Shown in pieces: positions 1 through 64,000 of a DNA stretch of 64,000 nt (positions within the stretch are counted from its first letter, which is position 1; the number at the start of each line of letters is the position of its first letter). The stretch is from an uncultured Myxococcales bacterium (lineage in GTDB: Bacteria > Myxococcota_A > UBA9042 > DTJE01). The notes beneath the pieces are model-generated. The model saw only the letters and a list, made by a program, of their open reading frames with translations, was not told where the DNA came from and made no database searches. The stretch spans positions 1 to 64,000 of the forward strand of contig CAIOFV010000147.1 of the NCBI GenBank assembly GCA_903857665.1. The letters are read 5' to 3'. The position numbers were made by a program, and so were the translations under genes.

Positions 1-221
1 ATTTCACCCAGGAACGGCAGGCGAGGGGAGGGGGCCTCGGGTTCGGCGGTTTCAAGCGCGGTGGCTTCGGGCTTGGCGGCTTCCGGTCCGGCAATTTCCG
101 GCTCTGCGGCTTCCGGGACCGGCGTGGCGGCGCCTTCGGCCTGCTGCGTGGGGATGCCCTCCGCGGGATCCGGATGCGCGGGCGCGTTCAGGAATCCAGG
201 ATCGTGCGGATCGTCCGCCAT
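1..221 (-). CDS. Partial unknown protein, N-terminal part with Ala/Pro/Glu-rich repeats
   Basis: Leftward gene cut by the left window edge; about 73 codons are visible and the frame is open to base 1. The ATG at 221 has a strong ribosome binding site, GGAGG, five bases upstream. The start lies inside the end of the preceding gene, overlapping it by 34 bp, so the two are probably co-transcribed and translationally coupled. The visible part begins MADDPHDPGF and becomes a low-complexity linker of alternating E/P/A (PEAAEPEIAGPEAAKPEA). A more ordered stretch, RLPFLGE, begins at the edge. There is no signal peptide, so it is probably cytoplasmic. The function cannot be assigned because the folded part lies outside the window. 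Confidence 0.6.
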   Translation of the reverse strand, partial: MADDPHDPGFLNAPAHPDPAEGIPTQQAEGAATPVPEAAEPEIAGPEAAKPEATALETAEPEAPSPRLPFLGE

Positions 222-1048
222 GATTCCTCCGGGAGCGTGCCGGCATCCCTCAGGGCGTCGGCGAGCCGCAGGGCGAGGTCGCGATACAGCCGCCCGAGAC
301 CGGGATCGCGGGCGTCGAGGGCCGCCAGGTTGGCGCCTACCGTGGTCGCGTCGCCGCGGGCAATGGGACCGGTGAGGGCGGCGGCATCCGGCCGGTCCCC
401 CAGGTTATCGACCAGGCTCTTCAACAGACGCGCCGAAACCCTCAGCGGGTCCGGCACGCCCGAGTCCCGAAGGGCGTCGGCGGCCGACCAGACGAGCGCC
501 GCGGACAGATTGGCCGTCATCACGGCGGCCGCGTGGACCAGGGGCTTGCGCAGCGGGTCGACCGCGGCGGTTTCGGCCCCCGCTGCGCCGAACAGGGCGT
601 GGGCCATCCGTTCCCCCAGAGGGTCGCCCTCGATGAGGACCATGGTGCCGTGCGGCATGGGGCGCGGGGGCACGGTCGGAGGGAACGCCAGCAGGGGATG
701 GGCCGAAAAGCAGCCGCCCAGGGGCCCGGCGGCGTCGGACAGGATCGAGGAGGGAAGGGCGCCCGAGAGGTGGCCCACCACCGAGAAGGGACCCAGGGCG
801 CCCGCGTCGCGCAGCGAGCGGCACATATCGACGACGTGGCGATCGGGGACCGCCAGGATCCAGGGGGCCCGGGCGGGCAGGCCCGGGTCGCCGTAGGGAC
901 GGATGTCCAGGGGCCCGATGCGTCGGGGGGCGTCGCGGGACACCAGGGTGACCGGGAAGCCGGCGAAGGACAGCGCCAGGCCGATGCCCGTCCCGGCCCG
1001 GCCGGCTCCGACGATGATCACGGGGCCCGGGGCGACGGGTGCGCTCAT
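188..1048 (-). CDS. Rossmann-fold / DUF2520 protein
   Basis: A 286-residue protein. The N-terminus has a dinucleotide-binding strand-loop-helix, VIIVGAGRAGTGIGLA (about residues 9-24). The C-terminal half matches the helical DUF2520 domain found fused to such Rossmann domains, with a substrate-like pocket in SAHPLLAF and HAAAVMTAN. The fold resembles ProC and 6-phosphogluconate dehydrogenase-like enzymes that reduce with NAD(P)H, but the family's substrate is not known to me. The ATG overlaps the end of nadD by 4 bp (ATGA), so it is coupled to NAD synthesis. Its own stop overlaps the next gene. An NAD(P)-dependent oxidoreductase role is an inference; the domain call is firm. Confidence 0.85.
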   Translation of the reverse strand: MSAPVAPGPVIIVGAGRAGTGIGLALSFAGFPVTLVSRDAPRRIGPLDIRPYGDPGLPARAPWILAVPDRHVVDMCRSLRDAGALGPFSVVGHLSGALPSSILSDAAGPLGGCFSAHPLLAFPPTVPPRPMPHGTMVLIEGDPLGERMAHALFGAAGAETAAVDPLRKPLVHAAAVMTANLSAALVWSAADALRDSGVPDPLRVSARLLKSLVDNLGDRPDAAALTGPIARGDATTVGANLAALDARDPGLGRLYRDLALRLADALRDAGTLPEESWRTIRTILDS

Positions 1049-1623
1049 GCGGGCACCCCGCTTCCATAGAGGCCCGCGGCGTGGATCCGTTCCAGCACGG
1101 CCCGGGGGACGCGGTCCGAAACGTCGCGACCGGCGGCTAGGTCGGCGCGGATCGCCGACGACGACACGGGCGGGAAGACCGGGCCCGCCGCACGGGGGTC
1201 CGGCCCGCCGCGGTTCAGGACCAGCAGGCGGGCCAGCCGCGTCACTTCCGGGAACTCCTTCCAACGGTCCGTTTCCGACAGGATGTCCGTGCCGACGACC
1301 AGGTGGAAGCGGGCGGCCGGGTGCGCCGCGACCAGGTGGCGAAGCGTCTGCACGGTGTAGGACGGCGAAGGCAGTCGGGACTCGACGTCCAGCACGCGCA
1401 CCCGGCGGCCGAAGCAGGCGAAGGCGGCGCGGCACAGGGACAGGCGGACCTTGAACGGGGCGCTGTCCTTGGCGAAGGCGTGGTGGAACACCGGCAGCAC
1501 CCACGCCTCGGTGCAGGGCGAGCAGGTCAGCACATACGACATCGCCATCACATGGGCGCAGTGCGGGGGATCGAAGGATCCGCCGAACAGCGCGATGTCG
1601 CGATCGGCGAGCGGTGACGGCAC
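1045..1623 (-). CDS. nadD: Nicotinate-nucleotide adenylyltransferase NadD
   Basis: A 192-residue enzyme that transfers AMP from ATP to nicotinate mononucleotide, giving deamido-NAD in NAD biosynthesis in the cytoplasm. The nucleotidyltransferase signature GGSFDPPHCAH lies near residues 14-24. The second ATP-binding motif is present as SSSAIR near residue 155 (ISSTxIR in the family). Length is normal for the family. The start is GTG; there is no nearby in-frame ATG and the next motif is only 13 residues in. The gene follows namZ after 96 bp and overlaps the DUF2520 gene by 4 bp. The upstream gap holds an AT-rich GATAAAAT that could serve as a -10, without a clear -35. Confidence 0.95.
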   Translation of the reverse strand: MPSPLADRDIALFGGSFDPPHCAHVMAMSYVLTCSPCTEAWVLPVFHHAFAKDSAPFKVRLSLCRAAFACFGRRVRVLDVESRLPSPSYTVQTLRHLVAAHPAARFHLVVGTDILSETDRWKEFPEVTRLARLLVLNRGGPDPRAAGPVFPPVSSSAIRADLAAGRDVSDRVPRAVLERIHAAGLYGSGVPA

Positions 1624-1719
1624 GGGACGACTCCGGTTCCGGGGGTACGGATCCTACCTCAGAGTGGGTGATTTTATCGGAAACCATGGCGAGCGGGTCG
1701 GGGAGGGAATCAGGAACCC

Positions 1720-2898
1720 CTAGTCGGGATACAGCAGGAAGGGACGGCGCGCGTCCAGGAAGGCCGCGGTTTCGGGCGCCATCGCGGCGGCGAGGTCCCA
1801 GGGGGACGCGCCGGCCAGCAGATCGCGGCGCAGCGACTCGTCGCCCAGCAGCAGGTCTATCGCCAACCGGTCGTGGACGAACTCGTAGGCCTCCGTCCGC
1901 AGCACGAAGTCGTCGCGGTGCAGCGCGATGCAGGCGGCAAGGACCGCCAGGCCGGCCAGCAGGGGCCGGAAGGCCCGGACGTCCGTGACGACCAGTTGCG
2001 CGCCGCCGCAGCGATGCCCGGTCCACTTGTCGAGGCTCGGGGAGAACCAGGTCGGACGGAAGGCCACGCCGGGCAGCCGCCAGGCGTCCAGGGTCGCCAC
2101 CAGGCGGCGCGGGTCGGTGACCCAGGGCGCGCCGAACACGAAGAACGGCGTGGTGGTCCCACGGCCCTCGCTGAGGTTCGTGCCCTCCAGGAGGCACATC
2201 CCCGGGTAGACCAGGGCCGTTTCCCAGCCGGGGATGTTCGGCGAAGGCGGCACGAAGGGCAGGCCCGTGTCCGGCCACAGCATGCCGCGGCGCAGCCCCT
2301 GGCACGGCAGCACCGTGAGGTCGAGGCCGGGCAGCGTGGACGCGTGCAGGCGCGCCGCTTCGCCGGCGGTCAGGCCGTGGCGGTTCGGCAGGGGCAGCCA
2401 CGACACGAAGGATTTCAGGTGGGCGCGGGGCAGGTTGCCTTCGACCTCAAGGCCGCCGATGGGGTTCGGTCGATCGGCGACGATGAGCGGCACGCGGGCC
2501 GCCGCGCAGGCGTCCATCGTCATGGCCAGCGTCGCCAGGTACGTGTAGTAGCGCGCGCCGACGTCCTGGAGGTCCACCACGACCGCGTCCAGCCCCGACA
2601 GGCGCTCCGGGCGTGGCGCCAGCGAGTCCGCGTCGTCCCCGTAGAGGCTGACGACCGGCAGGCCCAGGAACGGGTCCACGGCATCCGGAACGGGCTGCAT
2701 GTAGAGGCGCTCGCCGAACAGTCCGTGCTCGGGAGCCAGTAGCATCACCGGGCGCGTGCGCGGGTCGGCGCACAGGCGGTCGAACACGTAGCGAAGGTTG
2801 CCGTCCACCGAGGCCGCGTGGCAGACCAGGGCCCAGCGGCGTCCTGCCAGCAGGCGCACGGCGTCGTCGCACAGCCGATCGGCTCCCGTGCGGATCAT
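1720..2898 (-). CDS. namZ: NamZ-type exo-beta-N-acetylmuramidase (DUF1343)
   Basis: A 392-residue protein matching DUF1343 over its full length: APEHGLFGE, DLQDVGARYYTY, DRPNPIGG, LSEGRGTTTPF and the C-terminal Rossmann-like part. This family includes NamZ of Bacillus subtilis (CAZy GH171), which removes terminal MurNAc from peptidoglycan fragments during wall recycling. I see no clear signal peptide, although family members are often secreted. The ATG at 2898 has GGAGG six bases upstream and overlaps the stop of the preceding gene by 4 bp, so the pair is translationally coupled. The role in muropeptide turnover is inferred from the family. Confidence 0.9.
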   Translation of the reverse strand: MIRTGADRLCDDAVRLLAGRRWALVCHAASVDGNLRYVFDRLCADPRTRPVMLLAPEHGLFGERLYMQPVPDAVDPFLGLPVVSLYGDDADSLAPRPERLSGLDAVVVDLQDVGARYYTYLATLAMTMDACAAARVPLIVADRPNPIGGLEVEGNLPRAHLKSFVSWLPLPNRHGLTAGEAARLHASTLPGLDLTVLPCQGLRRGMLWPDTGLPFVPPSPNIPGWETALVYPGMCLLEGTNLSEGRGTTTPFFVFGAPWVTDPRRLVATLDAWRLPGVAFRPTWFSPSLDKWTGHRCGGAQLVVTDVRAFRPLLAGLAVLAACIALHRDDFVLRTEAYEFVHDRLAIDLLLGDESLRRDLLAGASPWDLAAAMAPETAAFLDARRPFLLYPD

Positions 2899-4127
2899 GG
2901 GGACCTCCGGGGTGGGGAGGGATCGAGGGCGGAACGCAGGGCATCCCGGTACAGCGCGCCCCATTCCCGGATCCGCGACGGCGGATCGCCGGACAGGTCG
3001 CCGGGCCGGGGGCCCAGGGCCGTGACGCGGGACACGTGGCCCACCAGGCACGACGCCGTGTCCAGCACGGGCGCCGCGCCGGAAGCACCTTTGTCCGCAC
3101 GCTCCGGGACGAAGGCCCGGATCACCGCGCACCGGACGCCGTCCACCGCGGACATCCGCGAGGCAAGCCCGTCGAGGGCCACGGACGTCGCGGCCTCCGC
3201 GGGCAGGCCCAGGGCCAGCATCGCCGTCGAGGGGTCGATGGACCCGATGTCGATGATGCGCAGCGCGTCGTCTGGCGCCGCCCGGCCCGCGCGGTCCCAG
3301 GCCTCCCGGACCTCGGCCGATGCGCGGGCCAGCATGGCGTTCAGTGCCAGGAATCGATCGAGCAGGGAGCCCGTACCGCCGACCGATCCCGGGTGGGCCT
3401 CGACGCGCCAGCCTTCCGGCGCGTCCGATGCCGTCGTCCGGAGGCCCACGGTGATCCGGAGGACGTCCGGTTCGGCCAGGTGGACTCCGGGCGCGCAATG
3501 CAGTTCCAGGGGCTCGATGGAGCGATCGCGGAAGGCGGCTTCCAGACGGGCCAGCGCCGCGACGGCCCCCGGGTGGGAGGCACCCCCCGCTGCCAGCGTC
3601 ACCACGTCCCGCAAGGGGGCCCGCAGGGGCTGGACCTGGATCCGGGTTTCGATCGACAGGACGACGACCGCGCAGGCGGGCGTCACGGACGATGGGCCCG
3701 TGGGGGCCGCCGCGATCACGGACTGGCCGAGCGCGAGGCGTGCGCTGAGCACCGACCGCAGGCCGGTGCCAAGGGGATCGGGGCGCGCCGCCACCAGCGT
3801 CACCGGGGCGCACAGTTCCGCGTCCTCCAGCGAGGCCACCGCCCAGGCCAGCGCCAGCAGCGTCCCGGCGCGGTGGCAGTCCGGGGAATCGGGGGGCAGG
3901 CCCGCGAGGGTTCCCGCCCGAGGCAGCGGCGCCGCCACGATGACGCCGCGCCCGGCAACGTCCGGTCCCCGCCGGCCCAGCACGGTCACGCCGTGCCCGA
4001 ACTCGTCCCAGGTGGACTCCTCCAGCACGTCGAGGTCGGCGAAATACAGGTACGACAGGAGCCGGTCCAGGAAGGGCAGGCGGCTCTGAAAGGCCTCCAG
4101 CGCGGCTCGGGCGACGTCGAATCCCAC
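2895..4127 (-). CDS. Unknown protein, possibly a degenerate M20-peptidase-like fold
   Basis: A 410-residue protein with no clear family signature. The order of segments recalls M20 metallopeptidases. There is a glycine-rich [11 protein letters not shown] stretch, then an Ala/Leu helix ([17 protein letters not shown]) followed by a strand (VTLVAA). Next come [15 protein letters not shown] (compare ePTg in M20), [19 protein letters not shown] where the dimerisation domain begins, and [10 protein letters not shown] where M20 has its Asp-Arg strand. The usual metal ligands (HxD, DxK, EE) are absent, so it would not be an active peptidase. No signal peptide is visible. It overlaps namZ by 4 bp, which suggests a shared role in peptidoglycan fragments. 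The M20 reading is tentative; the gene itself is well supported by frame and context. Confidence 0.7.
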
Positions 4128-4223
4128 GGCGGCTAGTGTACCCGAGGCGGGGACGCGCTACCATTCCGCGACGGCGCGCGGTGCGTGCCGGTCCCGGAAG
4201 AGGCGGGCCGCAGGGGAGGGGCG

Positions 4224-4850
4224 ATGAAGGCGGGCGTGGACGCGGTGATCTTCGACCTGGGGCGCGTGCTGGTCGAGGTGGACCTGGACCGCGGGCTGTG
4301 GCACGACCTGATGCGGATCGGGGGCGGGGATCCCGCCAGCATCGGTTCGCTGCGGGACAACGAGTTGCTGATCCGGTTCCACACAGGGCGCCTGGCGCCC
4401 CGGGAGTTCCACGAGGAGTTCTGCCGGCGCGCGGGCCTGTCCCTGGGATTCGACACGTTCGCCCGGCAGTGGTGCGAGGTGTTCGATCCGATGCTGGGCA
4501 TGGAAGCCCTTCTGGCCGACCTGGCGCCGCGGATCCCGGTCGGCCTGCTGTCCGACACCGACCCGCTGCACTTCCCATACTGCCAGGCCACGTTCCCGTA
4601 TGTCGGCCGGATCCCGGCCCCGGTGGTTTCGTACGAGGTCGGTGCGACGAAGCCCGCGCCCGAGATGTACGCGGCCGCCGTCCGGGCCGTCGGGGTCCCC
4701 GCCGCGAACTGCCTGTTCGTGGACGACCTGCAGCGCAACGTGGATGGGGCCATCGCGTTCGGGATGCAGGCGGTGCGGTTCACCGGGGCCGGAGACCTGC
4801 GACACGAACTGGCAGAGCGGGGGGTGTCTGGGGGGCAGCAGCGGATCTGA
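4224..4850 (+). CDS. HAD-superfamily phosphatase, YihX-like
   Basis: A 208-residue hydrolase of the haloacid dehalogenase superfamily. Motif I is FDLGRVL with the nucleophilic Asp at about residue 9. A Gly replaces the second Asp, as in YihX-type sugar phosphatases (FDLGNV). Motif II is LLSDTD, the motif III lysine lies in GATKPAPEMY, and motif IV is FVDDLQRNVDGA. This predicts a cytoplasmic phosphatase for a small phosphorylated metabolite; the substrate is unknown. I chose the ATG at 4224 because it follows GGGGAGGGG and starts directly before the HAD strand. An in-frame ATG at 4185 would add a Gly/Arg tail. It diverges from the M20-like gene. Confidence 0.85.
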   Translation: MKAGVDAVIFDLGRVLVEVDLDRGLWHDLMRIGGGDPASIGSLRDNELLIRFHTGRLAPREFHEEFCRRAGLSLGFDTFARQWCEVFDPMLGMEALLADLAPRIPVGLLSDTDPLHFPYCQATFPYVGRIPAPVVSYEVGATKPAPEMYAAAVRAVGVPAANCLFVDDLQRNVDGAIAFGMQAVRFTGAGDLRHELAERGVSGGQQRI

Positions 4851-4876
4851 CGTTGGTCCTTCGCCCGACCAGATAC

Positions 4877-4901
4877 GAAAAAGCCCCGGTTACCCGAGGC
4901 T
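4877..4901 (-). terminator. Rho-independent terminator of the tRNA unit
   Basis: Read leftward, the sequence forms an 8-bp stem AGCCTCGG / CCGGGGCT (one T-G pair) around the loop GTAA, followed by TTTT. It lies 20 bp past the end of tRNA-Asp and fits a classical intrinsic terminator for the tRNA transcript. Confidence 0.8.
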
Positions 4902-4920
4902 GATTCGTGTTTTCCTGTAG

Positions 4921-4994
4921 CGGGGTGGACGGGACTCGAACCCGCGGCCTCCGGCTTGACAGGCCGGCGTTATAACCAACTTAACTACCACCCC
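4921..4994 (-). tRNA. tRNA-Asp (anticodon GTC)
   Basis: The leftward sequence folds as a full cloverleaf. The acceptor stem GGGGTGG pairs with CCACCCC with G as discriminator, T8-A9 are present, and the D-arm contains GTTAAGTTGGTTATAAC. The anticodon stem CCGGC/GCCGG carries the loop CTGTCAA with anticodon GTC. The T-arm is CGGGTTCGAGTCCCG. The 3' CCA is not encoded (CTA follows). It lies 39 bp downstream of tRNA-Val on the same transcript. Confidence 0.95.
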
Positions 4995-5033
4995 AGCATG
5001 TCAAGGAACCGAAAATCGACGCCCCGACGCCAG

Positions 5034-5106
5034 TGGGCGAAACAGGGTTCGAACCTGTGACCCCCGGCGTGTAAAACCGGTGCTCTACCAACTGAGCTAT
5101 TCGCCC
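5034..5106 (-). tRNA. tRNA-Val (anticodon TAC)
   Basis: The leftward cloverleaf has acceptor GGGCGAA paired with TTCGCCC, discriminator A, D-arm GCTCAGTTGGTAGAGC, anticodon stem CCGGT/GCCGG with loop TTTACAC (anticodon TAC), and T-arm ACAGGTTCGAACCTGT. CCA is not encoded. It is the first gene of the two-tRNA unit. Confidence 0.95.
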
Positions 5107-5126
5107 GGGGCCTCAAAGCGGGAGGA

Positions 5127-5156
5127 AAGATACAAGAGGCCCGTGCTGCTTGTCAA
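5127..5156 (-). promoter_or_regulatory. Sigma70-like promoter of the tRNA-Val/tRNA-Asp unit
   Basis: Leftward TTGACA (perfect -35) is followed after 18 bp by TATCTT (-10, four of six). The distance places the transcription start about 13-15 nt before tRNA-Val. A GC-rich stretch lies between the -10 and the tRNA. Confidence 0.65.
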
Positions 5157-5167
5157 TGCCAAAGTGC

Positions 5168-5449
5168 TCAGACCTGTTCGACGGTCTCGACACCGGGCAC
5201 CAGCTCGCGCAGGACCGACTCGATCCCGTACTTCAGCGTGTAGATGGACGAGGGGCAATGGGCGCAAGCGCCCTGCAGCCGCAGGAACACGGTCTTGCCG
5301 TCTTCCGACACGTCCACCAGCTCGCAATCGCCGCCGTCGTTCTGGAGGGCGGGGCGGATCTGGTCGAGCACGGCCTGGATGGCCTGGCGGTGCTCCGCGG
5401 GAGTGGCGGCAGCGGCCGGGGTCGCGGTGGCGGTCGTTTCTTCGGTCAT
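5168..5449 (-). CDS. NifU-like C-terminal domain Fe-S scaffold protein
   Basis: A 93-residue protein made almost entirely of the NifU C-terminal (Nfu) domain: [21 protein letters not shown], then [13 protein letters not shown] with the CxxC that binds a 4Fe-4S cluster between monomers, then the closing helix. A short Ala/Thr-rich N-terminal tail ([15 protein letters not shown]) precedes it. The protein probably carries or delivers Fe-S clusters in the cytoplasm. The start at 5449 has GAGG upstream (GCGAGGACTTGCC). An ATG at 5488 in the same frame has no such site. It lies immediately upstream of the tRNA unit, which has its own promoter. Confidence 0.9.
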
Positions 5450-5608
5450 GGCAAGTCCTCGCCAAACGAGTCGGCGGAAACGTAGCACATCATTTGGCGG
5501 GTTGCACCAAGGATGCCCTTTCCCCGCGTCGCGCTTGGACTACAATCGCCCGGGACGAGGTGTCTCCCGAGCCGAGGCTGCCTCCGGGGACCTCAAGGAG
5601 AAGCGAAG

Positions 5609-7138
5609 ATGGCGATCGTGCGGATCGGCGACCGGCTCACGCTGGAGGACCTGGTGGCGGTGGCCCGGGACGGGGCGACCGTGGAGCTGACCGGGGAGGC
5701 CCTGCAGCGCATCGCCCGGGGCCGCGCCGTGGTGGACGCGCACCTCGCCGACGACCTGCCCCACTACGGGATCAACACCGGCTTCGGCGCGCTGGCCGAG
5801 GTGCCCATCTCGCGGGAGGACCTGGCCGCGCTGCAACTGAACCTGGTGCGCAGCCACGCCGCCGGCGTCGGCACCCCGCTGCCGGAGGACGACGTTCGGG
5901 CGGCCATGCTGCTGCGGGCGCAGGTGCTGGCGACCGGCAAGGCGGGCGTGCGGCCCGCGGTGGCGCAGTTGATGGTGGACCTGCTGAACGCGCGGATCCA
6001 CCCGGTCATCCCGTCGCGCGGGTCGGTCGGCGCGTCGGGCGACCTGGCGCCGCTGGCCCACCTGGCGCTGGTGCTGGTGGGGGAGGGCAGGGCGAGGGTC
6101 GGCGACGAGGTGATGTCGGGCGCGGAGGCGCTGGCCCGGGCCGGCCTCGCGCCGCTGGTGCTGGAGCCGAAGGAAGGCCTGGCGCTGGTGAACGGGACCC
6201 AGGTGCTGACCGGGGTCGGCGCGCTGGCGCTGGCCGATGCCGAGCACCTGGCCTGCGCGGCGGACGTGGTGGGCGCGATGACGTTGGAAGCCGTGCTGGG
6301 CACGCCGGACGCCTTCGACGCCCGGGTGGTCGAGGCGAGGCCGCACCCGGGGCAGGTCGCGTCCGGGGCCCGGCTGCGGGCGCTGCTGGCCGACAGCGAG
6401 ATCCGCGAATCGCATCGTGGCGGGCAGCACCACAAGGTCCAGGACCCCTACTCGGTGCGGTGCATGCCGCAGGTGCACGGCGCTGCCGTGGACGCCATGG
6501 CGTGGATCCGGTCGGTGATCGAGATCGAAATGAACAGCGCCACCGACAATCCGCTGGTGTTCGAGGACGGCGCCATCCTGTCGGGGGGGAACTTCCACGG
6601 CGAGCCCGTGGCCATCGCGCTGGACCTGCTGGCCATCGCCACGGCGGAACTGGGCGCGATCAGCGAGCGCCGGGTGGAGCACCTGCTGAACCCGAGCCTG
6701 TCCGAGGGGCTGCCGCCGTTCCTGGCCGCCCACTCCGGCCTGTGCAGCGGGCTGATGATCGCGCAGGTGACGGCGGCGTCGCTGGTGTCGGAAAACAAGA
6801 TCCTGGCGCACCCGGCCTCGGTCGACAGCATCCCCTCGTCGGCGAACCGGGAAGACCACGTGAGCATGGGCATGACCGCGGCTCTGAAGGCCCGCCAGGT
6901 GGTGGACAACGTCCGGTACGTGCTGGCCATCGAGGCGATGTGCGCCGCCGCGGGCGTGGATCGGCGGGCGCCCCGGCAGCCGGGGCGGGGCGTGCGCGCC
7001 GCGCTGGCGGTCGTGCGCGCCGACGTGCCGCCGGTCGAGGGCGACCGCGCACCGTCGCCGGACATCGAGATCCTGGAAATCCGCCTGCGGCGCGGCGGAG
7101 GCCTGGTGGAAGCCGCCCTGGCGGCGTCCGGCCTCTGA
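5609..7138 (+). CDS. hutH: Histidine ammonia-lyase
   Basis: A 509-residue aromatic amino acid lyase. The self-cyclising Ala-Ser-Gly that makes the MIO cofactor is in [14 protein letters not shown] (about residues 140-142). Other family motifs are [16 protein letters not shown] and [11 protein letters not shown]. The specificity loop reads RSHAAGVG. The Ser-His fits histidine (or tyrosine) lyases and not phenylalanine lyase, so histidine to urocanate is the most likely reaction. The ATG at 5609 follows AAGGAG by eight bases. Upstream a TACAAT at about 5540 could be a -10. No hutU, hutI or hutG is nearby, so either the Hut pathway is scattered or this enzyme acts alone. Confidence 0.9.
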
Positions 7139-7196
7139 GCGCCGGTCGGGAAATCCAGTCCTACCACGAAATCGCCTGAATCCCGTCCACTGCGAA

Positions 7197-7212
7197 GACG
7201 CCTGAAGGCGTC
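7197..7212. terminator. Short hairpin between convergent genes
   Basis: GACGCC-TGAA-GGCGTC is a perfect 6-bp stem with a tetraloop between the stops of hutH (rightward) and the sirtuin gene (leftward). It has no T-run on either side, so it is only a possible bidirectional terminator. Confidence 0.35.
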
Positions 7213-7215
7213 GGG

Positions 7216-7956
7216 TCACGTGCCGGGCAGCAGCAGGGGCAGCAGCTCGGCCGACTTGCCCAGGTGGACTTCGGAAAAGCGCGACACGTTGGCGGGCGCC
7301 TCCAGGTTCACCAGCACCGTCCTGGCGCCGCGGGCCAGCGCGATATCCACGTACCCGGCGACGGGCCACACGGCGCCCGACGTCCCCACGGCCAGGAACA
7401 GGTCGCAGTCGGCGATGGCCTCCCGCGCTGCCGATTCCACGGCCGGGTCCAGGTACTCGCCGAACCACACGATGTCGGGCCGAAGCAGGCCGCCGCACTC
7501 CGGGCAGCGCGGCGCGCCATCGACATGCAGCGACTCGTCCTCCCAGGAACCCAGCCCCTTCCCGCACTCGATGTCCGCGCACCGGGTCCGGAACAGCGAC
7601 CCGTGGACGGGGAGGATCCGCCGCGATCCGGCCCGCTGGTGCAGCCCGTCCACGTTCTGGGTGACCAGCGTGAACCGGCCGCGTTCCCCCAGGAACCGCT
7701 CCAGCGCCGCCACCGCGAAGTGACCCGCGTTCGGTTCCACGGAACGGGCCTGCAGCCGGCGCTGGCTGTAGAAGCGCCACACCAGGTCCGGGTTCGCGGC
7801 GAAGCCCTCCGGCGTGGCGACCTGGCTCACGTCGTGCTGCTCCCACAGCCCGCCCGAGTCCCGGAACGTCGCGATGCCCGACTCGGCCGAGATGCCAGCG
7901 CCCGTGAGGACGACGACGGAGGAGTCGGGGTGGATGCCCAGCGGACGCAGATCCAT
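7216..7956 (-). CDS. cobB: NAD-dependent protein deacylase, class III sirtuin
   Basis: A 246-residue Sir2 protein that removes acyl groups from lysines using NAD, giving nicotinamide and O-acyl-ADP-ribose. NAD-binding motifs are GAGISAESGIATFRD (from residue 19) and TQNVDGLHQRAG. The catalytic histidine is H118 in PVHGS. The zinc site is formed by Cys in CADIEC and CPECGG. Y63 and R66 (FYSQR) form the YxxR pair that marks SIRT5/CobB-type enzymes able to bind succinyl- and malonyl-lysine, so desuccinylase activity is plausible. It lies 7 bp downstream of the flavin-reductase-like gene in the same direction and probably shares its transcript. Confidence 0.92.
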   Translation of the reverse strand: MDLRPLGIHPDSSVVVLTGAGISAESGIATFRDSGGLWEQHDVSQVATPEGFAANPDLVWRFYSQRRLQARSVEPNAGHFAVAALERFLGERGRFTLVTQNVDGLHQRAGSRRILPVHGSLFRTRCADIECGKGLGSWEDESLHVDGAPRCPECGGLLRPDIVWFGEYLDPAVESAAREAIADCDLFLAVGTSGAVWPVAGYVDIALARGARTVLVNLEAPANVSRFSEVHLGKSAELLPLLLPGT

Positions 7957-7963
7957 CGTTGCC

Positions 7964-8566
7964 TCATCGAATGGGGGGAAGGGTGATGATGCGATCGACC
8001 AGCGAGTACGTGTCGGGCCCCAGCCGACCCACCGCGTGGAGGCGGTCGGTGCGGACCCGGTCCCCCTCGAGCAGGTCGTCCCGGAGGCGATACAGCACCA
8101 CGTCGCCCAGGATCATCGACGCGCTGGTGCCTTCCACGTCGATGATCTGCCGTACGCGGCACTCCATCGTGGCGGGCGATTCCGCGATGCCGGGCGCCTG
8201 GATCCGGATCGAGGGGCGCAGGGTCAGGCCGGTCGCCTCGAACTCGGACTGGTCGGGAGGCAGGGGCGCCGAGGCCTGGTGCATGCGTTCCAGCAGGGCC
8301 TCGTCCACGATGTTGACGGTGAACTCGCCGGTCCGGCGGGCGTTGCGCAGGGTGTCCTTCGGCGAGCCGTCCCGCCGGGGGGTGATCGCGACCATCAGGA
8401 TCGGAGGGCGCGATGACACGCCATTGGCGAACGAGAACGGTGCGCAGTTCGGGACGCCGTCCTCCGACACCGTGCCCACGAACGCGATGGGGCGGGGCAC
8501 GAACAGCCCGGTCAACATGCGGTGGGAGGCGGGGCCGTCGAGGGTCGCTGGATCGATTTCAATCAT
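7964..8566 (-). CDS. Flavin reductase-like domain protein
   Basis: A 200-residue protein of the flavin reductase-like (FMN-binding split barrel) family: RPIAFVGTVSEDGVPNCAPFSFAN, then PPILMVAIT and GEFTVNIV. These proteins bind FMN and reduce it with NAD(P)H or use it for small-molecule redox work in the cytoplasm; the substrate here is unknown. The length equals a single domain. It is the first gene of a two-gene unit with the sirtuin gene and diverges from the ChaN-like gene. The ribosome binding site is weak (GACGGAAATC). Confidence 0.85.
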   Translation of the reverse strand: MIEIDPATLDGPASHRMLTGLFVPRPIAFVGTVSEDGVPNCAPFSFANGVSSRPPILMVAITPRRDGSPKDTLRNARRTGEFTVNIVDEALLERMHQASAPLPPDQSEFEATGLTLRPSIRIQAPGIAESPATMECRVRQIIDVEGTSASMILGDVVLYRLRDDLLEGDRVRTDRLHAVGRLGPDTYSLVDRIITLPPIR

Positions 8567-8591
8567 CGGCGATTTCCGTCACGACGCGATC

Positions 8592-8620
8592 GAGTTACCA
8601 CGACATTCCTTGTCCGTCAA
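8592..8620 (-). promoter_or_regulatory. Putative promoter for the flavin reductase/sirtuin unit
   Basis: Leftward TTGACG (five of six) and, after 17 bp, TAACTC (weak -10), about 25 bp before the flavin-reductase start. The spacing is ideal but the -10 is poor. Confidence 0.35.
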
Positions 8621-8689
8621 CGCTCGGAGGCCCCTGGACGCGCCCCCCGGTCACGGATGCCCTAGACTATTTCGTGTGGGGGGTGCGCC

Positions 8690-10348
8690 ATGGTCGGCAG
8701 CCGGCAACTGCGGGAACTGCACGAGCGCCTGTACGAGGCGAACGAGCGGCGGATCCGGGAGATGGTCAGCACGCCTCGCCGGTTCACCCGCCAGGACCTC
8801 GATCGGTACGAGGCCGACCTGGCGGCTTCGATCCCGTCCGACTGGCAGCCGTCCACGCCGGTGGCGCTGAGGATGGCGATCCGCCGCGCCCGGATCATCC
8901 TTGTTGGGGACTACCACTCCCTGAAGCAGTCGCAGCGCGGCTTCGTGCGGGTGCTGCGAGCGATCCGCTCGAAGAACCTGACCGTGGGCCTCGAGTTCGT
9001 TTCGGCCCGCTACCAGAAGGCCGTGGACGATTTCGTGGGCGGTCGCATCCAGGACGACGTCTTCCTGCGCCGGACCGAGTACGCGCGGTCGTGGCCGTCG
9101 TACCAGGTGTGGCCCAACTTCCGCCCGATCTTCGAGCATGCCCAGAAGCGCAAGGCGCGGATCCTGGCCCTGGACTGCCCGGCCAGCGAATGCCAGACGG
9201 TGTGGTCGCGGTCGGCCTTCGCGGCCTGGCGCATCGCCGAATCGATCCGGGAGTCCCCGGCGAACAAGGTGGCCGTGCTGATGGGCGAAGCGCACCTGGC
9301 GCCCAACCACCTGCCCCTGGAACTGGCCCGGGCGCTGGAGCGGCTGGGCATCCGGGCGAGCATCCTGACGATCCACCAGAACCTCGACCCGCTGTGGTTC
9401 GACCTGATGGAGCGTGGCCTGCAGGACAGCGTGGACGCGGTGCGGCTGGCCCCCGACCGCTTCGTGGTCCCGGTCAGCACGCCCATCGCGGCGCAGGCGT
9501 CGTTCCTGGCGGCGATGTCCGGCGAGGAGGCGGCGGAGGCGGGCGATCGGGCCGCCGTGCGTCGGGAGTTCGCGCGCTACCTGGCGGCCCTGGCGCGATT
9601 CGTCGGCGTGCGTGCCCACGGGATCCTGGACGGCGTGACGGTCTGCGGCCCGGGCGACCTCGAACCCGTGCAGGCGCTGCACGCGAGGCTGGACCCCGAG
9701 ACGTTCAAGATGATCCTGCGGCACGTCGAGGAGGGCGAGTCCCTGTGCCTGCCCTCGCTGGACCTCGTCTACCTGGCGCACCTGGGGCCCACGCACCTGG
9801 GCGAGGAGGCGGCCCACTTCCTGAAGTCCCGCCTGGCGTCCGGCGACATGCCGGACGACCCCTCGGATTTCCTGTATGGACGCTCGCTGCACGAGGCGAT
9901 CGGGTACTTCGGGGCCAAGGTGTTCAACCCCAAGCGCAAGCCCCCCAGCGAGTCGCTGCTGCGCCGCGTGGGCCGCAACGGCCAGGCCGAGTCGGGGATG
10001 GACGACCTGTCGCCCGAACTGGCGGTCGCCGTCCAGTTGACGGCCTGGCACCGGACCCGCCAGTGGCGCAGGACGTTCACGCCGGACAGCTTCGACCTTC
10101 ACCTGAAGGCGCTGGGGCTGCACGGGGGCCTGGGCGACCTGGGACCGGAGCTGCTGGGACCCGTGGTCCACCTGCTGGGATACGAGCTGGGCGAACGCCT
10201 GTGGACCGCGTTCCGGGCCGGGCTGATCCCGGACACGACCGTCAAGGATCTGTTCCTTGCCAACCTCGAGGCCCCTGGGGCCGCATTCGGCTTGTGGCAC
10301 GGCTTGGCAAGCACCCTCCGTTCGATTAGACTGCCGACTCGTTTCTGA
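8690..10348 (+). CDS. ChaN/Tiki-fold haem-binding-like protein
   Basis: A 552-residue protein whose first 260 residues follow the ChaN/Tiki (EreA-like) fold. Two signature loops are visible: ILVGDYHSLKQSQ near residue 70 and VLMGEAHLAPNHLP near residue 200, with VGLEFVS between them. ChaN proteins bind haem or iron, and the wider superfamily contains metal-dependent hydrolases. The remaining ~290 residues, with YGRSLHEAIGYFGAKVFNPKRK and a helical tail, have no domain I recognise. No signal peptide is seen, unlike the lipoprotein ChaN. The ATG is preceded by GGGGGG. It is followed after 35 bp by the KOW-motif gene, which has its own promoter inside this gene's end. The domain call is good; the activity is unknown. 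Confidence 0.75.
   Translation: MVGSRQLRELHERLYEANERRIREMVSTPRRFTRQDLDRYEADLAASIPSDWQPSTPVALRMAIRRARIILVGDYHSLKQSQRGFVRVLRAIRSKNLTVGLEFVSARYQKAVDDFVGGRIQDDVFLRRTEYARSWPSYQVWPNFRPIFEHAQKRKARILALDCPASECQTVWSRSAFAAWRIAESIRESPANKVAVLMGEAHLAPNHLPLELARALERLGIRASILTIHQNLDPLWFDLMERGLQDSVDAVRLAPDRFVVPVSTPIAAQASFLAAMSGEEAAEAGDRAAVRREFARYLAALARFVGVRAHGILDGVTVCGPGDLEPVQALHARLDPETFKMILRHVEEGESLCLPSLDLVYLAHLGPTHLGEEAAHFLKSRLASGDMPDDPSDFLYGRSLHEAIGYFGAKVFNPKRKPPSESLLRRVGRNGQAESGMDDLSPELAVAVQLTAWHRTRQWRRTFTPDSFDLHLKALGLHGGLGDLGPELLGPVVHLLGYELGERLWTAFRAGLIPDTTVKDLFLANLEAPGAAFGLWHGLASTLRSIRLPTRF
10304..10332 (+). promoter_or_regulatory. Sigma70-like promoter for the KOW-motif gene
   Basis: TTGGCA and TAGACT are separated by 17 bp and lie in the last codons of the ChaN-like gene, about 50 bp before the next start. 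Five of six and four of six consensus positions match. Confidence 0.5.
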
Positions 10349-10383
10349 CGCGCTCGACCGCGTCGCACTGAGAGGAGACGCCT

Positions 10384-11343
10384 TTGTCCTTCGGCGAGCC
10401 GTTCCGTGGTCTGGATGCTTCCGCCTTCGAGGCGTTCGAACCCCGCAAGTGGTCTTCCAACATGTTCAACATGGAGCGGATGCGCCTGCGCGAACAGCTC
10501 CTGTCGGTGGGCCAGGGCATCGAGGGCGCCGTCGCGCGCGATCGCCACCTGCGCTGGGACGTGACGCCCCATTCGCCCTCGGTGTTCAACGCCAAGAAGG
10601 TCAGCGAGCTGGTGCTGTACTTCACGCGGTCGGAAGAGCACCAGAAGGCCATCGCGCCGCTGCTGGACGCCCGGATCGCGCTGCCCGACCAGATCTCGGA
10701 CGCGGGCGAGCACCACCGGCACCTCCACCTGGGCGTCCGCCTGTTCCACGAGGGCGCCGAGGCGGGCCTGATGTGCCATTCGACCGCCTGGCTGGACGTG
10801 ATGAACCTCCTGAACCGGTGCCGGCAGCCGGCGGAAGCGCTGGAGTTCGTGCGCCTGGTGCGTTCGATGCCTGCGGGAAGCTCGGCGCGCGTGGGGCCCG
10901 GCCTGGAAGTGCCCGCGCCCCAGTTCGACGTCGAGCACCTGAAGCGCCTGGAAGAGGCGGTCCTGAACGAATCGTTCCTGATCCGGTTCGGGCGGGCGCT
11001 GACTCCGGGCGACCCGGTGCTGGCCGCGTCCGTGTTCGCGCCCACCCTGCGGGACCTGCTGACGGGGCTGTTGCCGCTGTGGGACTTCATGGCCTGGCGG
11101 CCGGCGTCGAACTTCCTGGTGGCGGCCATGCCCAACGGGGTGGCCAACCTCAAGGACGCGCCGATCATCACCCACGACGGCAGCATCATCGACTTCGGCG
11201 TCGGCGCGAAGGTGCGGCTGGTGGACGGGGTGTTCGCCGGGCGCACGGGCGTCGTTTCCGAGATCGATGCCCGGGGCCACGTCCGCGTTCTGCTGGGAAA
11301 GGTGGCGGTCCGCCTGGACGCGCGCCAGGTGCGGCCCGCCTAG
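10384..11343 (+). CDS. Unknown protein with C-terminal NusG-like KOW motif
   Basis: A 319-residue protein of unknown function. The first ~250 residues are predicted mixed alpha/beta with conserved-looking polar segments (FEPRKWSSNMFNMERMRLREQL, VTPHSPSVFNAKKVSELVLYFTR) and no known family. The last ~55 residues (VGAKVRLVDGVFAGRTGVVSEID ... VRVLLGKVAVRLDARQV) closely resemble the KOW domain of NusG, which contacts ribosomal protein S10 or Rho. There is no NGN domain, so it is not NusG or RfaH. The start is TTG at 10384, preceded by GAGAGGAGACGCC. A dedicated promoter precedes it. A role at the ribosome or RNA polymerase is possible but only inferred from the KOW motif. Confidence 0.75.
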   Translation: MSFGEPFRGLDASAFEAFEPRKWSSNMFNMERMRLREQLLSVGQGIEGAVARDRHLRWDVTPHSPSVFNAKKVSELVLYFTRSEEHQKAIAPLLDARIALPDQISDAGEHHRHLHLGVRLFHEGAEAGLMCHSTAWLDVMNLLNRCRQPAEALEFVRLVRSMPAGSSARVGPGLEVPAPQFDVEHLKRLEEAVLNESFLIRFGRALTPGDPVLAASVFAPTLRDLLTGLLPLWDFMAWRPASNFLVAAMPNGVANLKDAPIITHDGSIIDFGVGAKVRLVDGVFAGRTGVVSEIDARGHVRVLLGKVAVRLDARQVRPA

Positions 11344-11359
11344 CCAGAGAATCTGACCC

Positions 11360-11429
11360 GCCCGAGCACGGAGGCGGAGGCACGAGATTGCGCATGCAAT
11401 CCCGTGCCGCAGACGGAGTCGCCTCGGGC
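11360..11429. terminator. Large inverted repeat between convergent genes, likely bidirectional terminator
   Basis: An inner stem at 11379-11408 reads GGCACGAGATTGC, loop GCAT, GCAATCCCGTGCC, with 12 of 13 pairs. Outer arms GCCCGAG (11360-11366) and CTCGGGC (11423-11429) are also complementary. It fills the gap between the stops of the rightward KOW gene and leftward hslU. There is no T-run, so it may instead block exonucleases or form a cruciform. Confidence 0.55.
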
Positions 11430-11432
11430 CGC

Positions 11433-12752
11433 CTAAAGAATATACCGGCTCAAATCCTCGTCCTTCAGGATGTCGCCCAGGCGCTCCTTCACGTACGCGG
11501 CGGTGATCGGGATCGACTGGCCGGCGATGTCCGGCGCGTGGAAGGACACCTCCTCCAGCACCTTTTCCATCACCGTGTGCAGGCGCCGGGCGCCGATGTT
11601 CTCGAAGCGCGAGTTCAGCTCCGCGGCGACCTCGGCGATCATGTCGATGCCGTCGTCCTCGAACCGCAGCGTGACGCCCTCGGTGGCCAGTAGCGCCTGG
11701 TACTGCTTGAGGAGGCTGTTGTCCGGCTCCCGCAGGATCCGGCCGAAGTCCTCGCGGTTCAGCGACGTCAATTCCACGCGGATCGGGAAGCGCCCCTGCA
11801 TTTCGGGGATCAGGTCCGACACCTTCGAGACGTGGAACGCGCCCGCCGCGATGAACAGGATGTGGTCGGTGTGCACGACGCCGTATTTCGTGGTGACCTG
11901 GGTGCCCTCGATGATGGGCAGCAGGTCCCGTTGGACGCCTTCCCGGGACACCTCGGGCCCGTGCTGGCCCTCGCGCCCCGCGACCTTGTCCATCTCGTCG
12001 ATGAACACGATGCCGCTGTTCTGGGCGCGGTCCAGCGCCGTCTTGTTGACCTTGTCCGGGTCCAGCAGCCGCTCCCGCTCGTCGGCTTCGAAGACCGGGA
12101 GGGCCTCCTTGACGGTGGACTGGCGCTGACGCGTCGTCTTGGGCATGGAATTGCCCAGCATGTCCTGCAGTTGCATGCCGACTTCTTCCATGCCCGCGTT
12201 GGAGAAGATCGACATCATCGGGGAGGACGTGTCGGTGACGTCGATGCGCAGGGGACGGTCGTCCAGCAGGCCCGCCTGCACGCGCTGGCGCAGCACGTCG
12301 CGGGGCTCGGCGCGCACGTCCTCGTGCTGCCCGTACAGCGCGTCCAGCACCCGGTCTTCGGCGTTGGCCTTCGCCTTCGCCGACACCTTCACGCCTTCCT
12401 CGGCCTTCACCATGTTGACGCTGAACTCGACCAGGTCGCGGATCATCCCTTCCACGTCACGGCCAACGTAGCCGACCTCGGTGTACTTGGAGGCTTCCAC
12501 CTTCACGAACGGCGCCCGGGCCAGCCGGGCCAGCCGGCGCGCGATTTCGGTCTTGCCCACGCCGGTCGGGCCGATCATCAGGATGTTCTTGGGCGTGATT
12601 TCGTCCTTCAGTGGGCCGTCCACGTGGCGCCGTCGCCAGCGGTTCCGCAGCGCCACCGCGACCATGCGCTTGGCCGCGTGCTGTCCCACGATGTACCGGT
12701 CCAGCTCCGCCAGGACGTCCTTCGGGGTCAGGTCGCGCTCGTCGTCCATCAT
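11433..12752 (-). CDS. hslU: HslU, ATPase subunit of the HslUV protease
   Basis: A 439-residue AAA+ unfoldase that feeds proteins into HslV in the cytoplasm. Walker A is GPTGVGKTE (residues 61-69), Walker B is VFIDEMDK (about 247-254), the pore loop GYVGRD is near residue 94, and the sensor 2 arginine lies in [12 protein letters not shown]. The inserted I-domain spans about 110-230. The C-terminus DLSRYIL matches the conserved tail that docks into HslV pockets. It overlaps hslV by 4 bp, ensuring balanced synthesis. Length is normal. Confidence 0.97.
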
Positions 12753-13312
12753 GGAATCTCCTCCATGGTGATCTGGGTGTTGGTGAAGATGCAGATCCCC
12801 GCGGCGATCTCCATCGCGGTCCGGGCGATCTGGGACGCCGTCAATTCGCTGTGCTTCATCAGCGCCCGGGCCGCCGCCAGCGCGTAGGGGCCGCCGGATC
12901 CGATCGCCAGCACGCCCTCGTCGGGCTCGATGACGTCGCCGGCGCCCGTGATCAGGAAGGTCTTTTCCTTGTCCGCCACGATCAGCATCGCGTCCAGGCG
13001 CCGCAGCAGCCGGTCGGTCCGCCAGTCCTTGGCCAGTTCCACCGCCGAGCGCGCCAGGTTGCCGTTGTAGTCCTTCAGCTTGGCCTCGAAGCGCTCGAAC
13101 AGCGTGAACGCGTCGGCGGTCGATCCGGCGAACCCGGTGATCACCTTGCCGTTGTGGACCTTCCGGACCTTGCTGGCCGTGTGCTTGAGGATCGTGTCGC
13201 CGTAGGACACCTGGCCGTCGCCGGCGACCACCACCGAGTTGCCGCGCCGCACCGCGATGACCGTGGTGCCGCGCAGGTTGTCCAGGCTCCGTTCCACCGT
13301 CCGTTCCGCCAT
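12749..13312 (-). CDS. hslV: HslV, proteolytic subunit with an N-terminal propeptide
   Basis: A 187-residue Ntn-hydrolase of the proteasome beta family, forming the peptidase core with HslU. The mature protein should begin at Thr16 in [12 protein letters not shown], followed by [13 protein letters not shown] and [12 protein letters not shown]. Fifteen residues ([15 protein letters not shown]) precede the nucleophile. E. coli HslV starts Met-Thr and needs only Met removal. The Gly-Thr junction is the usual self-cleavage site of proteasome-type propeptides, so autocatalytic removal is likely. The ATG at 13312 is the only start before the Thr; the site upstream is CAGGGAGATACCG. The gene sits 20 bp after the recombinase and overlaps hslU by 4 bp. 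Confidence 0.95.
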
Positions 13313-13332
13313 CGGTATCTCCCTGTTGTAAA

Positions 13333-14265
13333 TCAGCCCTTGGCCCGCGGGTGGGCCTTGTCGTATACCGCCTGCAGACGCGCCAGCGTCACGTGCGTGT
13401 ACTTCTGCGTCGTCGACAGCCGCGCGTGCCCCAGCAGTTCCTGGATGTCCCGGAGGTCCGCGCCGCCGTCCAGCAGGTGGGTCGCGAACGAGTGGCGCAG
13501 CGCGTGCGGATGGACGTGGCGCAGCAGCGCCACCTTCGCCACGGCCTGGTCGATCATGCGGGCCACGCTGCGAACGGACAGCCGACCCCCCCGGAAGTTC
13601 AGGAACAGAGCGCCGTGGTCCAGGCCGCGCCGCAGCAGCGAGGGTCGCACGTCCAGCCACGCGCGCACCGCGTCCTGTGCCTTTGATCCGATCGGCACGA
13701 TGCGTTCCTTCGACCCCTTGCCCGTCACCCGGGCCTGCCCCAGCTTGAGGTCCACGTCCCGGACGTCCATGCCCACCAGCTCGGAAACGCGGAAGCCGCC
13801 GGCGTACAGCACCTCGAGGATCGCCCGGTCGCGCAGCCCCAGCGACGTCCGGGTGTCCGGGGCCGAAATCAGCAGGAACAGTTCGTCCACGGGCACGAAG
13901 TCGGGCAGGCGCTTGTCCTTCCGGGGCCCGCGGATGCCGACCCAGGGGTTGGCCGCGACGATCCCCCGGTGCTTCCAGAAGCGGTACAGCCCGCGGACCA
14001 CCGACAACTTGCGGGACACCGTCGCCGGCCCGTCGTGCCGCGCGTCCAGCGCGGAAAACCACGCCTCGACGCCGCGCCGGTCCAGGGCCATCGGGTCGGT
14101 CCCGGTGTGCTCCAGGATTGCCATCAGTTCCTGGCAGTCGGTCCGGTAGGCCTTCAACGTGTGCGGCGACGCGCTGCGACTGACCTCCATGTGGCGCAGG
14201 AAGGCCTCCATGGGCGCGCGCCACGTCGGTTCGGTCGGGGGATCGGGGGGCCGCGTGCGGCTCAT
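13333..14265 (-). CDS. xerC: XerC/XerD-type tyrosine recombinase
   Basis: A 310-residue site-specific recombinase. The N-terminal SAM-like core-binding domain covers about residues 15-105 ([22 protein letters not shown]). The catalytic domain contains the Arg in GGFRVSEL (about 157), Lys in [10 protein letters not shown], His-Arg in [14 protein letters not shown] (about 253) and the Tyr nucleophile in TTQKYTHV (about 287). Its place in the rng-xerC-hslV-hslU operon, as in many bacteria where codV/xerC precedes hslVU, points to the chromosomal dimer-resolution enzyme. No mobile-element genes are near. The start is uncertain: I chose the ATG at 14265. A TTG at 14301, 3 bp after RNase G, would add 12 residues; neither has a good ribosome site. 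Confidence 0.92.
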
Positions 14266-14304
14266 GGGGCGTAAGGTGGTTACCGCGCGGGGGTTCGGCA
14301 AGGG

Positions 14305-15825
14305 CTACGCCGGCCGAACCGCCCACTGCTCCAGGTGGAAGTCCTCGCGGCGGACCAGGTGGACGGGCTTCTGCCACCGCGTCTCGATGTCCGCCAGCGA
14401 CATCCGGAAGCCATCGACCAGCGCCTCCACGACCCGCGGGTGGGCCATCACGCGCAACTCGCGGACCGTGTCCGTTGCCGCGTCGCGGGACAGGCGCCGG
14501 ACGATTTCCGCGCAGGTGAACTCCACGCCCCGGACCCAGCCGCGACCCTCGCAATAGGGGCAGGGCTCGGTCATCCGGGTGAAGGAGGCCTCCCGGGGGC
14601 GCTTGCGGGTCAGTTCCACGAGGCCCAGTCGCGACATCGGCAGCACGTCGAAGTGGGCCTTGTCCTGCGCCAGCCCGGCCTCCAGCACCGCCTGGACCTG
14701 CTGGCGATGCGCCGGGTCGCGCATGTCGATGAAGTCGATGACCACGATCCCGCCGATGTTGCGCAGGCGCAGTTGGCAGGCGATTTCGCGGGCGGCTTCC
14801 AGGTTGGTCTGGAACATCGTGTCTTCCGGGTCGCCCCGGCCCACGGCCCCGCCCGTGTTGACGTCGATGGCCGTGAGGGCCTCGGTGTGATCGATGACGA
14901 TGGACCCGCCGGCCTTCAGCCAGACGACCCGGTCCAGGACGCCCGCCGCATGGGCATCGACGCCGTGGGCCTCGAACACCGGCAGCGGCCCGCGGTGGAT
15001 CGCCACCCGGTCGTCGTAGTGCGGCATGAACGTGTCCACGAACTGCAGCAGGCGGTCGTAGTCCTCCTCGGTGTCCACGATGATCCGTTCGCACTCGGGG
15101 CCCAGGTGGTCGCGGGCGGCGCGCAGCAGGAGGTCCAGGTCCTCGTGCAGCAGGGCGGGCGCCTCGCTTTCGGGTTCCCGGGACTGGATGCTCTGCCAGA
15201 GGGCCGACAGGAACGCCAGGTCGTCGGCCAGTTCGGATTCGGGGCGGCCCTGGGCGGCGGTGCGCAGGATGGCGCCGGCCCCCGGGGGGAGCAGGCGTCG
15301 CATCGTGTCGCGCAGGCGGGCCCGCTCCTCGTCGTCGGCGATGCGGCGCGACACGCCCAGGATCGGGGTCGTCGGAAGAAAGACCAGGTTCCGTCCCGGC
15401 AGGGTCACCCGCGGACTGAGGCGCGGCCCCTTGGTCCCGTAGGCGTCGCGGGTGACCTGCACCAGCACGTCCTGCCCGACGCAGGGCGCAGGCAGCGGGG
15501 CCAGTGCGATGGGCGCTTCGTCGAGGCGGTCGGCCGGTTCGCCAGCCTCCGGCACGTCCCCGGCCACGGCGTCCGGGACCGCCTCCTGGTAGAGGCCTGC
15601 GTCGTCCCACTGCAGGAAGGCGCCGCGACCGACGCCGATCTCGACGAAGGCCGCGTCCATGCCCGGCAGCACCCGGACGATACGGCCCTTGTAGACGTTC
15701 CCCACCAGGCCCCGGTCGTGTCGTCGCTCGGTGTGCAGTTCGCGCAGGAGGGTCCCTTCGACGACGGCGACCCGGCGATCCTCGGCCGTGGCGCTGACCA
15801 GGAGGCGATACACGCGGGCTCCCAC
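14305..15825 (-). CDS. rng: Ribonuclease G/E family endoribonuclease
   Basis: A 506-residue RNase of the RNase G type, cutting single-stranded AU-rich RNA and helping rRNA and mRNA processing. An S1-like domain begins [23 protein letters not shown] (about residues 41-63), with an Ala/Pro/Glu-rich insert within it. Catalytic aspartates lie in [10 protein letters not shown] (about 319) and [11 protein letters not shown] (about 361). The zinc-link is CPYCEGRG (about 421), where two Cys join monomers. The C-terminal RNase E scaffold is absent, so it is RNase G-like. The start is GTG at 15825, 21 bp after the lipoprotein stop. This is the second gene of the five-gene leftward operon. Confidence 0.93.
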
Positions 15826-15846
15826 GCTGGCGGTGAAGGGGATTGC

Positions 15847-17109
15847 CTAGAGGTCCAGATCGGCCTCGAAGACGCCGTCCCGCGCCGAAATGGAGCGGGC
15901 CGAACTGCCGCCCAGGCATTCGACCATGCCGAGCGCCTCGAACGTGCCCTTCAGCGGGCCCAGGCCGTCCGGGCCGATGTCGGTCACGGTGACGGTGCAG
16001 CTGCCCGCGCCGAAGTCGAAGTTGGTGCAGGCGCCGCTGGTCGCGCTGGAGTGCAGGCCGTACCGCAGCCAGATCCGGGCGCTGAGTCCGTCCGTGGCGC
16101 CGCAGGAATACGTGCCGATCAGGCTGGATGTGAACGGAGGAACGACCGGCACGCCCAGGATGCCGATTTCCATTTGCGGCGAGGCGGTGCCATCGACGAG
16201 GCCCGGGAGCAGCAGGTCGGTCTTCTTGCTGGACTGCAGCAGCAGCACGATCTGGGACACGGCCTGGGTCTGTTCGTTCGCGGGGATCAGGCTGACGGTC
16301 GGCAGCAGGTCGAACGCGATCATGTTCCCGTCCAGCGAGACCCGGTTCGGCGGGACGACGTACACGTCCGGCTGGGGCCCGTAGTCCTTGCCCGGGTCGA
16401 TGTCGATGACTTCCTCGACGTCGGAAATCCCCTCGTCGATCACGTCGGCCGGGGGCGGGAGGTCACCCAGGCGCAGCTGGCAGAAACCGTCCACGCAGTG
16501 CTCGGTGGACTTGCAGTCCGTGACGTCCCAGCCCGTGGCGTTGAGGCGGCAGATGCCGGACGCGGCGTCCCCGCTGCAGCGAGCCTCTTCCGGGGTGCAG
16601 TCCTGCCTGGCGACGCACGTGTCGCCGTCGCAGGCGGTCCCGGTGGGGCAGGCCTCCGCGGTGCGCTTGCCATCGACGCACAGGACTCGCGTGTCGAACG
16701 TGCAGGTCGCCTTGTCCTTCGCAGCGTCGCAGGCGTCGAGGAGGCAGGCGCCCGCGTAGCACGACTGGAAGGTCGGGCACGGCAGCTTCGTCTGCATCAG
16801 GCCGTTGGCCGAGCACAGGAGCGCGACGTCGATGCCATCGCACCGATCCTTGCCCGCCGGGGTGCACTTCCGGGGCGTGCACGCGCCGTTCTGGCAGTCG
16901 CCGTCCGGGTAGCAGGCTCGGAGGTTGATGAAGGAGCGGCCGTCCGCCGCGCAGACCGCCGCGTAGTTGCCCAGGCACGCCTTGGTTTCGGGCGTGCAGA
17001 GGGTGGTGGGCAAGTGGCTGGTGCTGGTACTCCCCTTGCTGCTGCAGCCGGCGCTGGCCGCGGCCAGGAGGGCCAGGGCGGGTGCCAGGAACCGGATCGA
17101 TCGCATCAT
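15847..17109 (-). CDS. Cysteine-rich lipoprotein of unknown function
   Basis: A 420-residue protein with a lipoprotein signal peptide: positive MMRSIR, hydrophobic [14 protein letters not shown], then GC as the lipid-attachment cysteine near residue 22. About residues 38-215 hold some twenty cysteines in repeating short units (C..C....C pattern such as [17 protein letters not shown] and [13 protein letters not shown]). These recall the Cys-rich repeats of Myxococcota surface proteins and likely form serial disulfides. An acidic Asp/Glu/Pro linker ([17 protein letters not shown]) follows, then a ~170-residue beta-rich C-terminal domain. It should be anchored in the outer membrane or periplasm. 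The ATG at 17109 follows GGAGGAGTCCCCCG. It is the first gene before rng, xerC, hslV and hslU; the functional link is unclear. Confidence 0.8.
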
Positions 17110-17167
17110 CGGGGGACTCCTCCGAGTGTCGTCGCAGACGCTACCACAGGAGCGGCGGGGCGGGCTA

Positions 17168-17290
17168 GGGGGCAGGCGCGGGAGGGGGCAGGCGCGGGAG
17201 GTGGGAGGAAGGGCGGGGACGGGGAAGGGGAAGGGGGCGGGTCGGGTACGGGGGCGGGTCGGGTACGGGGACGGGTACGGGTACGGCTCG
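17168..17290. repeat. G-rich short tandem repeats
   Basis: Two adjacent 16-bp copies of gggggcaggcgcggga occupy 17168-17199. Two adjacent 17-bp copies of gggggcgggtcgggtac occupy 17233-17266. A run of gggtac-like hexamers follows to about 17285. The rightward strand is almost pure G with C/A spacers, so G-quadruplex formation is plausible. It fills the gap between the lipoprotein and DUF3467 genes. Confidence 0.8.
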
Positions 17291-17303
17291 CCTTCGGCTC
17301 GGG

Positions 17304-17312
17304 TGCTATACT
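17304..17312 (+). promoter_or_regulatory. Extended -10 promoter for the DUF3467 gene
   Basis: TGCTATACT fits the extended -10 pattern TGnTATAAT (TATACT matches five of six) and lies 28 bp before the DUF3467 start. No -35 is visible at the right distance, as is usual for extended -10 promoters. Confidence 0.5.
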
Positions 17313-17340
17313 CCCCGGGACTTGCCGCTAGGAGTGCAGG

Positions 17341-17625
17341 ATGCCCGGACCCGCGAAGCCCCCGGTACCCGTGAAGGTCCGCGACGAAGTGGCCGGCGGC
17401 GTGTACGCGAACAGCATGATGGTTTCGCATTCGCGCGAAGAATTCGTGATGGATTTCTTCTACCTGTCGCCGAACCTGGCCGTGCTGAACGCCCGGGTGA
17501 TCACCAGCCCGGGTCACCTGAAGCGCATCATCAAGGCCCTGTCGGAGAACCTGCGTCGCTACGAGGAGGCCCACGGCGAGATCAGCGAGGCCCCCGAACC
17601 CAAGCGCGACAAGACGCTCAACTAG
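17341..17625 (+). CDS. DUF3467 protein
   Basis: A 94-residue small protein matching DUF3467: GGVYANSMMVSHSREEFVMDFFYLSP in the first half, then ARVITSPGHLKRIIKALSENLRRYEE. The family is widespread and short, predicted beta-strands followed by a helix; its function is not known to me. No signal peptide, so cytoplasmic. The ATG at 17341 is preceded by TAGGAGTGCAGG, giving an AGGAG site. It stands alone between a G-rich repeat and a structured gap before the glucanotransferase gene. Confidence 0.88.
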   Translation: MPGPAKPPVPVKVRDEVAGGVYANSMMVSHSREEFVMDFFYLSPNLAVLNARVITSPGHLKRIIKALSENLRRYEEAHGEISEAPEPKRDKTLN

Positions 17626-17640
17626 CGTCGACGTTGGATG

Positions 17641-17712
17641 CACCCGAGGCGGTTCCGTCGCCGACGAGAGTTTCCTGCGGAAACCCATCGCCTCCGCCTC
17701 CACGCTCGGGTG
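17641..17712 (+). other. Nested inverted repeats between DUF3467 and the glucanotransferase gene
   Basis: CACCCGAG (17641-17648) is complementary to CTCGGGTG (17705-17712). GAGGCGG (17646-17652) is complementary to CCGCCTC (17694-17700). Between them GTTTCC-TGC-GGAAAC (17670-17684) forms a perfect hairpin. The two outer pairings share GAG, so they are alternatives or one stem with a bulge. It could terminate the upstream gene or act as a leader of the downstream one. Confidence 0.5.
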
Positions 17713-17738
17713 GGAATGAACCGGAGGAATGCAGAACG

Positions 17739-19337
17739 ATGGAACCCGTCGTGCCCGGCTACCTGGAACATGCGGCGTCGCGCCCCCACTGGGAACGCAT
17801 CGGGGTGCGGCGGCGGAGGGGCGTGTGCGTGCCCCTGTCGTCGCTGCGCAGCGCCCGCGATTGCGGGCTGGGGGACGTGGGCGACCTGCCGGCGCTGATC
17901 GACTGGTGCGTGCGGATCGGGGCCGAGGTCATCCAGTTGCTGCCCGTCAACGACATGGGGCTGGACGCGTGCCCCTACTCGGCGCTGTCGGCATTCGCGC
18001 TGGACCCGGTGTTCGCGGCCCTGGACCGGATTCCCGGCCTGGAGGGCGACGCCCCCTGGCAGCAGATCGTGCGATCGGCCGCCGCGGGCGTTCCGGACGG
18101 GCCCCGGGTGGACTGGGCGGCGGTGCGGCGCGTCAAGGGCGACCTGCTGCGCCAGGCGTGGGCGCGCCTGGACGGCCCGTCGTTGCGCGAGACCCTGGCG
18201 GCGTTCCGGGCCGAGCATCCCTGGCTGGAGGACTACCTCCCGTACCGCGTCCTCAAGGAGGTCGAAGGCTACCAGTCCTGGGAAGCCTGGGGCCCGCGGT
18301 ATTCCGAGGACGGCGCCGTGGAGCGGGCGATGGAGGCCCACGCGGGCCTGCTGGCCCTGCACCTTTTCACGCAGTGGGTGCTGGACGGCCAGTTCCGCGG
18401 GGCCCGGGAGTACGCTGCCAGCCGCGGAATCAGCATCGAGGGCGACATCCCGATCCTGGTGTCCCGGGACAGCGCCGACGTCTGGCGCAAGCGGCACCTG
18501 TTCCACCTGGACGTGTCGGCGGGCGCGCCGCCGGACATGTATGCGCAGGACGGGCAGAACTGGGGCTTTCCGACCTACCAGTGGGACCGGATGGCCGAAT
18601 CCGGGTACGCCTGGTGGCGGGAGCGGTTGCGCCACGCGGAACGGTACTTCGACCTGTACCGGATGGACCACGTCGTCGGGTTCTTCCGCATCTGGACGAT
18701 CCCTGCGGGCGAGCGGACCGGGCGGAACGGGGCCTTCGTGCCGGCCGACGAGTCGACCTGGGGCGCGCACGGGCGGCGGATCCTGGAAATGATGCTGGAG
18801 TCCAGCCGGATGCTGCCGCTGGCCGAGGACCTGGGCACGATCCCGGACGTGTGTCGCGAAACCCTCCGGGACCTGGGCATCTGCGGGTTCAAGGTGCAGC
18901 GCTGGGAAAAGCGCTGGAACACGGACCGGCGCTTCATCCCGCCGGGCGAGTACAACCCGCTGTCCATGGCGACCCTGTCCACGCACGATTCGGACATCCT
19001 GGCGCAGTGGTGGGCGGAAAACCCGTCCGAGCGGGACGAACTGCACGCGTTGCTGGGGCATTCCGGGGCGGCCCCGGCCGACCTGACGCCCGACCTGCAC
19101 CGGGACATTGTTCGGTGGCTGTCGGGCGGTTCGTCGCTGTTCATGGTGTTGCTGCTGCAGGAATTGCTGTGGCCGGCGGGCCTGTTGCCGGGCAATCCCG
19201 CGGACCATCGGATCAACCTGCCGGGCGTCGTCAACGCGACCAACTGGACGTGGCGGAGCCCGGTTGCGACCGAGCGACTGCTGGCGGACGATGCGCTGGC
19301 GCAGTCGATCCGGGCGTCCTGGACGGTCCCGGTGTAG
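17739..19337 (+). CDS. malQ: 4-alpha-glucanotransferase (amylomaltase)
   Basis: A 532-residue GH77 enzyme that moves alpha-1,4-glucan chains between maltodextrins, used in glycogen or maltose metabolism in the cytoplasm. Family signatures are present: GVCVPLSSLRSARDCGLGDVGDL, VIQLLPVNDMG, the nucleophile Asp in YRMDHVVGFFRIW (about 307), the acid/base Glu in LAEDLGTIPD (about 362) and the third Asp in STHDSD (about 416). The N-terminal part is short, so it is of the compact amylomaltase type. I chose the ATG at 17739, directly before the conserved region. GGAGG lies 13 bases upstream, rather far, so a nearby start is possible. No other glycogen gene is adjacent. Confidence 0.92.
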   Translation: MEPVVPGYLEHAASRPHWERIGVRRRRGVCVPLSSLRSARDCGLGDVGDLPALIDWCVRIGAEVIQLLPVNDMGLDACPYSALSAFALDPVFAALDRIPGLEGDAPWQQIVRSAAAGVPDGPRVDWAAVRRVKGDLLRQAWARLDGPSLRETLAAFRAEHPWLEDYLPYRVLKEVEGYQSWEAWGPRYSEDGAVERAMEAHAGLLALHLFTQWVLDGQFRGAREYAASRGISIEGDIPILVSRDSADVWRKRHLFHLDVSAGAPPDMYAQDGQNWGFPTYQWDRMAESGYAWWRERLRHAERYFDLYRMDHVVGFFRIWTIPAGERTGRNGAFVPADESTWGAHGRRILEMMLESSRMLPLAEDLGTIPDVCRETLRDLGICGFKVQRWEKRWNTDRRFIPPGEYNPLSMATLSTHDSDILAQWWAENPSERDELHALLGHSGAAPADLTPDLHRDIVRWLSGGSSLFMVLLLQELLWPAGLLPGNPADHRINLPGVVNATNWTWRSPVATERLLADDALAQSIRASWTVPV

Positions 19338-19428
19338 TCCCGGGCGGCATTCCCACGCAGCCCGTCGATGCCCGGCCAAAGCCCCCCCGCGAGATCGGCT
19401 CCGGAACCTCGGATGCCCTGAAAAGAAA

Positions 19429-19457
19429 TTGACAAATCGGGTTTCCTTGGATACCTT
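19429..19457 (+). promoter_or_regulatory. Sigma70-like promoter of zapA, followed by a small hairpin
   Basis: Perfect TTGACA, 17 bp spacer, TACCTT. CGGGC-TTTT-GCCCG at 19462-19475 would be a stem-loop at the very start of the transcript, 12 bp before the zapA ATG, and may stabilise the RNA or cover the start region. Confidence 0.65.
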
Positions 19458-19487
19458 CATTCGGGCTTTTGCCCGGGGCCAGCACCG

Positions 19488-19841
19488 ATGGAGCGGCGGA
19501 CGGTCGAGGTCGTTCTTCAGGGCCGCCGATTCGTGCTGCGCACGGGCGCAGAGGACGGCGGCCTCGACGAGGTCGTGGCCTTCGCCGAGTCCAAACTGGA
19601 GGCGACCGCGCAGGCGGCCAGCGGGATGGGGCCGCACCCGGTGGCGCTGTTGACGCTGCTGGGCGTGTGCGAGGAACTGATGCGCGAGCGGCGCAGGATG
19701 GACGGCCTGCGGGACAAGATCCGCAGCAAGTCGTCGCGCATCCTGGAGATGCTCGAAGGCGTGCCCCGGGCGGATGAAGGGAACAACCCTCCGGCAGGAG
19801 GGATGAGCATATCGGTTGCGACGGAACATGGGACACCGTGA
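19488..19841 (+). CDS. zapA: ZapA-like cell division protein
   Basis: A 117-residue protein with the ZapA pattern: an N-terminal beta hairpin (VEVVLQGRRFVLRTGAEDGGLDEVVAFAESKLE) and a long helix with coiled-coil character (LTLLGVCEELMRERRRMDGLRDKIRSKSSRILEMLE). ZapA cross-links FtsZ filaments at the division ring. The C-terminal 25 residues are a Gly/Pro tail. The start ATG at 19488 lies 31 bp after a good promoter. The gene is followed by a non-coding gap and then rny; in many proteobacteria zapA is followed by 6S RNA. Family members vary in sequence, so the call rests on length, pattern and place. Confidence 0.82.
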   Translation: MERRTVEVVLQGRRFVLRTGAEDGGLDEVVAFAESKLEATAQAASGMGPHPVALLTLLGVCEELMRERRRMDGLRDKIRSKSSRILEMLEGVPRADEGNNPPAGGMSISVATEHGTP

Positions 19842-20128
19842 CGAATTGCCGGGCTGCCGCAAGGCGGCTCGGAGGAACGAAGGGCCCGATCGGAGGCGTA
19901 GCAACGTCCCGAAGTAGTTGAGGCCCCTGACGTCCCCACTGCCCGCCCTGCGGCCCGCCTCGTGCGGTCCGTCGATCGGTCGGTCGCCCGATCCGCTCCC
20001 CCCACCTGCCGGCCGCGCGCCGCGCGGCAACGGGTCGTTCCCTGTGGAATCGACAATGGATTCGCCCTGGGCCGCGACGCGGTATCGGGGCCCCGGGGCG
20101 CAATCCCCGGTGCAAGGGAGGTGGGACC
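19842..20128 (+). ncRNA. ssrS: Non-coding gap, candidate 6S RNA locus
   Basis: This 287-bp stretch has no credible reading frame. It lies directly downstream of zapA, where 6S RNA is encoded in many proteobacteria, and is long enough for a ~180-nt RNA. I can see hairpin-forming segments, for example GCCGC-AA-GGCGGC at about 19856-19868 and GC-rich arms further on. I could not establish the long closing stem and open central bubble that define 6S RNA. The call therefore rests mainly on synteny. The 3' end contains the GGGAGG ribosome site of rny. Confidence 0.3.
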
Positions 20129-21688
20129 GTGGATGCAATCCTGATAATCCTCGGCGTCCTCCTCGGCCTGGTCGTGGGCGGCGGGGCCGTCTTTGCGGTG
20201 CTGCGCGGGAACCTCCGCGCGAAGGCCGCCGAGGCGGATACCCGCGTGGTCGAAGCCGTCCGCGACGTGGAAAAGCGTCTGGCGGCGGAACTGGCCGAAG
20301 CCCAGGCGAATGCCCGAGGAGCCGAGGAGAAGGCCCGGAACCTGGACCGCGATCTGAAGGGTGCGAAGGCCGAAAGCCAGAAGCGTGAAGAGAAGCTGGT
20401 CAAGCGCGAGGAAACGGTCGAGCGGAAGGCCGAAACACTGACCGCGCGCGAAACCGAGGTCGTTCGCCGCGAGAAGTCGGTCGCCCAGAAGGAAGAGTCG
20501 ATCGAGTCCAACGCCAAGGAAACCGAGCGCCTGGTCATCGAGGCCCGCGCCACGCTGGAGCGCCTGGCGGGCATGAGCCCCGAGGAAGCGCGCCGGCACA
20601 TGACCGAAAAGCTGCTGGAAGAAGTGAAGATCACCGCGGCCCGCCAGATCAAGATGATCGAGGACGAGGCCAAGGAAGAGGCGGAGAAGCGCGCCAAGCG
20701 CATCGTGGGCATCGCCATCGGCCGCTACGCCGGCGAGTACACCAACGAGCGGACCGTGTCCGTCGTGACGCTGCCCAGCGAGGAGATGAAGGGCCGCATC
20801 ATCGGTCGCGAAGGGCGCAACATCCGGGCCTTCGAAGCCGCGACCGGCATCGACGTGATCATCGACGACTCGCCCGACACGGTCACGCTGTCGGGCTTCA
20901 ACCCCGTACGCCGCGAGATCGCCCGGCTGTCGCTGGAGATGCTGGTCAAGGACGGCCGCATCCACCCGGCGCGGATCGAGGAAATCGTCGAAAAGAGCAC
21001 CAAGGACGTCGAGCAGAAGATCAAGGAAGCGGGCGAGGACGCGCTGTTCCAGCTGGGGCTGGGCGCCATGCACCCGGAACTTGTCAAGCTGCTGGGCCGC
21101 ATGAAGTTCCGCACCTCCTACGGCCAGAACGTGCTGGCCCATAGCGTGGAATGCGGGTTCCTGTCGGGCCTGATGGCGGCGGAACTGGGCCTGCCGGTCA
21201 AGGAGGCGCGCCGCGCCGGCCTGCTGCACGACCTGGGCAAGGCCATCGACCAGGAAATCGAGGGACCGCACGCGCTGACCGGCGCCAACGTGGCCCGCAA
21301 GTTCGGCGAGTCGGCCGAGGTGGTCCACGCCATCGCGGCGCACCACGAGGAAGAAAAGCCGATGACGCTGCTGGCGCAGATCGTCATCGCTTCGGACGCC
21401 ATTTCCGGCGCCCGCCCCGGGGCCCGGCGCGAGAGCCTGGAAAACTACGTCAAGCGCCTGGAAGACCTGGAAGGCATCGCCAACGGGTTCCCCGGCGTGG
21501 AACGGACGTTCGCGATCCAGGCGGGCCGCGAGGTCCGCGTGCTGGTGTCCCACGAAAAGGTGTCCGACGAGGGCGCCACGGTGCTGGCCCGGGACATCGC
21601 CCGGAAGATCGAGGAGAAACTGGCCTACCCGGGCCAGATCCGGATCTGCGTCATCCGCGAGACCCGCGCCATCGAGTACGCCAAGTAG
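20129..21688 (+). CDS. rny: Ribonuclease Y
   Basis: A 519-residue membrane-anchored endoribonuclease that starts mRNA decay. It has an N-terminal transmembrane helix (ILIILGVLLGLVVGGGAVFAVLR, residues 3-25) and a long coiled coil of K/E/A-rich heptads (about 30-180). The KH RNA-binding domain is around EEMKGRIIGREGRNIRAFE (about 225-245). The HD phosphodiesterase domain has the metal-binding HD in LLHDLGKAIDQE (about 366). Length and order match the family. The start is GTG at 20129 with GGGAGGTGGGACC upstream. It follows the putative RNA locus and is 45 bp before tyrS. Confidence 0.96.
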   Translation: MDAILIILGVLLGLVVGGGAVFAVLRGNLRAKAAEADTRVVEAVRDVEKRLAAELAEAQANARGAEEKARNLDRDLKGAKAESQKREEKLVKREETVERKAETLTARETEVVRREKSVAQKEESIESNAKETERLVIEARATLERLAGMSPEEARRHMTEKLLEEVKITAARQIKMIEDEAKEEAEKRAKRIVGIAIGRYAGEYTNERTVSVVTLPSEEMKGRIIGREGRNIRAFEAATGIDVIIDDSPDTVTLSGFNPVRREIARLSLEMLVKDGRIHPARIEEIVEKSTKDVEQKIKEAGEDALFQLGLGAMHPELVKLLGRMKFRTSYGQNVLAHSVECGFLSGLMAAELGLPVKEARRAGLLHDLGKAIDQEIEGPHALTGANVARKFGESAEVVHAIAAHHEEEKPMTLLAQIVIASDAISGARPGARRESLENYVKRLEDLEGIANGFPGVERTFAIQAGREVRVLVSHEKVSDEGATVLARDIARKIEEKLAYPGQIRICVIRETRAIEYAK

Positions 21689-21733
21689 CGAGGCGCGCGC
21701 GGCACGCCGCACTCCCTCCCGCGCGAGGCAGCC

Positions 21734-22987
21734 ATGGAAAATCGCGATCCTGCCATCGATCACGACGTGGCGGAACTGCTGGCCGGCACCGTCAAGTGCG
21801 AAACCGCTCCCGACCTGGCGCGCAAGTTGGCCCGCTCGAAGGCGACCGGCAAGCCGCTGATCATCAAGGCCGGCTTCGATCCGACCGCCGCCGACCTGCA
21901 CCTGGGGCACACCGTCGTGCTGACCAAGATGCGGCGGTTCCAGGAAATGGGACACCAGGTCGTGTTCGTGGTGGGCGACTTCACCGCGTTGATCGGCGAT
22001 CCGACGGGTCGGAACGAAACGCGCAAGCCGCTGACGCCGGAACAGATCCGGCTGAACGCCGAAACCTACACGGCCCAGGTGTTCAAGGTGCTGGACCCCG
22101 CGAAGACGATCGTCCGGCACAACAGCGAGTGGCTGCACCCGCTGGGCGCGGAAGGCCTGATCCGGCTGGCGGCGAAGTACACCGTCAGCCGCATGCTGGA
22201 GCGCGACGACTTCAAGAAGCGGTTCGCGTCGGAAACGCCGATCAGCATCCACGAGTTCCTGTACCCGCTGCTGCAGGCCTACGACAGCGTGGCGCTGGTT
22301 GCCGACGTGGAGTTGGGCGGTTCCGACCAGCTGTTCAACCTGCTGGTGGGGCGGGCGCTGCAGCGCGACTCGGGGCAGGAGCCGCAGGTCGTGCTGACGA
22401 TGCCGCTGCTGGAAGGCACCGACGCCCGGATGGTGGACGGCGTGCTGACCGGCGCCAAGATGTCGAAATCGCTGGGCAACTACGTCGGGGTGACCGAGGA
22501 GCCGACCCAGCAGTTCCTGAAGATCATGTCCATTTCCGACGACCTGATGTGGCGCTACTACGAACTGCTCAGTTCGAAGTCGTCGGTCGAGGTCGGGGAT
22601 CTGAAGGCCCGGTGCAAGGCCCACGCGGTGAACCCGCGGGACGCCAAGGAGGCCCTCGCGGCCGAGCTGGTGGCCCGCTTCCACGGCGCCGAGGCGTCGG
22701 CGACGGCGCTGCAGGCCGCGAACCGCTGGCTGCGGGAAAAGACGGTGGCCGAACTGGCGGAAAAGACGGTGGAAGCGCCGCCCGAGGGCCTGTCCCTGGC
22801 GGTCGCGCTGCGCGAAACCGGCATGGCCGCGTCGTCCGGCGAGGCCCGCCGCAAGATCGGCGAAGGCGCCGTCTGGGTGGGCGACGAGCGGGTCGCCGCG
22901 GACGTGCTGCTGCTGCCGGGCGACGTGAAGGTCGTGCGGTTCGGCAAGAAGGTCGCGGCAAGGATCACCGTGGTGTCGAAGGCTTGA
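21734..22987 (+). CDS. tyrS: Tyrosyl-tRNA synthetase
   Basis: A 417-residue class I aminoacyl-tRNA synthetase charging tRNA-Tyr. The HIGH motif is HLGH in [15 protein letters not shown] (about residue 55). KMSKS is present in [14 protein letters not shown] (about 242). A C-terminal S4 RNA-binding domain covers about 350-410 ([22 protein letters not shown]). The HLGH form and length fit the TyrZ-like branch and not the E. coli TyrS branch. GAGGCAGCC precedes the ATG. No T-box is expected or seen. The gene lies in a rightward run with rny and the CDGSH gene. Confidence 0.95.
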
Positions 22988-23009
22988 TACGGACGCCTGG
23001 AGGAAGCCG

Positions 23010-23249
23010 ATGGTCCAGCCGGTCATCGCCCAGAAAGGGCCGTACGTCGCGACTCTGGAGCCAGGCGAGTACTACTGGTGCGCCTGCGGCCGGTCGACCA
23101 CGCAGCCGTTCTGCAACGGCCTGCACCGGGGAACCGAGTTCAATCCCAAACGGTTCACCGTGGCCAAGGCCGGCAAGTTCTTCCTGTGCGGATGCAAGCA
23201 CAGTTCGAAGAAGCCCTTCTGCGATCGGACGCACCGCAACCTCGGGTGA
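23010..23249 (+). CDS. Dual CDGSH iron-sulfur protein
   Basis: A 79-residue protein with two CDGSH-type cluster motifs, CACGRSTTQPFCNGLH (about residues 24-39) and CGCKHSSKKPFCDRTH (about 60-75). Each gives the three Cys and one His that bind a 2Fe-2S cluster. Tandem bacterial CDGSH proteins are thought to transfer electrons or clusters; the partner is unknown. The ATG follows GGAGGAAGCCG. It is the last gene of the rightward run and converges with the methyltransferase gene after 39 bp. Confidence 0.93.
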   Translation: MVQPVIAQKGPYVATLEPGEYYWCACGRSTTQPFCNGLHRGTEFNPKRFTVAKAGKFFLCGCKHSSKKPFCDRTHRNLG

Positions 23250-23288
23250 AGGCGAACGAATCCGACCTGGACGGTTCGGCGCTGGAGC

Positions 23289-24101
23289 CTAGGTTGGGGT
23301 TTGGGAGGCGTGCTCGTTCCCCTGGGCCTTGTCGAGCACCCAGCACAGGCTGAAGGAGGTCGGTACGTCGATATCGATCCGGGCCGCCATCCGATGAAGG
23401 AACTGGATCCGGCGATAGGCCGCACGGCTGAGGGTGCGAATCGGCAGTTCCTCGTAGGCCATTCTTGACGTGAACAGGCTGAACAGGAAGAACTCGACCT
23501 GGCTGATCAGCGACGTGTCATAGGGCAGCATTGCGATCACGCGGAAACCCGCCCGCCGCATCAAATCCAGCCAGCTCGCCCGGGTGCGGATACTGATGTG
23601 CCCGTACCCGAAGGCTCCTGTGGGACGGGGTTGCACGCCCAGGCGCAAGCGCAGCCAGTTGATCGGGTCGTAGAAGAAGGGCAGGAGATCGCGACAGGGT
23701 ACGACGACCATCGCCCGCCTGCGCGTCAGGCGATGAATCTCCAGCAGCGCCGCTTCGGGATCCGCCACGTGCTCCAGGAGGTGTACGGAGATGACCAGAT
23801 CCGCGACGGCATCCGGCAGCGGCACGTCGTTGATGTCCGCCTGCAGGAAGTGCACGTTGACACCCCGGGCCAGGCGTCGGGCGGTTGCGATGGCCTCGGG
23901 GGACCTGTCGGCACCGGTATAGTCGTCGAGCAACTGGGTGAGGCCGCCTCCGCCGCACCCCAGATCCAGCATGTTCTGGCCCGGCCCCCGCAGGCTCTCA
24001 ACGAGTTCGAGGATGCGAAGGGTGCCGACCGTCTTGCCGTAACTCGCCAGCCGCCAATCGACTTCATCGAGATCCTGGAGTCGCCGGAAATCCACCTTCA
24101 T
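23289..24101 (-). CDS. Class I SAM-dependent methyltransferase
   Basis: A 270-residue protein. The SAM-binding motif I is MLDLGCGGGGLTQLL (about residues 43-58), followed by the acidic loop GADRSPEAI, motif ADINDVPLPD, and LVISVHLLEHVADPEA as post-motif strand. This matches the Methyltransf_11/UbiE-like fold. The C-terminal 110 residues, with FGYGHISIRTRASWLDLMRRAGF, form a cap as in small-molecule or lipid/sugar methyltransferases; the substrate is unknown. It is the last gene of the PhoH/YbeY operon, 54 bp after ybeY. The ribosome site is weak (CAGAGACAAC). Confidence 0.85.
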   Translation of the reverse strand: MKVDFRRLQDLDEVDWRLASYGKTVGTLRILELVESLRGPGQNMLDLGCGGGGLTQLLDDYTGADRSPEAIATARRLARGVNVHFLQADINDVPLPDAVADLVISVHLLEHVADPEAALLEIHRLTRRRAMVVVPCRDLLPFFYDPINWLRLRLGVQPRPTGAFGYGHISIRTRASWLDLMRRAGFRVIAMLPYDTSLISQVEFFLFSLFTSRMAYEELPIRTLSRAAYRRIQFLHRMAARIDIDVPTSFSLCWVLDKAQGNEHASQTPT

Positions 24102-24155
24102 GTTGTCTCTGCGGTGTGAACGGGTTCAGGCGGTACGCGCCCGGACCCTTCGCCG

Positions 24156-24620
24156 TCACCTGGCCCCCGCCACCGCCACCTTGTCCCGGATCCGCTTTTC
24201 CAGCGCCTTCATGCGCCGCGCCTCGGCCGGATCGTCGTGGTCGTGGCCCAGCAGGTGGCACAGGCCGTGGACGAACAGGAACGCCACCTCGTCCTCGAAC
24301 GCCTGTTCCGGCGCACCGCCCGGGACGTGGATCGGTCCCTGGTCCAAGGCGCGTTCCAGCGAGATGACGATGTCGCCCAGTTCCTCGCCTGCGAACGCGG
24401 CGCCCTCGCCTTCGCGTGCGGGGAAGGACAGCACGTCGGTCGCCCGGTTCACGTCGCGCCAGTCTCGGTTCAGGCGGCGGATGGCCGCGTCGGACACCAG
24501 CACCAGGGTCACGTCTGCGTCCCCCTTCACCGCGGCGGCAACCGCCGCTTCCAGGCGGGGGCGCAGGGCGGCGAGGTCCACGGGGATCTTGCGCTGGCGG
24601 TTCAAGATCGTCAGGGCCAT
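24156..24620 (-). CDS. ybeY: Endoribonuclease YbeY
   Basis: A 154-residue zinc metalloprotein involved in 16S rRNA 3'-end maturation and ribosome quality control. The signature HGLCHLLGHDHDD (about residues 116-128) supplies the three zinc histidines. Upstream are LNRDWRDVNRATDVLSFP and GDIVISLE, both typical. Length is normal. GGAGGACACC precedes the ATG. It follows phoH by 19 bp, the standard phoH-ybeY order. Confidence 0.96.
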   Translation of the reverse strand: MALTILNRQRKIPVDLAALRPRLEAAVAAAVKGDADVTLVLVSDAAIRRLNRDWRDVNRATDVLSFPAREGEGAAFAGEELGDIVISLERALDQGPIHVPGGAPEQAFEDEVAFLFVHGLCHLLGHDHDDPAEARRMKALEKRIRDKVAVAGAR

Positions 24621-24639
24621 GGTGTCCTCCGCCCGGGAG

Positions 24640-25647
24640 TCAGCCCGGTTCCTCGGTGGTTGCCGGGGCGGGCCCCCGTGCGCGTTCGTAGGCCCGGACG
24701 ATGCCCGCGACCAGCGGATGCCGCATCACATCCGATTCGTCGAATTCCGCGAACCCGATCCCGGCGACGTCCGCCAGCACCCGTCGCGCGTGGTCCAGGC
24801 CGGACGGCTTGTCGTAGGGCAGGTCCGTCTGGGTCACGTCGCCGGTAACGACCGCCTTCGAGCCGTAGCCCAGGCGGGTCAGGAACATCTTCATCTGCTC
24901 GACGGTGCAGTTCTGGGCCTCGTCCAGGATGATGAAGGCGTTGGACAGCGTTCGCCCGCGCATGAACGCCAGCGGGGCGATTTCGATCTGGCCCTTTTCG
25001 ATCAGGCGCTGGCCGCGCTCGAAGTCCAGCAGGTCGTACAGTGCGTCGTACAGAGGGCGCAGGTACGGGTTGACCTTGTCGGCCAGGTCGCCGGGCAGGA
25101 AGCCCAGTCGCTCGCCGGCCTCCACCGCGGGCCGCGTCAGGATGATGTGCTTGACCTGCTTGGACAGCAGCGCCGATATCGCGCTGGCCATGGCGAGGTA
25201 GGTCTTGCCGGTGCCGGCCGGGCCGATGGCGAACACGAGGTCGTTGGTGCGAATCGACGCGAGGTAGATCTTCTGGTTCGGGCTGCGGGCCACGACCCGG
25301 GCACCCCCGGATGCGGGAAGCGGGACGCCCTGGGACAGCAGGTCCGCCAGGTCCGCGTCGGGGTCGGACCCCAGCATGGCCGCGCCCCGGTCCACGTCGG
25401 CGACGGTGACGCTGCGGGTCTGGAGGGCGACCCCGTACAACTGGCGCAACAGGTCCGTCGCGGTGCGAACGGCCTTTGACGATTCCCCCTTCACGGTCAC
25501 CTGGTTGCCGCGAACGCGCAGAGCGACGTGCACCCGGGTTTCCAGGCGCTTCAGATTGACGTCGTGCACCCCGCAAAGGACCAGGAAGGCGTCCATGTCG
25601 TCGAAATCGATGCGCGATTCGTTGGCGGCAGGCGTGCGTTGCGTCAT
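24640..25647 (-). CDS. phoH: PhoH-like ATPase
   Basis: A 335-residue PhoH family protein. An N-terminal KH-like segment (about residues 20-75, [11 protein letters not shown]) precedes the P-loop ATPase core. Walker A is [12 protein letters not shown] (about 140-151), Walker B is FIILDEAQN, and [20 protein letters not shown] and [11 protein letters not shown] are typical. PhoH ATPases with this N-terminus act with YbeY in RNA metabolism. The ATG at 25647 overlaps the stop of the DUF4388-like gene by 4 bp. No strong ribosome site is seen, so translation probably depends on coupling. Confidence 0.94.
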
Positions 25648-26741
25648 GGGGCCCCGCGGGGCGGGCCGCCCGTGCCGTCGAGGCCCAGCAGCAGGGCTGC
25701 CCGGGCGTCGGTCGGGACGACCAGGCGCTCGTCCAGCAATTCCTGGAAGGAGGCCGGAGGCCGGTTGAACACCATCTGGAACTGGCGTTCGGCACCCAGG
25801 ATGCGCCGGTGGGGCGCGTCCCGGAGCAGGGAGCGATAGGGGTCGGTCGATGCGTCGGCCAGCGACGGGATCGGGGCCAGGCGCCCGGATAGCGAGCCCC
25901 ACGCGATGCCGCCGACCAGCAGCACCACGGCGACCAGAAGGGTGAGCAGGCGTCGCAACGCGGACCGGGCGGCCCGGACGTTCACGGTGACGGGGTCCCG
26001 GGCGTTCAACGGGCGCACCAGGTTGCCATCGGACAGGGACGCGAGGGCCCGGGATACCTCGAACTCGCTCTGGCAGGTGGCCAGCGCCAGTTCGTAGACG
26101 GTGCGCCGGCCGTCCACGAAGAAGTAGACCTGGCGCTCGCCCGCCCCGACCTTCAGGTCCTCCCATCGTTCCAGGTCGTGCGGGCGCGAGGCCGAGGAGC
26201 GCCCGAAGACCTGCTGCGGGCCGGACACGACCCGGTGGATGTTCGGGAGTTCCTGGTGGCGCTTCTGGGCTTCGCGCAACAGGAAGGGCAGGGGCAGGGC
26301 GCAGGACTCCCGCAGTCCCCTTACCGGCGACCAGTTGGCAGTGGGCTGGAGGTCACGGTCCAGCAGCATGGCGATCACGGCTTCGCGGCAAAGGGCCTCG
26401 CGAACCGCCGCCAGGGTGCCGGTCGATACGATGCCTGCGGCGACCGCGCCGTCGTCCAGTGGCACCGACGCCTTCCGCGCGGCCCGTTCGATGCGGGGCA
26501 GGTCGCGGTCCGTCAGGATGCCGGCACGCTGCAAGGCGTTGAGGATCGCCATGGCGGACGTCGATGGGTGGGACACCTGCACGACGCGCGCGCCGGCGAT
26601 GATCAGGCTGGCGGTATTGCCGTCGGGCAGGGGGACCGAAACCGTGCCGGCGAGGTTCTGGCGGAACGCGGCTGCCAGCAGCCCGAAGACGGGCGGTGGC
26701 GCTGCGGGTCGCTGCGGCTCGGAGGGGCTGTCGAAGGTCAT
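25644..26741 (-). CDS. DUF4388/PATAN-like protein with a transmembrane helix
   Basis: A 365-residue protein. The N-terminal ~125 residues follow the DUF4388 (PATAN) pattern: a short beta unit (LAGTVSVPLPDGNTASLIIAGARVVQVSH) and helices separating items such as LQRAGILTDRDLPRIERAARKA. This domain is common in delta-lineage regulators. A winged-helix-like segment lies at about 200-255 (VYFFVDGRRTVYELALATC). One membrane helix (LLTLLVAVVLLVGGIAWGSL, about 275-295) is followed by an ~70-residue extracytoplasmic tail. I took the ATG at 26741 because it overlaps the preceding stop as ATGA; another ATG at 26759 is possible. It couples to phoH by 4 bp. Function unknown. Confidence 0.75.
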   Translation of the reverse strand: MTFDSPSEPQRPAAPPPVFGLLAAAFRQNLAGTVSVPLPDGNTASLIIAGARVVQVSHPSTSAMAILNALQRAGILTDRDLPRIERAARKASVPLDDGAVAAGIVSTGTLAAVREALCREAVIAMLLDRDLQPTANWSPVRGLRESCALPLPFLLREAQKRHQELPNIHRVVSGPQQVFGRSSASRPHDLERWEDLKVGAGERQVYFFVDGRRTVYELALATCQSEFEVSRALASLSDGNLVRPLNARDPVTVNVRAARSALRRLLTLLVAVVLLVGGIAWGSLSGRLAPIPSLADASTDPYRSLLRDAPHRRILGAERQFQMVFNRPPASFQELLDERLVVPTDARAALLLGLDGTGGPPRGAP

Positions 26742-28774
26742 GTCGTCCGGTTCACCCATGTGTCGAGGGCCGAAAACAAATATACCACCGCGAGTGCCAT
26801 CGGAGGCCCGAGCGGCAGCCCGCCGCCGATGGCTCCGGCGTATGCATCGACATCCACCACCGGGGGAATCGGGAATGCGACCGCGCCGATGGCCAGGAAC
26901 AGCACCAGCAGCAGGAACGCGCCGCGAAGTGGGCGCCCCGACAGCAACTGGCCGACGCCGGGCAGGACCAGCGACACGATCGGAAGGACGGTGCGCGCCC
27001 AGTCGCTGTGCTCCTCCCTTCGGCGCTGCATGGCGACGACGTCCAGGGGGTCCAGGAACGCCGGCTTGACCTGCTCGAAAAGGCAGGTCGGGCAGTAGTC
27101 GAAGCCCGATGCCTCGCGGTTGCAGGAGCGGCAGGAAACAGTCCCGCATCGGCTGCAGGAGGACGCGAAGGGCAGATGGCTGCCGAACATGGCCAGCAGC
27201 AGCAGCGCCGACAGGCCGGTGACACCCAGGATGGGAAGCCAGGAAACCGGCGTGCGGCCCATCAGCACGGCGTTCAAGGGCAGGCCAGGGGGTGGATCGA
27301 AGGGCTTCACGCCGGCCAGCCAGATGTCCCAGCCGGGGGCGTCGGGCGTTCGCAGTTCGGCGGCGGTGTTCAACGGGGTTGCGCAGGCGTTGGATGCGAT
27401 GGTCAATGCCCGCAGTCGGGCCAGCGATTCGAGGTCCGTGTCGGCCGTCACCGCGACCAGGGATTCGAGCGCCTTGTCCGCGGCGGCGCGGTCACCCAGC
27501 AGGCCCGCGGACAGCGCCAGCCCCCGCAGCACGGCGGGCGTTCCCGGGACCACGCGCAGGGCCCGCTCGAACGCCTGCCTGGCGTCGGCCGATTCGCGGG
27601 CGCCGGGCTTGCCCTCGCGGCAGGAAGCCAGGGCACGGCGCAACTGGATGTTGGCAAGGTCGGTGGCCGCCACGCCGCTGGGTTCGGTGGCGAACGGTTC
27701 CAGCCGGCTGGCGGCGGCATCGAGCGTTCCCATGGAAAGGGGGGCGCGACGGACTTCCAGCCGGGCCTGGACGATGGGGGCCCAGGGTTCGTCCGGATGC
27801 TCGATGGCTCGTCGCGCCAGGGTCGGGACCAGGTCCTCGCCGGCGGATTCCTCGAGGGCGGACCACATCCTGGCGCCGTCGGTTGCGGCGACCCGGTCCG
27901 GGAGCAGGACCAGGGATCCCAGCGCCGGCAGGATGATGACCACCACGAAGGCGGCTGCGGCGGCGACCGCTTCGGCCCTCCGGACATAGGGCAGCGCCAG
28001 CAGCAGCCAGAGCCCGGCCGATGGCACCAGGCCGAATCCCAGCACGACCGGCAGGAGCAGGAGCAGCCCGACCAGGGACAGGGCCAGGATCCGGGTGAGG
28101 CCCGACCCGACGATGGCCTGGAACCGGCGAGACTGGGCCATCTCGACCGCCGAGAACGGGGTCGCCGGGGCCGCGGGGAACAGGTCTCCCAGGTCGTGGG
28201 CCAGGAGCCGGCCGTGCCGGACCAGGAAGGCGAGCACCACGACCAGCAGCACGAGGACCAGGGAACCCATGAGGTAGGCTGCCGTGTTGGCCGCGAGGAT
28301 CGACACGATGCGCGGGTGGCGTGGGTAGGCCTTCAGGGCTTCGATGGCCACGCCGGATGCAGAACCGAGGCCTTCGAACCCCAGTCCCAGGTAGGCGCCC
28401 GCCAGGGTCCATCGCAGGTCGGGATCATCCGGGGCCAGCGAGACGGCCGCGGTGGCGATCCGGATCGCGACGCCGGGCGGCATGTCGCGAGATGCCTCGC
28501 GGAACGAGTCGCGGAAGGCCGCCGACACCTGGGTCAGGTTCGGGATCCCGGCTTCGGTCCGCAGGTCCGTCAGGTGGTGCAGCGAGATTTCCACCGCGGC
28601 CAGATCACGACGCTTCAAGGAGGACAGGAGCGTGCCAGCCTCCCTCGCGATCGGGGCGGGCAGCGAGTACGAGGCGATCCCGATCCCCGGGGCCGGGGGC
28701 TCGGCCGCGCGAGCGTCCACGGCCAGAAGGCCGAACGCGAGGACGATGGCGTGGATCGTGATGAGCGCCCGCAT
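26738..28774 (-). CDS. Membrane protein with helical repeats and a Cys-rich zinc finger
   Basis: A 678-residue multi-pass protein. A signal peptide (MRALITIHAIVLAFGLLAVDARA) leads to a periplasmic helical region with TPR-like units (LAPDDPDLRWTLAGAYLGLG). Membrane helices lie at about 165-185 and 225-280, and again at the C-terminus (about 500-520 and 580-660). Between them is a TPR-like domain (about 290-480). A zinc-finger segment, CSRCGTVSCRSC...YCPTC (about 527-552), lies just after a helix and must face the cytoplasm. Similar architectures occur in Myxococcota proteins of unknown role. It heads the operon leading to phoH and ybeY. The ATG lies 7 nt after a -10-like element, so it could be translated from a leaderless mRNA. 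Confidence 0.75.
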   Translation of the reverse strand: MRALITIHAIVLAFGLLAVDARAAEPPAPGIGIASYSLPAPIAREAGTLLSSLKRRDLAAVEISLHHLTDLRTEAGIPNLTQVSAAFRDSFREASRDMPPGVAIRIATAAVSLAPDDPDLRWTLAGAYLGLGFEGLGSASGVAIEALKAYPRHPRIVSILAANTAAYLMGSLVLVLLVVVLAFLVRHGRLLAHDLGDLFPAAPATPFSAVEMAQSRRFQAIVGSGLTRILALSLVGLLLLLPVVLGFGLVPSAGLWLLLALPYVRRAEAVAAAAAFVVVIILPALGSLVLLPDRVAATDGARMWSALEESAGEDLVPTLARRAIEHPDEPWAPIVQARLEVRRAPLSMGTLDAAASRLEPFATEPSGVAATDLANIQLRRALASCREGKPGARESADARQAFERALRVVPGTPAVLRGLALSAGLLGDRAAADKALESLVAVTADTDLESLARLRALTIASNACATPLNTAAELRTPDAPGWDIWLAGVKPFDPPPGLPLNAVLMGRTPVSWLPILGVTGLSALLLLAMFGSHLPFASSCSRCGTVSCRSCNREASGFDYCPTCLFEQVKPAFLDPLDVVAMQRRREEHSDWARTVLPIVSLVLPGVGQLLSGRPLRGAFLLLVLFLAIGAVAFPIPPVVDVDAYAGAIGGGLPLGPPMALAVVYLFSALDTWVNRTT

Positions 28775-28781
28775 CGGGGCA

Positions 28782-28809
28782 AGTGTACCCTGAAAGGCCC
28801 GCCGGGCAA
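28782..28809 (-). promoter_or_regulatory. Putative promoter placing the start codon at +1 (leaderless)
   Basis: Leftward TTGCCC and TACACT are separated by 16 bp. Seven bases (TGCCCCG) lie between the -10 and the ATG of the membrane protein gene, which is the normal distance from -10 to the transcription start. No GGAGG precedes the ATG. Confidence 0.4.
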
Positions 28810-28841
28810 GACTGGAATGGCGAATCCGTCGGCGGAAGGCA

Positions 28842-30053
28842 CTACAGCGAGAAGACCACGTACTTGAGGATGTTCCGCACGTCCGTCCTGCCGGGTTCCT
28901 TGGTCTGCTCGTCGTGGTGGAAATTCCCGTAGATCACCCGGCCGCCCTTGTCGCCGTAAGGCTGGAAGGACATCAGTTCCGGGTGGATGTTCTGGTCGGC
29001 TTCGTACTTGGGGAAGATGCCCTCGATGTGGGTTTCGGTGCCGACGCCGACGGAATCCACCATCACCAGGGGGCTGAGGCCGTACTGGATCGTCACGGTA
29101 TCCTTCTGGAGGTATCCGATCAGCCGCGGATCCCGGATGGACGCGTTCACGGTCTGGGTCCAGACGGTGTAGGGGTCGCTGGGCAGGACGAGCGCCTCCG
29201 GCCACGTCGCCGTGATGTAGGAAACCGCATAGTCGCTGCCGTAGATCGATCCGCCGCCCTGGACGAACTTCTTGAGGTTCGCCACCTGGGAACTGCCCGT
29301 GTACTGCGATTGGCTGCAGTTGATGAACAGGATGTTGAACTTGGACAGTTTGCTCCAGTCGCCCAGGAAGCTTTCGGCCTCGGCGGACCCGGTATCCGAC
29401 TCGACACCGTTGATCGACGTGTACTGCAGTTTGAGGGCCGTCAGGATGTCTTCGAGGCGATCCCAGGTGCCGGTGATCACCGCGATCTTCGCCGCCGTCC
29501 CTTCGAAGCACCGGCCGTTCTTGGTTTCCGTGACCTGGTCGGCGGCGACGAACACGTCGAACTGGTGCGTGAACGAGCCCTTGTTCATGTTGACGGTACG
29601 GTACCCGCAGGGGACGTTTTCCAGGGTGTACCGGCCGGTGCTGCTGGACGTGCCTGCGATGTGGAAGGGCTGGCCGTGGCAATCGATGCCGTCAATCGCG
29701 ATGCTGACGTCCGGGACGACGCTCTGGCCATCCGGCGCGCAGGCCAGGCCGCTCAGGGTGCCGACCCCGCAGGGCGGGCAGCCGGGCAGGGAAGGGGTGT
29801 CGAGGATGGGCAGATCGTCGCTTGTCGGGGAGTCCGCCTGGGTGCCCGGGTCCTCCACCGCGGAATCGGTGGCCGGCGCATCGGACAGGAGGTCCGGGCG
29901 ATCCTGTGCATCCCCGGGAAGTTCCGGGTTCGCGGTGTCGTTGGCAAGGGGCTGGTCCGTCCCACCCGTTCCCGGGTCGGACGAACTCCCGCCTCCGCAT
30001 GCCAGCGCAGAAAGGACGCAGAAATAGAACGTCGACTTCAGGAATCGTCTCAC
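28842..30053 (-). CDS. Lipoprotein with acidic linker and ThuA/glutamine-amidotransferase-like domain
   Basis: A 403-residue secreted lipoprotein. The signal is MRRFLKSTFYFCVLSALAC with lipid Cys19. An acidic Asp/Pro-rich spacer (about 20-90) ends at CPPCGVGTLSG. A carboxypeptidase-regulatory-like beta domain (GLACAPDGQSVVPDVSIAIDG ... GRYTLENVPCGYRTVNM) occupies about 95-165. A Rossmann-like ThuA-type domain follows (KIAVITGTWDRLEDILTAL, FNILFINCSQ, LKKFVQGGGSIYGSDYA, GRVIYGNFHHDEQ). The last part recalls domains that sense or process ligands, not a defined enzyme. The start is GTG at 30053 with GGAGGGG upstream. The acidic spacer is typical of Myxococcota outer-surface lipoproteins. Function unknown. 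Confidence 0.8.
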   Translation of the reverse strand: MRRFLKSTFYFCVLSALACGGGSSSDPGTGGTDQPLANDTANPELPGDAQDRPDLLSDAPATDSAVEDPGTQADSPTSDDLPILDTPSLPGCPPCGVGTLSGLACAPDGQSVVPDVSIAIDGIDCHGQPFHIAGTSSSTGRYTLENVPCGYRTVNMNKGSFTHQFDVFVAADQVTETKNGRCFEGTAAKIAVITGTWDRLEDILTALKLQYTSINGVESDTGSAEAESFLGDWSKLSKFNILFINCSQSQYTGSSQVANLKKFVQGGGSIYGSDYAVSYITATWPEALVLPSDPYTVWTQTVNASIRDPRLIGYLQKDTVTIQYGLSPLVMVDSVGVGTETHIEGIFPKYEADQNIHPELMSFQPYGDKGGRVIYGNFHHDEQTKEPGRTDVRNILKYVVFSL

Positions 30054-30121
30054 GAGCCCCTCCGATTCGATGGACGGGACGAACGGGAGCCGGGAACCTG
30101 GCGACGTGGACCCCAGCCGGC

Positions 30122-30223
30122 CTACTTGCCGCGCTTGCGCCGTTCGTGACGCATCTTCTTGCGCATCTTTTCGTACTTATGCTTGCGCATCTTCTTCTTG
30201 CGCTTCTTGATCACGCTGCTCAT
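30122..30223 (-). CDS. Very small basic ribosomal-type protein (AURKAIP1/COX24, bS22-like)
   Basis: A 33-residue protein, 60% Lys/Arg, beginning MSSVIKKRKKKMRKHKYEK and ending HERRKRGK. It matches the AURKAIP1/COX24 (DUF1713) domain. The mycobacterial member, bS22, binds the small ribosomal subunit; the family pattern SVIKKRRKRM..KKHRK is clear. The ATG has AGGAG eight bases upstream, and a strong promoter lies 40 bp further. Too short for most gene finders. It diverges from lipA. Confidence 0.85.
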   Translation of the reverse strand: MSSVIKKRKKKMRKHKYEKMRKKMRHERRKRGK

Positions 30224-30261
30224 TGACCCGACTCCTGGGAAGGTTTCGAAAAGCGGTGGGA

Positions 30262-30290
30262 ATCGTAGAACCCTCGCCCCGGCTTGTCAA
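30262..30290 (-). promoter_or_regulatory. Sigma70-like promoter of the bS22-like gene
   Basis: Leftward perfect TTGACA, 17 bp spacer, TACGAT (four of six). It lies about 39 bp upstream of the ATG and supports this tiny gene being transcribed on its own. Confidence 0.65.
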
Positions 30291-30352
30291 GACGGTTGAT
30301 CGCGGTGCCCGTGACGACTTCGTCTGCGACTGGAAACGTCCCCGGATTCCGG

Positions 30353-30358
30353 TACACT
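30353..30358 (+). promoter_or_regulatory. Possible -10 element of lipA
   Basis: TACACT lies 26 bp before the lipA start. No convincing -35 is found; TGGAAA lies 16 bp upstream. Low certainty. Confidence 0.3.
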
Positions 30359-30384
30359 GCGCCCGGCAGGCCCAGGGGGACGAC

Positions 30385-31314
30385 GTGCCGGACAGGCGGG
30401 AAGGGCGACCAGGCTGGGTTCGGATGTCGCTGCCGGCGGGGGAAACCGCCATGGCCATGCGCCGGCGCCTGAAGCGCCTGTCCCTGCACACGGTCTGCGA
30501 AGAGGCGCGCTGTCCGAACCAGGGCGAGTGCTGGGGCGCGGGGACGGCCACCGTGATGATCCTGGGGGACACCTGCACGCGGTCGTGCCGATTCTGCGGC
30601 GTGAAATCGGGGCATCCCGGGGGGACGACGGATCCCGACGAGCCGCGGCGGGTGGCCGAGGCCGTCCTGGAGGCGGGCCTGGAATACGTGGTGGTGACCT
30701 CGGTGGACCGCGACGACCTGCCGGATGGCGGCGCCGGGCAGTTCGCCGCCGTCATTCGGGCGCTGCGGGAAGCGGGTCCCTCGATACGGGTCGAGGTGCT
30801 GGTCCCGGACTACCGGGACGAGCGGCTGGCGCGGGTGGTCGAGGCGGCGCCGGACGTGCTGGCGCACAACATCGAGGTGGTCCGGCGCCTGACCCCGCAG
30901 GTCCGGGACCGGCGTGCCTCCTACGAGGGGTCGCTGGAATCGCTGCGGCAGGCGGCCGCGTTGCGAGCGGGGAGCCTGACGAAGTCGTCGATCATGCTGG
31001 GCCTGGGCGAGACCGCCGAGGAGGTCCGGGAGTGCCTGGCGGACCTGCGGGGGGTGGGCGTGCGCCTGGTCACGATCGGCCAGTACCTGCGCCCCACGGC
31101 CCGCCACCACCCGGTGGTCCGGTACGCGCCGCCCGCCGAGTTCGCGGATCTCGAACACGAGGCCCGTCGGATGGGATTCGATTTCGTCGCGTCCGGTCCG
31201 CTGGTGCGATCGTCCTACCGGGCGGCGGAACTGTTCGTCACGCAGCGGCTGGAGGGCGGTGCCGGGGGGATGGCCTGCGATCGAGGCGCGGGCGGGGACG
31301 TTCGAGGTCAGTAG
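30385..31314 (+). CDS. lipA: Lipoyl synthase
   Basis: A 309-residue radical SAM enzyme that inserts two sulfurs into octanoyl-lipoyl domains. The auxiliary cluster Cys motif is [12 protein letters not shown] (about residues 37-48). The radical SAM CxxxCxxC is CTRSCRFC (about 64-71). The C-terminal serine that ligates the auxiliary cluster lies in VRSSYRA. Length is normal. The start is GTG at 30385 with CAGGGGGACGAC upstream; the sequence after it (PGWVRMSLP) matches the family N-terminus. The stop overlaps the convergent deoC end by 7 bp. lipB is not adjacent. Confidence 0.95.
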
Positions 31315-32012
31315 CCCTTCGCGAGGCCCGCCTGCTGCGCCGCCCCCGTTACGATGGCCACGGAAGCGCTGGTGCCCAGGCGCGTCGCCCCGGCGGCGAT
31401 CATGGCCCGGGCGTCCGCGGTCGTCCGCACGCCACCCGAGGCCTTGACCCCGAGCGCATCGCCCACCACGCCGCACATCAGCGCCACGTCGTCCACCGTC
31501 GCGCCGCCCGGCCCGAAGCCGGTGGACGTCTTGACGAAGCGGGCACCCGCGGTCCTGCAGAGCGTGCAGGCCAGGATCTTTTCGTCGCGGGTGAGGAAGC
31601 CGGTTTCGAGGATGACCTTCACGGGGCGGGGCGCAGCGGCGTCCACGACCTTGCGGATGTCATCGAGGACGGCGTCGCGATCCCCGGACTTCAAGGCGCC
31701 GATGTTGAGGACGGTGTCGATCTCGTCGGCGCCCTGCCGGACCGCCTCCCGGGCTTCGAAGGCCTTCGCGTCGGCGCTCATGGCGCCCAGCGGGAACCCG
31801 ACGACGGCAACGGTCATCACCCGCGTGCCCTTCAGGAGATCCTTGCAGAAGGGCACGTTGGACCCGTTGACGCAGACCGAGGCGAACCCGTGGGCCCGTG
31901 CCTCGTCGCACAATCGCCTCAGATCGTCGCGGGTCGCGTCGGCCTTGAGCAGCGTGTGGTCGATGAAGCGCGCCAGGTCGGCCGGTCCAGGTTCATTCGC
32001 CGGTTCATCCAC
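31308..32012 (-). CDS. deoC: Deoxyribose-phosphate aldolase
   Basis: A 234-residue class I aldolase that splits 2-deoxyribose-5-phosphate into glyceraldehyde-3-phosphate and acetaldehyde. Motifs: [42 protein letters not shown], then the Schiff-base lysine in [14 protein letters not shown] and VKASGGVRT. Length fits. It is the last gene of the leftward set starting at the bactofilin, 9 bp after a small lipoprotein gene, and ends inside the last codons of lipA on the other strand. Confidence 0.95.
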
Positions 32013-32021
32013 GTGTCGTCC

Positions 32022-32606
32022 TCACCTGCCCCAACCCGTCAGGGGATCCTTGTCATTGAGGTCCTTTTCGAACGAAAGCGAAAGGTTCACGCCAACTGGT
32101 GCCGCCGACGCGTCCGCCCGCAGGTCGAGGAGGTCGAACTGCGCCGTGCCGGCGATGCGCCCCGCGGGCATGAGGTCGAATTGCGACAGGGTCAGCGTGC
32201 CCGTCCGTGCCTCCAGGGGTTGGACCGCCTGCGGGCAGCGCGATTCCAGGGTCAGGGTCACCCGCGCCAGCCCGTCCATCGGAACCGGCGCGCCCGGCGA
32301 CTGCCGCAGGGCCTCGACGATGGCGGGAATGTCCAGGATCTGCAGGGCCACGCCGTTCGAGGTCGTCGGGTCCCGCCAGCCCTGCCGCAGGTCGAGTGTC
32401 CCGGCCACGTCGGAGTTCCGCAGCCATTCGATCCGGTCGAACGAGAGGTTCACGGGAGCCAGGACCAGCGAGTGTCCGCCCTGGCAGGGCGAAACGGTCA
32501 GCGAGTCGCCGGTGAGGGTCGCGCTCTGTTGACCGCAGGCGACGGCCAGAAAGGGCAGGGCCAGGACCAGGGCCCGCCACGTCGTCGGCCTTCCTCGCGT
32601 CACCAC
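32022..32606 (-). CDS. Small lipoprotein of unknown function
   Basis: A 194-residue protein with a lipoprotein signal: TRGRPTTW, ALVLALPFLAVAC with the Cys near residue 22. The mature part is beta-rich with an internal strand pattern (LVLAPVNLSFDRIEWL, VALQILDIPAIVEAL, ARVTLTLESRCP, GTLTLSQFDLMP, GTAQFDLLDLRAD). I recognise no domain. The start is one of two adjacent GTG codons (32606 or 32603), with GGAGG four or seven bases upstream. It probably sits on the outer membrane or inner-membrane outer face. It lies between the cyclophilin-fold lipoprotein and deoC, likely in one transcript. Confidence 0.7.
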   Translation of the reverse strand: MVTRGRPTTWRALVLALPFLAVACGQQSATLTGDSLTVSPCQGGHSLVLAPVNLSFDRIEWLRNSDVAGTLDLRQGWRDPTTSNGVALQILDIPAIVEALRQSPGAPVPMDGLARVTLTLESRCPQAVQPLEARTGTLTLSQFDLMPAGRIAGTAQFDLLDLRADASAAPVGVNLSLSFEKDLNDKDPLTGWGR

Positions 32607-32722
32607 GACACCTCCACGGGGCCGCCGATCCGCACGTCGAACGCCACGTCCGCGCGGCTGCCCCGAACGGCCAGTTCCAGGGTTCCGGACGAGTCGCCGT
32701 GGACACACGGGCCCGGACGCAC
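32600..32722 (-). CDS. Possible small ORF upstream of the small lipoprotein
   Basis: A 40-codon frame from GTG 32722 to a TGA that overlaps the start of the lipoprotein gene. The translation ends LAVRGSRADVAFDVRIGGPVEVSW, with alternating hydrophobic residues that look like beta strands, not random sequence. The frame stays open back to a stop near 32771, without a clear start or ribosome site, so it could be the tail of a decayed or frame-shifted gene. Weakly supported. Confidence 0.25.
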   Translation of the reverse strand: MRPGPCVHGDSSGTLELAVRGSRADVAFDVRIGGPVEVSW

Positions 32723-32812
32723 GGCGGGGTCCGCCTGTCCATCCAGGGAAGGATAGCACGACGGGATCGGTCACTGCCGGGCCGACGATGATCCCGCATG
32801 GGCGGAAGACGC

Positions 32813-34057
32813 TCATGGCGATGCCGAACCTTCGCGTCTGAACGACACCGCGCGGATCGCCGGGCCGTCCGCCGACCGCGTGTCGTGTTCGACTGCGCGC
32901 GTCAGGCGATCGATCACGTCCAGGGGACCGCACTGCCCCAGGATGGTGGTGCGGTCGTCCCGTTCGGCGTCGGGCGCTGCCGTGATGTAGAAGCGCGCCG
33001 CACCCTGGTTCGGCCGGTCCGCGTTGTCGAGGCCCAGGCGCCCCGGCCGATCGTGGCGGAGGGTCAGGTCCAGTTCGTCCGGGATGGAAAAGCCCACGCC
33101 GGGGCAGGCATGCGGCTCCGGGCAGCCGAACGAAAAGAACGCGCCGGGAGAGGAGGCGTGGATCGGTTGGCCGTCGTAGAACGCGCGCTTGACCCAGGTC
33201 TTCGTCTGCGGGTCCAGGAAGGCGCGGGCGCCCCGGGCGAGGCCGACGAAGGTGGCCACGGCACCCGGCGCCTTGTCGGGGAACAACTCGCAGGCCAGGC
33301 GACCTTCCGTGGTTTCGATGTCGGCGACGAGCCGTCCCGTTGCCTTGCTGTCGCCCAGCGACTCGGACAGCGGCACGTCGCGATTCAGCGGGTCGGCGGC
33401 GCCGGGGTCCGAGGGTGCCCAGTGCTCCGATGCGATCGGGTCGTAGCGGAAGCCCATCGTGCGACGCATCAGCACCGCGTATCGGAATCTCGGCGGAGGC
33501 GGCGCTTCGACCGTCCTGGCGGCAGAGGCCTTGCCGCCCTTCGCCGGAGGCTTCTGCGCGGCCGTCGGCGGGGCGGGGGGGGCAGGCTTGTCCGCGTCCG
33601 GGTTCGGCAGCGGTTCCAGCCGCAGCACCACCCGGCCTCCCTGGATCTCGCCGCCCAGGACCTTGCCCGAGAGCGCCGTCCGGATATCGGCCTCGGACCG
33701 GTGCAGGAAGGCGCGGTCGCGTTTCGGGACGTAGGGGACCAGCGAGGAGGGATTGCCGGCAGCGGCCAGTGTCTGCATGCCTTCGAAGACCAGTTGCGCC
33801 TCGTCGATGCTGGGGGGCGGGATCGGTTCGGCGGGAGAGGCAGGCCGGGGCTCGGGGGCGGGCGCCGGCTCCGCGGGCTGCGCGCGGGACGCCGCTGGTT
33901 CCGGAACCGGTGCGGCCCGGGGCGCAGGCGCCCGGTCTGTCGTGCGGGGGGCCGCGACGGACGAGGAACGCTGCTCGGAAGCCGCGCGATCGGGCGCCGG
34001 AGCCTGGCATGAAATGGCCAGGAAGGCAGCGGGAATGAAGAGGATTCGTAGGATCAT
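32813..34057 (-). CDS. Cyclophilin-fold lipoprotein, catalytic residues changed
   Basis: A 414-residue lipoprotein. The signal is MILRILFIPAAFLAISC with lipid Cys17. A Pro/Ala/Glu-rich linker (about 18-85) and a ~120-residue unassigned domain follow. The cyclophilin-type domain covers about 235-400 (LVADIETTEGRLACELFPDKAPGAVATFVGLA, HDRPGRLGLDN, GAARFYITAAPD). Cyclophilin core motifs are altered. The catalytic Arg position (FHRxI in the family) reads PIHASS, the FxIQGG Gln reads SFGC, and the conserved His near the C-terminus is replaced. Prolyl isomerase activity is therefore doubtful; a scaffold or binding role is more likely. The start at 34057 follows GGGAGGGGGCCGCG. It lies 79 bp after the bactofilin gene. 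Confidence 0.82.
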   Translation of the reverse strand: MILRILFIPAAFLAISCQAPAPDRAASEQRSSSVAAPRTTDRAPAPRAAPVPEPAASRAQPAEPAPAPEPRPASPAEPIPPPSIDEAQLVFEGMQTLAAAGNPSSLVPYVPKRDRAFLHRSEADIRTALSGKVLGGEIQGGRVVLRLEPLPNPDADKPAPPAPPTAAQKPPAKGGKASAARTVEAPPPPRFRYAVLMRRTMGFRYDPIASEHWAPSDPGAADPLNRDVPLSESLGDSKATGRLVADIETTEGRLACELFPDKAPGAVATFVGLARGARAFLDPQTKTWVKRAFYDGQPIHASSPGAFFSFGCPEPHACPGVGFSIPDELDLTLRHDRPGRLGLDNADRPNQGAARFYITAAPDAERDDRTTILGQCGPLDVIDRLTRAVEHDTRSADGPAIRAVSFRREGSASP

Positions 34058-34136
34058 CGCGGCCCCCTCCCGGGCGGGCACGCGAACCCCGCGCGCGGCC
34101 CGGGGGGCGCCGCAGGGGTGCCGATGGGACAAAGGC

Positions 34137-34538
34137 CTAGGCGCCCGAAGCCGGCTGGCCGCCAGCGACCGGTCGAGCCGCACCCTCGCGACCTTCCATC
34201 ACGCAGTTGCCGTCGAAGATCGCGCCCTTCTGGACGACCAGCGTGCCGGCCTGCATGTTGCCGCGCAGGCGGCCGGGGGCATGGAGTTCCACGCCGGTCT
34301 TGGCGCGGATGTTCCCCACGACCTCGCCCTGGACGATCACGGTGTCCACCGCGATTTCGGCCTTCACCCGGGCGCCTTCCCCGACGATCAGCGTGCCGTC
34401 CGAGAAGATCTCGCCGGTGAACTTGCCGTCGATGCGGACGATGCCTTCGAAGGTCAGCTTGCCCTCGAACTCGCTTCCGCGGCCGAGCAGCGCATTGACG
34501 TCACCGGGGCGCGCGGGCCCCTGCGGACCGGAATTCAT
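34137..34538 (-). CDS. bacM: Bactofilin
   Basis: A 133-residue cytoskeletal protein of the bactofilin family (DUF583). The central ~95 residues form a beta-helix with regular strand repeats (FEGKLTFEGIVRIDGKFTGEIFSDGTLIVGEGARVKAEIAVDTVIVQGEVVGNIRAKTGVELHAPGRLRGNM). The ends are disordered and Gly/Ala/Pro-rich. Bactofilins polymerise without nucleotide and organise cell shape or polar complexes; BacM of Myxococcus is the best known relative. I chose the ATG at 34538 with GAGG eight bases upstream; a GTG at 34571 is also possible. It heads the leftward operon and diverges from the zinc-ribbon/TPR gene. The gene symbol is by analogy. Confidence 0.88.
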   Translation of the reverse strand: MNSGPQGPARPGDVNALLGRGSEFEGKLTFEGIVRIDGKFTGEIFSDGTLIVGEGARVKAEIAVDTVIVQGEVVGNIRAKTGVELHAPGRLRGNMQAGTLVVQKGAIFDGNCVMEGREGAARPVAGGQPASGA

Positions 34539-34601
34539 GGGTTTGACCTCGCTGTTGCTTGCAGCCGGCACGGCCGGACGACCTCACCGAAGAACGGGGG
34601 A

Positions 34602-34630
34602 ACATTAGTCCGAACGCCCGGGCGAGTCAA
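34602..34630 (-). promoter_or_regulatory. Sigma70-like promoter of the bactofilin operon
   Basis: Leftward TTGACT (five of six), 17 bp spacer, TAATGT. It lies about 64 bp before the bactofilin ATG. Confidence 0.5.
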
Positions 34631-34726
34631 TCCCGGCGTGCGGCCGGAGTCCCGCCGCCCGCCGGCCCGGGGCGCGAGGATGTCGGGCTTGATTTCGTGC
34701 GTTTCTCGCCAAGGCCCGCTCAATGG

Positions 34727-34732
34727 TAGAAT
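34727..34732 (+). promoter_or_regulatory. -10 element of the zinc-ribbon/TPR gene
   Basis: TAGAAT (five of six) ends exactly 7 bp before an ATG at 34740, which is where transcription would start. A second in-frame ATG at 34752 follows GGAGGTGCCC. The mRNA would therefore have either no leader or a 12-nt one. A -35 is not clear. Confidence 0.45.
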
Positions 34733-34751
34733 CCGCGCGATGGAGGTGCCC

Positions 34752-37700
34752 ATGGCGGTCAAGTGCCCCTTCTGCGGCGACCGGATTGAATCGAACGGCG
34801 AGGCGACGGGCGGCCTTGTGTCCTGTCCGACCTGCCACGCGACCGTGGACGTCCAGTTGGCGGATCCCCTGCCCGAGGCCGCCGCGACGCTAGCCCCCCC
34901 TGTCGCATCATCTCGGGTCGAGGCGCCCGTCCGGCCCGGTCCCGCCGTCGAACCGGCTGTCGGCGTGGGTTCCTATTCGCTTCGCTCGGGCGAAATGAAG
35001 CACGCCAAGGAGACCGTGTTCAACTCGTCGGCGTTCAAGCCCCCGCCCCCGCCTCCGCCTCCCCGTCCGTCGCCGGTTGCCGAGCCTCCGCGCCCGGCAT
35101 CGCCGCCGCCAAGGCCTGATGGCCTGCGCTTCCGTCCTGCGGAGGCCCCCGTGCCCCCGCCTGCGCCTGCCCCGCCGCCGATGGACTCCTTCGAGAAGAT
35201 GTCCGTCGCCTACCGGGTCGACCAGTTGCCCATCGACGTGGGGCCCGAGATCCCGGCCTCGCCGGACACGACGCTCGACCTCGCGGACATGAACCAGACC
35301 CTGGATCGGTTGAGCGGCCTGGTGCTTGATCCGTCGGCGTTGCAGCATTACGCAGCGCCTCCGTCCCCGCCTCAACCTCCGCCGCCGCCGCCCCAGGCGC
35401 CTCCCGTTGGCTTCGAAGCGGGGGATCGAAGCCCAGGGGGCGTTCGCCTGGACGACCTCGACCTTTCGTTCGATGACCTGCAACCTCTGCGGGTCCCGGA
35501 ATCGAGGAGCGTGCCGCGGGCGGCCGGGGATCCGGGGACCACGCTGGACATCGATGCGGTGATGAAGGAGGAGTCCTTCTCGGACTCCCTGCCGTCGTGG
35601 GTGGAGCAGGATCCATCGGCTGCCCGGACCAAGCCGGCTGCGGAATCGCCGTGGAGCGACGGTTCGAAGCGCATCGTGGAGCGGCCGATCCCGTCGCCGG
35701 CCTGGGACCGCGGCCCTGCCGGCGCCCCCCCCCTGGGCGCCCACGAGCCTGGCAGTTCCGAAGTATCGGACACTACGGCGTTTTCCGACGACTGGAGCCA
35801 TGCGCCGGTTGCGGGTGGAGGCTCGGATGGCGGGGCTGCAGCGGGCGGCCTGCCTCCCCTGTCTGATTTCGGGTTCGGCGGTGCCGCCGGTGCGGCGGAG
35901 GGATTCGGCGAATCGCTGTTCGATGGCGCGCCGACCGGCGCGTTGCAATTGGACATCCCGTCCCAGCCCGGAGGCGTCGCCTCCGCGCCCCAGTCCCCGG
36001 CCGGAGCCGCCCCGCTGCCTCCCAAGAGGAAGGGCGGCAAGGCGGACAAGGCTGTCCGCAAGACGTCGCAACCGAAGAAGCCCATCGGCCGGCCCCTGCT
36101 CCTGGGGGGCCTCCTGATCCTGCTTGTGGGGCTGATCCTGGGCCAGACGGGCTACGGGTACTTCGGGTTGAACCTGCTGGGGGGCGGCTCCGGCGTCGGC
36201 GGCGCCAGTCGGCGGGCCTCGGCCGCGAACCCGCCGGGCCTGGTGCCCGATCGGCGGGATGCCTGGCAGAAGGAAGTCATTCGACTGCAGCGCCTGCTGG
36301 TGGACAGCCCCAAGGACGAAGCCCTCCGGTCCGACCTCCTTCTGGTCCTTTCCCGCCTCCGCGAGCGCTATCCGACCGCGGTGTCCGCGGACCCGGTCCT
36401 CGTGGCGAAGCTGCGCGAGTTGCTGGCGCAGGTCCGCATACAGGGGGATCGCGGGGACTACGTGAAGGCGATGGACCTGATGGCCAACGAGAAGTGGCCC
36501 GAGGCCGGCCCGATCCTCGAGAAGCTCCAGGCCACCAACCCGAGCGACGCGCTGCCCGCCTACCTGCTGGGCAAGATCGCGCTGGCGCAGGACAGGCTGG
36601 ACGACGCACTGAAGCTGTTCGAAACGGCGCTGGCCCGTGACCCGACGATGGTCTGCGCCATCTACTTCCAGGGGCGCGTGCTGGCGAAGAAGAAGGACCT
36701 GGGAAAGGCCCGTGCGACCTTCGAAGCGGTGCTGGGCCGGGAAGCCGAGCACCTGCCGGCGCGACTGGGCCTTGCCGAGGTCGCGCTGGCGTCTGGCGAC
36801 GTGGAAGGCGCGGCCCGGATGGCGAGCGAGGTCATTTCCAAGGCCCAGCCCGGGGCGGATGGCGACGACCTGTTCGTGGCGCATACGCTGCTGGCCCGGG
36901 TCGAGGACCAGAGGGGAGCGAAGGAAGGTCGCCTCCGCGAACTGCGGGCCGCATTGGGGATTCGCCCCACGGAGGTCTCCGTCGCCGTCGAGGTCGCGAA
37001 CCTGCTTCGCGCCGACGACAAGCCCGGCGATGCGCTGGCGGTGCTCAGCCCGGGCCGCGAGGCAGGCCGGGACTCGGCGGATTTCCTGGCGGCATACGCC
37101 CAGGCTGCATTCGCCGACGACAAGGGGGAACTGGCCGATGCGGCCGTCGCCGAGGGGATCGACAAGCATCCGAAGGCTGCGATCTTCCACGTTCTGCGGG
37201 GACGGCACGAACTGGAACTTCGCAGGTTGCGGACCGCCGCGGCGTCCTTCGAAGCGGCTCTTCAGGTGGACCCCTCGTCCGTGGACGCCTGGGCGATGCT
37301 GGCCCAGGGCCTCGCTTCCGAGGGGCGGGTCGGAGAGGCCATTGAACGTCTGAAGGAGGGACTCGGGAAGACCGGTTCCTCGCCTCGCTTGCTGCTGGGA
37401 CTTGCGTCGTTGCAGAAGGATCAGCACGACCTGGTGAACGCGGAAACGACGCTGCGGGAAGCGGTAGCGAAGGATCCGAGCAACGGGAACGCCCAACAGG
37501 AACTGGGCCTGATCGTCGCGGCGCAGGGGCGCGTGGAGGAGGCGGCGAAGCTGCTGGGCGACCTCGACGCGAAGCGCCAGTTGGACCGCGACGGCGTGCT
37601 GGGCCTGGCCCGCGCGCTGCTGCTCCTGCGCGAGCCCGGCAAGGCCAGGGACGTTCTTCAGCGCGTCCACGAGACCCAGGCCGAGGACTGGGACGTCGCG

Positions 37701-38486
37701 GCCGAACTGGGCCGGGCGATGATGGAGGCGGGCCAGGACGTCGAGGCCGAGGCCGTGCTGCGCAAGGTGCTGCAGTTGCGGCCTTCCCACCATGTTTCGT
37801 TCTTCTACCTGGGGCAGTTGCTGGCGAGGCGAGGCAACCGGGAAGGGGCCATCGACGCCTACGAGAGCTCGATCAAGGCGAACTCCCGGGACGTGCGGCC
37901 CCGGATCGAACTGGCGCGCCTGTTCATGGCCGGGGGGGACGTCGAATCGATCCGCCAGGCCAAGTCGCAGCTGGACGCGGTGCTGGCGGCGTACGCCAGG
38001 AACGAGGTCGCGGAAGAGGAACGGGATGCCGACGCCTACCTGATGCGAGGGCGGATCCTGTTCGGCGAGCAGAAGTACAACCTGGCCATGAAGGATTTCG
38101 AGGCGGCCCTGGCACGGGCGCCGACCCGAATCGACATCCTCGCGGGCTTCGCGCGAACGCTGTTCGAGGCCGCGCGCTACGAGGACGCCCGGCCCTACCT
38201 CCGGCAGATCCTGTCCCGTGATCCGCAGCATCCGGAGGCGAACTACCTGACGGGCCTCATCCTGGTCCGCGACGGCAAGACCCGCCAGGCGCGGGAATTC
38301 CTGGAACGCGTGGTCCATCGCGACGCCCGCTCGTTCCCCGACGCCCACCGGATGCTGGGGATGATCTACCGCGACGAAGGGATGCAGAGCCTGGCCCGGT
38401 CGTCCTTCCAGACCTACCTGCGATACGCCGATCCGAAGAGCGCCGAGGCCGAGGAGGTCCGGCAGCTGCTGGCCCGCATGCACTGA
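34752..38486 (+). CDS. Zinc-ribbon / transmembrane / TPR protein
   Basis: A 1,244-residue protein. The N-terminus is a zinc ribbon, CPFCGDRIESNG...CPTCHATV (residues 5-29), of the MJ0042 type. Residues about 30-440 are a Pro/Ser/Gly-rich linker with poly-proline runs. One membrane helix lies at about 446-466 (PLLLGGLLILLVGLILGQTG). From about 500 to the end there are at least fifteen TPR units (LPAYLLGKIALAQDRLDDALKLFETAL; HHVSFFYLGQLLARRGNREGAIDAYESSIK). So the ribbon and linker face the cytoplasm and the TPR domain lies across the membrane. Zinc-ribbon/TPR proteins with this layout occur in myxobacterial gliding and polarity complexes, but I cannot name the function. The alternative start at 34740 would add four residues. 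The stop directly abuts the dnaE stop (TGATCA). Confidence 0.85.
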   Translation: MAVKCPFCGDRIESNGEATGGLVSCPTCHATVDVQLADPLPEAAATLAPPVASSRVEAPVRPGPAVEPAVGVGSYSLRSGEMKHAKETVFNSSAFKPPPPPPPPRPSPVAEPPRPASPPPRPDGLRFRPAEAPVPPPAPAPPPMDSFEKMSVAYRVDQLPIDVGPEIPASPDTTLDLADMNQTLDRLSGLVLDPSALQHYAAPPSPPQPPPPPPQAPPVGFEAGDRSPGGVRLDDLDLSFDDLQPLRVPESRSVPRAAGDPGTTLDIDAVMKEESFSDSLPSWVEQDPSAARTKPAAESPWSDGSKRIVERPIPSPAWDRGPAGAPPLGAHEPGSSEVSDTTAFSDDWSHAPVAGGGSDGGAAAGGLPPLSDFGFGGAAGAAEGFGESLFDGAPTGALQLDIPSQPGGVASAPQSPAGAAPLPPKRKGGKADKAVRKTSQPKKPIGRPLLLGGLLILLVGLILGQTGYGYFGLNLLGGGSGVGGASRRASAANPPGLVPDRRDAWQKEVIRLQRLLVDSPKDEALRSDLLLVLSRLRERYPTAVSADPVLVAKLRELLAQVRIQGDRGDYVKAMDLMANEKWPEAGPILEKLQATNPSDALPAYLLGKIALAQDRLDDALKLFETALARDPTMVCAIYFQGRVLAKKKDLGKARATFEAVLGREAEHLPARLGLAEVALASGDVEGAARMASEVISKAQPGADGDDLFVAHTLLARVEDQRGAKEGRLRELRAALGIRPTEVSVAVEVANLLRADDKPGDALAVLSPGREAGRDSADFLAAYAQAAFADDKGELADAAVAEGIDKHPKAAIFHVLRGRHELELRRLRTAAASFEAALQVDPSSVDAWAMLAQGLASEGRVGEAIERLKEGLGKTGSSPRLLLGLASLQKDQHDLVNAETTLREAVAKDPSNGNAQQELGLIVAAQGRVEEAAKLLGDLDAKRQLDRDGVLGLARALLLLREPGKARDVLQRVHETQAEDWDVAAELGRAMMEAGQDVEAEAVLRKVLQLRPSHHVSFFYLGQLLARRGNREGAIDAYESSIKANSRDVRPRIELARLFMAGGDVESIRQAKSQLDAVLAAYARNEVAEEERDADAYLMRGRILFGEQKYNLAMKDFEAALARAPTRIDILAGFARTLFEAARYEDARPYLRQILSRDPQHPEANYLTGLILVRDGKTRQAREFLERVVHRDARSFPDAHRMLGMIYRDEGMQSLARSSFQTYLRYADPKSAEAEEVRQLLARMH

Positions 38487-41400
38487 TCAGGTCAGCAAGG
38501 CGGTCCCCGGCCCCAGGATGCGCTCGATTTCGGTGATGATTTCGTCGCAGGGGCTCACCTGCCACTGCATGCCCGCCCGCATCTGCAACTCGCCTGCGCC
38601 GGCGAGGCGAAGCCGCAGTTCGAGGGGGCAGGGCCCCTTGTAGCGCCGGACCACGTCCCGCACGCTCTCGATGGCCGACTCGCGGACCAGCGAAAGGTCG
38701 ATGCGGACGACGACAGCCTTCGCCAACGCGCGGCGGGCCGCCTCCAGGCGCTCGATGGAGTGCACCATCAGCTTGACGCTCTGCTTTTCGGCATCGACCT
38801 GCACGTTGCCCGTGACCAGCACCGGCTCCTCGAGGTCGGTCAGCGATTCCAGCTGCGGGTAGGTCCGCCCGCCGACGAAGCACTCGCACTGGCCGGTCGC
38901 GTCCTCCAGCGTGAGGTACGCGAACCGGTTGCCGCTGGCCTTGGCGACCTTGTCGTTGCGGGCCAGCACGATGCCCGCCACGCGGACCGTTTCGTTCTCC
39001 TCGAAGGTCGGCAGGTCGCCGACGGGCACCACCTCGAAGCGCTCCAGGCGGCCCGCGTAGCGGTCCAGCGGGTGGCCGCTGACGTAGTAGCCGATCGCCT
39101 CGCGCTCGAAGGCCAGGCGCTGGCGGTCGGGCCATTCTGGCACGTGCGGCGGCCCGGCTTCCACCGACTTGGACACGGGAAGCGCGTCGAACAGCCCGCC
39201 CTGGCCCGATTCCCGATCGTCGCGACGGCGCTGGGCGGCCGACATCAGGGCGTCCAGCCCCTCGACCAGCGACGCCCGCGTGTGGCCGAAGCCGTCCATC
39301 GCGCCGCAGCGCGCCAGGGCCTCGATGACGCGCTTGTTGACCTTGCGGGTGTCCACGCGCGACAGGAAGTCCATCACCGAGCGGAACGGCTCCTTCAAGC
39401 GCGCGTCCAGGATCGCCTCGACTGCCGACTCGCCGATGCCCTTCACGGCGGTGAGGCCGAAGCGGATGGCCCCGCGCGTGCCCCCGGCACCGTCGTCCAC
39501 GTCCTCGACGGTGAAGTCCGACGACGACCGGTTCACGTCCGGGGGCAGCACCGGGACGCCCATCTGGCGGGCTTCGTGGATGAACCGCATCACCTTGGCC
39601 TGGTCGCCCTTTTCGGCGGTCAGCACCGCGCACAGGAATTCCGTCGGGTAGTGCGCCTTCAGGTAGGCCATCCGGTACGTCACGTAGGCATACGCGGCGC
39701 TGTGGCTCTTGTTGAACCCGTACTCGGCGAAGAACTCCATCTGCCGGAACAGGTCGCCGGCCTTGTCCACGTCGATGCCGCGCTCGGCGCAGCCCTTCAG
39801 GAAGGGTTCGCGCTGCTCCTGCAGGGCCTTCATGTCCTTCTTGCCCATGGCGCGGCGGAGGATGTCCGCCTGCCCCAGGCTGAAGCCGGCCAGGCGCGAG
39901 GTGATCAGCATCACCTGTTCCTGGTACAGGATCGTCCCGTAGGTGTCGCCCAGCAGGGGACGCAACTCCTCGATGGGGTATGACGCCGCCTTTTCGCCGT
40001 GCTTGACCGCGATGAATTCCTTGTCCATGTTCGAACCCAGCGGGCCCGGGCGGAACAGGGCGATGATGGCGATGATGTCTTCCAGGCGGTCGGGCCGCAG
40101 CCGGCGCACCAGGTCGGTGATGCCGCGCGTTTCCAGCTGGAACACGCCCGCGGTCCCCCCCGAGCAGATCAGGTCGAACGTCGGCTTGTCGTCCAGCGGG
40201 ACGTCCTCGATGCGGAAGCCCGGGTTCCCGCGGGCACGGATGTTCTTGACCGCGTTGTTGGTCACGGTCAGCGCGGTCAGGCCCAGGAAGTCGAACTTGA
40301 TCAGCCCGACGTAGTCCAGGTCCTTCATGTTGAACTGGGTCACCACGGAACCGTCGTCCGTGACGAAGAGCGGCGCGTACTCCTCGACCGGCCGGTCGGC
40401 GATGACGACGCCCGCGGCGTGCTTGCCGGGTTGGCGGGCCAGCCCCTCCAGGCGCAGCGCGACGTCCCACAGGGTCTTGTAGGTCGGGTTGCCCCGGATC
40501 AGTTCCTGGAGGCGGGGTTCCATGTTCCACGCCTTTTCCAGTGTCATGTCCAGGGCTTCCGGAATCAGTTTGGCGATGGCGTCGCCTTCCTGGAAGGTCA
40601 GGCCCAGCACACGGGACCCGTCCCGGATGACGGCCTTGGCCTTCATGGCGTTGAACGTGATGATCTGGCAGACCCGTTCGCGCCCGTATCGCTCGGTCAC
40701 GTACTGGATGACCTGGTCCCGCTGCTCCATGCAGAAGTCGATGTCGAAGTCGGGCGGGCTGATGCGCTCGGCGTTCAGGAACCGCTCGAACAGCAGGTCG
40801 TAGCGCAACGGGTCGATGTCGGTGATCCCGACCGCGAAGGCGACCAGGGAGCCGGCGCCCGATCCGCGCCCGGGCCCGACCGGGATGTCATGGCCCTTCG
40901 CCCAGGCGATGAAGTCGCGCACGACCAGGTAATAGGCGTCGAAGCCCAGCCGGATGATGACGTCCAGCTCGCGTTCGGCCCGGTCGAGGTAGGCGGTTTC
41001 GTCGGGAGCCAGCCCCAGCCGCCGGGCCTCGGCCAGCCGGTTCGTCACGCCCTCGGCGGTGATTTCCCGAAGGTAGTCCGGGACCGCCTTCCCGTCGGGC
41101 GGGACGAAGATCGGGAAGTGGTGGTGCTTGCTGGTCTGGAGGGCCTGTCCCTCGATCGACTCGGCGATCCGGACGGTGTTGGCCAGCGCATCCGGCAGGT
41201 GGGCGAAGGTCGCCGCCATCTCGTCGGGCGTGGCCAGGTGGAACGAGTCCAGCGGCAGCGTCTTCAGGGCCTCGGCCGTCAGGTTGCGCTTCATTTCGAT
41301 CGCGACCAGCACGGCGTGGGCCTGGGCGTCCTCGCGCTTGAGGTAGTGGGCGTTCGCGGTGGCCACCAGGGGGACGCCCGTTTCCCGGGACAGGTCGGCG

Positions 41401-41960
41401 AGCGCACCGTTCACGCGTTCCTGCTCGGCCAGCCCGTTGTTGGCCACCTCGAGGTAGTAGCCGCCGCCCCCGAAGACCTCCGCGTGCCAGGACACGGCTT
41501 CCCGCGCCGCGTCGAGGTCGCCGCGCAGGATCGCCTGCGGGACTTCGCCGCCCAGGCAGCCTGACAGCGCGATCAGGCCCTTTGAATGGGCCGCCAGGGC
41601 ATCCCGGCTGATCGCCGCCGCCGCGTCGCCGCGGTTCGGGTCTGTGTAGGCGCGGGACAGCAGCGTTCGCAGGTTCGCGAAGCCCTCGGGATTGCGGCAC
41701 AGAAGCACCAGGTGATGGCGTCGCGCGGTTTCGGCGTCGATCACGACGATCTCGGACCCGAAGATCGGCTTGAGGTCGATGCCCGCCTTCGGGTTCTTCG
41801 CGGCCTTCAGGAACTGCAGGGCGCCGAAGGTGTTCATGTGGTCCGTCAGCGCGACGGCCTTCATGCCCTGGGCGGAAACCTGCTTGACGAGCTCGTCGAT
41901 GCGGATGGTCGAGTCGAGGAGGCTGAACTGCGAATGCACGTGCAGGTGGACGAAATCCAT
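38487..41960 (-). CDS. dnaE: DNA polymerase III alpha subunit
   Basis: A 1,157-residue replicative polymerase. The N-terminal PHP domain begins FVHLHVHSQFSLLDSTIRIDELV (residues 3-25). The polymerase palm follows with PDFDIDFCMEQRD, the catalytic aspartates. Next are the fingers (GFNKSHSAAYAYVTYRMAYLKAHYPTEF) and helix-hairpin-helix motifs. The OB-fold lies at about 985-1060 (VRVAGIVLARNDKVAKASG) and the tau-binding C-terminus closes the protein. Length is normal for DnaE1. No intein is present. GGAG precedes the ATG. It converges with the zinc-ribbon/TPR gene with no gap and diverges from the giant TPR gene. Confidence 0.98.
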   Translation of the reverse strand: MDFVHLHVHSQFSLLDSTIRIDELVKQVSAQGMKAVALTDHMNTFGALQFLKAAKNPKAGIDLKPIFGSEIVVIDAETARRHHLVLLCRNPEGFANLRTLLSRAYTDPNRGDAAAAISRDALAAHSKGLIALSGCLGGEVPQAILRGDLDAAREAVSWHAEVFGGGGYYLEVANNGLAEQERVNGALADLSRETGVPLVATANAHYLKREDAQAHAVLVAIEMKRNLTAEALKTLPLDSFHLATPDEMAATFAHLPDALANTVRIAESIEGQALQTSKHHHFPIFVPPDGKAVPDYLREITAEGVTNRLAEARRLGLAPDETAYLDRAERELDVIIRLGFDAYYLVVRDFIAWAKGHDIPVGPGRGSGAGSLVAFAVGITDIDPLRYDLLFERFLNAERISPPDFDIDFCMEQRDQVIQYVTERYGRERVCQIITFNAMKAKAVIRDGSRVLGLTFQEGDAIAKLIPEALDMTLEKAWNMEPRLQELIRGNPTYKTLWDVALRLEGLARQPGKHAAGVVIADRPVEEYAPLFVTDDGSVVTQFNMKDLDYVGLIKFDFLGLTALTVTNNAVKNIRARGNPGFRIEDVPLDDKPTFDLICSGGTAGVFQLETRGITDLVRRLRPDRLEDIIAIIALFRPGPLGSNMDKEFIAVKHGEKAASYPIEELRPLLGDTYGTILYQEQVMLITSRLAGFSLGQADILRRAMGKKDMKALQEQREPFLKGCAERGIDVDKAGDLFRQMEFFAEYGFNKSHSAAYAYVTYRMAYLKAHYPTEFLCAVLTAEKGDQAKVMRFIHEARQMGVPVLPPDVNRSSSDFTVEDVDDGAGGTRGAIRFGLTAVKGIGESAVEAILDARLKEPFRSVMDFLSRVDTRKVNKRVIEALARCGAMDGFGHTRASLVEGLDALMSAAQRRRDDRESGQGGLFDALPVSKSVEAGPPHVPEWPDRQRLAFEREAIGYYVSGHPLDRYAGRLERFEVVPVGDLPTFEENETVRVAGIVLARNDKVAKASGNRFAYLTLEDATGQCECFVGGRTYPQLESLTDLEEPVLVTGNVQVDAEKQSVKLMVHSIERLEAARRALAKAVVVRIDLSLVRESAIESVRDVVRRYKGPCPLELRLRLAGAGELQMRAGMQWQVSPCDEIITEIERILGPGTALLT

Positions 41961-42123
41961 CGAGTTCTCCAGCGGATGCCCGCCCCCGGGACCCGGGGCG
42001 CGGTTCGGCGGAAAGCGTACCAGCGGGGTGCGACGAAGGGAAGCGCCGTGGCAGGGTGCCCGAGGGAGGGATCCGGACGACCCCGAGGGGGGCCCGAAAC
42101 GACGAAATCACGTGCCGTTCCTT

Positions 42124-42152
42124 TTGCCTTGCGGCCCGCCTTGGGGTACATA
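42124..42152 (+). promoter_or_regulatory. Putative promoter of the giant TPR gene
   Basis: TTGCCT, 17 bp spacer, TACATA. A second reading pairs TTGCGG with an overlapping TACATA, 16 bp apart. The ATG lies 55 bp downstream. Confidence 0.4.
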
Positions 42153-42206
42153 CATAGGGCGGGTTCCCGGTCTCCGGATGTCGACTCGGACTCACTCGAG
42201 GTGCGG

Positions 42207-45200
42207 ATGGACGTCAATGAACTTCGTCGGCTGCTGGACGACGTGACAGCGGGCCGCAGGACGGTCGATGCGCTGGATCGCGTCGCGGGGGGGTTGTCGC
42301 GCGACGACCTCCGGGAAGCGCTGGACTGCGTCAACGAGCGGGCAGGGCTGGCGGACGAGGCGCACGACATCGCTTCGTGGACGCGCCTGACCGCGGACCT
42401 GCTGCATCGCTGGGCGCTGGCATCGACGGACGACCTCGCGGGGACGCTGGCTGCGGCCGCGGCCGACCTGTACCGTTCGGACCTCCAGGACATCGAATCG
42501 GCCGAGGCGGCCCGGGCCGCAGCGGCGGTGAAGTCGTTGAACCCGGTGGCGCTGGCAACCCTGTTCGACCAGGTCGGCGACGGCCTTCCCGAGGAAACCC
42601 GCATCCGCCTGATCCGGGCCCTGGCCGCGGTCGGGGATGACGAAACGAAGTACCGGTTCGCAGGAATGCTGCGCGAGGTCGTCGATGCCCGTCAGCAGCG
42701 TCGCGCCCGCGAGGCGGCCCAGGTCTCCCGGATGGCCCAGGCCCGCGAACTGATGTCCGCCGGGGGGCCGATCGAGGACGTGATCAACCTCCTGGATCAG
42801 CACCTCGAATCGGCGCCCGGGGATCGCGAGGCCCTGACCCTGGTGACCCGCGCCCTGGTGGACACCGGCCGCTCCAACGAGATCGAGTTCCGGTTCCGCC
42901 GGGGGCTGGACCTGCTGGAGCCGGCGCGGCGGGCCGATGTGCTGGTGGATCTGGCGTGCGTGCACCACGACACCTTGAACGACGACGCCCGCGCCCGCGA
43001 GGCGGCCGAGGAGGCGCTGGCGATCGACCGTGTCCATCCGGGGGCCCTGGACATCTGGGTGGCGGCCATGAACGGCCTGGACCTGGGCACGGAAGCGCTG
43101 GCCGGCCTGGAGAAGCGACGGAGCGACGCCGCCGGCTCGCCCGACGAGGCGCGCCTGCTGCCGGTCCTGGCGCGGGCCTACCAGGCCGCGAACCGCCCCG
43201 ACGACGCCGAGCGGGCCTGGCGGCGCCTGCGGGCCATCGATCCCCGGAACATCGCAGCCCTGCGCTTCTACGAGGACTACCACCGGTCCCGCGGCGATTT
43301 CCAGACGCTGTTCACGACGCTCCAGTTCCTGCTGTCGGTGGTCGAGGACCCGACCGAGCGCGTCCGCGTGAACCGCACGATGGCCGCGGTGGCCGAGGAG
43401 CACCTGAAGAACCCCGAGCGGGCCATCGAGGCGTGGAAGCGCGTGCTGTCCCTGGAAACTACCGACGCGACGGCCGAAACCGCGCTGGTGGACCTGTACG
43501 AGCGCACCCGGAAGTGGCATGCCCTGGTCGAGTTCCACAACGACCGGCTGCGTCGCCTGCCACCGGAGGCCATCGAGGAAAAGACCGCGACACTGTTCAA
43601 GATCATCGAAATCTACCAGGACCCCGATCGTCTGCCCAACGCCGACAACGTGCTGGCCACCTATGCCCGGATCGTCGAGGTGTCGCCGACGCACAAGGAG
43701 GCGCTGGAGACGCTGGCGCGCGGCTACCAGGACCGCGAGCGGTGGCCCGATCTGCTGAAGGTGTTGCAGAAGAAGGTCTTCGTGACGGAGGACCCCGCGG
43801 AACTGCTGGAACTGTTCCAGCAGATCGCCGAGATCGCCATCACGCGGATGTCCAACGAGACGCAGGCGATCCCGTTCCTGGAGCGCATCCTGGAACTGGA
43901 CCCGGAAAACCTGGCCGTGGTCCAGCGCCTGAAGTCCATCTACCAGCACAAGCACAACCAGGAAAAACTGTTCACGATGCACCTGCGCGAACTGGCGATG
44001 CTGGTGGGCCCCGAGCGGGAGCAGGTGCTGATCGCGGCGGCGGCGATGGCCCGGGACCGCCTGCTGCGGTACGACGAGGCGCTGCGGCTGTACGAGGAAC
44101 TGTACATCACCAACACCAACTCGCGGGAGGCGCGCGAGAACCTGCACCAGTTGTACACGCGCCTCGAGCGGTGGCAGGACTACGCCCGCTTCCTGTCCGA
44201 GGAGGTCGATCGGCCGATGCCGACCCGGCGTCGGATCGAACTGATGCACAAGTGGGGCGAGGTGCTCGCGGACCGGCTGGGCGACGAGACCCGGGCCCGG
44301 CAGGTGTTCGAGCGCGTGCTGGAAATCGATGCCGGGGACGACATCGCCGCCCGGCGCCTGGAGCAGATCTACCTGGACCTGGAGGATCTGGAGGCGCTGC
44401 ACCGCGTGTTCGCGGGGCGCCAGGATCTGCGGTCCTTCGTGGCGCTGTTGTCGCAGCGCGAGGCCAAGGAATCGGACACGTCCCGCCGCGTGGCGCTGAA
44501 CCTGGCCATGGCGAAGACGTGCGAGGAGGATCTGGACGAGGTCCCTCGCGCAGCGCGCTACCTGGAAAAGGCATTTTCGCTGGACCACGGGCTGGTGGAC
44601 GTGGGGCGTCGGCTGCTGGCGGCGTGCGAGCAGCAGGGCGACCTGGACCGGGTATCCGCGATCCTGCGCGACCTGGCGCCCGCGGTCACCGACTCGGGCG
44701 AGCGGCTCGATCTGTTCCTGCGGCTCCACGACGTGCTGGCGAAGCTGGGTGACCATGCCGGCGCGTTCCAGGCCGGCACCGACGCCATGCGGGTGGCGAT
44801 GAGCCTGGGGAACGTCGAGCCCGTGCTCGACAAGGTGCGTGTCACGGCCCGGGACGGCGGGCTGTGGATGGAGTTCGCCGGCCTGCTGCAAGAGGTCGCG
44901 GCGGCGGTGATGGACCCGGACTTCCGGCAGCGCCTCCTGCTGGAGTTGGGGCAGGTCTTCAAGGGCCGCCTCCTGTTCCACGACGAGGCCAGGGACGTGC
45001 TGGAGCGGGTGCTGGACCTGGACCCCGGCAACCTGGAGGCGCTGGACCTCCTGGAAGACATCGCGCTGCAGCGCGAGGACTGGGACGGGCTGGAAAGCGT
45101 GCTGCGCCGGCGGATCGACGTCGCGCGGAACGACGGCGAGGCCCGGGACATCCGGATGCGCCTGGGGCGGTTGTACGAGGACCTCCTGGGGGACGATGCC

Positions 45201-47255
45201 GCCGCCGCGGAGTGCTACGTCCAGGTCGCCCACGCGGCGAGCGACGACCGGGAGGCCCTCGCGGGCCTGCACCGGGCCTACGACCATACCGAGCGCTGGG
45301 TGGACCTGGCCGACGTGATTCGCATGGAAATCGCGGCGGCGTCCGGTGCGGAATGGGAGCGCATGCGCCTCCAGGCCGAGCTGGCGCAGGTGTCGTGGGA
45401 GCATCTCGACGACCTGGACGAGGCCGTGCGGCTGCTCGCCGCCGGGCTGGGGTCCGAGGCGCATGCCGCGGAGGCCTTGCGCCAGTTGCGGATCCTGTTC
45501 GACCGGCGCATCGCCCGGGACGCCGCGGCCAACCTGATGGCGCCGTACTTCCGGAACACCGGTCGCATCGACGAGCTGCTGGACCTTCTGCAGGCCCGTC
45601 TGGACGACGTCGGCCGGCCCGAGGCCGCCGGCGCGATCCTGATGGAAATGGCCGACATCCGCGAGCGGGTGAAGGGCGATATCGAGGGGGCGTTCCCGCT
45701 GGTCGCGGCGGCGGTCCAGCGGTACCCGGCCGAGTCGTTCGTCGAGCGCCTGTGCGTGCTGGCGGACGCGACGGGGCGGCATCGGGACGCGGCGATTGCC
45801 ATCGGCCGGTGGGTCGGGATCGTGCCCGAGGGTTCGGCGATCAGCGATTCGACGATCCCGGACCCGGCCCGCGAGGCGAGGTTCTCGCTGGTGCTGGGAC
45901 GCCTGTATGCCGATCGGCTGGACGAGCCGAACCTGGCGATCAAGGCCCTGGAAAAGGCCCTGCCGTTCGAGGGCAGCGACGAAACGCTGCTGCGCACCCT
46001 CCTGGGCCTGTACCGCCGCGTCGGGGATCGGGAAGCGGCGCTGCAGACCTTCGATCGGCTCGCCGACGTCGCCTCGTCCACCGCCGAGCGGCGCGAGGTG
46101 CTTCTGTCGCGGGCCCAGTATGCGCGGGAGCAGGGGCAGGACGACCAGGCGATCGATACGCTGTTCCAGGTCCTGGACATCGAGGCGGGCGACGACGCTG
46201 CCGCGGACCTGGAAGTGTTGCTGGATCGCAACGGGCGTTGGAACGAACTGGTGCGATTGCTGGAACGCCGGGAAGGCTGGACCGGGGAACCGGCCCCGCG
46301 TGCCGAACTGCTGCGCCGCCAGGCAGCGGTCCAGGGCGAGCGCCTGGGACGCAACGATCGCGCGGCGGACCTGCTGCGCCGCGCTCTCGTCGATGACCGG
46401 GGGCGCGAGGATCTGCGGGCTGCGGCCGAGGGCCTCGCGTTCCGGCAGGAAGCCCCCGGCTGGCGCGAGTGGGCCCCCCCGCTGCTGTCGGCCCTGGAGG
46501 AAACGTTCAAGGCGGACCGGCGCGATCCCGACCGGCTGGCGAACGTGTACCGCGCCCGGGCCGACATCGCCGGATCGCCGTGGGATCGGGTCGTCGCGTT
46601 GAACGAGCTGGCGACGCTGGAACGGGATCGGGGCGACCTCAACGCGGCCTTCTCTGCCCGCGTGAAGGCCCTCGAGACGATGCCGGACGACGGTTCACTG
46701 GCCGACGCGGTCGTCGAGATGGGCGAGGCCGCGGGCAGGCCTGCCGCCGTGGTGGAGGCCCTCGAGTCCGTGGCGCCGACAGCGGGGGTCGAGGGTCGGG
46801 TTCGGCTGCTCCTCCGCGTGGCACGGACCTGGCGCACGCGCCTGGAGGATCCGGCGCGGGCCATGGCCATCTACGACCAGTTGCTGGAACTGCAGCCCGG
46901 GTCGATGGATGTCCTGCGGGAAATGGATGCCCTGCTGCACGACCAGGGACGGGAGGCCGAGCGCATCCCCCTGCTGACCGAGATGGCGGTGGCGGCGCCG
47001 ACGCTGGACGAACGTCGGCAGACCCACCTGACGATCGGGGACCTCTGCCAGGCGACCGGCGATTTCGAGGGGGCCTTGCGGGCCTTCCGGTACGTGCTGG
47101 ACAGGCGGCCCAGCGAGGACGCCCTGGACGCCTCGTCGCTGGACGCCGCCCATCGCCTGTTGGCGCTGGCGGATACCCTGGGACGGACGCGCGATGCCGT
47201 CGAACTGCACCTGCTGGTCGGCCGGACGGCCGTGGACAAGCCCGTGTCGCTGTAG
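42207..47255 (+). CDS. Giant TPR-repeat protein, N-terminal 1,682 residues, ends at an in-frame TAG
   Basis: A long all-helical protein without signal peptide or membrane helix. After about 150 residues it consists of repeating 34-40-residue units typical of TPR/half-TPR arrays: ALRFYEDYHRSRGDFQTLFTTLQFLL, AIEAWKRVLSLETTDATAETALVDLYERTRKW, AIPFLERILELDPENLAVVQRLKSIYQ. Such arrays bind proteins; cytoplasmic scaffolding is the general expectation. The start ATG 42207 follows CGAGGTGCGG. The TAG at 47253 cuts a repeat in its middle (DKPVSL, stop, HLLAAARILRD) and the same frame continues for 1,842 codons. This is therefore the first part of a gene broken by a single nonsense codon, or of a longer gene with an error in the assembly. 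Codon use does not change. Confidence 0.85.
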   Translation: MDVNELRRLLDDVTAGRRTVDALDRVAGGLSRDDLREALDCVNERAGLADEAHDIASWTRLTADLLHRWALASTDDLAGTLAAAAADLYRSDLQDIESAEAARAAAAVKSLNPVALATLFDQVGDGLPEETRIRLIRALAAVGDDETKYRFAGMLREVVDARQQRRAREAAQVSRMAQARELMSAGGPIEDVINLLDQHLESAPGDREALTLVTRALVDTGRSNEIEFRFRRGLDLLEPARRADVLVDLACVHHDTLNDDARAREAAEEALAIDRVHPGALDIWVAAMNGLDLGTEALAGLEKRRSDAAGSPDEARLLPVLARAYQAANRPDDAERAWRRLRAIDPRNIAALRFYEDYHRSRGDFQTLFTTLQFLLSVVEDPTERVRVNRTMAAVAEEHLKNPERAIEAWKRVLSLETTDATAETALVDLYERTRKWHALVEFHNDRLRRLPPEAIEEKTATLFKIIEIYQDPDRLPNADNVLATYARIVEVSPTHKEALETLARGYQDRERWPDLLKVLQKKVFVTEDPAELLELFQQIAEIAITRMSNETQAIPFLERILELDPENLAVVQRLKSIYQHKHNQEKLFTMHLRELAMLVGPEREQVLIAAAAMARDRLLRYDEALRLYEELYITNTNSREARENLHQLYTRLERWQDYARFLSEEVDRPMPTRRRIELMHKWGEVLADRLGDETRARQVFERVLEIDAGDDIAARRLEQIYLDLEDLEALHRVFAGRQDLRSFVALLSQREAKESDTSRRVALNLAMAKTCEEDLDEVPRAARYLEKAFSLDHGLVDVGRRLLAACEQQGDLDRVSAILRDLAPAVTDSGERLDLFLRLHDVLAKLGDHAGAFQAGTDAMRVAMSLGNVEPVLDKVRVTARDGGLWMEFAGLLQEVAAAVMDPDFRQRLLLELGQVFKGRLLFHDEARDVLERVLDLDPGNLEALDLLEDIALQREDWDGLESVLRRRIDVARNDGEARDIRMRLGRLYEDLLGDDAAAAECYVQVAHAASDDREALAGLHRAYDHTERWVDLADVIRMEIAAASGAEWERMRLQAELAQVSWEHLDDLDEAVRLLAAGLGSEAHAAEALRQLRILFDRRIARDAAANLMAPYFRNTGRIDELLDLLQARLDDVGRPEAAGAILMEMADIRERVKGDIEGAFPLVAAAVQRYPAESFVERLCVLADATGRHRDAAIAIGRWVGIVPEGSAISDSTIPDPAREARFSLVLGRLYADRLDEPNLAIKALEKALPFEGSDETLLRTLLGLYRRVGDREAALQTFDRLADVASSTAERREVLLSRAQYAREQGQDDQAIDTLFQVLDIEAGDDAAADLEVLLDRNGRWNELVRLLERREGWTGEPAPRAELLRRQAAVQGERLGRNDRAADLLRRALVDDRGREDLRAAAEGLAFRQEAPGWREWAPPLLSALEETFKADRRDPDRLANVYRARADIAGSPWDRVVALNELATLERDRGDLNAAFSARVKALETMPDDGSLADAVVEMGEAAGRPAAVVEALESVAPTAGVEGRVRLLLRVARTWRTRLEDPARAMAIYDQLLELQPGSMDVLREMDALLHDQGREAERIPLLTEMAVAAPTLDERRQTHLTIGDLCQATGDFEGALRAFRYVLDRRPSEDALDASSLDAAHRLLALADTLGRTRDAVELHLLVGRTAVDKPVSL

Positions 47256-47291
47256 CACCTGCTGGCCGCGGCCCGCATCCTGCGCGACGCC

Positions 47292-50200
47292 GTGCGAGAT
47301 CCGCAGGAGGCCGCGCGGATCTTCGACGAGATCCTGGCCGCGGACCCGGTGGACGCCGTCGCCCGCGAGGAGGCCAAGGCGCTGGCGCGCGGCGTCAAGG
47401 ACCGGTCGCGGCTGCTGGCGTTGCTGAAGGACGAACTGGCGAACGCCCCCGATCCGGCGATGCGCGTGACCCCGCTGGTCGAGCTGGCGAACCTCCACCT
47501 GGAAACCGACGAAATCGGGCGTGTGGACGGCCTGGTCTGCCTGGAGGACGTGCTGGCGATCGACCCGGCCCATCCGGCTGCCCTGGCGGTCCTGGAATCG
47601 CTGCTGTCGGACCGCGCGGCGGGAAGCGAGGCGGCCCGGCTGCTCGTTTCGGCGTCCGATCGGACCGGGGACCTGGAACTGGCGGCCAAGGGGCTGCGCG
47701 TGCTGGTGGAACGGGAGGACGACCGGGTCCGGTTGACGGCGCTGCGCATGCGCCTTTCCTACTGCCTGCGCTCGCTGGGCCTGACGGCGGATGCCCGTGC
47801 GGTGCTGGAAACGGCCTATGTCGAAGCCCCCGAGGACGAAACCGTGTTCGCTTCGCTGGCGGACACCCTGGAAGCCGAGGGCAACCTGGCGGACCTCGCC
47901 GCCATGTCGGCATGCGGCGCGGCCGGGCTGGGGGACCTTCCGGCTCGCCTGGCGGTTCGCCTGCGGGCGGCGGCGGTGATGCTGCGGGCCGGGATCGCCG
48001 AACCCGTGGTGCGCCTGCTGGAAGCGAACATCGCGGATTCTGAAACGCACCTGCCGACGCTCGAGATGCTGACGGCGGCCTTCGAGGCCCTGCAGCGCCC
48101 GGAGCAGGTCCTGGATGCCCTGGAGCGGACGGCTGGTGCCCTGGTCGAACCCGGGGCGCGCTGCGAGGTGTGGCGTCGCGGCGCCGTGCTGGCCGAAAAC
48201 GAGCTGAAGGACTCTGCCCGCGCCAGGAAGTTCTGGTGGCAGGTGCTGGAGGACGCGCCGCTGGACCCGGAGGCCCTGGCGCACCTGGGCACGCTGCTGG
48301 ACGCGTCCCGGGATCTGGACGGGCAGTTGCGCCTGGATCGTCACGAACTGGCCGTGCGCACGGATCGTGGCCTGGCCGAGGACGGCGACCGGCTGGTGGA
48401 ACTGCGGCGTCGCCTGGCGCTGCTGGCCCTGGAGGCCGGTCATCCGGTCGATGCCGTCGCGGCCGCGCTGGACCTGCTGGCCGCGGGAACCACCGAGTCC
48501 GAGGACCTGGCCGTGGCCCGGCGGGTCTATGCCGAGGCCGGCTCTCCGGCCGAGCTGTTCGCGGCCCTTGCGGCCGGGTGCGAGCGGGCAGTGGACCAGG
48601 ACGGCCTGCTGGACCTGTACCGGTACGCCGCGGGCCTGGACCTGGACGTGCCCCCGAGGGCCGAGGCCCTGCGGCTGGCCGTGGACCTGGAAGAGGCGCT
48701 GGGGCGCGAGGACGACCTGTTCGAGGACCTCAAGTCCCTGGTGGCCATCGAGGCGGCCGACGCCGTGCTCCGGGGCCGGATGATGTCGTCCGGAAAGCGG
48801 CTGGGGCGGTTGGAGGAAGTGCAGCAGGCCCTGGTGGACGCCTTCGCGGCGCTGCAGGACGGCCCCGAGTCCTACGACGTGGCCATGGCGATCGGGACGC
48901 TGCTGCGGGATGACCTTGCACGGGAAGACGACGCGGCGGACTGGTTCCGGCTGGCGTTCCTGCGGCGTCCCGGCGATGCCGTCGCCGTCGATGCGCTGTC
49001 GGCCCTGTACGCCCGGCTGTCGCGCTTCGGCGACCTGGCGCTGCTGTTCGAAAACCTCGGGGATCTGGAAGAGGTCGAGTCCGAGCGCCTCGCGCTGTAT
49101 TTCAAGGCCTACGACGTCGTGCGGTTCCGGGTGAAGGATCCGGGGGGCGCAGCGGAAATCCTGAAGAAGGTCCTGGACCAGGACCCGGGCAACCGGGGTG
49201 CCCTGGAGGGCCTGGAGTCCATCGCGCGCGAAACGGCCGACTCGGGGGCCTTGAGCCTGTGGCTTGCGCGCCGGGCCGAGGTGTCGGTGTCGCCGACGGA
49301 GCGGCGGGCGACGCTGCTGGAACTGGCGACGGTCCAGGAGGGGCCGTGCAACGACCCGGCATCGGCCATCGCGACCTTGCGGGGCCTGGTCGAAACCGAC
49401 CCGCAGTGCGACGAGGCCTGGCATCGCCTGGAAGGGCTGTACGTGGCGACGGGCCGCTGGGAGGACCTGGCGGACCAGTACGAGCGGCAGGCCGGGATCG
49501 CGCCCAGCCGCGAGGAGAAGATCGGCGCGCTGAAGAAGGCGGCGGGCGTTCGGGAAAGCCGCCTGCAGGACTCGGGGGCGGCCGCCGTCCTGCTCCGGCG
49601 GATCCTGGATATCGACCCGGCGAACACCTACGCCTTCATCCGGCTGTGCGAACTGCTGGACGCCGCGGGCGACGCGGTGGGCCTGGTGGAACTGCTGACC
49701 GCGAGGCTGGCGCATGCCGCCGGGTCCGCCGAGCAGGTGGACCTGCACGCCCGCGTGGGCACGCTGTGGGCGGGGCGCCTGGGCGACGACGCCCGGGCGG
49801 TCGAGCACTTCAAGGCGGCGTTGGCGATCGACCCCTTCGACGCGCCGGCGCGCCAGGGGCTCGAGGCCCTGCTGGATTCGCCGATCAGCGCGATGGAATC
49901 CGCCCTGATCCTGGAAGGCGTATACGAGGGTGCCGGCGAGCACGAACGGCTCTGCGGTGTCCTGGAACGCGAAATCGCGCTGATGGCCGGCGTCGCCGAA
50001 CGCGAGACGGTCCGGATGCGCATCGCCGAGATCCGTGCCGACCGCCTGAACGACGTGGCGGGTGCGATGGACACGCTGTCCGAGGTGCTGCTGGACAACC
50101 CGGCGCACCGTGATGCGGCGGCACGCCTGGAGGCCCTGGCCGAGCGGATCGGCGCGTGGGATCGTTTGGCGTCGCTGATGTCCGATGCCGCGGCCCGGGC

Positions 50201-52784
50201 CGAATCCCCTGACGATCGGATGCGGTTGCGCCTGGCTGCGGCCGAAATCGCCGAACGGCGGATGAACCAGCCGGCGCGGGCGGCCGAGTACTACGCGGCC
50301 TATGCCGAAGAGAACCCGGGCGACGACCTCGTCCTGGAGGAACTGGACCGCCTGTACCAGGTGCTGAAGCGGACCGAGGACCTGGTCCGGATCCTTCGGA
50401 TGCGCATTTCCGCTGCGGGCGAGGCCGTTCCCGAGGAACTGCGCCTGCGGCTGGCGTCGTTGCTGGCCCAGGACGGCGCCGAGGTCGAGGGCGCCGTCGA
50501 GCAGCTGCGGCGCGTGCTGGTGGACAAGCCCGGCCATGCGGAGGCCATCCGGCAGTTGTCCACCCTGGCGTCGGATTCCCTGGCCGGCCGACAGGCCCTG
50601 GAAGTTCTGCGGGTGGCCTTCCGGGAAGCGTCGGATGACGAGGGCCTCCTGTGGTCGCTGGAGCGTCTCATCGACACGTCCAGCGAGTCCTCCGACGTGG
50701 TGTCGTTGCACGACGAGGCGGCGGACGCCGCCCGGCGCGGGGGTCGTCGCCCCGTGGAAGTGGAGCACCTGGGGCGCGCGCTGGGCCTGGTACCGTCCGA
50801 CGAGGGTGTGCTGGTGCGCCTGTTGAAGTCGGCTCGCGAGGCGGGCCTGCAGGCGACCGCGTTCGGATACCTGGTCCGGGCGGCCCAGGGCGCCTCCTGG
50901 CCGGAACTGGAAAAGTCGCTGCTGTTGCAGGCCGTTCGCCTGGGGGGGCCGGCCGGAGTACCGCCTGCCGAGGTCGAGGCGGCCCTGCGCCGGGTGCTGG
51001 AAATCGACCCGGTGTGCAAGGAGGCCCTCGAGGCCCTGGACCGGATGTACGAGGAGTCCGGACGGACGAGCGAGTTGACGGAAGTGCTGGATCAGCGGCT
51101 TCGGCTGGACCTGACGGCCGATGACCGGGTCGGCGTCCTGTCGAGGCTGGCGCGGCTGTCCGAATCGTCGGGGGATCTGGAGCGGGCTGCGACGATCCTG
51201 GAAGATATCGCCGGGATCCGGGCCGAGCCCGGCGTGCTGCGATCGCTGCGGCGCCTGACCCAGGCGCTGGACGACGTGCCCGGGCAGATCCGGGCGCTGG
51301 AGCGCCTGGCCGACGCGGGGATCGAGCCGGAAGAGCGGGTCACCTGCCTCCTGGACGCGGCCTCGCTGTGGGAGAACCGCCTGCAGGAAAAGACGGCGGC
51401 CGTGGCCACGCTGGAAAAGGTCCGCGAGAGCGATCCGCTGAACGTGGCGGCCCGCATGCGCCTTGAAAAACTGTACGACGACCTGGCGGAATGGGAGCCG
51501 CTGGTGCGGATGCTGACGGACGCTGCCGATGGCGACGGCACTGTCCAGGAACGTCGCGGGGCAGCCCTGAAGGCGGCGGCCATCACCGAAACCCACCTGG
51601 ACAACCTGCCCGAGGCGGTGGGCCTGGTGAAGCGCGCCGCCGAAATCGATCCGGACGACGACACCGTGCTGGACGAGTTGATCCGGCTGTTCTATCGCAG
51701 CGAGGACTGGACCGGCCTGGTGGGAGTGTTGCGGCGCAAGGCGTCCCGGACGTCCAAGAAGGCCGACCAGGTGGCCCTGCTGGCCAAGGCGTGCGACGTC
51801 GCGGTCCATCGCCTGGGCGACCTGGCCCTGGGCGGCGGCCTGGCGCGGCAGATCATGGCCCTGGATCCCCAGCATCCGCGGGCGCTGCTGACGATGGCGC
51901 GCCTGATGGAGCAGCGCGAGCAGAACGAGGAGGCGGCGAACCTGTACCAGCGCCTCGCCAGCAGCACGTCCGATGCCGACGAGCGGGTGGAGGCCCTGGT
52001 GGGCCTGGGACGGCTGCGGATGGCGCGGGGCGACCGCGGCGACGACGTGCGGAAGGCGTTGCAGTCGGCCGCGAAGCTGCGTCCGCAACATGCCGAGGTC
52101 AACCGGTACCTGAAGCGCCTGTACCAGGAGGCCGGCGAGCACCACGCGCTGATCGAGGTGATGCTGCGCGAGCTGAAGCAGGCGACCGACGACACCGAGC
52201 GCGCGTCGATCTGCATGGACGTGGCGGAAATCTACCTGAAGGAGATGAACGACGGCGGCAAGTTCCTGCAGTGGGCGGAAGAGGCGCACCGGTTCCGTCG
52301 CGACGACCCGCGTGTCGTGGGCGGCATCGTCCGGTTCCACCTGCAATCCGGCGAACCGCGGCGCGCCGTGCCGTACCTCGAGTGGCTGGTGAACTACCTG
52401 GAAGGCAAGCGCCGCCTGAAGGAACTGCCTCCCTACGCCCACGAGCTGGGCCACATCCTGGAGTCGATGGGGCAGGAGGAAAAGGCGATCCAGTACTACC
52501 GCCTGGCCCACGAGCACGACGCCGGCAACGTCACCAACGCGCTGGCCCTGGGGCGCCTGTACCTGGCCCGCGGCGACAACGAGAAGGCCTTGCGGATCTA
52601 CCAGCCGCTGATCCTCCGCATGGACGGGCTGGCCCAGCCGGCCCGCATCGAGGTGCTCCTGTCGCTGTCCCGCGCCTACGTGGCACAGGGCGACAAGCGC
52701 AAGGCGCGCCAGTTCGTGCTGCGCGTGCTGCAGGAGGAACCCGAGAACGCCGAGGCCCAGGCGCTGCTGGCCAAGGGGCTGTAA
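47292..52784 (+). CDS. Giant TPR-repeat protein, C-terminal 1,830 residues, downstream of the in-frame TAG
   Basis: The same frame as the upstream part, separated only by the TAG at 47253-47255. The repeats continue without a break in phase: RDPQEAARIFDEILAADPVDAVAREEAKAL, then units such as GAAEILKKVLDQDPGNRGALEGLESIAR and AVEHFKAALAIDPFDAPARQGLEALL. The last ~250 residues are more regular TPRs ending ENAEAQALLAKGL. The first possible start after the stop is GTG 47292. It has no Shine-Dalgarno sequence and would begin within a helix, so independent translation is unlikely. If the TAG were CAG (Gln) the whole protein would have 3,525 residues. It is followed by proline dehydrogenase. Confidence 0.8.
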   Translation: MRDPQEAARIFDEILAADPVDAVAREEAKALARGVKDRSRLLALLKDELANAPDPAMRVTPLVELANLHLETDEIGRVDGLVCLEDVLAIDPAHPAALAVLESLLSDRAAGSEAARLLVSASDRTGDLELAAKGLRVLVEREDDRVRLTALRMRLSYCLRSLGLTADARAVLETAYVEAPEDETVFASLADTLEAEGNLADLAAMSACGAAGLGDLPARLAVRLRAAAVMLRAGIAEPVVRLLEANIADSETHLPTLEMLTAAFEALQRPEQVLDALERTAGALVEPGARCEVWRRGAVLAENELKDSARARKFWWQVLEDAPLDPEALAHLGTLLDASRDLDGQLRLDRHELAVRTDRGLAEDGDRLVELRRRLALLALEAGHPVDAVAAALDLLAAGTTESEDLAVARRVYAEAGSPAELFAALAAGCERAVDQDGLLDLYRYAAGLDLDVPPRAEALRLAVDLEEALGREDDLFEDLKSLVAIEAADAVLRGRMMSSGKRLGRLEEVQQALVDAFAALQDGPESYDVAMAIGTLLRDDLAREDDAADWFRLAFLRRPGDAVAVDALSALYARLSRFGDLALLFENLGDLEEVESERLALYFKAYDVVRFRVKDPGGAAEILKKVLDQDPGNRGALEGLESIARETADSGALSLWLARRAEVSVSPTERRATLLELATVQEGPCNDPASAIATLRGLVETDPQCDEAWHRLEGLYVATGRWEDLADQYERQAGIAPSREEKIGALKKAAGVRESRLQDSGAAAVLLRRILDIDPANTYAFIRLCELLDAAGDAVGLVELLTARLAHAAGSAEQVDLHARVGTLWAGRLGDDARAVEHFKAALAIDPFDAPARQGLEALLDSPISAMESALILEGVYEGAGEHERLCGVLEREIALMAGVAERETVRMRIAEIRADRLNDVAGAMDTLSEVLLDNPAHRDAAARLEALAERIGAWDRLASLMSDAAARAESPDDRMRLRLAAAEIAERRMNQPARAAEYYAAYAEENPGDDLVLEELDRLYQVLKRTEDLVRILRMRISAAGEAVPEELRLRLASLLAQDGAEVEGAVEQLRRVLVDKPGHAEAIRQLSTLASDSLAGRQALEVLRVAFREASDDEGLLWSLERLIDTSSESSDVVSLHDEAADAARRGGRRPVEVEHLGRALGLVPSDEGVLVRLLKSAREAGLQATAFGYLVRAAQGASWPELEKSLLLQAVRLGGPAGVPPAEVEAALRRVLEIDPVCKEALEALDRMYEESGRTSELTEVLDQRLRLDLTADDRVGVLSRLARLSESSGDLERAATILEDIAGIRAEPGVLRSLRRLTQALDDVPGQIRALERLADAGIEPEERVTCLLDAASLWENRLQEKTAAVATLEKVRESDPLNVAARMRLEKLYDDLAEWEPLVRMLTDAADGDGTVQERRGAALKAAAITETHLDNLPEAVGLVKRAAEIDPDDDTVLDELIRLFYRSEDWTGLVGVLRRKASRTSKKADQVALLAKACDVAVHRLGDLALGGGLARQIMALDPQHPRALLTMARLMEQREQNEEAANLYQRLASSTSDADERVEALVGLGRLRMARGDRGDDVRKALQSAAKLRPQHAEVNRYLKRLYQEAGEHHALIEVMLRELKQATDDTERASICMDVAEIYLKEMNDGGKFLQWAEEAHRFRRDDPRVVGGIVRFHLQSGEPRRAVPYLEWLVNYLEGKRRLKELPPYAHELGHILESMGQEEKAIQYYRLAHEHDAGNVTNALALGRLYLARGDNEKALRIYQPLILRMDGLAQPARIEVLLSLSRAYVAQGDKRKARQFVLRVLQEEPENAEAQALLAKGL

Positions 52785-52840
52785 ACCCGGCCGCGATCGA
52801 CAGGCCCGAACCCACCCGACGATCCCGGTCGCAATCAGGG

Positions 52841-52869
52841 TTGATTGCCCTTGCCAGAAGTGCGATAAC
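52841..52869 (+). promoter_or_regulatory. Putative promoter of the proline dehydrogenase/nadB unit
   Basis: TTGATT, 17 bp spacer, GATAAC (four of six at each). It lies 41 bp before the proline dehydrogenase ATG. Confidence 0.4.
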
Positions 52870-52909
52870 CCGCCCGTCCAGCCTTGGCGCGATGCGGGGG
52901 AGGGCGAAC

Positions 52910-53806
52910 ATGTTCGGCTGGTTGATCACCCGGATGCTTCCGATCGTCCCGATGCCGGTGGTGCGAGCGGTTTCACGGCGCTACGTCGCGGGCGAGGACC
53001 TGGGCGCGGCCCTCGAGGTCGTGAAGGGGCTCAACGCCAGCGGCTTCCAGGCAACCATGGACATCCTCGGCGAGGACGCTGGTGACGCGGCCCACGCGGA
53101 CGGCACCGTCGATGGGTACCGGAACGTGCTGGATCGGATCGCGGCGGAGGGGCTGAAGTCCAATGTCAGCGTGAAGATGACGCACATGGGCATCCGCCTG
53201 GACCGGGGCGAGGCCGAGGCGCGACTGGCGCGGATCGTGGACAAGGCGGCCGAGCACGGCAACTTCGTCCGGATCGACATGGAAGACTCGGGGCTGACCG
53301 ACACGACGTTCGAGGTGTACCGGGCAGCGCGTGCCCGCCATCCGCGGGTCGGGACGGTGATCCAGGCGTATCTTCGTCGCACGGTGGACGACGCCCGGAT
53401 CCTGGCCGCCGAGGGCGCGAACCTGCGTCTGTGCAAGGGCATCTACCGCGAGCCGGCGGCGATCGCGTACCAGGGCAAGGAGGAAATCCGGAAGTCCTAC
53501 CTGGACACCGCCGAAATCCTCCTGTCGGCGCCCGGGACCTACACCGGCTTCGCGACGCATGACCGCGTGCTGATCCAGCGCCTGCTGGACTTGACCCGCC
53601 GCATGGGCATGCCGCGGGACCGCTTCGAGTTCCAGGCCCTGCTGGGCGTGCCGGTCGATGACGTGCTGACCGATCTGGTTTCGCAGGGATACACCGTCCG
53701 CTGGTACGTCCCCTTCGGCGATGAGTGGTACGCTTACAGCACCCGCCGCCTGAAGGAGAATCCCAAGATGGCCACCTACATCGTGCGGCACTGGTTCGGC
53801 CGATGA
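52910..53806 (+). CDS. Proline dehydrogenase
   Basis: A 298-residue single-domain FAD enzyme oxidising proline to pyrroline-5-carboxylate. Typical segments: NVSVKMTHMGIRLD (beta strand 4-5), VRIDMEDSG, TVIQAYLRRT, LRLCKGIYREPA, FATHD, FEFQALLGVP, GYTVRWYVPFGDEWYAYSTRRLKENP. The RR in STRRLKENP binds the substrate carboxylate. The pattern is that of the stand-alone ProDH and not PutA. The ATG at 52910 follows GGGGGAGGGCGAAC; an in-frame ATG at 52892 would add six residues. Its stop overlaps nadB (ATGA). Confidence 0.92.
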   Translation: MFGWLITRMLPIVPMPVVRAVSRRYVAGEDLGAALEVVKGLNASGFQATMDILGEDAGDAAHADGTVDGYRNVLDRIAAEGLKSNVSVKMTHMGIRLDRGEAEARLARIVDKAAEHGNFVRIDMEDSGLTDTTFEVYRAARARHPRVGTVIQAYLRRTVDDARILAAEGANLRLCKGIYREPAAIAYQGKEEIRKSYLDTAEILLSAPGTYTGFATHDRVLIQRLLDLTRRMGMPRDRFEFQALLGVPVDDVLTDLVSQGYTVRWYVPFGDEWYAYSTRRLKENPKMATYIVRHWFGR

Positions 53807-55419
53807 CCACCGACTTCCTCGTCCTGGGCAGCGGCCTGGCGGGCCTGTCGTTCGCGCTGGAGGCCTCCAGCTTCGGCCACGTGATCGTCGCGACCAAGCG
53901 CGAGGCCGAGGAATCCAACACGCGGTACGCCCAGGGCGGCATCGCGTCGGCGATGGGCAAGGACGACTCCTTCGAACTGCACATCGAGGATACGCTGCAG
54001 GCGGGCGCCGGCCTGTGCCATCCGGACATCGTCGATCTGTGCGCCCGGTCGGCCCCGGCCCGCATCCGCTGGCTGATCGACCTGGGCGTGTCGTTTTCGA
54101 CGGTCCCCCGCGAGGAATCCGTCGAGTTCGATTTCGGGCGCGAGGGCGGGCATTCCCGGCGGCGCGTTCTGCACGTCGAGGACCTGACGGGGCGGGAGAT
54201 CGAGCGCGTGCTGGTCGAACGCTGCCGCGCGAGTGCGAACATCACGCTGCTGGAAGACACGCTGGGCATCGACCTGTTCCTGGCGGCGGACGCCGGCGGG
54301 CGGCCCCGTGTGGGCGGGGCGTTCGTGCTGGATCGCCGGACGGGCGACGTGATTTCCATCGGCGCGCGGGCCACGATCCTGGCCACGGGCGGCGCGGGCA
54401 AGGTGTACCTGTACACCTCGAACCCAGACGCGGCGACCGGCGACGGCGTCGCGATGGCCTACCGGGCAGGCGCGCGCATCGCCAACATGGAATTCTTCCA
54501 GTTCCACCCGACGTGCCTGTACCACCCCAAGGCCAAGTCCTTCCTGCTGTCCGAGGCCCTGCGGGGCGAGGGCGGGATCCTGCGGCGCCTGGACGGGAAG
54601 CGGTTCATGGAGGGCGTCCACCCGCTGAAGGAACTGGCGCCTCGCGACATCGTTGCGCGGGCCACCGATGCCGAAATGAAGAGCACCGGCGATGACCACG
54701 TGCTGCTGGACATGACGCACCTTCCAAAGGAGTTCCTGGAGCAGCGCTTCCCGTACCTGCTGGGCACCTGCCTGAAGTTCGGCATCGACATGCGGAACGA
54801 GCCGGTGCCGGTGGTCCCGGCGGCCCACTACCAGTGCGGCGGCGTCCAGGTCGATGACCGGGGGCGCTCGGTGCTGCCCGGGCTGTACGCGATCGGCGAG
54901 GTGGCGTGCACGGGCCTGCATGGCGCCAACCGGCTGGCGTCGAACAGCCTGCTGGAGGCCCTGGTGTTTGCCCATCGCGCGGCTTCGGACCTGCGCGAGG
55001 CCCTGGCGGACCTGCCCCAGCCGGTGGAAGCGGCCCTGCCGTCGTGGATGGTCAACGGCGCCACGCCGTCGTCGCGGGCCGAAAGCGTGATGGTGTCCCA
55101 GGACTGGGACGAAATCCGCCGGCTGATGTGGAACTACGTCGGCATCGTGCGGTCGAACCGGCGCCTGATGGCGGCCCGTCGCCGCCTGGACATCCTGCAC
55201 GGCGAGGTCCACGAGTACCTGCTGTCGACGCCGCTGACGCCCGACCTCGCAGAACTGCGCAACCTGTGCCGGGTGGCGCGCCTTATCGTCGAAAGCGCCA
55301 TCAAGCGCCAGGAAACCCGCGGGGTGCACGTGAACCTGGACTACCCGTCAACCGACGACGAGCGGTGCAGCGCGGACACTCTGCTCTGGGCAGGCGTGCG
55401 GACCGAACTGGTCTCCTGA
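53803..55419 (+). CDS. nadB: L-aspartate oxidase
   Basis: A 538-residue FAD enzyme that oxidises aspartate to iminoaspartate, the first step of NAD synthesis from aspartate. The FAD-binding N-terminus is LVLGSGLAGLSFALEAS. Other markers are TRYAQGGIASAM, HSRRRVLHVEDLTGREIE, ILATGGAGKVYLYTSNP, GDGVAMAYRAGARIANMEFFQFHPT and HGANRLASNSLLEALVFAHR. The fumarate-reductase-like C-terminal helical domain is complete. The Glu in MEFFQFHP fits L-aspartate oxidase and not succinate dehydrogenase, and no Fe-S partner gene is near. The start overlaps the proline dehydrogenase stop by 4 bp. nadA and nadC are not in the window; nadD lies 52 kb away. Confidence 0.95.
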   Translation: MTTDFLVLGSGLAGLSFALEASSFGHVIVATKREAEESNTRYAQGGIASAMGKDDSFELHIEDTLQAGAGLCHPDIVDLCARSAPARIRWLIDLGVSFSTVPREESVEFDFGREGGHSRRRVLHVEDLTGREIERVLVERCRASANITLLEDTLGIDLFLAADAGGRPRVGGAFVLDRRTGDVISIGARATILATGGAGKVYLYTSNPDAATGDGVAMAYRAGARIANMEFFQFHPTCLYHPKAKSFLLSEALRGEGGILRRLDGKRFMEGVHPLKELAPRDIVARATDAEMKSTGDDHVLLDMTHLPKEFLEQRFPYLLGTCLKFGIDMRNEPVPVVPAAHYQCGGVQVDDRGRSVLPGLYAIGEVACTGLHGANRLASNSLLEALVFAHRAASDLREALADLPQPVEAALPSWMVNGATPSSRAESVMVSQDWDEIRRLMWNYVGIVRSNRRLMAARRRLDILHGEVHEYLLSTPLTPDLAELRNLCRVARLIVESAIKRQETRGVHVNLDYPSTDDERCSADTLLWAGVRTELVS

Positions 55420-55487
55420 CACACCCCGATCCTCTTCGTGACGCAGGTTTGACGCACCCAGGGATGGCCATCGACGCCGCGCAAGCC

Positions 55488-56795
55488 TCAGCTCCGCTTG
55501 CCCTGCTCGCGGTTCATGATGATCTGCTTGGCCTGGCGGACCACGTAACCCGGGATGTCCCGGCTGCCGGACAGGTTCTTGATGTCCTTGTTGTTCATCA
55601 CTCGCAGGAAGTTGGTGGCGGTGTTCGGCGGGCACTTCGGGTTCGACACCAGGGCCAGCTTGACCAGGTAGCTCTTGGTCCAGTCCCGGTCCGAGGCGAT
55701 CATGCGAATGACCTCCTCGTTGACGTTCCGGCTCTTGGCGAACCCGGCGATCTCCTTGTCGGTCAGGCGCGGGCTCTTGAGGACCGACATGTACACCATG
55801 CGCCGGGTGTCGCGGATCAGCATCGCCCGCGCCGCCTCGTCGCCCAGCAGCGCGAAGCGCACCTTCTGCGCGATCGTCATCTTGGCGATCTTGGCCCATA
55901 GTGCGGCCGACTGGTGCTCCACCTCGGCAGGCTTTTCCCCCCCTGCCGCATCCGCGGCCTGCGCCGCTTCCTGCAAGAGCGCGAAGAACGAGTCCTCATC
56001 GACCCCGGCACCCGCTTCGGCGCCGGTGTCGTCCGCACCTGCGGCTGCCGCCTCCTCGGCCGCGGCGGCTTCCAGGAGCCGTGCGAGTTCCTCCTCGGGG
56101 GCGCCCTGCGACTCGGCCTCGGTCACCACCACTTCGGTCGGCGGCCCGGGCGGAGGCGTCGTCGATACTTCGCGCACGGCGGCCTTGCTGCCTGCCGGCG
56201 TGACCTTGGCCACGGCGGCGGGACCCATGATCGATGCGACGATTTCCTGGTAGCCCGGGATCTGCGACAGGTCGATGCCCAGGCGGACGGCGTTTTCGAG
56301 GACCGTGCTGACGGTACCCATGCGGGTTTCGGCGTTGTAGTACAGCGCCTCGACGATCATGGGGAACCGCTGGAACCGCATCTGGTTCGACGCGATCTGC
56401 TCGAGGACCGGCCCGCGTCCCTTGGACGCGATCCACGCCACCGTCACGTCGGCGGCGTTCCGGTTGGATGCGATCATCGACCACAGGTCTTCGTGCGCGC
56501 GACCGTGTTCGCGGGCCAGGTGGTCCAGGACGCCCGCGTGCGTCACGCTGGGAAGGGCCGACGCCAGCACGCCCCACGGCAGGCCCTCGATGGATTCCCG
56601 GGCGACCTTCGCCACGGGTTCCGACGTGTCGTTGGCCAGGAAGCACAGGGACAGCAGCAGATCGTCGGGCGACAGGGGCATCGCGGCGCGAGCCACCGTC
56701 AACCGGCGTTCGATGGGAGCGTCGGCGGCCGCGGCCTGCTGGATGACGAAAGGCAGGTCGCCGAACTGGATGGGGACGGGGTCGAGGCGCAGCAC
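55488..56795 (-). CDS. Unknown helical-repeat protein downstream of the EF-G paralogue
   Basis: A 435-residue cytoplasmic protein. Residues 1-190 and 290-435 are built of short helical pairs like HEAT or leucine-rich variant repeats (DDLLLSLCFLANDTSEPVAKVARESIEGLP; DRDWTKSYLVKLALVSNPKCPPNTATNFLRVM). An Ala/Glu/Pro-rich acidic linker (about 205-275) separates them. I recognise no named family. I chose GTG 56795 because GGGAGGGATTC lies directly upstream; a GTG at 56813 in the same frame has no ribosome site. It follows the EF-G-like gene by 57 bp and is probably co-transcribed with it. Confidence 0.75.
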   Translation of the reverse strand: MLRLDPVPIQFGDLPFVIQQAAAADAPIERRLTVARAAMPLSPDDLLLSLCFLANDTSEPVAKVARESIEGLPWGVLASALPSVTHAGVLDHLAREHGRAHEDLWSMIASNRNAADVTVAWIASKGRGPVLEQIASNQMRFQRFPMIVEALYYNAETRMGTVSTVLENAVRLGIDLSQIPGYQEIVASIMGPAAVAKVTPAGSKAAVREVSTTPPPGPPTEVVVTEAESQGAPEEELARLLEAAAAEEAAAAGADDTGAEAGAGVDEDSFFALLQEAAQAADAAGGEKPAEVEHQSAALWAKIAKMTIAQKVRFALLGDEAARAMLIRDTRRMVYMSVLKSPRLTDKEIAGFAKSRNVNEEVIRMIASDRDWTKSYLVKLALVSNPKCPPNTATNFLRVMNNKDIKNLSGSRDIPGYVVRQAKQIIMNREQGKRS

Positions 56796-56852
56796 GAATC
56801 CCTCCCACGGCACGGGAATGGGCGGAAGCGGCCAGCCTTCAGGCGGCGAGGA

Positions 56853-58928
56853 CTACTCCTCCTCCTCCTCGATCTTGGCTTCGGCCATCAGCTTTTCGGC
56901 CAGGTTCTGCGGCAGTTCGTCGTAGTGCGACAGTTCCTGCTGGAAGGTGCCGCGGTCCGACGTCATCGAGCGGAGGTCCGACGCGTACGTCAGCACTTCG
57001 GACATGGGGATCGTCGCCTTGACGACCTGGTTGCGGCCCTTGGCGTCGGTGCCGATGATGCGTCCGCGGCGGGACGAAACGTCGCCCATGATGTCGCCGA
57101 GGCACTCGTCGGGGATGACGATCGTGACGGTCATGATCGGTTCCAGGATCGTCGGTCGGCACTGCTTGAAGGCCGCCTTGAAGCCGCGCGAGCCCGCCAT
57201 TTCGAACGAGCGCGAATCCGAGTCGACGTCGTGGTACTTGCCGTCCACCAGCCGGACCTTGAAGTCCACGACCGGGTAGCCGGCCACGACGCCCTTGAGC
57301 AGGCAGTCGCGGATGCCCTTTTCGACGGCGGGGATGAACTGGCGCGGGATGGATCCGCCGAAGATGGCGTCCTCGAACACGAAGCCGGTGCCGTGGGGCA
57401 GGGGTTCCATGTCGATGTAGCACACGCCGAACTGGCCGCGGCCGCCGGACTGCTTCTTGTGCTTGCCTTCGACGAACTTGACGCTGCCCTTGATCGTTTC
57501 GCGGTAGGGGATGCGCGGCAGCTTCATTTCGACATCGACGCCGAACTTCCGCTTCAGCTTGTCGACGGCGGTCTGGATGTGCGCCTGGCCCAGGCCGTGC
57601 AGCAGGAATTCCTTGGATTCCTCGTCGCGGGACAGGGTCAGGCCCACGTCCTCCTCGACCAGTTTCTGGACGGCCGCCGAAAGCTTGTCCTCGTCGCCCT
57701 GGCTGCGGGGCTTGACCGCGTAGGCGATGCAGGTCGCGGGCAGGGCCATGGTGACCAGCTCGCCCTGGCTGACGTCGGTGGCCAGCGTCTGGCCGGTGCG
57801 GGTTTCCTTCAGCTTGACCACCGCGACGATGTCGCCGCAGACGGCCGTGGTGATGGTTTCCAGCTTCTTGCCCAGCAGTTTGCCGATGCCGCCGAAACGC
57901 TCGCGGGTGCCGGTGTTCACGTTGGCGAAGCCGTCGGCCGGGACCGAGCCCGAAATGACGCGGAAGATGGTGATCTTGCCGGTCTGGATGTCCACGGTGG
58001 TCTTGAAGACGTAGCCGAGGAAGGGACCCGTGGGGGACACGACGACCGTTTCCTCGACGTCGCCCTTCCTGGTCTTGAAGTTGGTGCGCTCCAGGGGCGA
58101 GGGGCCGTAGCCGGTGACGAGGTCGAGCAGCAGGTCGATGCCGGCGCCCGTGGCCGCATTGGCCACCAGGACGGGGACGACGCCGCCGGACTTCAGGCCC
58201 TTGGCCAGGCAGACCTTGATGTCGTCGCTCGACAGCTCGCCGCCGTCGAGGTACTTCATCATCAGTTCGTCGTCCTGCTCGGCCAGCTTCTCGACCATGA
58301 CCTCGCGGGCGGACGCGACGGCGTCGTTCATGTTCGCGGGAATGGCGCCCTTCGTCCCGTTCGGGCCGCTGGCGTACATGCGGGCTTCCTCGCCGACCAG
58401 GTCCACGACGCCGCCGAACGCGGCCTCGGTGCCGATGGGCAGGGCGATCGGGACCACGGCGCCGCCGAAGGCCTCCTGCACCTGGGCCAGTACCTTGTTG
58501 AAGTCGGACCGCTCGCGGTCGACCTTGGTGATCAGGATCACGATGGGGAGGCCTGCCTCCTGGAGCATCTGGAAGGCCTTGTCGGTCCCGACCTGGAAGC
58601 CGTCCACCGCGCTGACAACGATGACGCCCAGGTCGGACGCGGTCAGGGACATCACGGCTTCGGCCGCGAAGTTGGAGTCTCCGGGGGTGTCGATGATGTT
58701 GACGAGGTTCTTGCCCCACTCGGCCCAGCCGACCGCCGTGGACATCGAGGACTTGCGGCGGATTTCCTCGCCGTCGAAATCGAAGTTCGAGTTGCCTTCG
58801 ACCACGCTGCAGAGCCGGGTCGTGGCCTTGCCCAGGAACGCCAGCGTCTCGGCGACGGTCGTCTTGCCTGTTCCCTGGTGTCCGTAGAGTCCGACATTGC
58901 GAATCTGACCCGGTTCGTACGTCTTCAT
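56853..58928 (-). CDS. EF-G paralogue with atypical GTPase motifs
   Basis: A 691-residue translational GTPase with all five EF-G domains. The P-loop is GHQGTGKT (residues 16-23) where EF-G has AHIDAGKT. G3 is IIDTPGDSNF, G4 is TKVD. The switch I Arg-Gly-Ile-Thr of canonical EF-G is missing; RRKSSMSTA occupies its place. Domain IV retains GRGQFGVCYIDMEPL and domain V ends with SEVLTYASDLRSMTSDRGTF. Relatives (EF-G2-like) occur alongside true EF-G and may work in recycling or under stress. It is not in a str operon. The start at 58928 has GGGAAGGCACGA upstream; a longer frame from 59015 is less likely. An acidic tail (EEEEE) ends it. Confidence 0.88.
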   Translation of the reverse strand: MKTYEPGQIRNVGLYGHQGTGKTTVAETLAFLGKATTRLCSVVEGNSNFDFDGEEIRRKSSMSTAVGWAEWGKNLVNIIDTPGDSNFAAEAVMSLTASDLGVIVVSAVDGFQVGTDKAFQMLQEAGLPIVILITKVDRERSDFNKVLAQVQEAFGGAVVPIALPIGTEAAFGGVVDLVGEEARMYASGPNGTKGAIPANMNDAVASAREVMVEKLAEQDDELMMKYLDGGELSSDDIKVCLAKGLKSGGVVPVLVANAATGAGIDLLLDLVTGYGPSPLERTNFKTRKGDVEETVVVSPTGPFLGYVFKTTVDIQTGKITIFRVISGSVPADGFANVNTGTRERFGGIGKLLGKKLETITTAVCGDIVAVVKLKETRTGQTLATDVSQGELVTMALPATCIAYAVKPRSQGDEDKLSAAVQKLVEEDVGLTLSRDEESKEFLLHGLGQAHIQTAVDKLKRKFGVDVEMKLPRIPYRETIKGSVKFVEGKHKKQSGGRGQFGVCYIDMEPLPHGTGFVFEDAIFGGSIPRQFIPAVEKGIRDCLLKGVVAGYPVVDFKVRLVDGKYHDVDSDSRSFEMAGSRGFKAAFKQCRPTILEPIMTVTIVIPDECLGDIMGDVSSRRGRIIGTDAKGRNQVVKATIPMSEVLTYASDLRSMTSDRGTFQQELSHYDELPQNLAEKLMAEAKIEEEEE

Positions 58929-59015
58929 TCGTGCCTTCCCGTCAATGTCCGAGGTCGAAGCGCCATCGGGGCGCCCCCATCCAAAAGGGAGGAGGGTCGC
59001 TCGGCCGAGCGCCAT

Positions 59016-59044
59016 GATTTACCGGGAACGACGCTGAAAGTCAA
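59016..59044 (-). promoter_or_regulatory. Sigma70-like promoter of the EF-G paralogue
   Basis: Leftward TTGACT (five of six), 17 bp spacer, TAAATC. It lies 88 bp before the start codon, giving a leader of about 80 nt. Confidence 0.5.
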
Positions 59045-59122
59045 CGGAGATGCGCGGCCGGACAATACCGCGTCACTCCCTTCCGGAGGGCGGGCGGGAA
59101 CCGATCGAGGGAAGCGTGCCGT

Positions 59123-59533
59123 TCAGCCCGCCAGGCGGGGGAAGAACAGGCAGGCGCCGGTCCACGGGCAGCCGGAGCAGGCATCCCGGATCGCACGCCG
59201 GGTCGAGGGGTCCCGGACGATGCGGCCTGAAACGTCGGCAATCGTCACGTGCCCTTGCGCCGGCAGGCCGAGGGCCTTGCAGAACGCCGCATCGTGTGAC
59301 CGGACGCGGGCGTCGGCGCCGGCATCCTTCGCGCACGATGTCCCGTCGCGGTGCGGGCACGCGTCGCAGACGTCGTCGATGCCGTCCACCAGCACGATCG
59401 GTGTCGAGAGGCCGTTTCGCAGCGACAACGCGATCGCGCGAAGCCTCGCGGTGAACGGCGCGTCGTAGCCGTGTCCGGCGAACCCCTGCACGCAGCCCAG
59501 GTGGTGGGCCCGCAGGCGGATCGGCGCCGTCAT
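59123..59533 (-). CDS. DUF1284 protein
   Basis: A 136-residue protein matching DUF1284: IRLRAHHLGCVQGFAGHGY at the N-terminus, DDVCDACPHRDG near residue 53 and CSGCPWTGAC near the C-terminus. The paired CxxC motifs suggest a bound metal or Fe-S cluster, and the early HH may also be a ligand. Family function is not known to me. It overlaps the DUF2891 gene by 4 bp (ATGA) and is the last gene of that pair. Confidence 0.88.
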   Translation of the reverse strand: MTAPIRLRAHHLGCVQGFAGHGYDAPFTARLRAIALSLRNGLSTPIVLVDGIDDVCDACPHRDGTSCAKDAGADARVRSHDAAFCKALGLPAQGHVTIADVSGRIVRDPSTRRAIRDACSGCPWTGACLFFPRLAG

Positions 59534-60669
59534 CGGCCCACCCCGGTCAGCAGGTACAGGGCGAACGAGGCCAGCCAGTGCTCGCCGCCGTAGCCGCTGC
59601 CGATCATGTCGCGAAGGCCGGCCTCGCGATGGGTGGCGGCCAGGCTGCGCCAGGCGACGGAATGGGGGTCGCCGGCCGGGACGACCGAGGCCACGCCCTC
59701 GAGGGCCCACGCCCGGTGGAAATCCAGGCCGATCAGGTGGCCGATCCGGGGATCCTCGCGGTCGCGCACGACGGGCGGGGCCAGGATCGGGGCGGTGCCC
59801 ACGCCGTCGGGGTCGGGCAGGAAGTCGTCCAGCCACGGCCGGTACACGCCGTAGGGCAGCACGCGCCGCATCAGGTCCGCCTCGGCCAGGCACGGCGACA
59901 GGAAGTCCTCGCCGGAGGGCTCGTAGGCAAGGGGGCAGGCCCGGTCGGACAGGTAGAACCTGCGTGCTGCGGTGTCGATGGCACCCTTCAGGCCGTCGTC
60001 GCCGACGGCCTTCGCATAGTCCCACGCCTGGGCCAGGGCGAAGGCGGTGTTCGGATGGACACCCTCGCGGACGGGCACGGACAGGCGTCCGATGTAGGTC
60101 ACCAGTGCGCCCGCCAGGTCCTTCGCCAGGGGGTTCACGGCCGCAGCCCAGCGTCGCGCGTCCGGATCGTCCCAGGTGGCCAGTTCGGCGGCGAGCCGGA
60201 AGGCCCACGCCCAGCCGTAGGGACGCTCGAACGTCTTGTTGCGGGTCTCCTTGAAGAACGCCTGCTCCCGCGCGAGGACGCTGGCGCGGAGGTGGCGATC
60301 GAGCGCGGCGCGGATCGGGGCGGCGTTCGGCAGGTCGGGGAAGGCCTTGAGGATGCGCACCAGCGCCCAGTGCCCGTGGACCGCCGAGTGCCAGTCGAAG
60401 CAACCGTAGAAGGCGGGCGTCAGTTCCTTCGGCGGCCGCAACTCGCCCGGCCTGTCGATGACATGCGACGGCTTGTTCGGGAAGGGTCGGTCGATGCACG
60501 CCAGCGACAGGGCCGCCAGCGTCCGGGCGCCTGCCGCGTCCAGCTGCCCGGTCGTGGTCACGTAGCCGGCACCCGTCGGCGCCCCGCGCGCCGCGATCGG
60601 GAAGATGCACGTCCCGAGGATGCCGACCATGGCCAGCCCAGCCGGGGTCAAGGTTCGCCAGCCTGCCAT
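59530..60669 (-). CDS. DUF2891 protein, likely exported
   Basis: A 379-residue protein of family DUF2891: TLAALSLACIDRPFPNKPSHV, FYGCFDWHSAVHGHWALVRIL, ERPYGWAWAFRLAAEL, and HPNTAFALAQAWDYA are typical. The family has an alpha/alpha-barrel-like helical pattern with conserved His and Trp that recalls glycosidases or epimerases, but the activity is unknown. The N-terminus (MAGWRTLTPAGLAMVGILGTCIFPIAARGAPT) looks like a signal peptide ending near AARGA, so it would act in the periplasm. Coupled to the DUF1284 gene by ATGA. Divergent from the GNAT gene. Confidence 0.88.
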   Translation of the reverse strand: MAGWRTLTPAGLAMVGILGTCIFPIAARGAPTGAGYVTTTGQLDAAGARTLAALSLACIDRPFPNKPSHVIDRPGELRPPKELTPAFYGCFDWHSAVHGHWALVRILKAFPDLPNAAPIRAALDRHLRASVLAREQAFFKETRNKTFERPYGWAWAFRLAAELATWDDPDARRWAAAVNPLAKDLAGALVTYIGRLSVPVREGVHPNTAFALAQAWDYAKAVGDDGLKGAIDTAARRFYLSDRACPLAYEPSGEDFLSPCLAEADLMRRVLPYGVYRPWLDDFLPDPDGVGTAPILAPPVVRDREDPRIGHLIGLDFHRAWALEGVASVVPAGDPHSVAWRSLAATHREAGLRDMIGSGYGGEHWLASFALYLLTGVGR

Positions 60670-60753
60670 CGCGACCTCCTCCAGGATGCCCCCCGAGTCT
60701 ACCCGGGTCGGTCAAGGACCGCGATCCCCGCGGTCGCTCTTGCCCAGTGCGCC

Positions 60754-60781
60754 TTGACTCCGGGCACATCAGTCCTATCAT
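60754..60781 (+). promoter_or_regulatory. Sigma70-like promoter of the GNAT/DUF2156 unit
   Basis: TTGACT (five of six), 16 bp spacer, TATCAT (five of six), about 40 bp before the GNAT start. Confidence 0.6.
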
Positions 60782-60820
60782 GCCCGGGAGCCCCGAGGGG
60801 GCGCGACGCGGGAGGGCCCG

Positions 60821-61258
60821 GTGGACCCGACGAAGGTTCGGATCGAGCGTGTGGACGGCCTGCCGGTCGATGCGGTCGTGCGACTGTACCGCGACGGGGG
60901 ATGGTGGCGCGAGGGCGACGACCCCTCGGCGATCCCGGCGCTGCTGGCGGGCTCGTGGTGCGTCGCTGCGGCCTGGGACGGCGATCAACTGGTGGGCATG
61001 GGCCGCGCGATCAGCGACGGCGCCTCGGACGCCTACATCCAGGACATCGTGGTCCGGGCCGACTGCCGGGGCCGGGGAATCGGGGCCCGCGTCGTCGCGT
61101 TCCTGCGCGACGCCTGCACCGACGGCGGCATCCTCTGGGTCGGGCTGATCGCGGAACCGGGCACGCTGCCGTTCTACGAGCGCCTTGGATTCCGGGCGAT
61201 GGAAGGGCACGTGCCGATGCTGTTCCGGCTTCGGGATGACGGAAAGGAGCACGCATGA
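60821..61258 (+). CDS. GNAT-family acetyltransferase
   Basis: A 145-residue protein of the GNAT fold. Motif A is YIQDIVVRADCRGRGIGARVVAFLRDAC, with the acetyl-CoA pyrophosphate loop RGRGIG (about residues 83-88). Motif B includes LPFYERLGFRAMEG near the C-terminus. The acceptor substrate (an amine or a protein N-terminus) is unknown. GTG start at 60821 with GGGAGGGCCCG upstream. It overlaps the DUF2156 gene by 4 bp, so the two are coupled. Confidence 0.9.
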   Translation: MDPTKVRIERVDGLPVDAVVRLYRDGGWWREGDDPSAIPALLAGSWCVAAAWDGDQLVGMGRAISDGASDAYIQDIVVRADCRGRGIGARVVAFLRDACTDGGILWVGLIAEPGTLPFYERLGFRAMEGHVPMLFRLRDDGKEHA

Positions 61259-62202
61259 CCCTGGCCATTCCGGACGACGTGTTCCGCCCCTTCGAGGTCG
61301 GCGACTGGGACTTCCTGGACGGCGCGTTCCGCAGTGCCGCGTACCGCCTCTGCGAGTATTCGTACGCGACGCAGTTCTGCTGGCGAACCTGGAACGAAAG
61401 CCGGTGGGCCCTGCGGGACGGCTGGGTGCTGGTCCGGTATCGCGAGCACGGACAGGACCGGTTCCTGTGCCCGATCGGGACCGGGGATCCGGGCGACCTC
61501 ATCGAGGCGTGCTTCGAGCGACTGGCCGCGCTGGGATCGGAGCCGCGCGTCGATTTCGTCCCGGATTCGGTGAAGGCGCGGCTGGAAGGCGACCCGCGCT
61601 TCCGGTTCGACCCGGACGCGTCCAACGACGACTACGTGTACTTGCGGTCGGACCTGGCGGACCTGCCCGGGAAGAAGTACGCCCGCAAGCGGAACCACGT
61701 GTCCCGGTTCCTCCGCAACGCGGCATGGTCGTTCCAGCGCGTCGCCCCGGCGGACATTCCCGAGTGCCTCGTGTTCCTGGACGACTGGTGCCGGTCGCAC
61801 GGCTGCGAGGAGGATCCGCGCCTGGAGTACGAGGTCGAGGCCGTCCGGACCTGCCTCGATCACATGATGCCGCTGCACCAGACGGCGTACGCGCTTCGCG
61901 TCGGCGAGCGGATCGTCGGGTTGACGGTGGGCGAGCTGCAGACCGAGGACACCTTCGTGGTCCACTACGAAAAGGCCTACACCGAGCAGGAAGGGGCGTA
62001 CCAGATGCTGGCCCGGGAGTTCGCGCGGACCGTTCCGGCGACCGTGACGTTCATCGACCGCGAGCAGGACATGGGCGTCGAAGGGCTTCGCCAATCCAAG
62101 CTGTCGTTCATTCCGGACCACATGGAGCACTGCTGGATCGTGCGTCCGAAGGATGCGGTGGTCACGGCTCCCCCGGAGCGTCCGGGACCCGCTTCTCTGT
62201 GA
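61255..62202 (+). CDS. DUF2156 protein (LPG synthase C-terminal-like)
   Basis: A 315-residue protein of the DUF2156 family, a tandem GNAT-like fold related to the aminoacyl-transferase domain of MprF. Typical segments are DDYVYLRSDLADLPGKKYARKRNHVSRFLRN (about 123-153) and FVVHYEKAYTEQEGAYQML, then INREQDMGVEGLRQSK-like FIDREQDMGVEGLRQSKLSF. No membrane flippase part, so it is a soluble transferase with unknown acceptor. Start overlaps the GNAT stop by 4 bp. Its last 41 bp overlap the end of the convergent EamA gene. Confidence 0.9.
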   Translation: MTLAIPDDVFRPFEVGDWDFLDGAFRSAAYRLCEYSYATQFCWRTWNESRWALRDGWVLVRYREHGQDRFLCPIGTGDPGDLIEACFERLAALGSEPRVDFVPDSVKARLEGDPRFRFDPDASNDDYVYLRSDLADLPGKKYARKRNHVSRFLRNAAWSFQRVAPADIPECLVFLDDWCRSHGCEEDPRLEYEVEAVRTCLDHMMPLHQTAYALRVGERIVGLTVGELQTEDTFVVHYEKAYTEQEGAYQMLAREFARTVPATVTFIDREQDMGVEGLRQSKLSFIPDHMEHCWIVRPKDAVVTAPPERPGPASL

Positions 62203-63049
62203 CCAGCACCAGCACCGACAGGCATACCAGCGCATAGCCGAGGAAGGTCGCCGGCCCCGGCTCCTCGCCCCAGGCCGCCCACGCGACCAGGCCGGCCAGC
62301 GCAGGCTCGACCAGCGTCAGCACCGCCAGCCGGCCCGTGTCCAGCCAGCGCAGGGCATAGTTGAAGGACGTGTGCCCCAGCAGGGTCGGGACCAGGGCCA
62401 TCAGCAGGAAGCACAGCCAGTTCCGGGGGCTGTAGCCGGTGGCCGGGACGTCCATTGCCGCCAGCGTGAGGAACGCGACCCCTGCGGCGATGCCGTACAG
62501 CACGGTGACGTACACGCGGTTGTCCAGCGTGCGCCGGATTCGTTTGCCCAGCAGCATGTACGCGGTGAACAGCACCGAGCAGGCCAGCCCGAGGGCATCC
62601 CCCGCGAGGTTTTCCGGGGCCAGCCGGATGTCCGCGAGCCCCATCACGGCGACGCCGGCCAGCCCCAGCACGATCGACAGCGCCAGCCGGGGAGAGCCGC
62701 GTTCGCCGTAGAACAGCCGGCCGCCCAGGGCGGTCAGCACGGGGTTCACCGAGTACATGATCGTCGCGTTGGCGACGGTCGTGTACTGGACCGCCGCGAT
62801 CCAGGTGATGAAGTGGAACGAGAGCGCCACGCCGGCGAGGGCCAGGCCGATGCGCCCGCGACGGTCCAGGTCCCGCAGGGTTCCCAGGCGTCCCGCAGAC
62901 ATCGGGAGCAGCATCGCGGTCGCCAGCAGCAGGCGCCACGCCGCGATCGCGACCGGATGGGCGTCCCCGATTCGGATGATGTTGCCGGACAGGCTGGCGG
63001 CGACCAGGCCCACGGCCAGGAACGCGACGGCGGAGCGCGGGAGCTTCAT
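62162..63049 (-). CDS. EamA-family (DMT) transporter
   Basis: A 295-residue inner membrane protein with ten predicted helices in two EamA repeats. Repeat one starts AVAFLAVGLVAASLSGNIIRI; repeat two starts LAGDALGLACSVLFTAYMLLGK. Conserved elements are VAIAAWRLLLATAMLL, ATIMYSVNPVLTALGGRLFYGER and LVEPALAGLVAWAAWGEEPG. These carriers export amino acids, nucleotides or other metabolites; the substrate cannot be read from sequence. The ATG at 63049 is 14 bp after the stop of the upstream gene. Confidence 0.92.
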   Translation of the reverse strand: MKLPRSAVAFLAVGLVAASLSGNIIRIGDAHPVAIAAWRLLLATAMLLPMSAGRLGTLRDLDRRGRIGLALAGVALSFHFITWIAAVQYTTVANATIMYSVNPVLTALGGRLFYGERGSPRLALSIVLGLAGVAVMGLADIRLAPENLAGDALGLACSVLFTAYMLLGKRIRRTLDNRVYVTVLYGIAAGVAFLTLAAMDVPATGYSPRNWLCFLLMALVPTLLGHTSFNYALRWLDTGRLAVLTLVEPALAGLVAWAAWGEEPGPATFLGYALVCLSVLVLVTEKRVPDAPGEP

Positions 63050-63063
63050 GGGGGGCGAGTGTA

Positions 63064-64000
63064 CTACCGATCCGGCACGCCGGGTTCCCTGGCATCCGCC
63101 GCGTCCGGCGTCGCAGGCACGGGCGGCGCGGGAGGCGGCGGGGGAAGGCCGGCGGCGGCCCGGAACTTCGCGGCCTGCTGGCGGTAGAACGCCCCGCCGG
63201 GCTCCAGGGCCAGCGCCTCGTCCTCGGTCGCCGCGGCCTCCGCGGCCCGGTCCATCACGAACAGAGCCTCTGCCAGGGTGTCCAGGATGCCCGCGTCCTT
63301 GCGGTCGGTCCATTCGGCCGCGGAGCGGGCCAGGTCCAGGGCACGCAACGGCTGCCGGAGGTCCGGGTGGGGCGTGGTCGCGAAGAACCAGGCGGCGTTG
63401 TTGTGAAGGTGCGCCCGAGGGCCCCTGGGCATCGCCTCGGCCTCCTTCAGCGCGACGAGGTACACGTCCCTCATGTGCTCGGAGGCATCGAGGCCGTCTT
63501 TCGCGTCCTCCAGCGCCTTTTCGGATTCGTGCACGTTCCGCATCGCGATCCGCCACGCGGGCAGTTCGACGGACGCGATCCTGTCGCCGAATCCCGCGCG
63601 TTCCATGCGGGCCGCGGCCGACCAGCGGGTCTTCCACAGGTGCCGGGACAGCAGTACGCCGCCGGCCGACAGCAGCAGGGTCGCCAGCACCGCGCCGAGG
63701 ATCCACCACTTGCGCCGGGAGGCCTTGCGCAGGGCCCGGGTGTCCACCCGGAAGCGCTGGAAGAAGGGGTCATCGACCGGCGGCCCGCCGTCGGTTCGAA
63801 GCTCCCACCCGGTGTAGGGCGACGTGCCGGGGGACGCGCCGGGAGGCGCGCCTTCCGGATCGAGTCGACGATCGAGCCACGGGGCTTCGCGGACGGACAT
63901 TTCGGCCGCGGCGTCGGGCTCGGATGCGGCCGGAACCGGCGCGGTCGCGCCGCAGGCGGGGCAGCGGACCGTTCGAAGGCTCCACGCCGCCGGGGCGGAC
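63064..64000 (-). CDS. Zinc-ribbon/TM/TPR-like protein, N-terminus beyond the window
   Basis: The frame is open to the right edge, so the 5' end is missing. The visible N-terminal part contains a half zinc ribbon, RCPACGATAPV, whose partner CxxC must lie outside. A Pro/Gly-rich linker is followed by one membrane helix (WWILGAVLATLLLSAGGVLLSRHLW) and a C-terminal TPR-like segment (AHLHNNAAWFFATTPHPDLRQPLRALDLARSAAEW; DTLAEALFVMDRAAEAAATEDEALAL). It ends in a Pro-rich tail. This is the same architecture, in miniature, as the 1,244-residue protein at 34752. A start at the internal ATG 63900 is unlikely because the ribbon would be lost. Function unknown. Confidence 0.75.
   Translation of the reverse strand, partial: SAPAAWSLRTVRCPACGATAPVPAASEPDAAAEMSVREAPWLDRRLDPEGAPPGASPGTSPYTGWELRTDGGPPVDDPFFQRFRVDTRALRKASRRKWWILGAVLATLLLSAGGVLLSRHLWKTRWSAAARMERAGFGDRIASVELPAWRIAMRNVHESEKALEDAKDGLDASEHMRDVYLVALKEAEAMPRGPRAHLHNNAAWFFATTPHPDLRQPLRALDLARSAAEWTDRKDAGILDTLAEALFVMDRAAEAAATEDEALALEPGGAFYRQQAAKFRAAAGLPPPPPAPPVPATPDAADAREPGVPDR

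Follow-up and report, generated by a model that had tools for sequence, protein, structure and literature searches.

The in-frame TAG at positions 47253-47255 of the window (the whole stretch of 64,000 nucleotides analysed here) is very probably a sporadic, one-off lesion or an error of the record in an otherwise normal and conserved giant TPR gene, with no special decoding involved. The preliminary description had proposed a recent CAG-to-TAG mutation or a base-call error within one long gene. The intact genes of relatives agreed with the single gene and its recent interruption, but not the CAG origin, since the nearest species reads GAG at this position. If the stop is present in the DNA, the protein would be cut off after 1,682 residues and lack its second half; the product would be a half-length solenoid, and the gene a very young null or truncation allele. 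If only the record carries it, the usual protein of about 3,525 residues would be made by the population. Neither case would require that TAG be recoded, that readthrough be programmed or that translation start a second time. From the assembled sequence and the comparison with relatives, a real mutation and an assembly error are about equally likely.

The TPR-repeat frame runs from 42207 to 52784 on the plus strand and consists of 3,526 codons with a terminal TAA. Its translation contained one internal stop, the TAG at 47253-47255, in the context DKPVSL-stop-HLLAAARILRD, exactly as first described. The N-terminal part of this giant TPR (alpha-solenoid) gene extends over 1,682 codons to the internal TAG (42207-47255, plus strand); it matched Pfam TPR families and showed 77-90% identity to the orthologues of two species of the same genus. 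The C-terminal part (47256-52784, plus strand; 1,842 codons and the terminal TAA) likewise aligned with the proteins of relatives and contained neither a second stop nor a frameshift, and the best Pfam matches on both sides of the TAG were TPR-type repeats. The ATG at 42207 is conserved, the beginning MD[VI][ND]EL being common to the relatives, and is preceded by a ribosome-site match with a computed anti-SD pairing of -7.2 kcal/mol. This probable ribosome-binding region lies around GAGGTG, approximately at 42192-42204 on the plus strand. The frame is physically open from an ATG at 41586; the alignment with relatives ends at 42207, with none of it upstream. The position 42207 as the gene start fits these sequence features.

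The coding character of the frame on both sides of the stop was evaluated with a dicodon model trained on the same genome. Forty codons on each side, read in the same frame, scored +23.1 and +31.8, and the best other frame scored -30.5. Furthermore, the two sides aligned end to end with what is a single protein in the relatives. Because both sides score as coding and align in this way, the interrupted frame is not due to chance, and the earlier claim of one coding frame across the TAG was borne out. Very long antisense open frames also occur in this region, the longest with 1,940 codons (46695-52517, minus strand). This frame was considered and dropped, as every frame but that of the TPR gene scored as non-coding near the stop; such long antisense frames probably come from base composition.

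We then compared the gene with its orthologues in seven relatives of the same family, the nearest genomes examined (G001, G002, G004, G005, G007, G009, and G011). In all seven, the orthologue is one stop-free frame, of 3,538, 3,567, 3,601, 3,617, 3,629, 3,658, and 3,709 codons, listed here by length. Both sides of the present protein aligned with these over nearly the whole length at 39-90% identity, and the orthologue of the nearest species was 88.5% identical over the protein. The genomic place was also shared. The divergent neighbour dnaE, encoding DNA polymerase III alpha (38487-41960, minus strand), adjoins the orthologue in all six relatives with comparable flanks, those of G007 having given no comparison. 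On the other flank, these six relatives carry a proline dehydrogenase gene, an FAD oxidoreductase gene, or both; in the window, the proline dehydrogenase gene is the next one downstream (52952-53806, plus strand; same place in five relatives) and is followed by the FAD-binding oxidoreductase gene (53803-55419, plus strand; downstream in six relatives). Beyond dnaE, positions 35949-38486 encode an 845-residue TPR-rich protein conserved in both same-genus relatives.

The present gene therefore shares end-to-end alignment and genomic place with the giant TPR orthologous group of the Myxococcota, and departs from it in the TAG at 47253, the group being otherwise one uninterrupted frame. With intact orthologues at the same locus, the two parts are by descent a single gene, and of the genomes examined only this one has the stop.

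An alternative is gene fission, in which two working proteins are made and the second starts anew after the stop. The two open frames are of similar size, as would be expected in this case. However, the seven relatives, which might have carried two separate genes had fission occurred, each carry a single one. GTG 47292, the first start downstream of the stop, had been described as lacking a ribosome site, and the calculation agreed (no ribosome-site match; +0.4 kcal/mol). Likewise, the in-frame starts within the first 400 bases after the stop matched the ribosome site no better than background codons of the gene. In addition, we modelled 500 residues of the intact sister protein around the site. 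The predicted structure (mean pLDDT 92.6) consisted of continuous helical pairs, and the stop corresponded to residue 251, within the opening turns of the helix formed by residues 246-263. As this helix sits in an unbroken run of helical repeats, the stop does not lie at a domain boundary in the model. Taken together, fission is highly improbable.

The bases at the stop were compared with those of the relatives. The nearest species has GAG at the position of the stop codon, and the others have CTT, GTC, GAC, GAT, GAT, and GCC, in this order; thus, the first base is G in six of the seven, and CAG was ruled out as the ancestral codon by the GAG of the nearest species. The ancestral state rests mainly on this one close relative, the next closest having CTT. 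On these alignments, a G-to-T change in the Glu codon GAG would be the simplest path to TAG. A second change, absent from the preliminary description, was found in the preceding codon (47250-47252), which reads CTG (Leu) in this genome and CGG in that of the nearest species; the residue is Arg in all seven relatives, encoded by CGG, CGT or AGG. Among the columns invariant in the relatives, 3 of 598 differ in the present gene, one of them being this Arg beside the stop, and 7 of 602 differ in the sister. From the other invariant columns (2 of 597 differing), the chance of an unrelated change at the neighbouring codon was estimated at near 0.3%. Lying two bases from each other, the two G-to-T differences point to a single event or a single stretch of faulty reads, and a double change may have turned CGG GAG into CTG TAG. 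A local burst of G-to-T changes in 47250-48050 was also considered, and it vanished when a third genome was used to polarise the changes; the substitution density near the stop was raised only slightly and showed mixed polarity.

Next, selection on the part after the stop was examined by comparing this lineage with its sister. Private amino-acid changes numbered 62 here and 66 in the sister after the stop, and 44 and 55, respectively, before it (Fisher p = 0.59). The ratio of changes at codon positions 1 and 2 to those at position 3 after the stop was 96:152 in this lineage and 120:189 in its sister (p = 1.0), that is, 0.63 in both. The dN/dS value against the sister was 0.14 before the stop and 0.17 after it. 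As a rough upper bound, no more than about 7% of the branch would have been free of constraint. A nonsense pseudogene is recognised by a stop absent from intact orthologues, as was observed in the relatives; it is further recognised by relaxed selection or additional lesions downstream of the stop, and neither was detected in the comparison with the sister. The absence of relaxed selection is compatible with a very young lesion, to judge from these substitution counts. Since selection was not loosened after the stop, a mutation, if real, would have to be very recent, and an artefact fits equally.

These observations bear on the two forms that a sporadic lesion or record error may take. In the first, to which we give close to an even chance, the stop is found only in the record, where a consensus or assembly error in a metagenome-assembled genome (MAG) wrote two nearby wrong bases. 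The genome is a draft of 173 contigs with 93% completeness, both departures are G-to-T and two bases apart, one of them falls on a residue invariant in the seven relatives, and relaxed selection has left no trace in a strongly conserved gene family. On the other hand, odd bases are not generally in excess on the contig, as seen in the invariant columns given above, substitutions around the stop show only a mild rise and mixed polarity, and other in-frame stops of this kind are absent in 239 kb. In the second form, whose probability we place a little short of even, a clustered double substitution would have produced a real and recent nonsense allele, with a half protein of 1,682 residues and the rest a very young pseudogene. 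The clean reading on both sides of the stop and the normal local sequence are consistent with such an allele. Moreover, an intact giant TPR paralogue (3,646 codons; only about 25% identical) is present elsewhere in the genome and might soften the loss. The family-wide conservation, the purifying selection that acted on both parts up to at least very recent times, and the absence of a second lesion argue against it; with a gene so strongly conserved, a fixed nonsense allele is somewhat unexpected.

We also considered that a full-length protein is made despite the stop, either by programmed or leaky readthrough or by reassignment of TAG. The frame after the TAG is kept without decay, in accordance with this possibility. 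However, none of the relatives examined carries the stop, so there is no conserved programmed element. RF1 scored above its curated cut-off, and RF2 is present with its usual TGA frameshift site. The best match to PylS, the pyrrolysine synthetase, reached 19.6 bits against a cut-off of 178. A tRNA with a CTA anticodon was absent among 46 tRNA matches of the 93% complete draft, from which some ordinary tRNAs (e.g., Trp and Asn) are also missing. In a 239-kb sample of the genome, 150 genes were called, and these end in TGA (101), TAG (45, about 30%) or TAA (4), the interrupted gene being counted. TAA is thus a rarely used stop in this sample. The use of TAG as a normal stop elsewhere, from which a code change had been judged unlikely, was confirmed by these counts. 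RNA folding downstream of the stop gave -38.5 kcal/mol, a value within about one standard deviation of the gene's own windows (-32.8 +/- 5.8 kcal/mol). The genetic code is very probably standard, and readthrough or recoding is very unlikely. A real and leaky TAG would yield half- and full-length giant TPR scaffolds, as a recent, species-specific readthrough switch, and this particular outcome is likewise very unlikely.

Further interrupted genes were searched for in the same genome. None was found in the 239-kb sample, where the remaining in-frame stops with coding sequence on either side resemble normal gene junctions, each followed by a start 9-30 bases later; one of these junctions was checked by protein family. 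In the window, an in-frame TAG at 15847 on the minus strand was rejected as a readthrough site, being an ordinary junction: what follows is a complete protein of the RNase E/G family that has a start of its own. This gene (14305-17013, minus strand) begins about 21 bases after the TAG in the same frame, and the preceding gene of 388 residues has no Pfam match. Genome-wide, 158 stretches encoding ABC-ATPase, kinase, and HATPase domains contained no interrupted gene; the single flagged stop, a TGA in an HATPase domain on contig C71, was the natural end of a histidine kinase. In prfB (L065, contig C87), an in-frame stop about 24 codons into the gene belongs to the usual programmed frameshift site, and a TAG seemingly inside RF2 proved to be upstream, out-of-frame sequence ahead of the normal TGA frameshift site.

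The intact second giant TPR frame of this genome lies on contig C162 (L033, start near 5729). Most genomes of the family likewise encode a second giant TPR protein, distantly related (about 25% identity) and some 3,590-3,660 residues long. Across the phylum, frames of the giant TPR type recur with lengths of about 3,300-4,300 codons, with matches in 248 of 285 genomes when short TPR cross-matches are included, and no internal stop was found in giant TPR frames among the matches listed across the phylum. A literature search on giant TPR proteins in Myxococcota and on error motifs gave nothing usable, and a function was not found. The mechanistic weight of one lesion in one draft genome is small; it illustrates that an isolated stop within so long a frame is to be judged by relatives, selection, and the genetic code. 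Of more use is the incidental finding that TPR proteins of about 3,300-4,300 residues are widespread among Myxococcota genomes; this family, to which no function has been given by name, merits further work.

The type of lesion is ordinary. The orthologues in CAINDP010000176.1, CAIZWN010000078.1, and VGRB01000053.1, which come from MAGs of uncultured Myxococcales or Deltaproteobacteria, have the same length and the same repeats end to end. In the first two of these, the gene also stands beside dnaE, with the proline dehydrogenase and FAD oxidoreductase genes on the other side. Unlike the present gene, all three frames are uninterrupted. TAG recoding systems, such as pyrrolysine insertion and amber suppression, likewise show an in-frame TAG in a frame that is still coding, whereas here RF1 is present, TAG is a regular terminator, PylS remained below the cut-off, and the CTA tRNA was not found among the 46 tRNA matches. 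The closest likeness is to an ordinary nonsense pseudogene or a premature-stop consensus error in a draft MAG, in which a single stop also occurs in a long conserved frame, is absent in relatives, and is accompanied by no further decay. The present case differs from these in its two adjacent changed codons and in the very long target.
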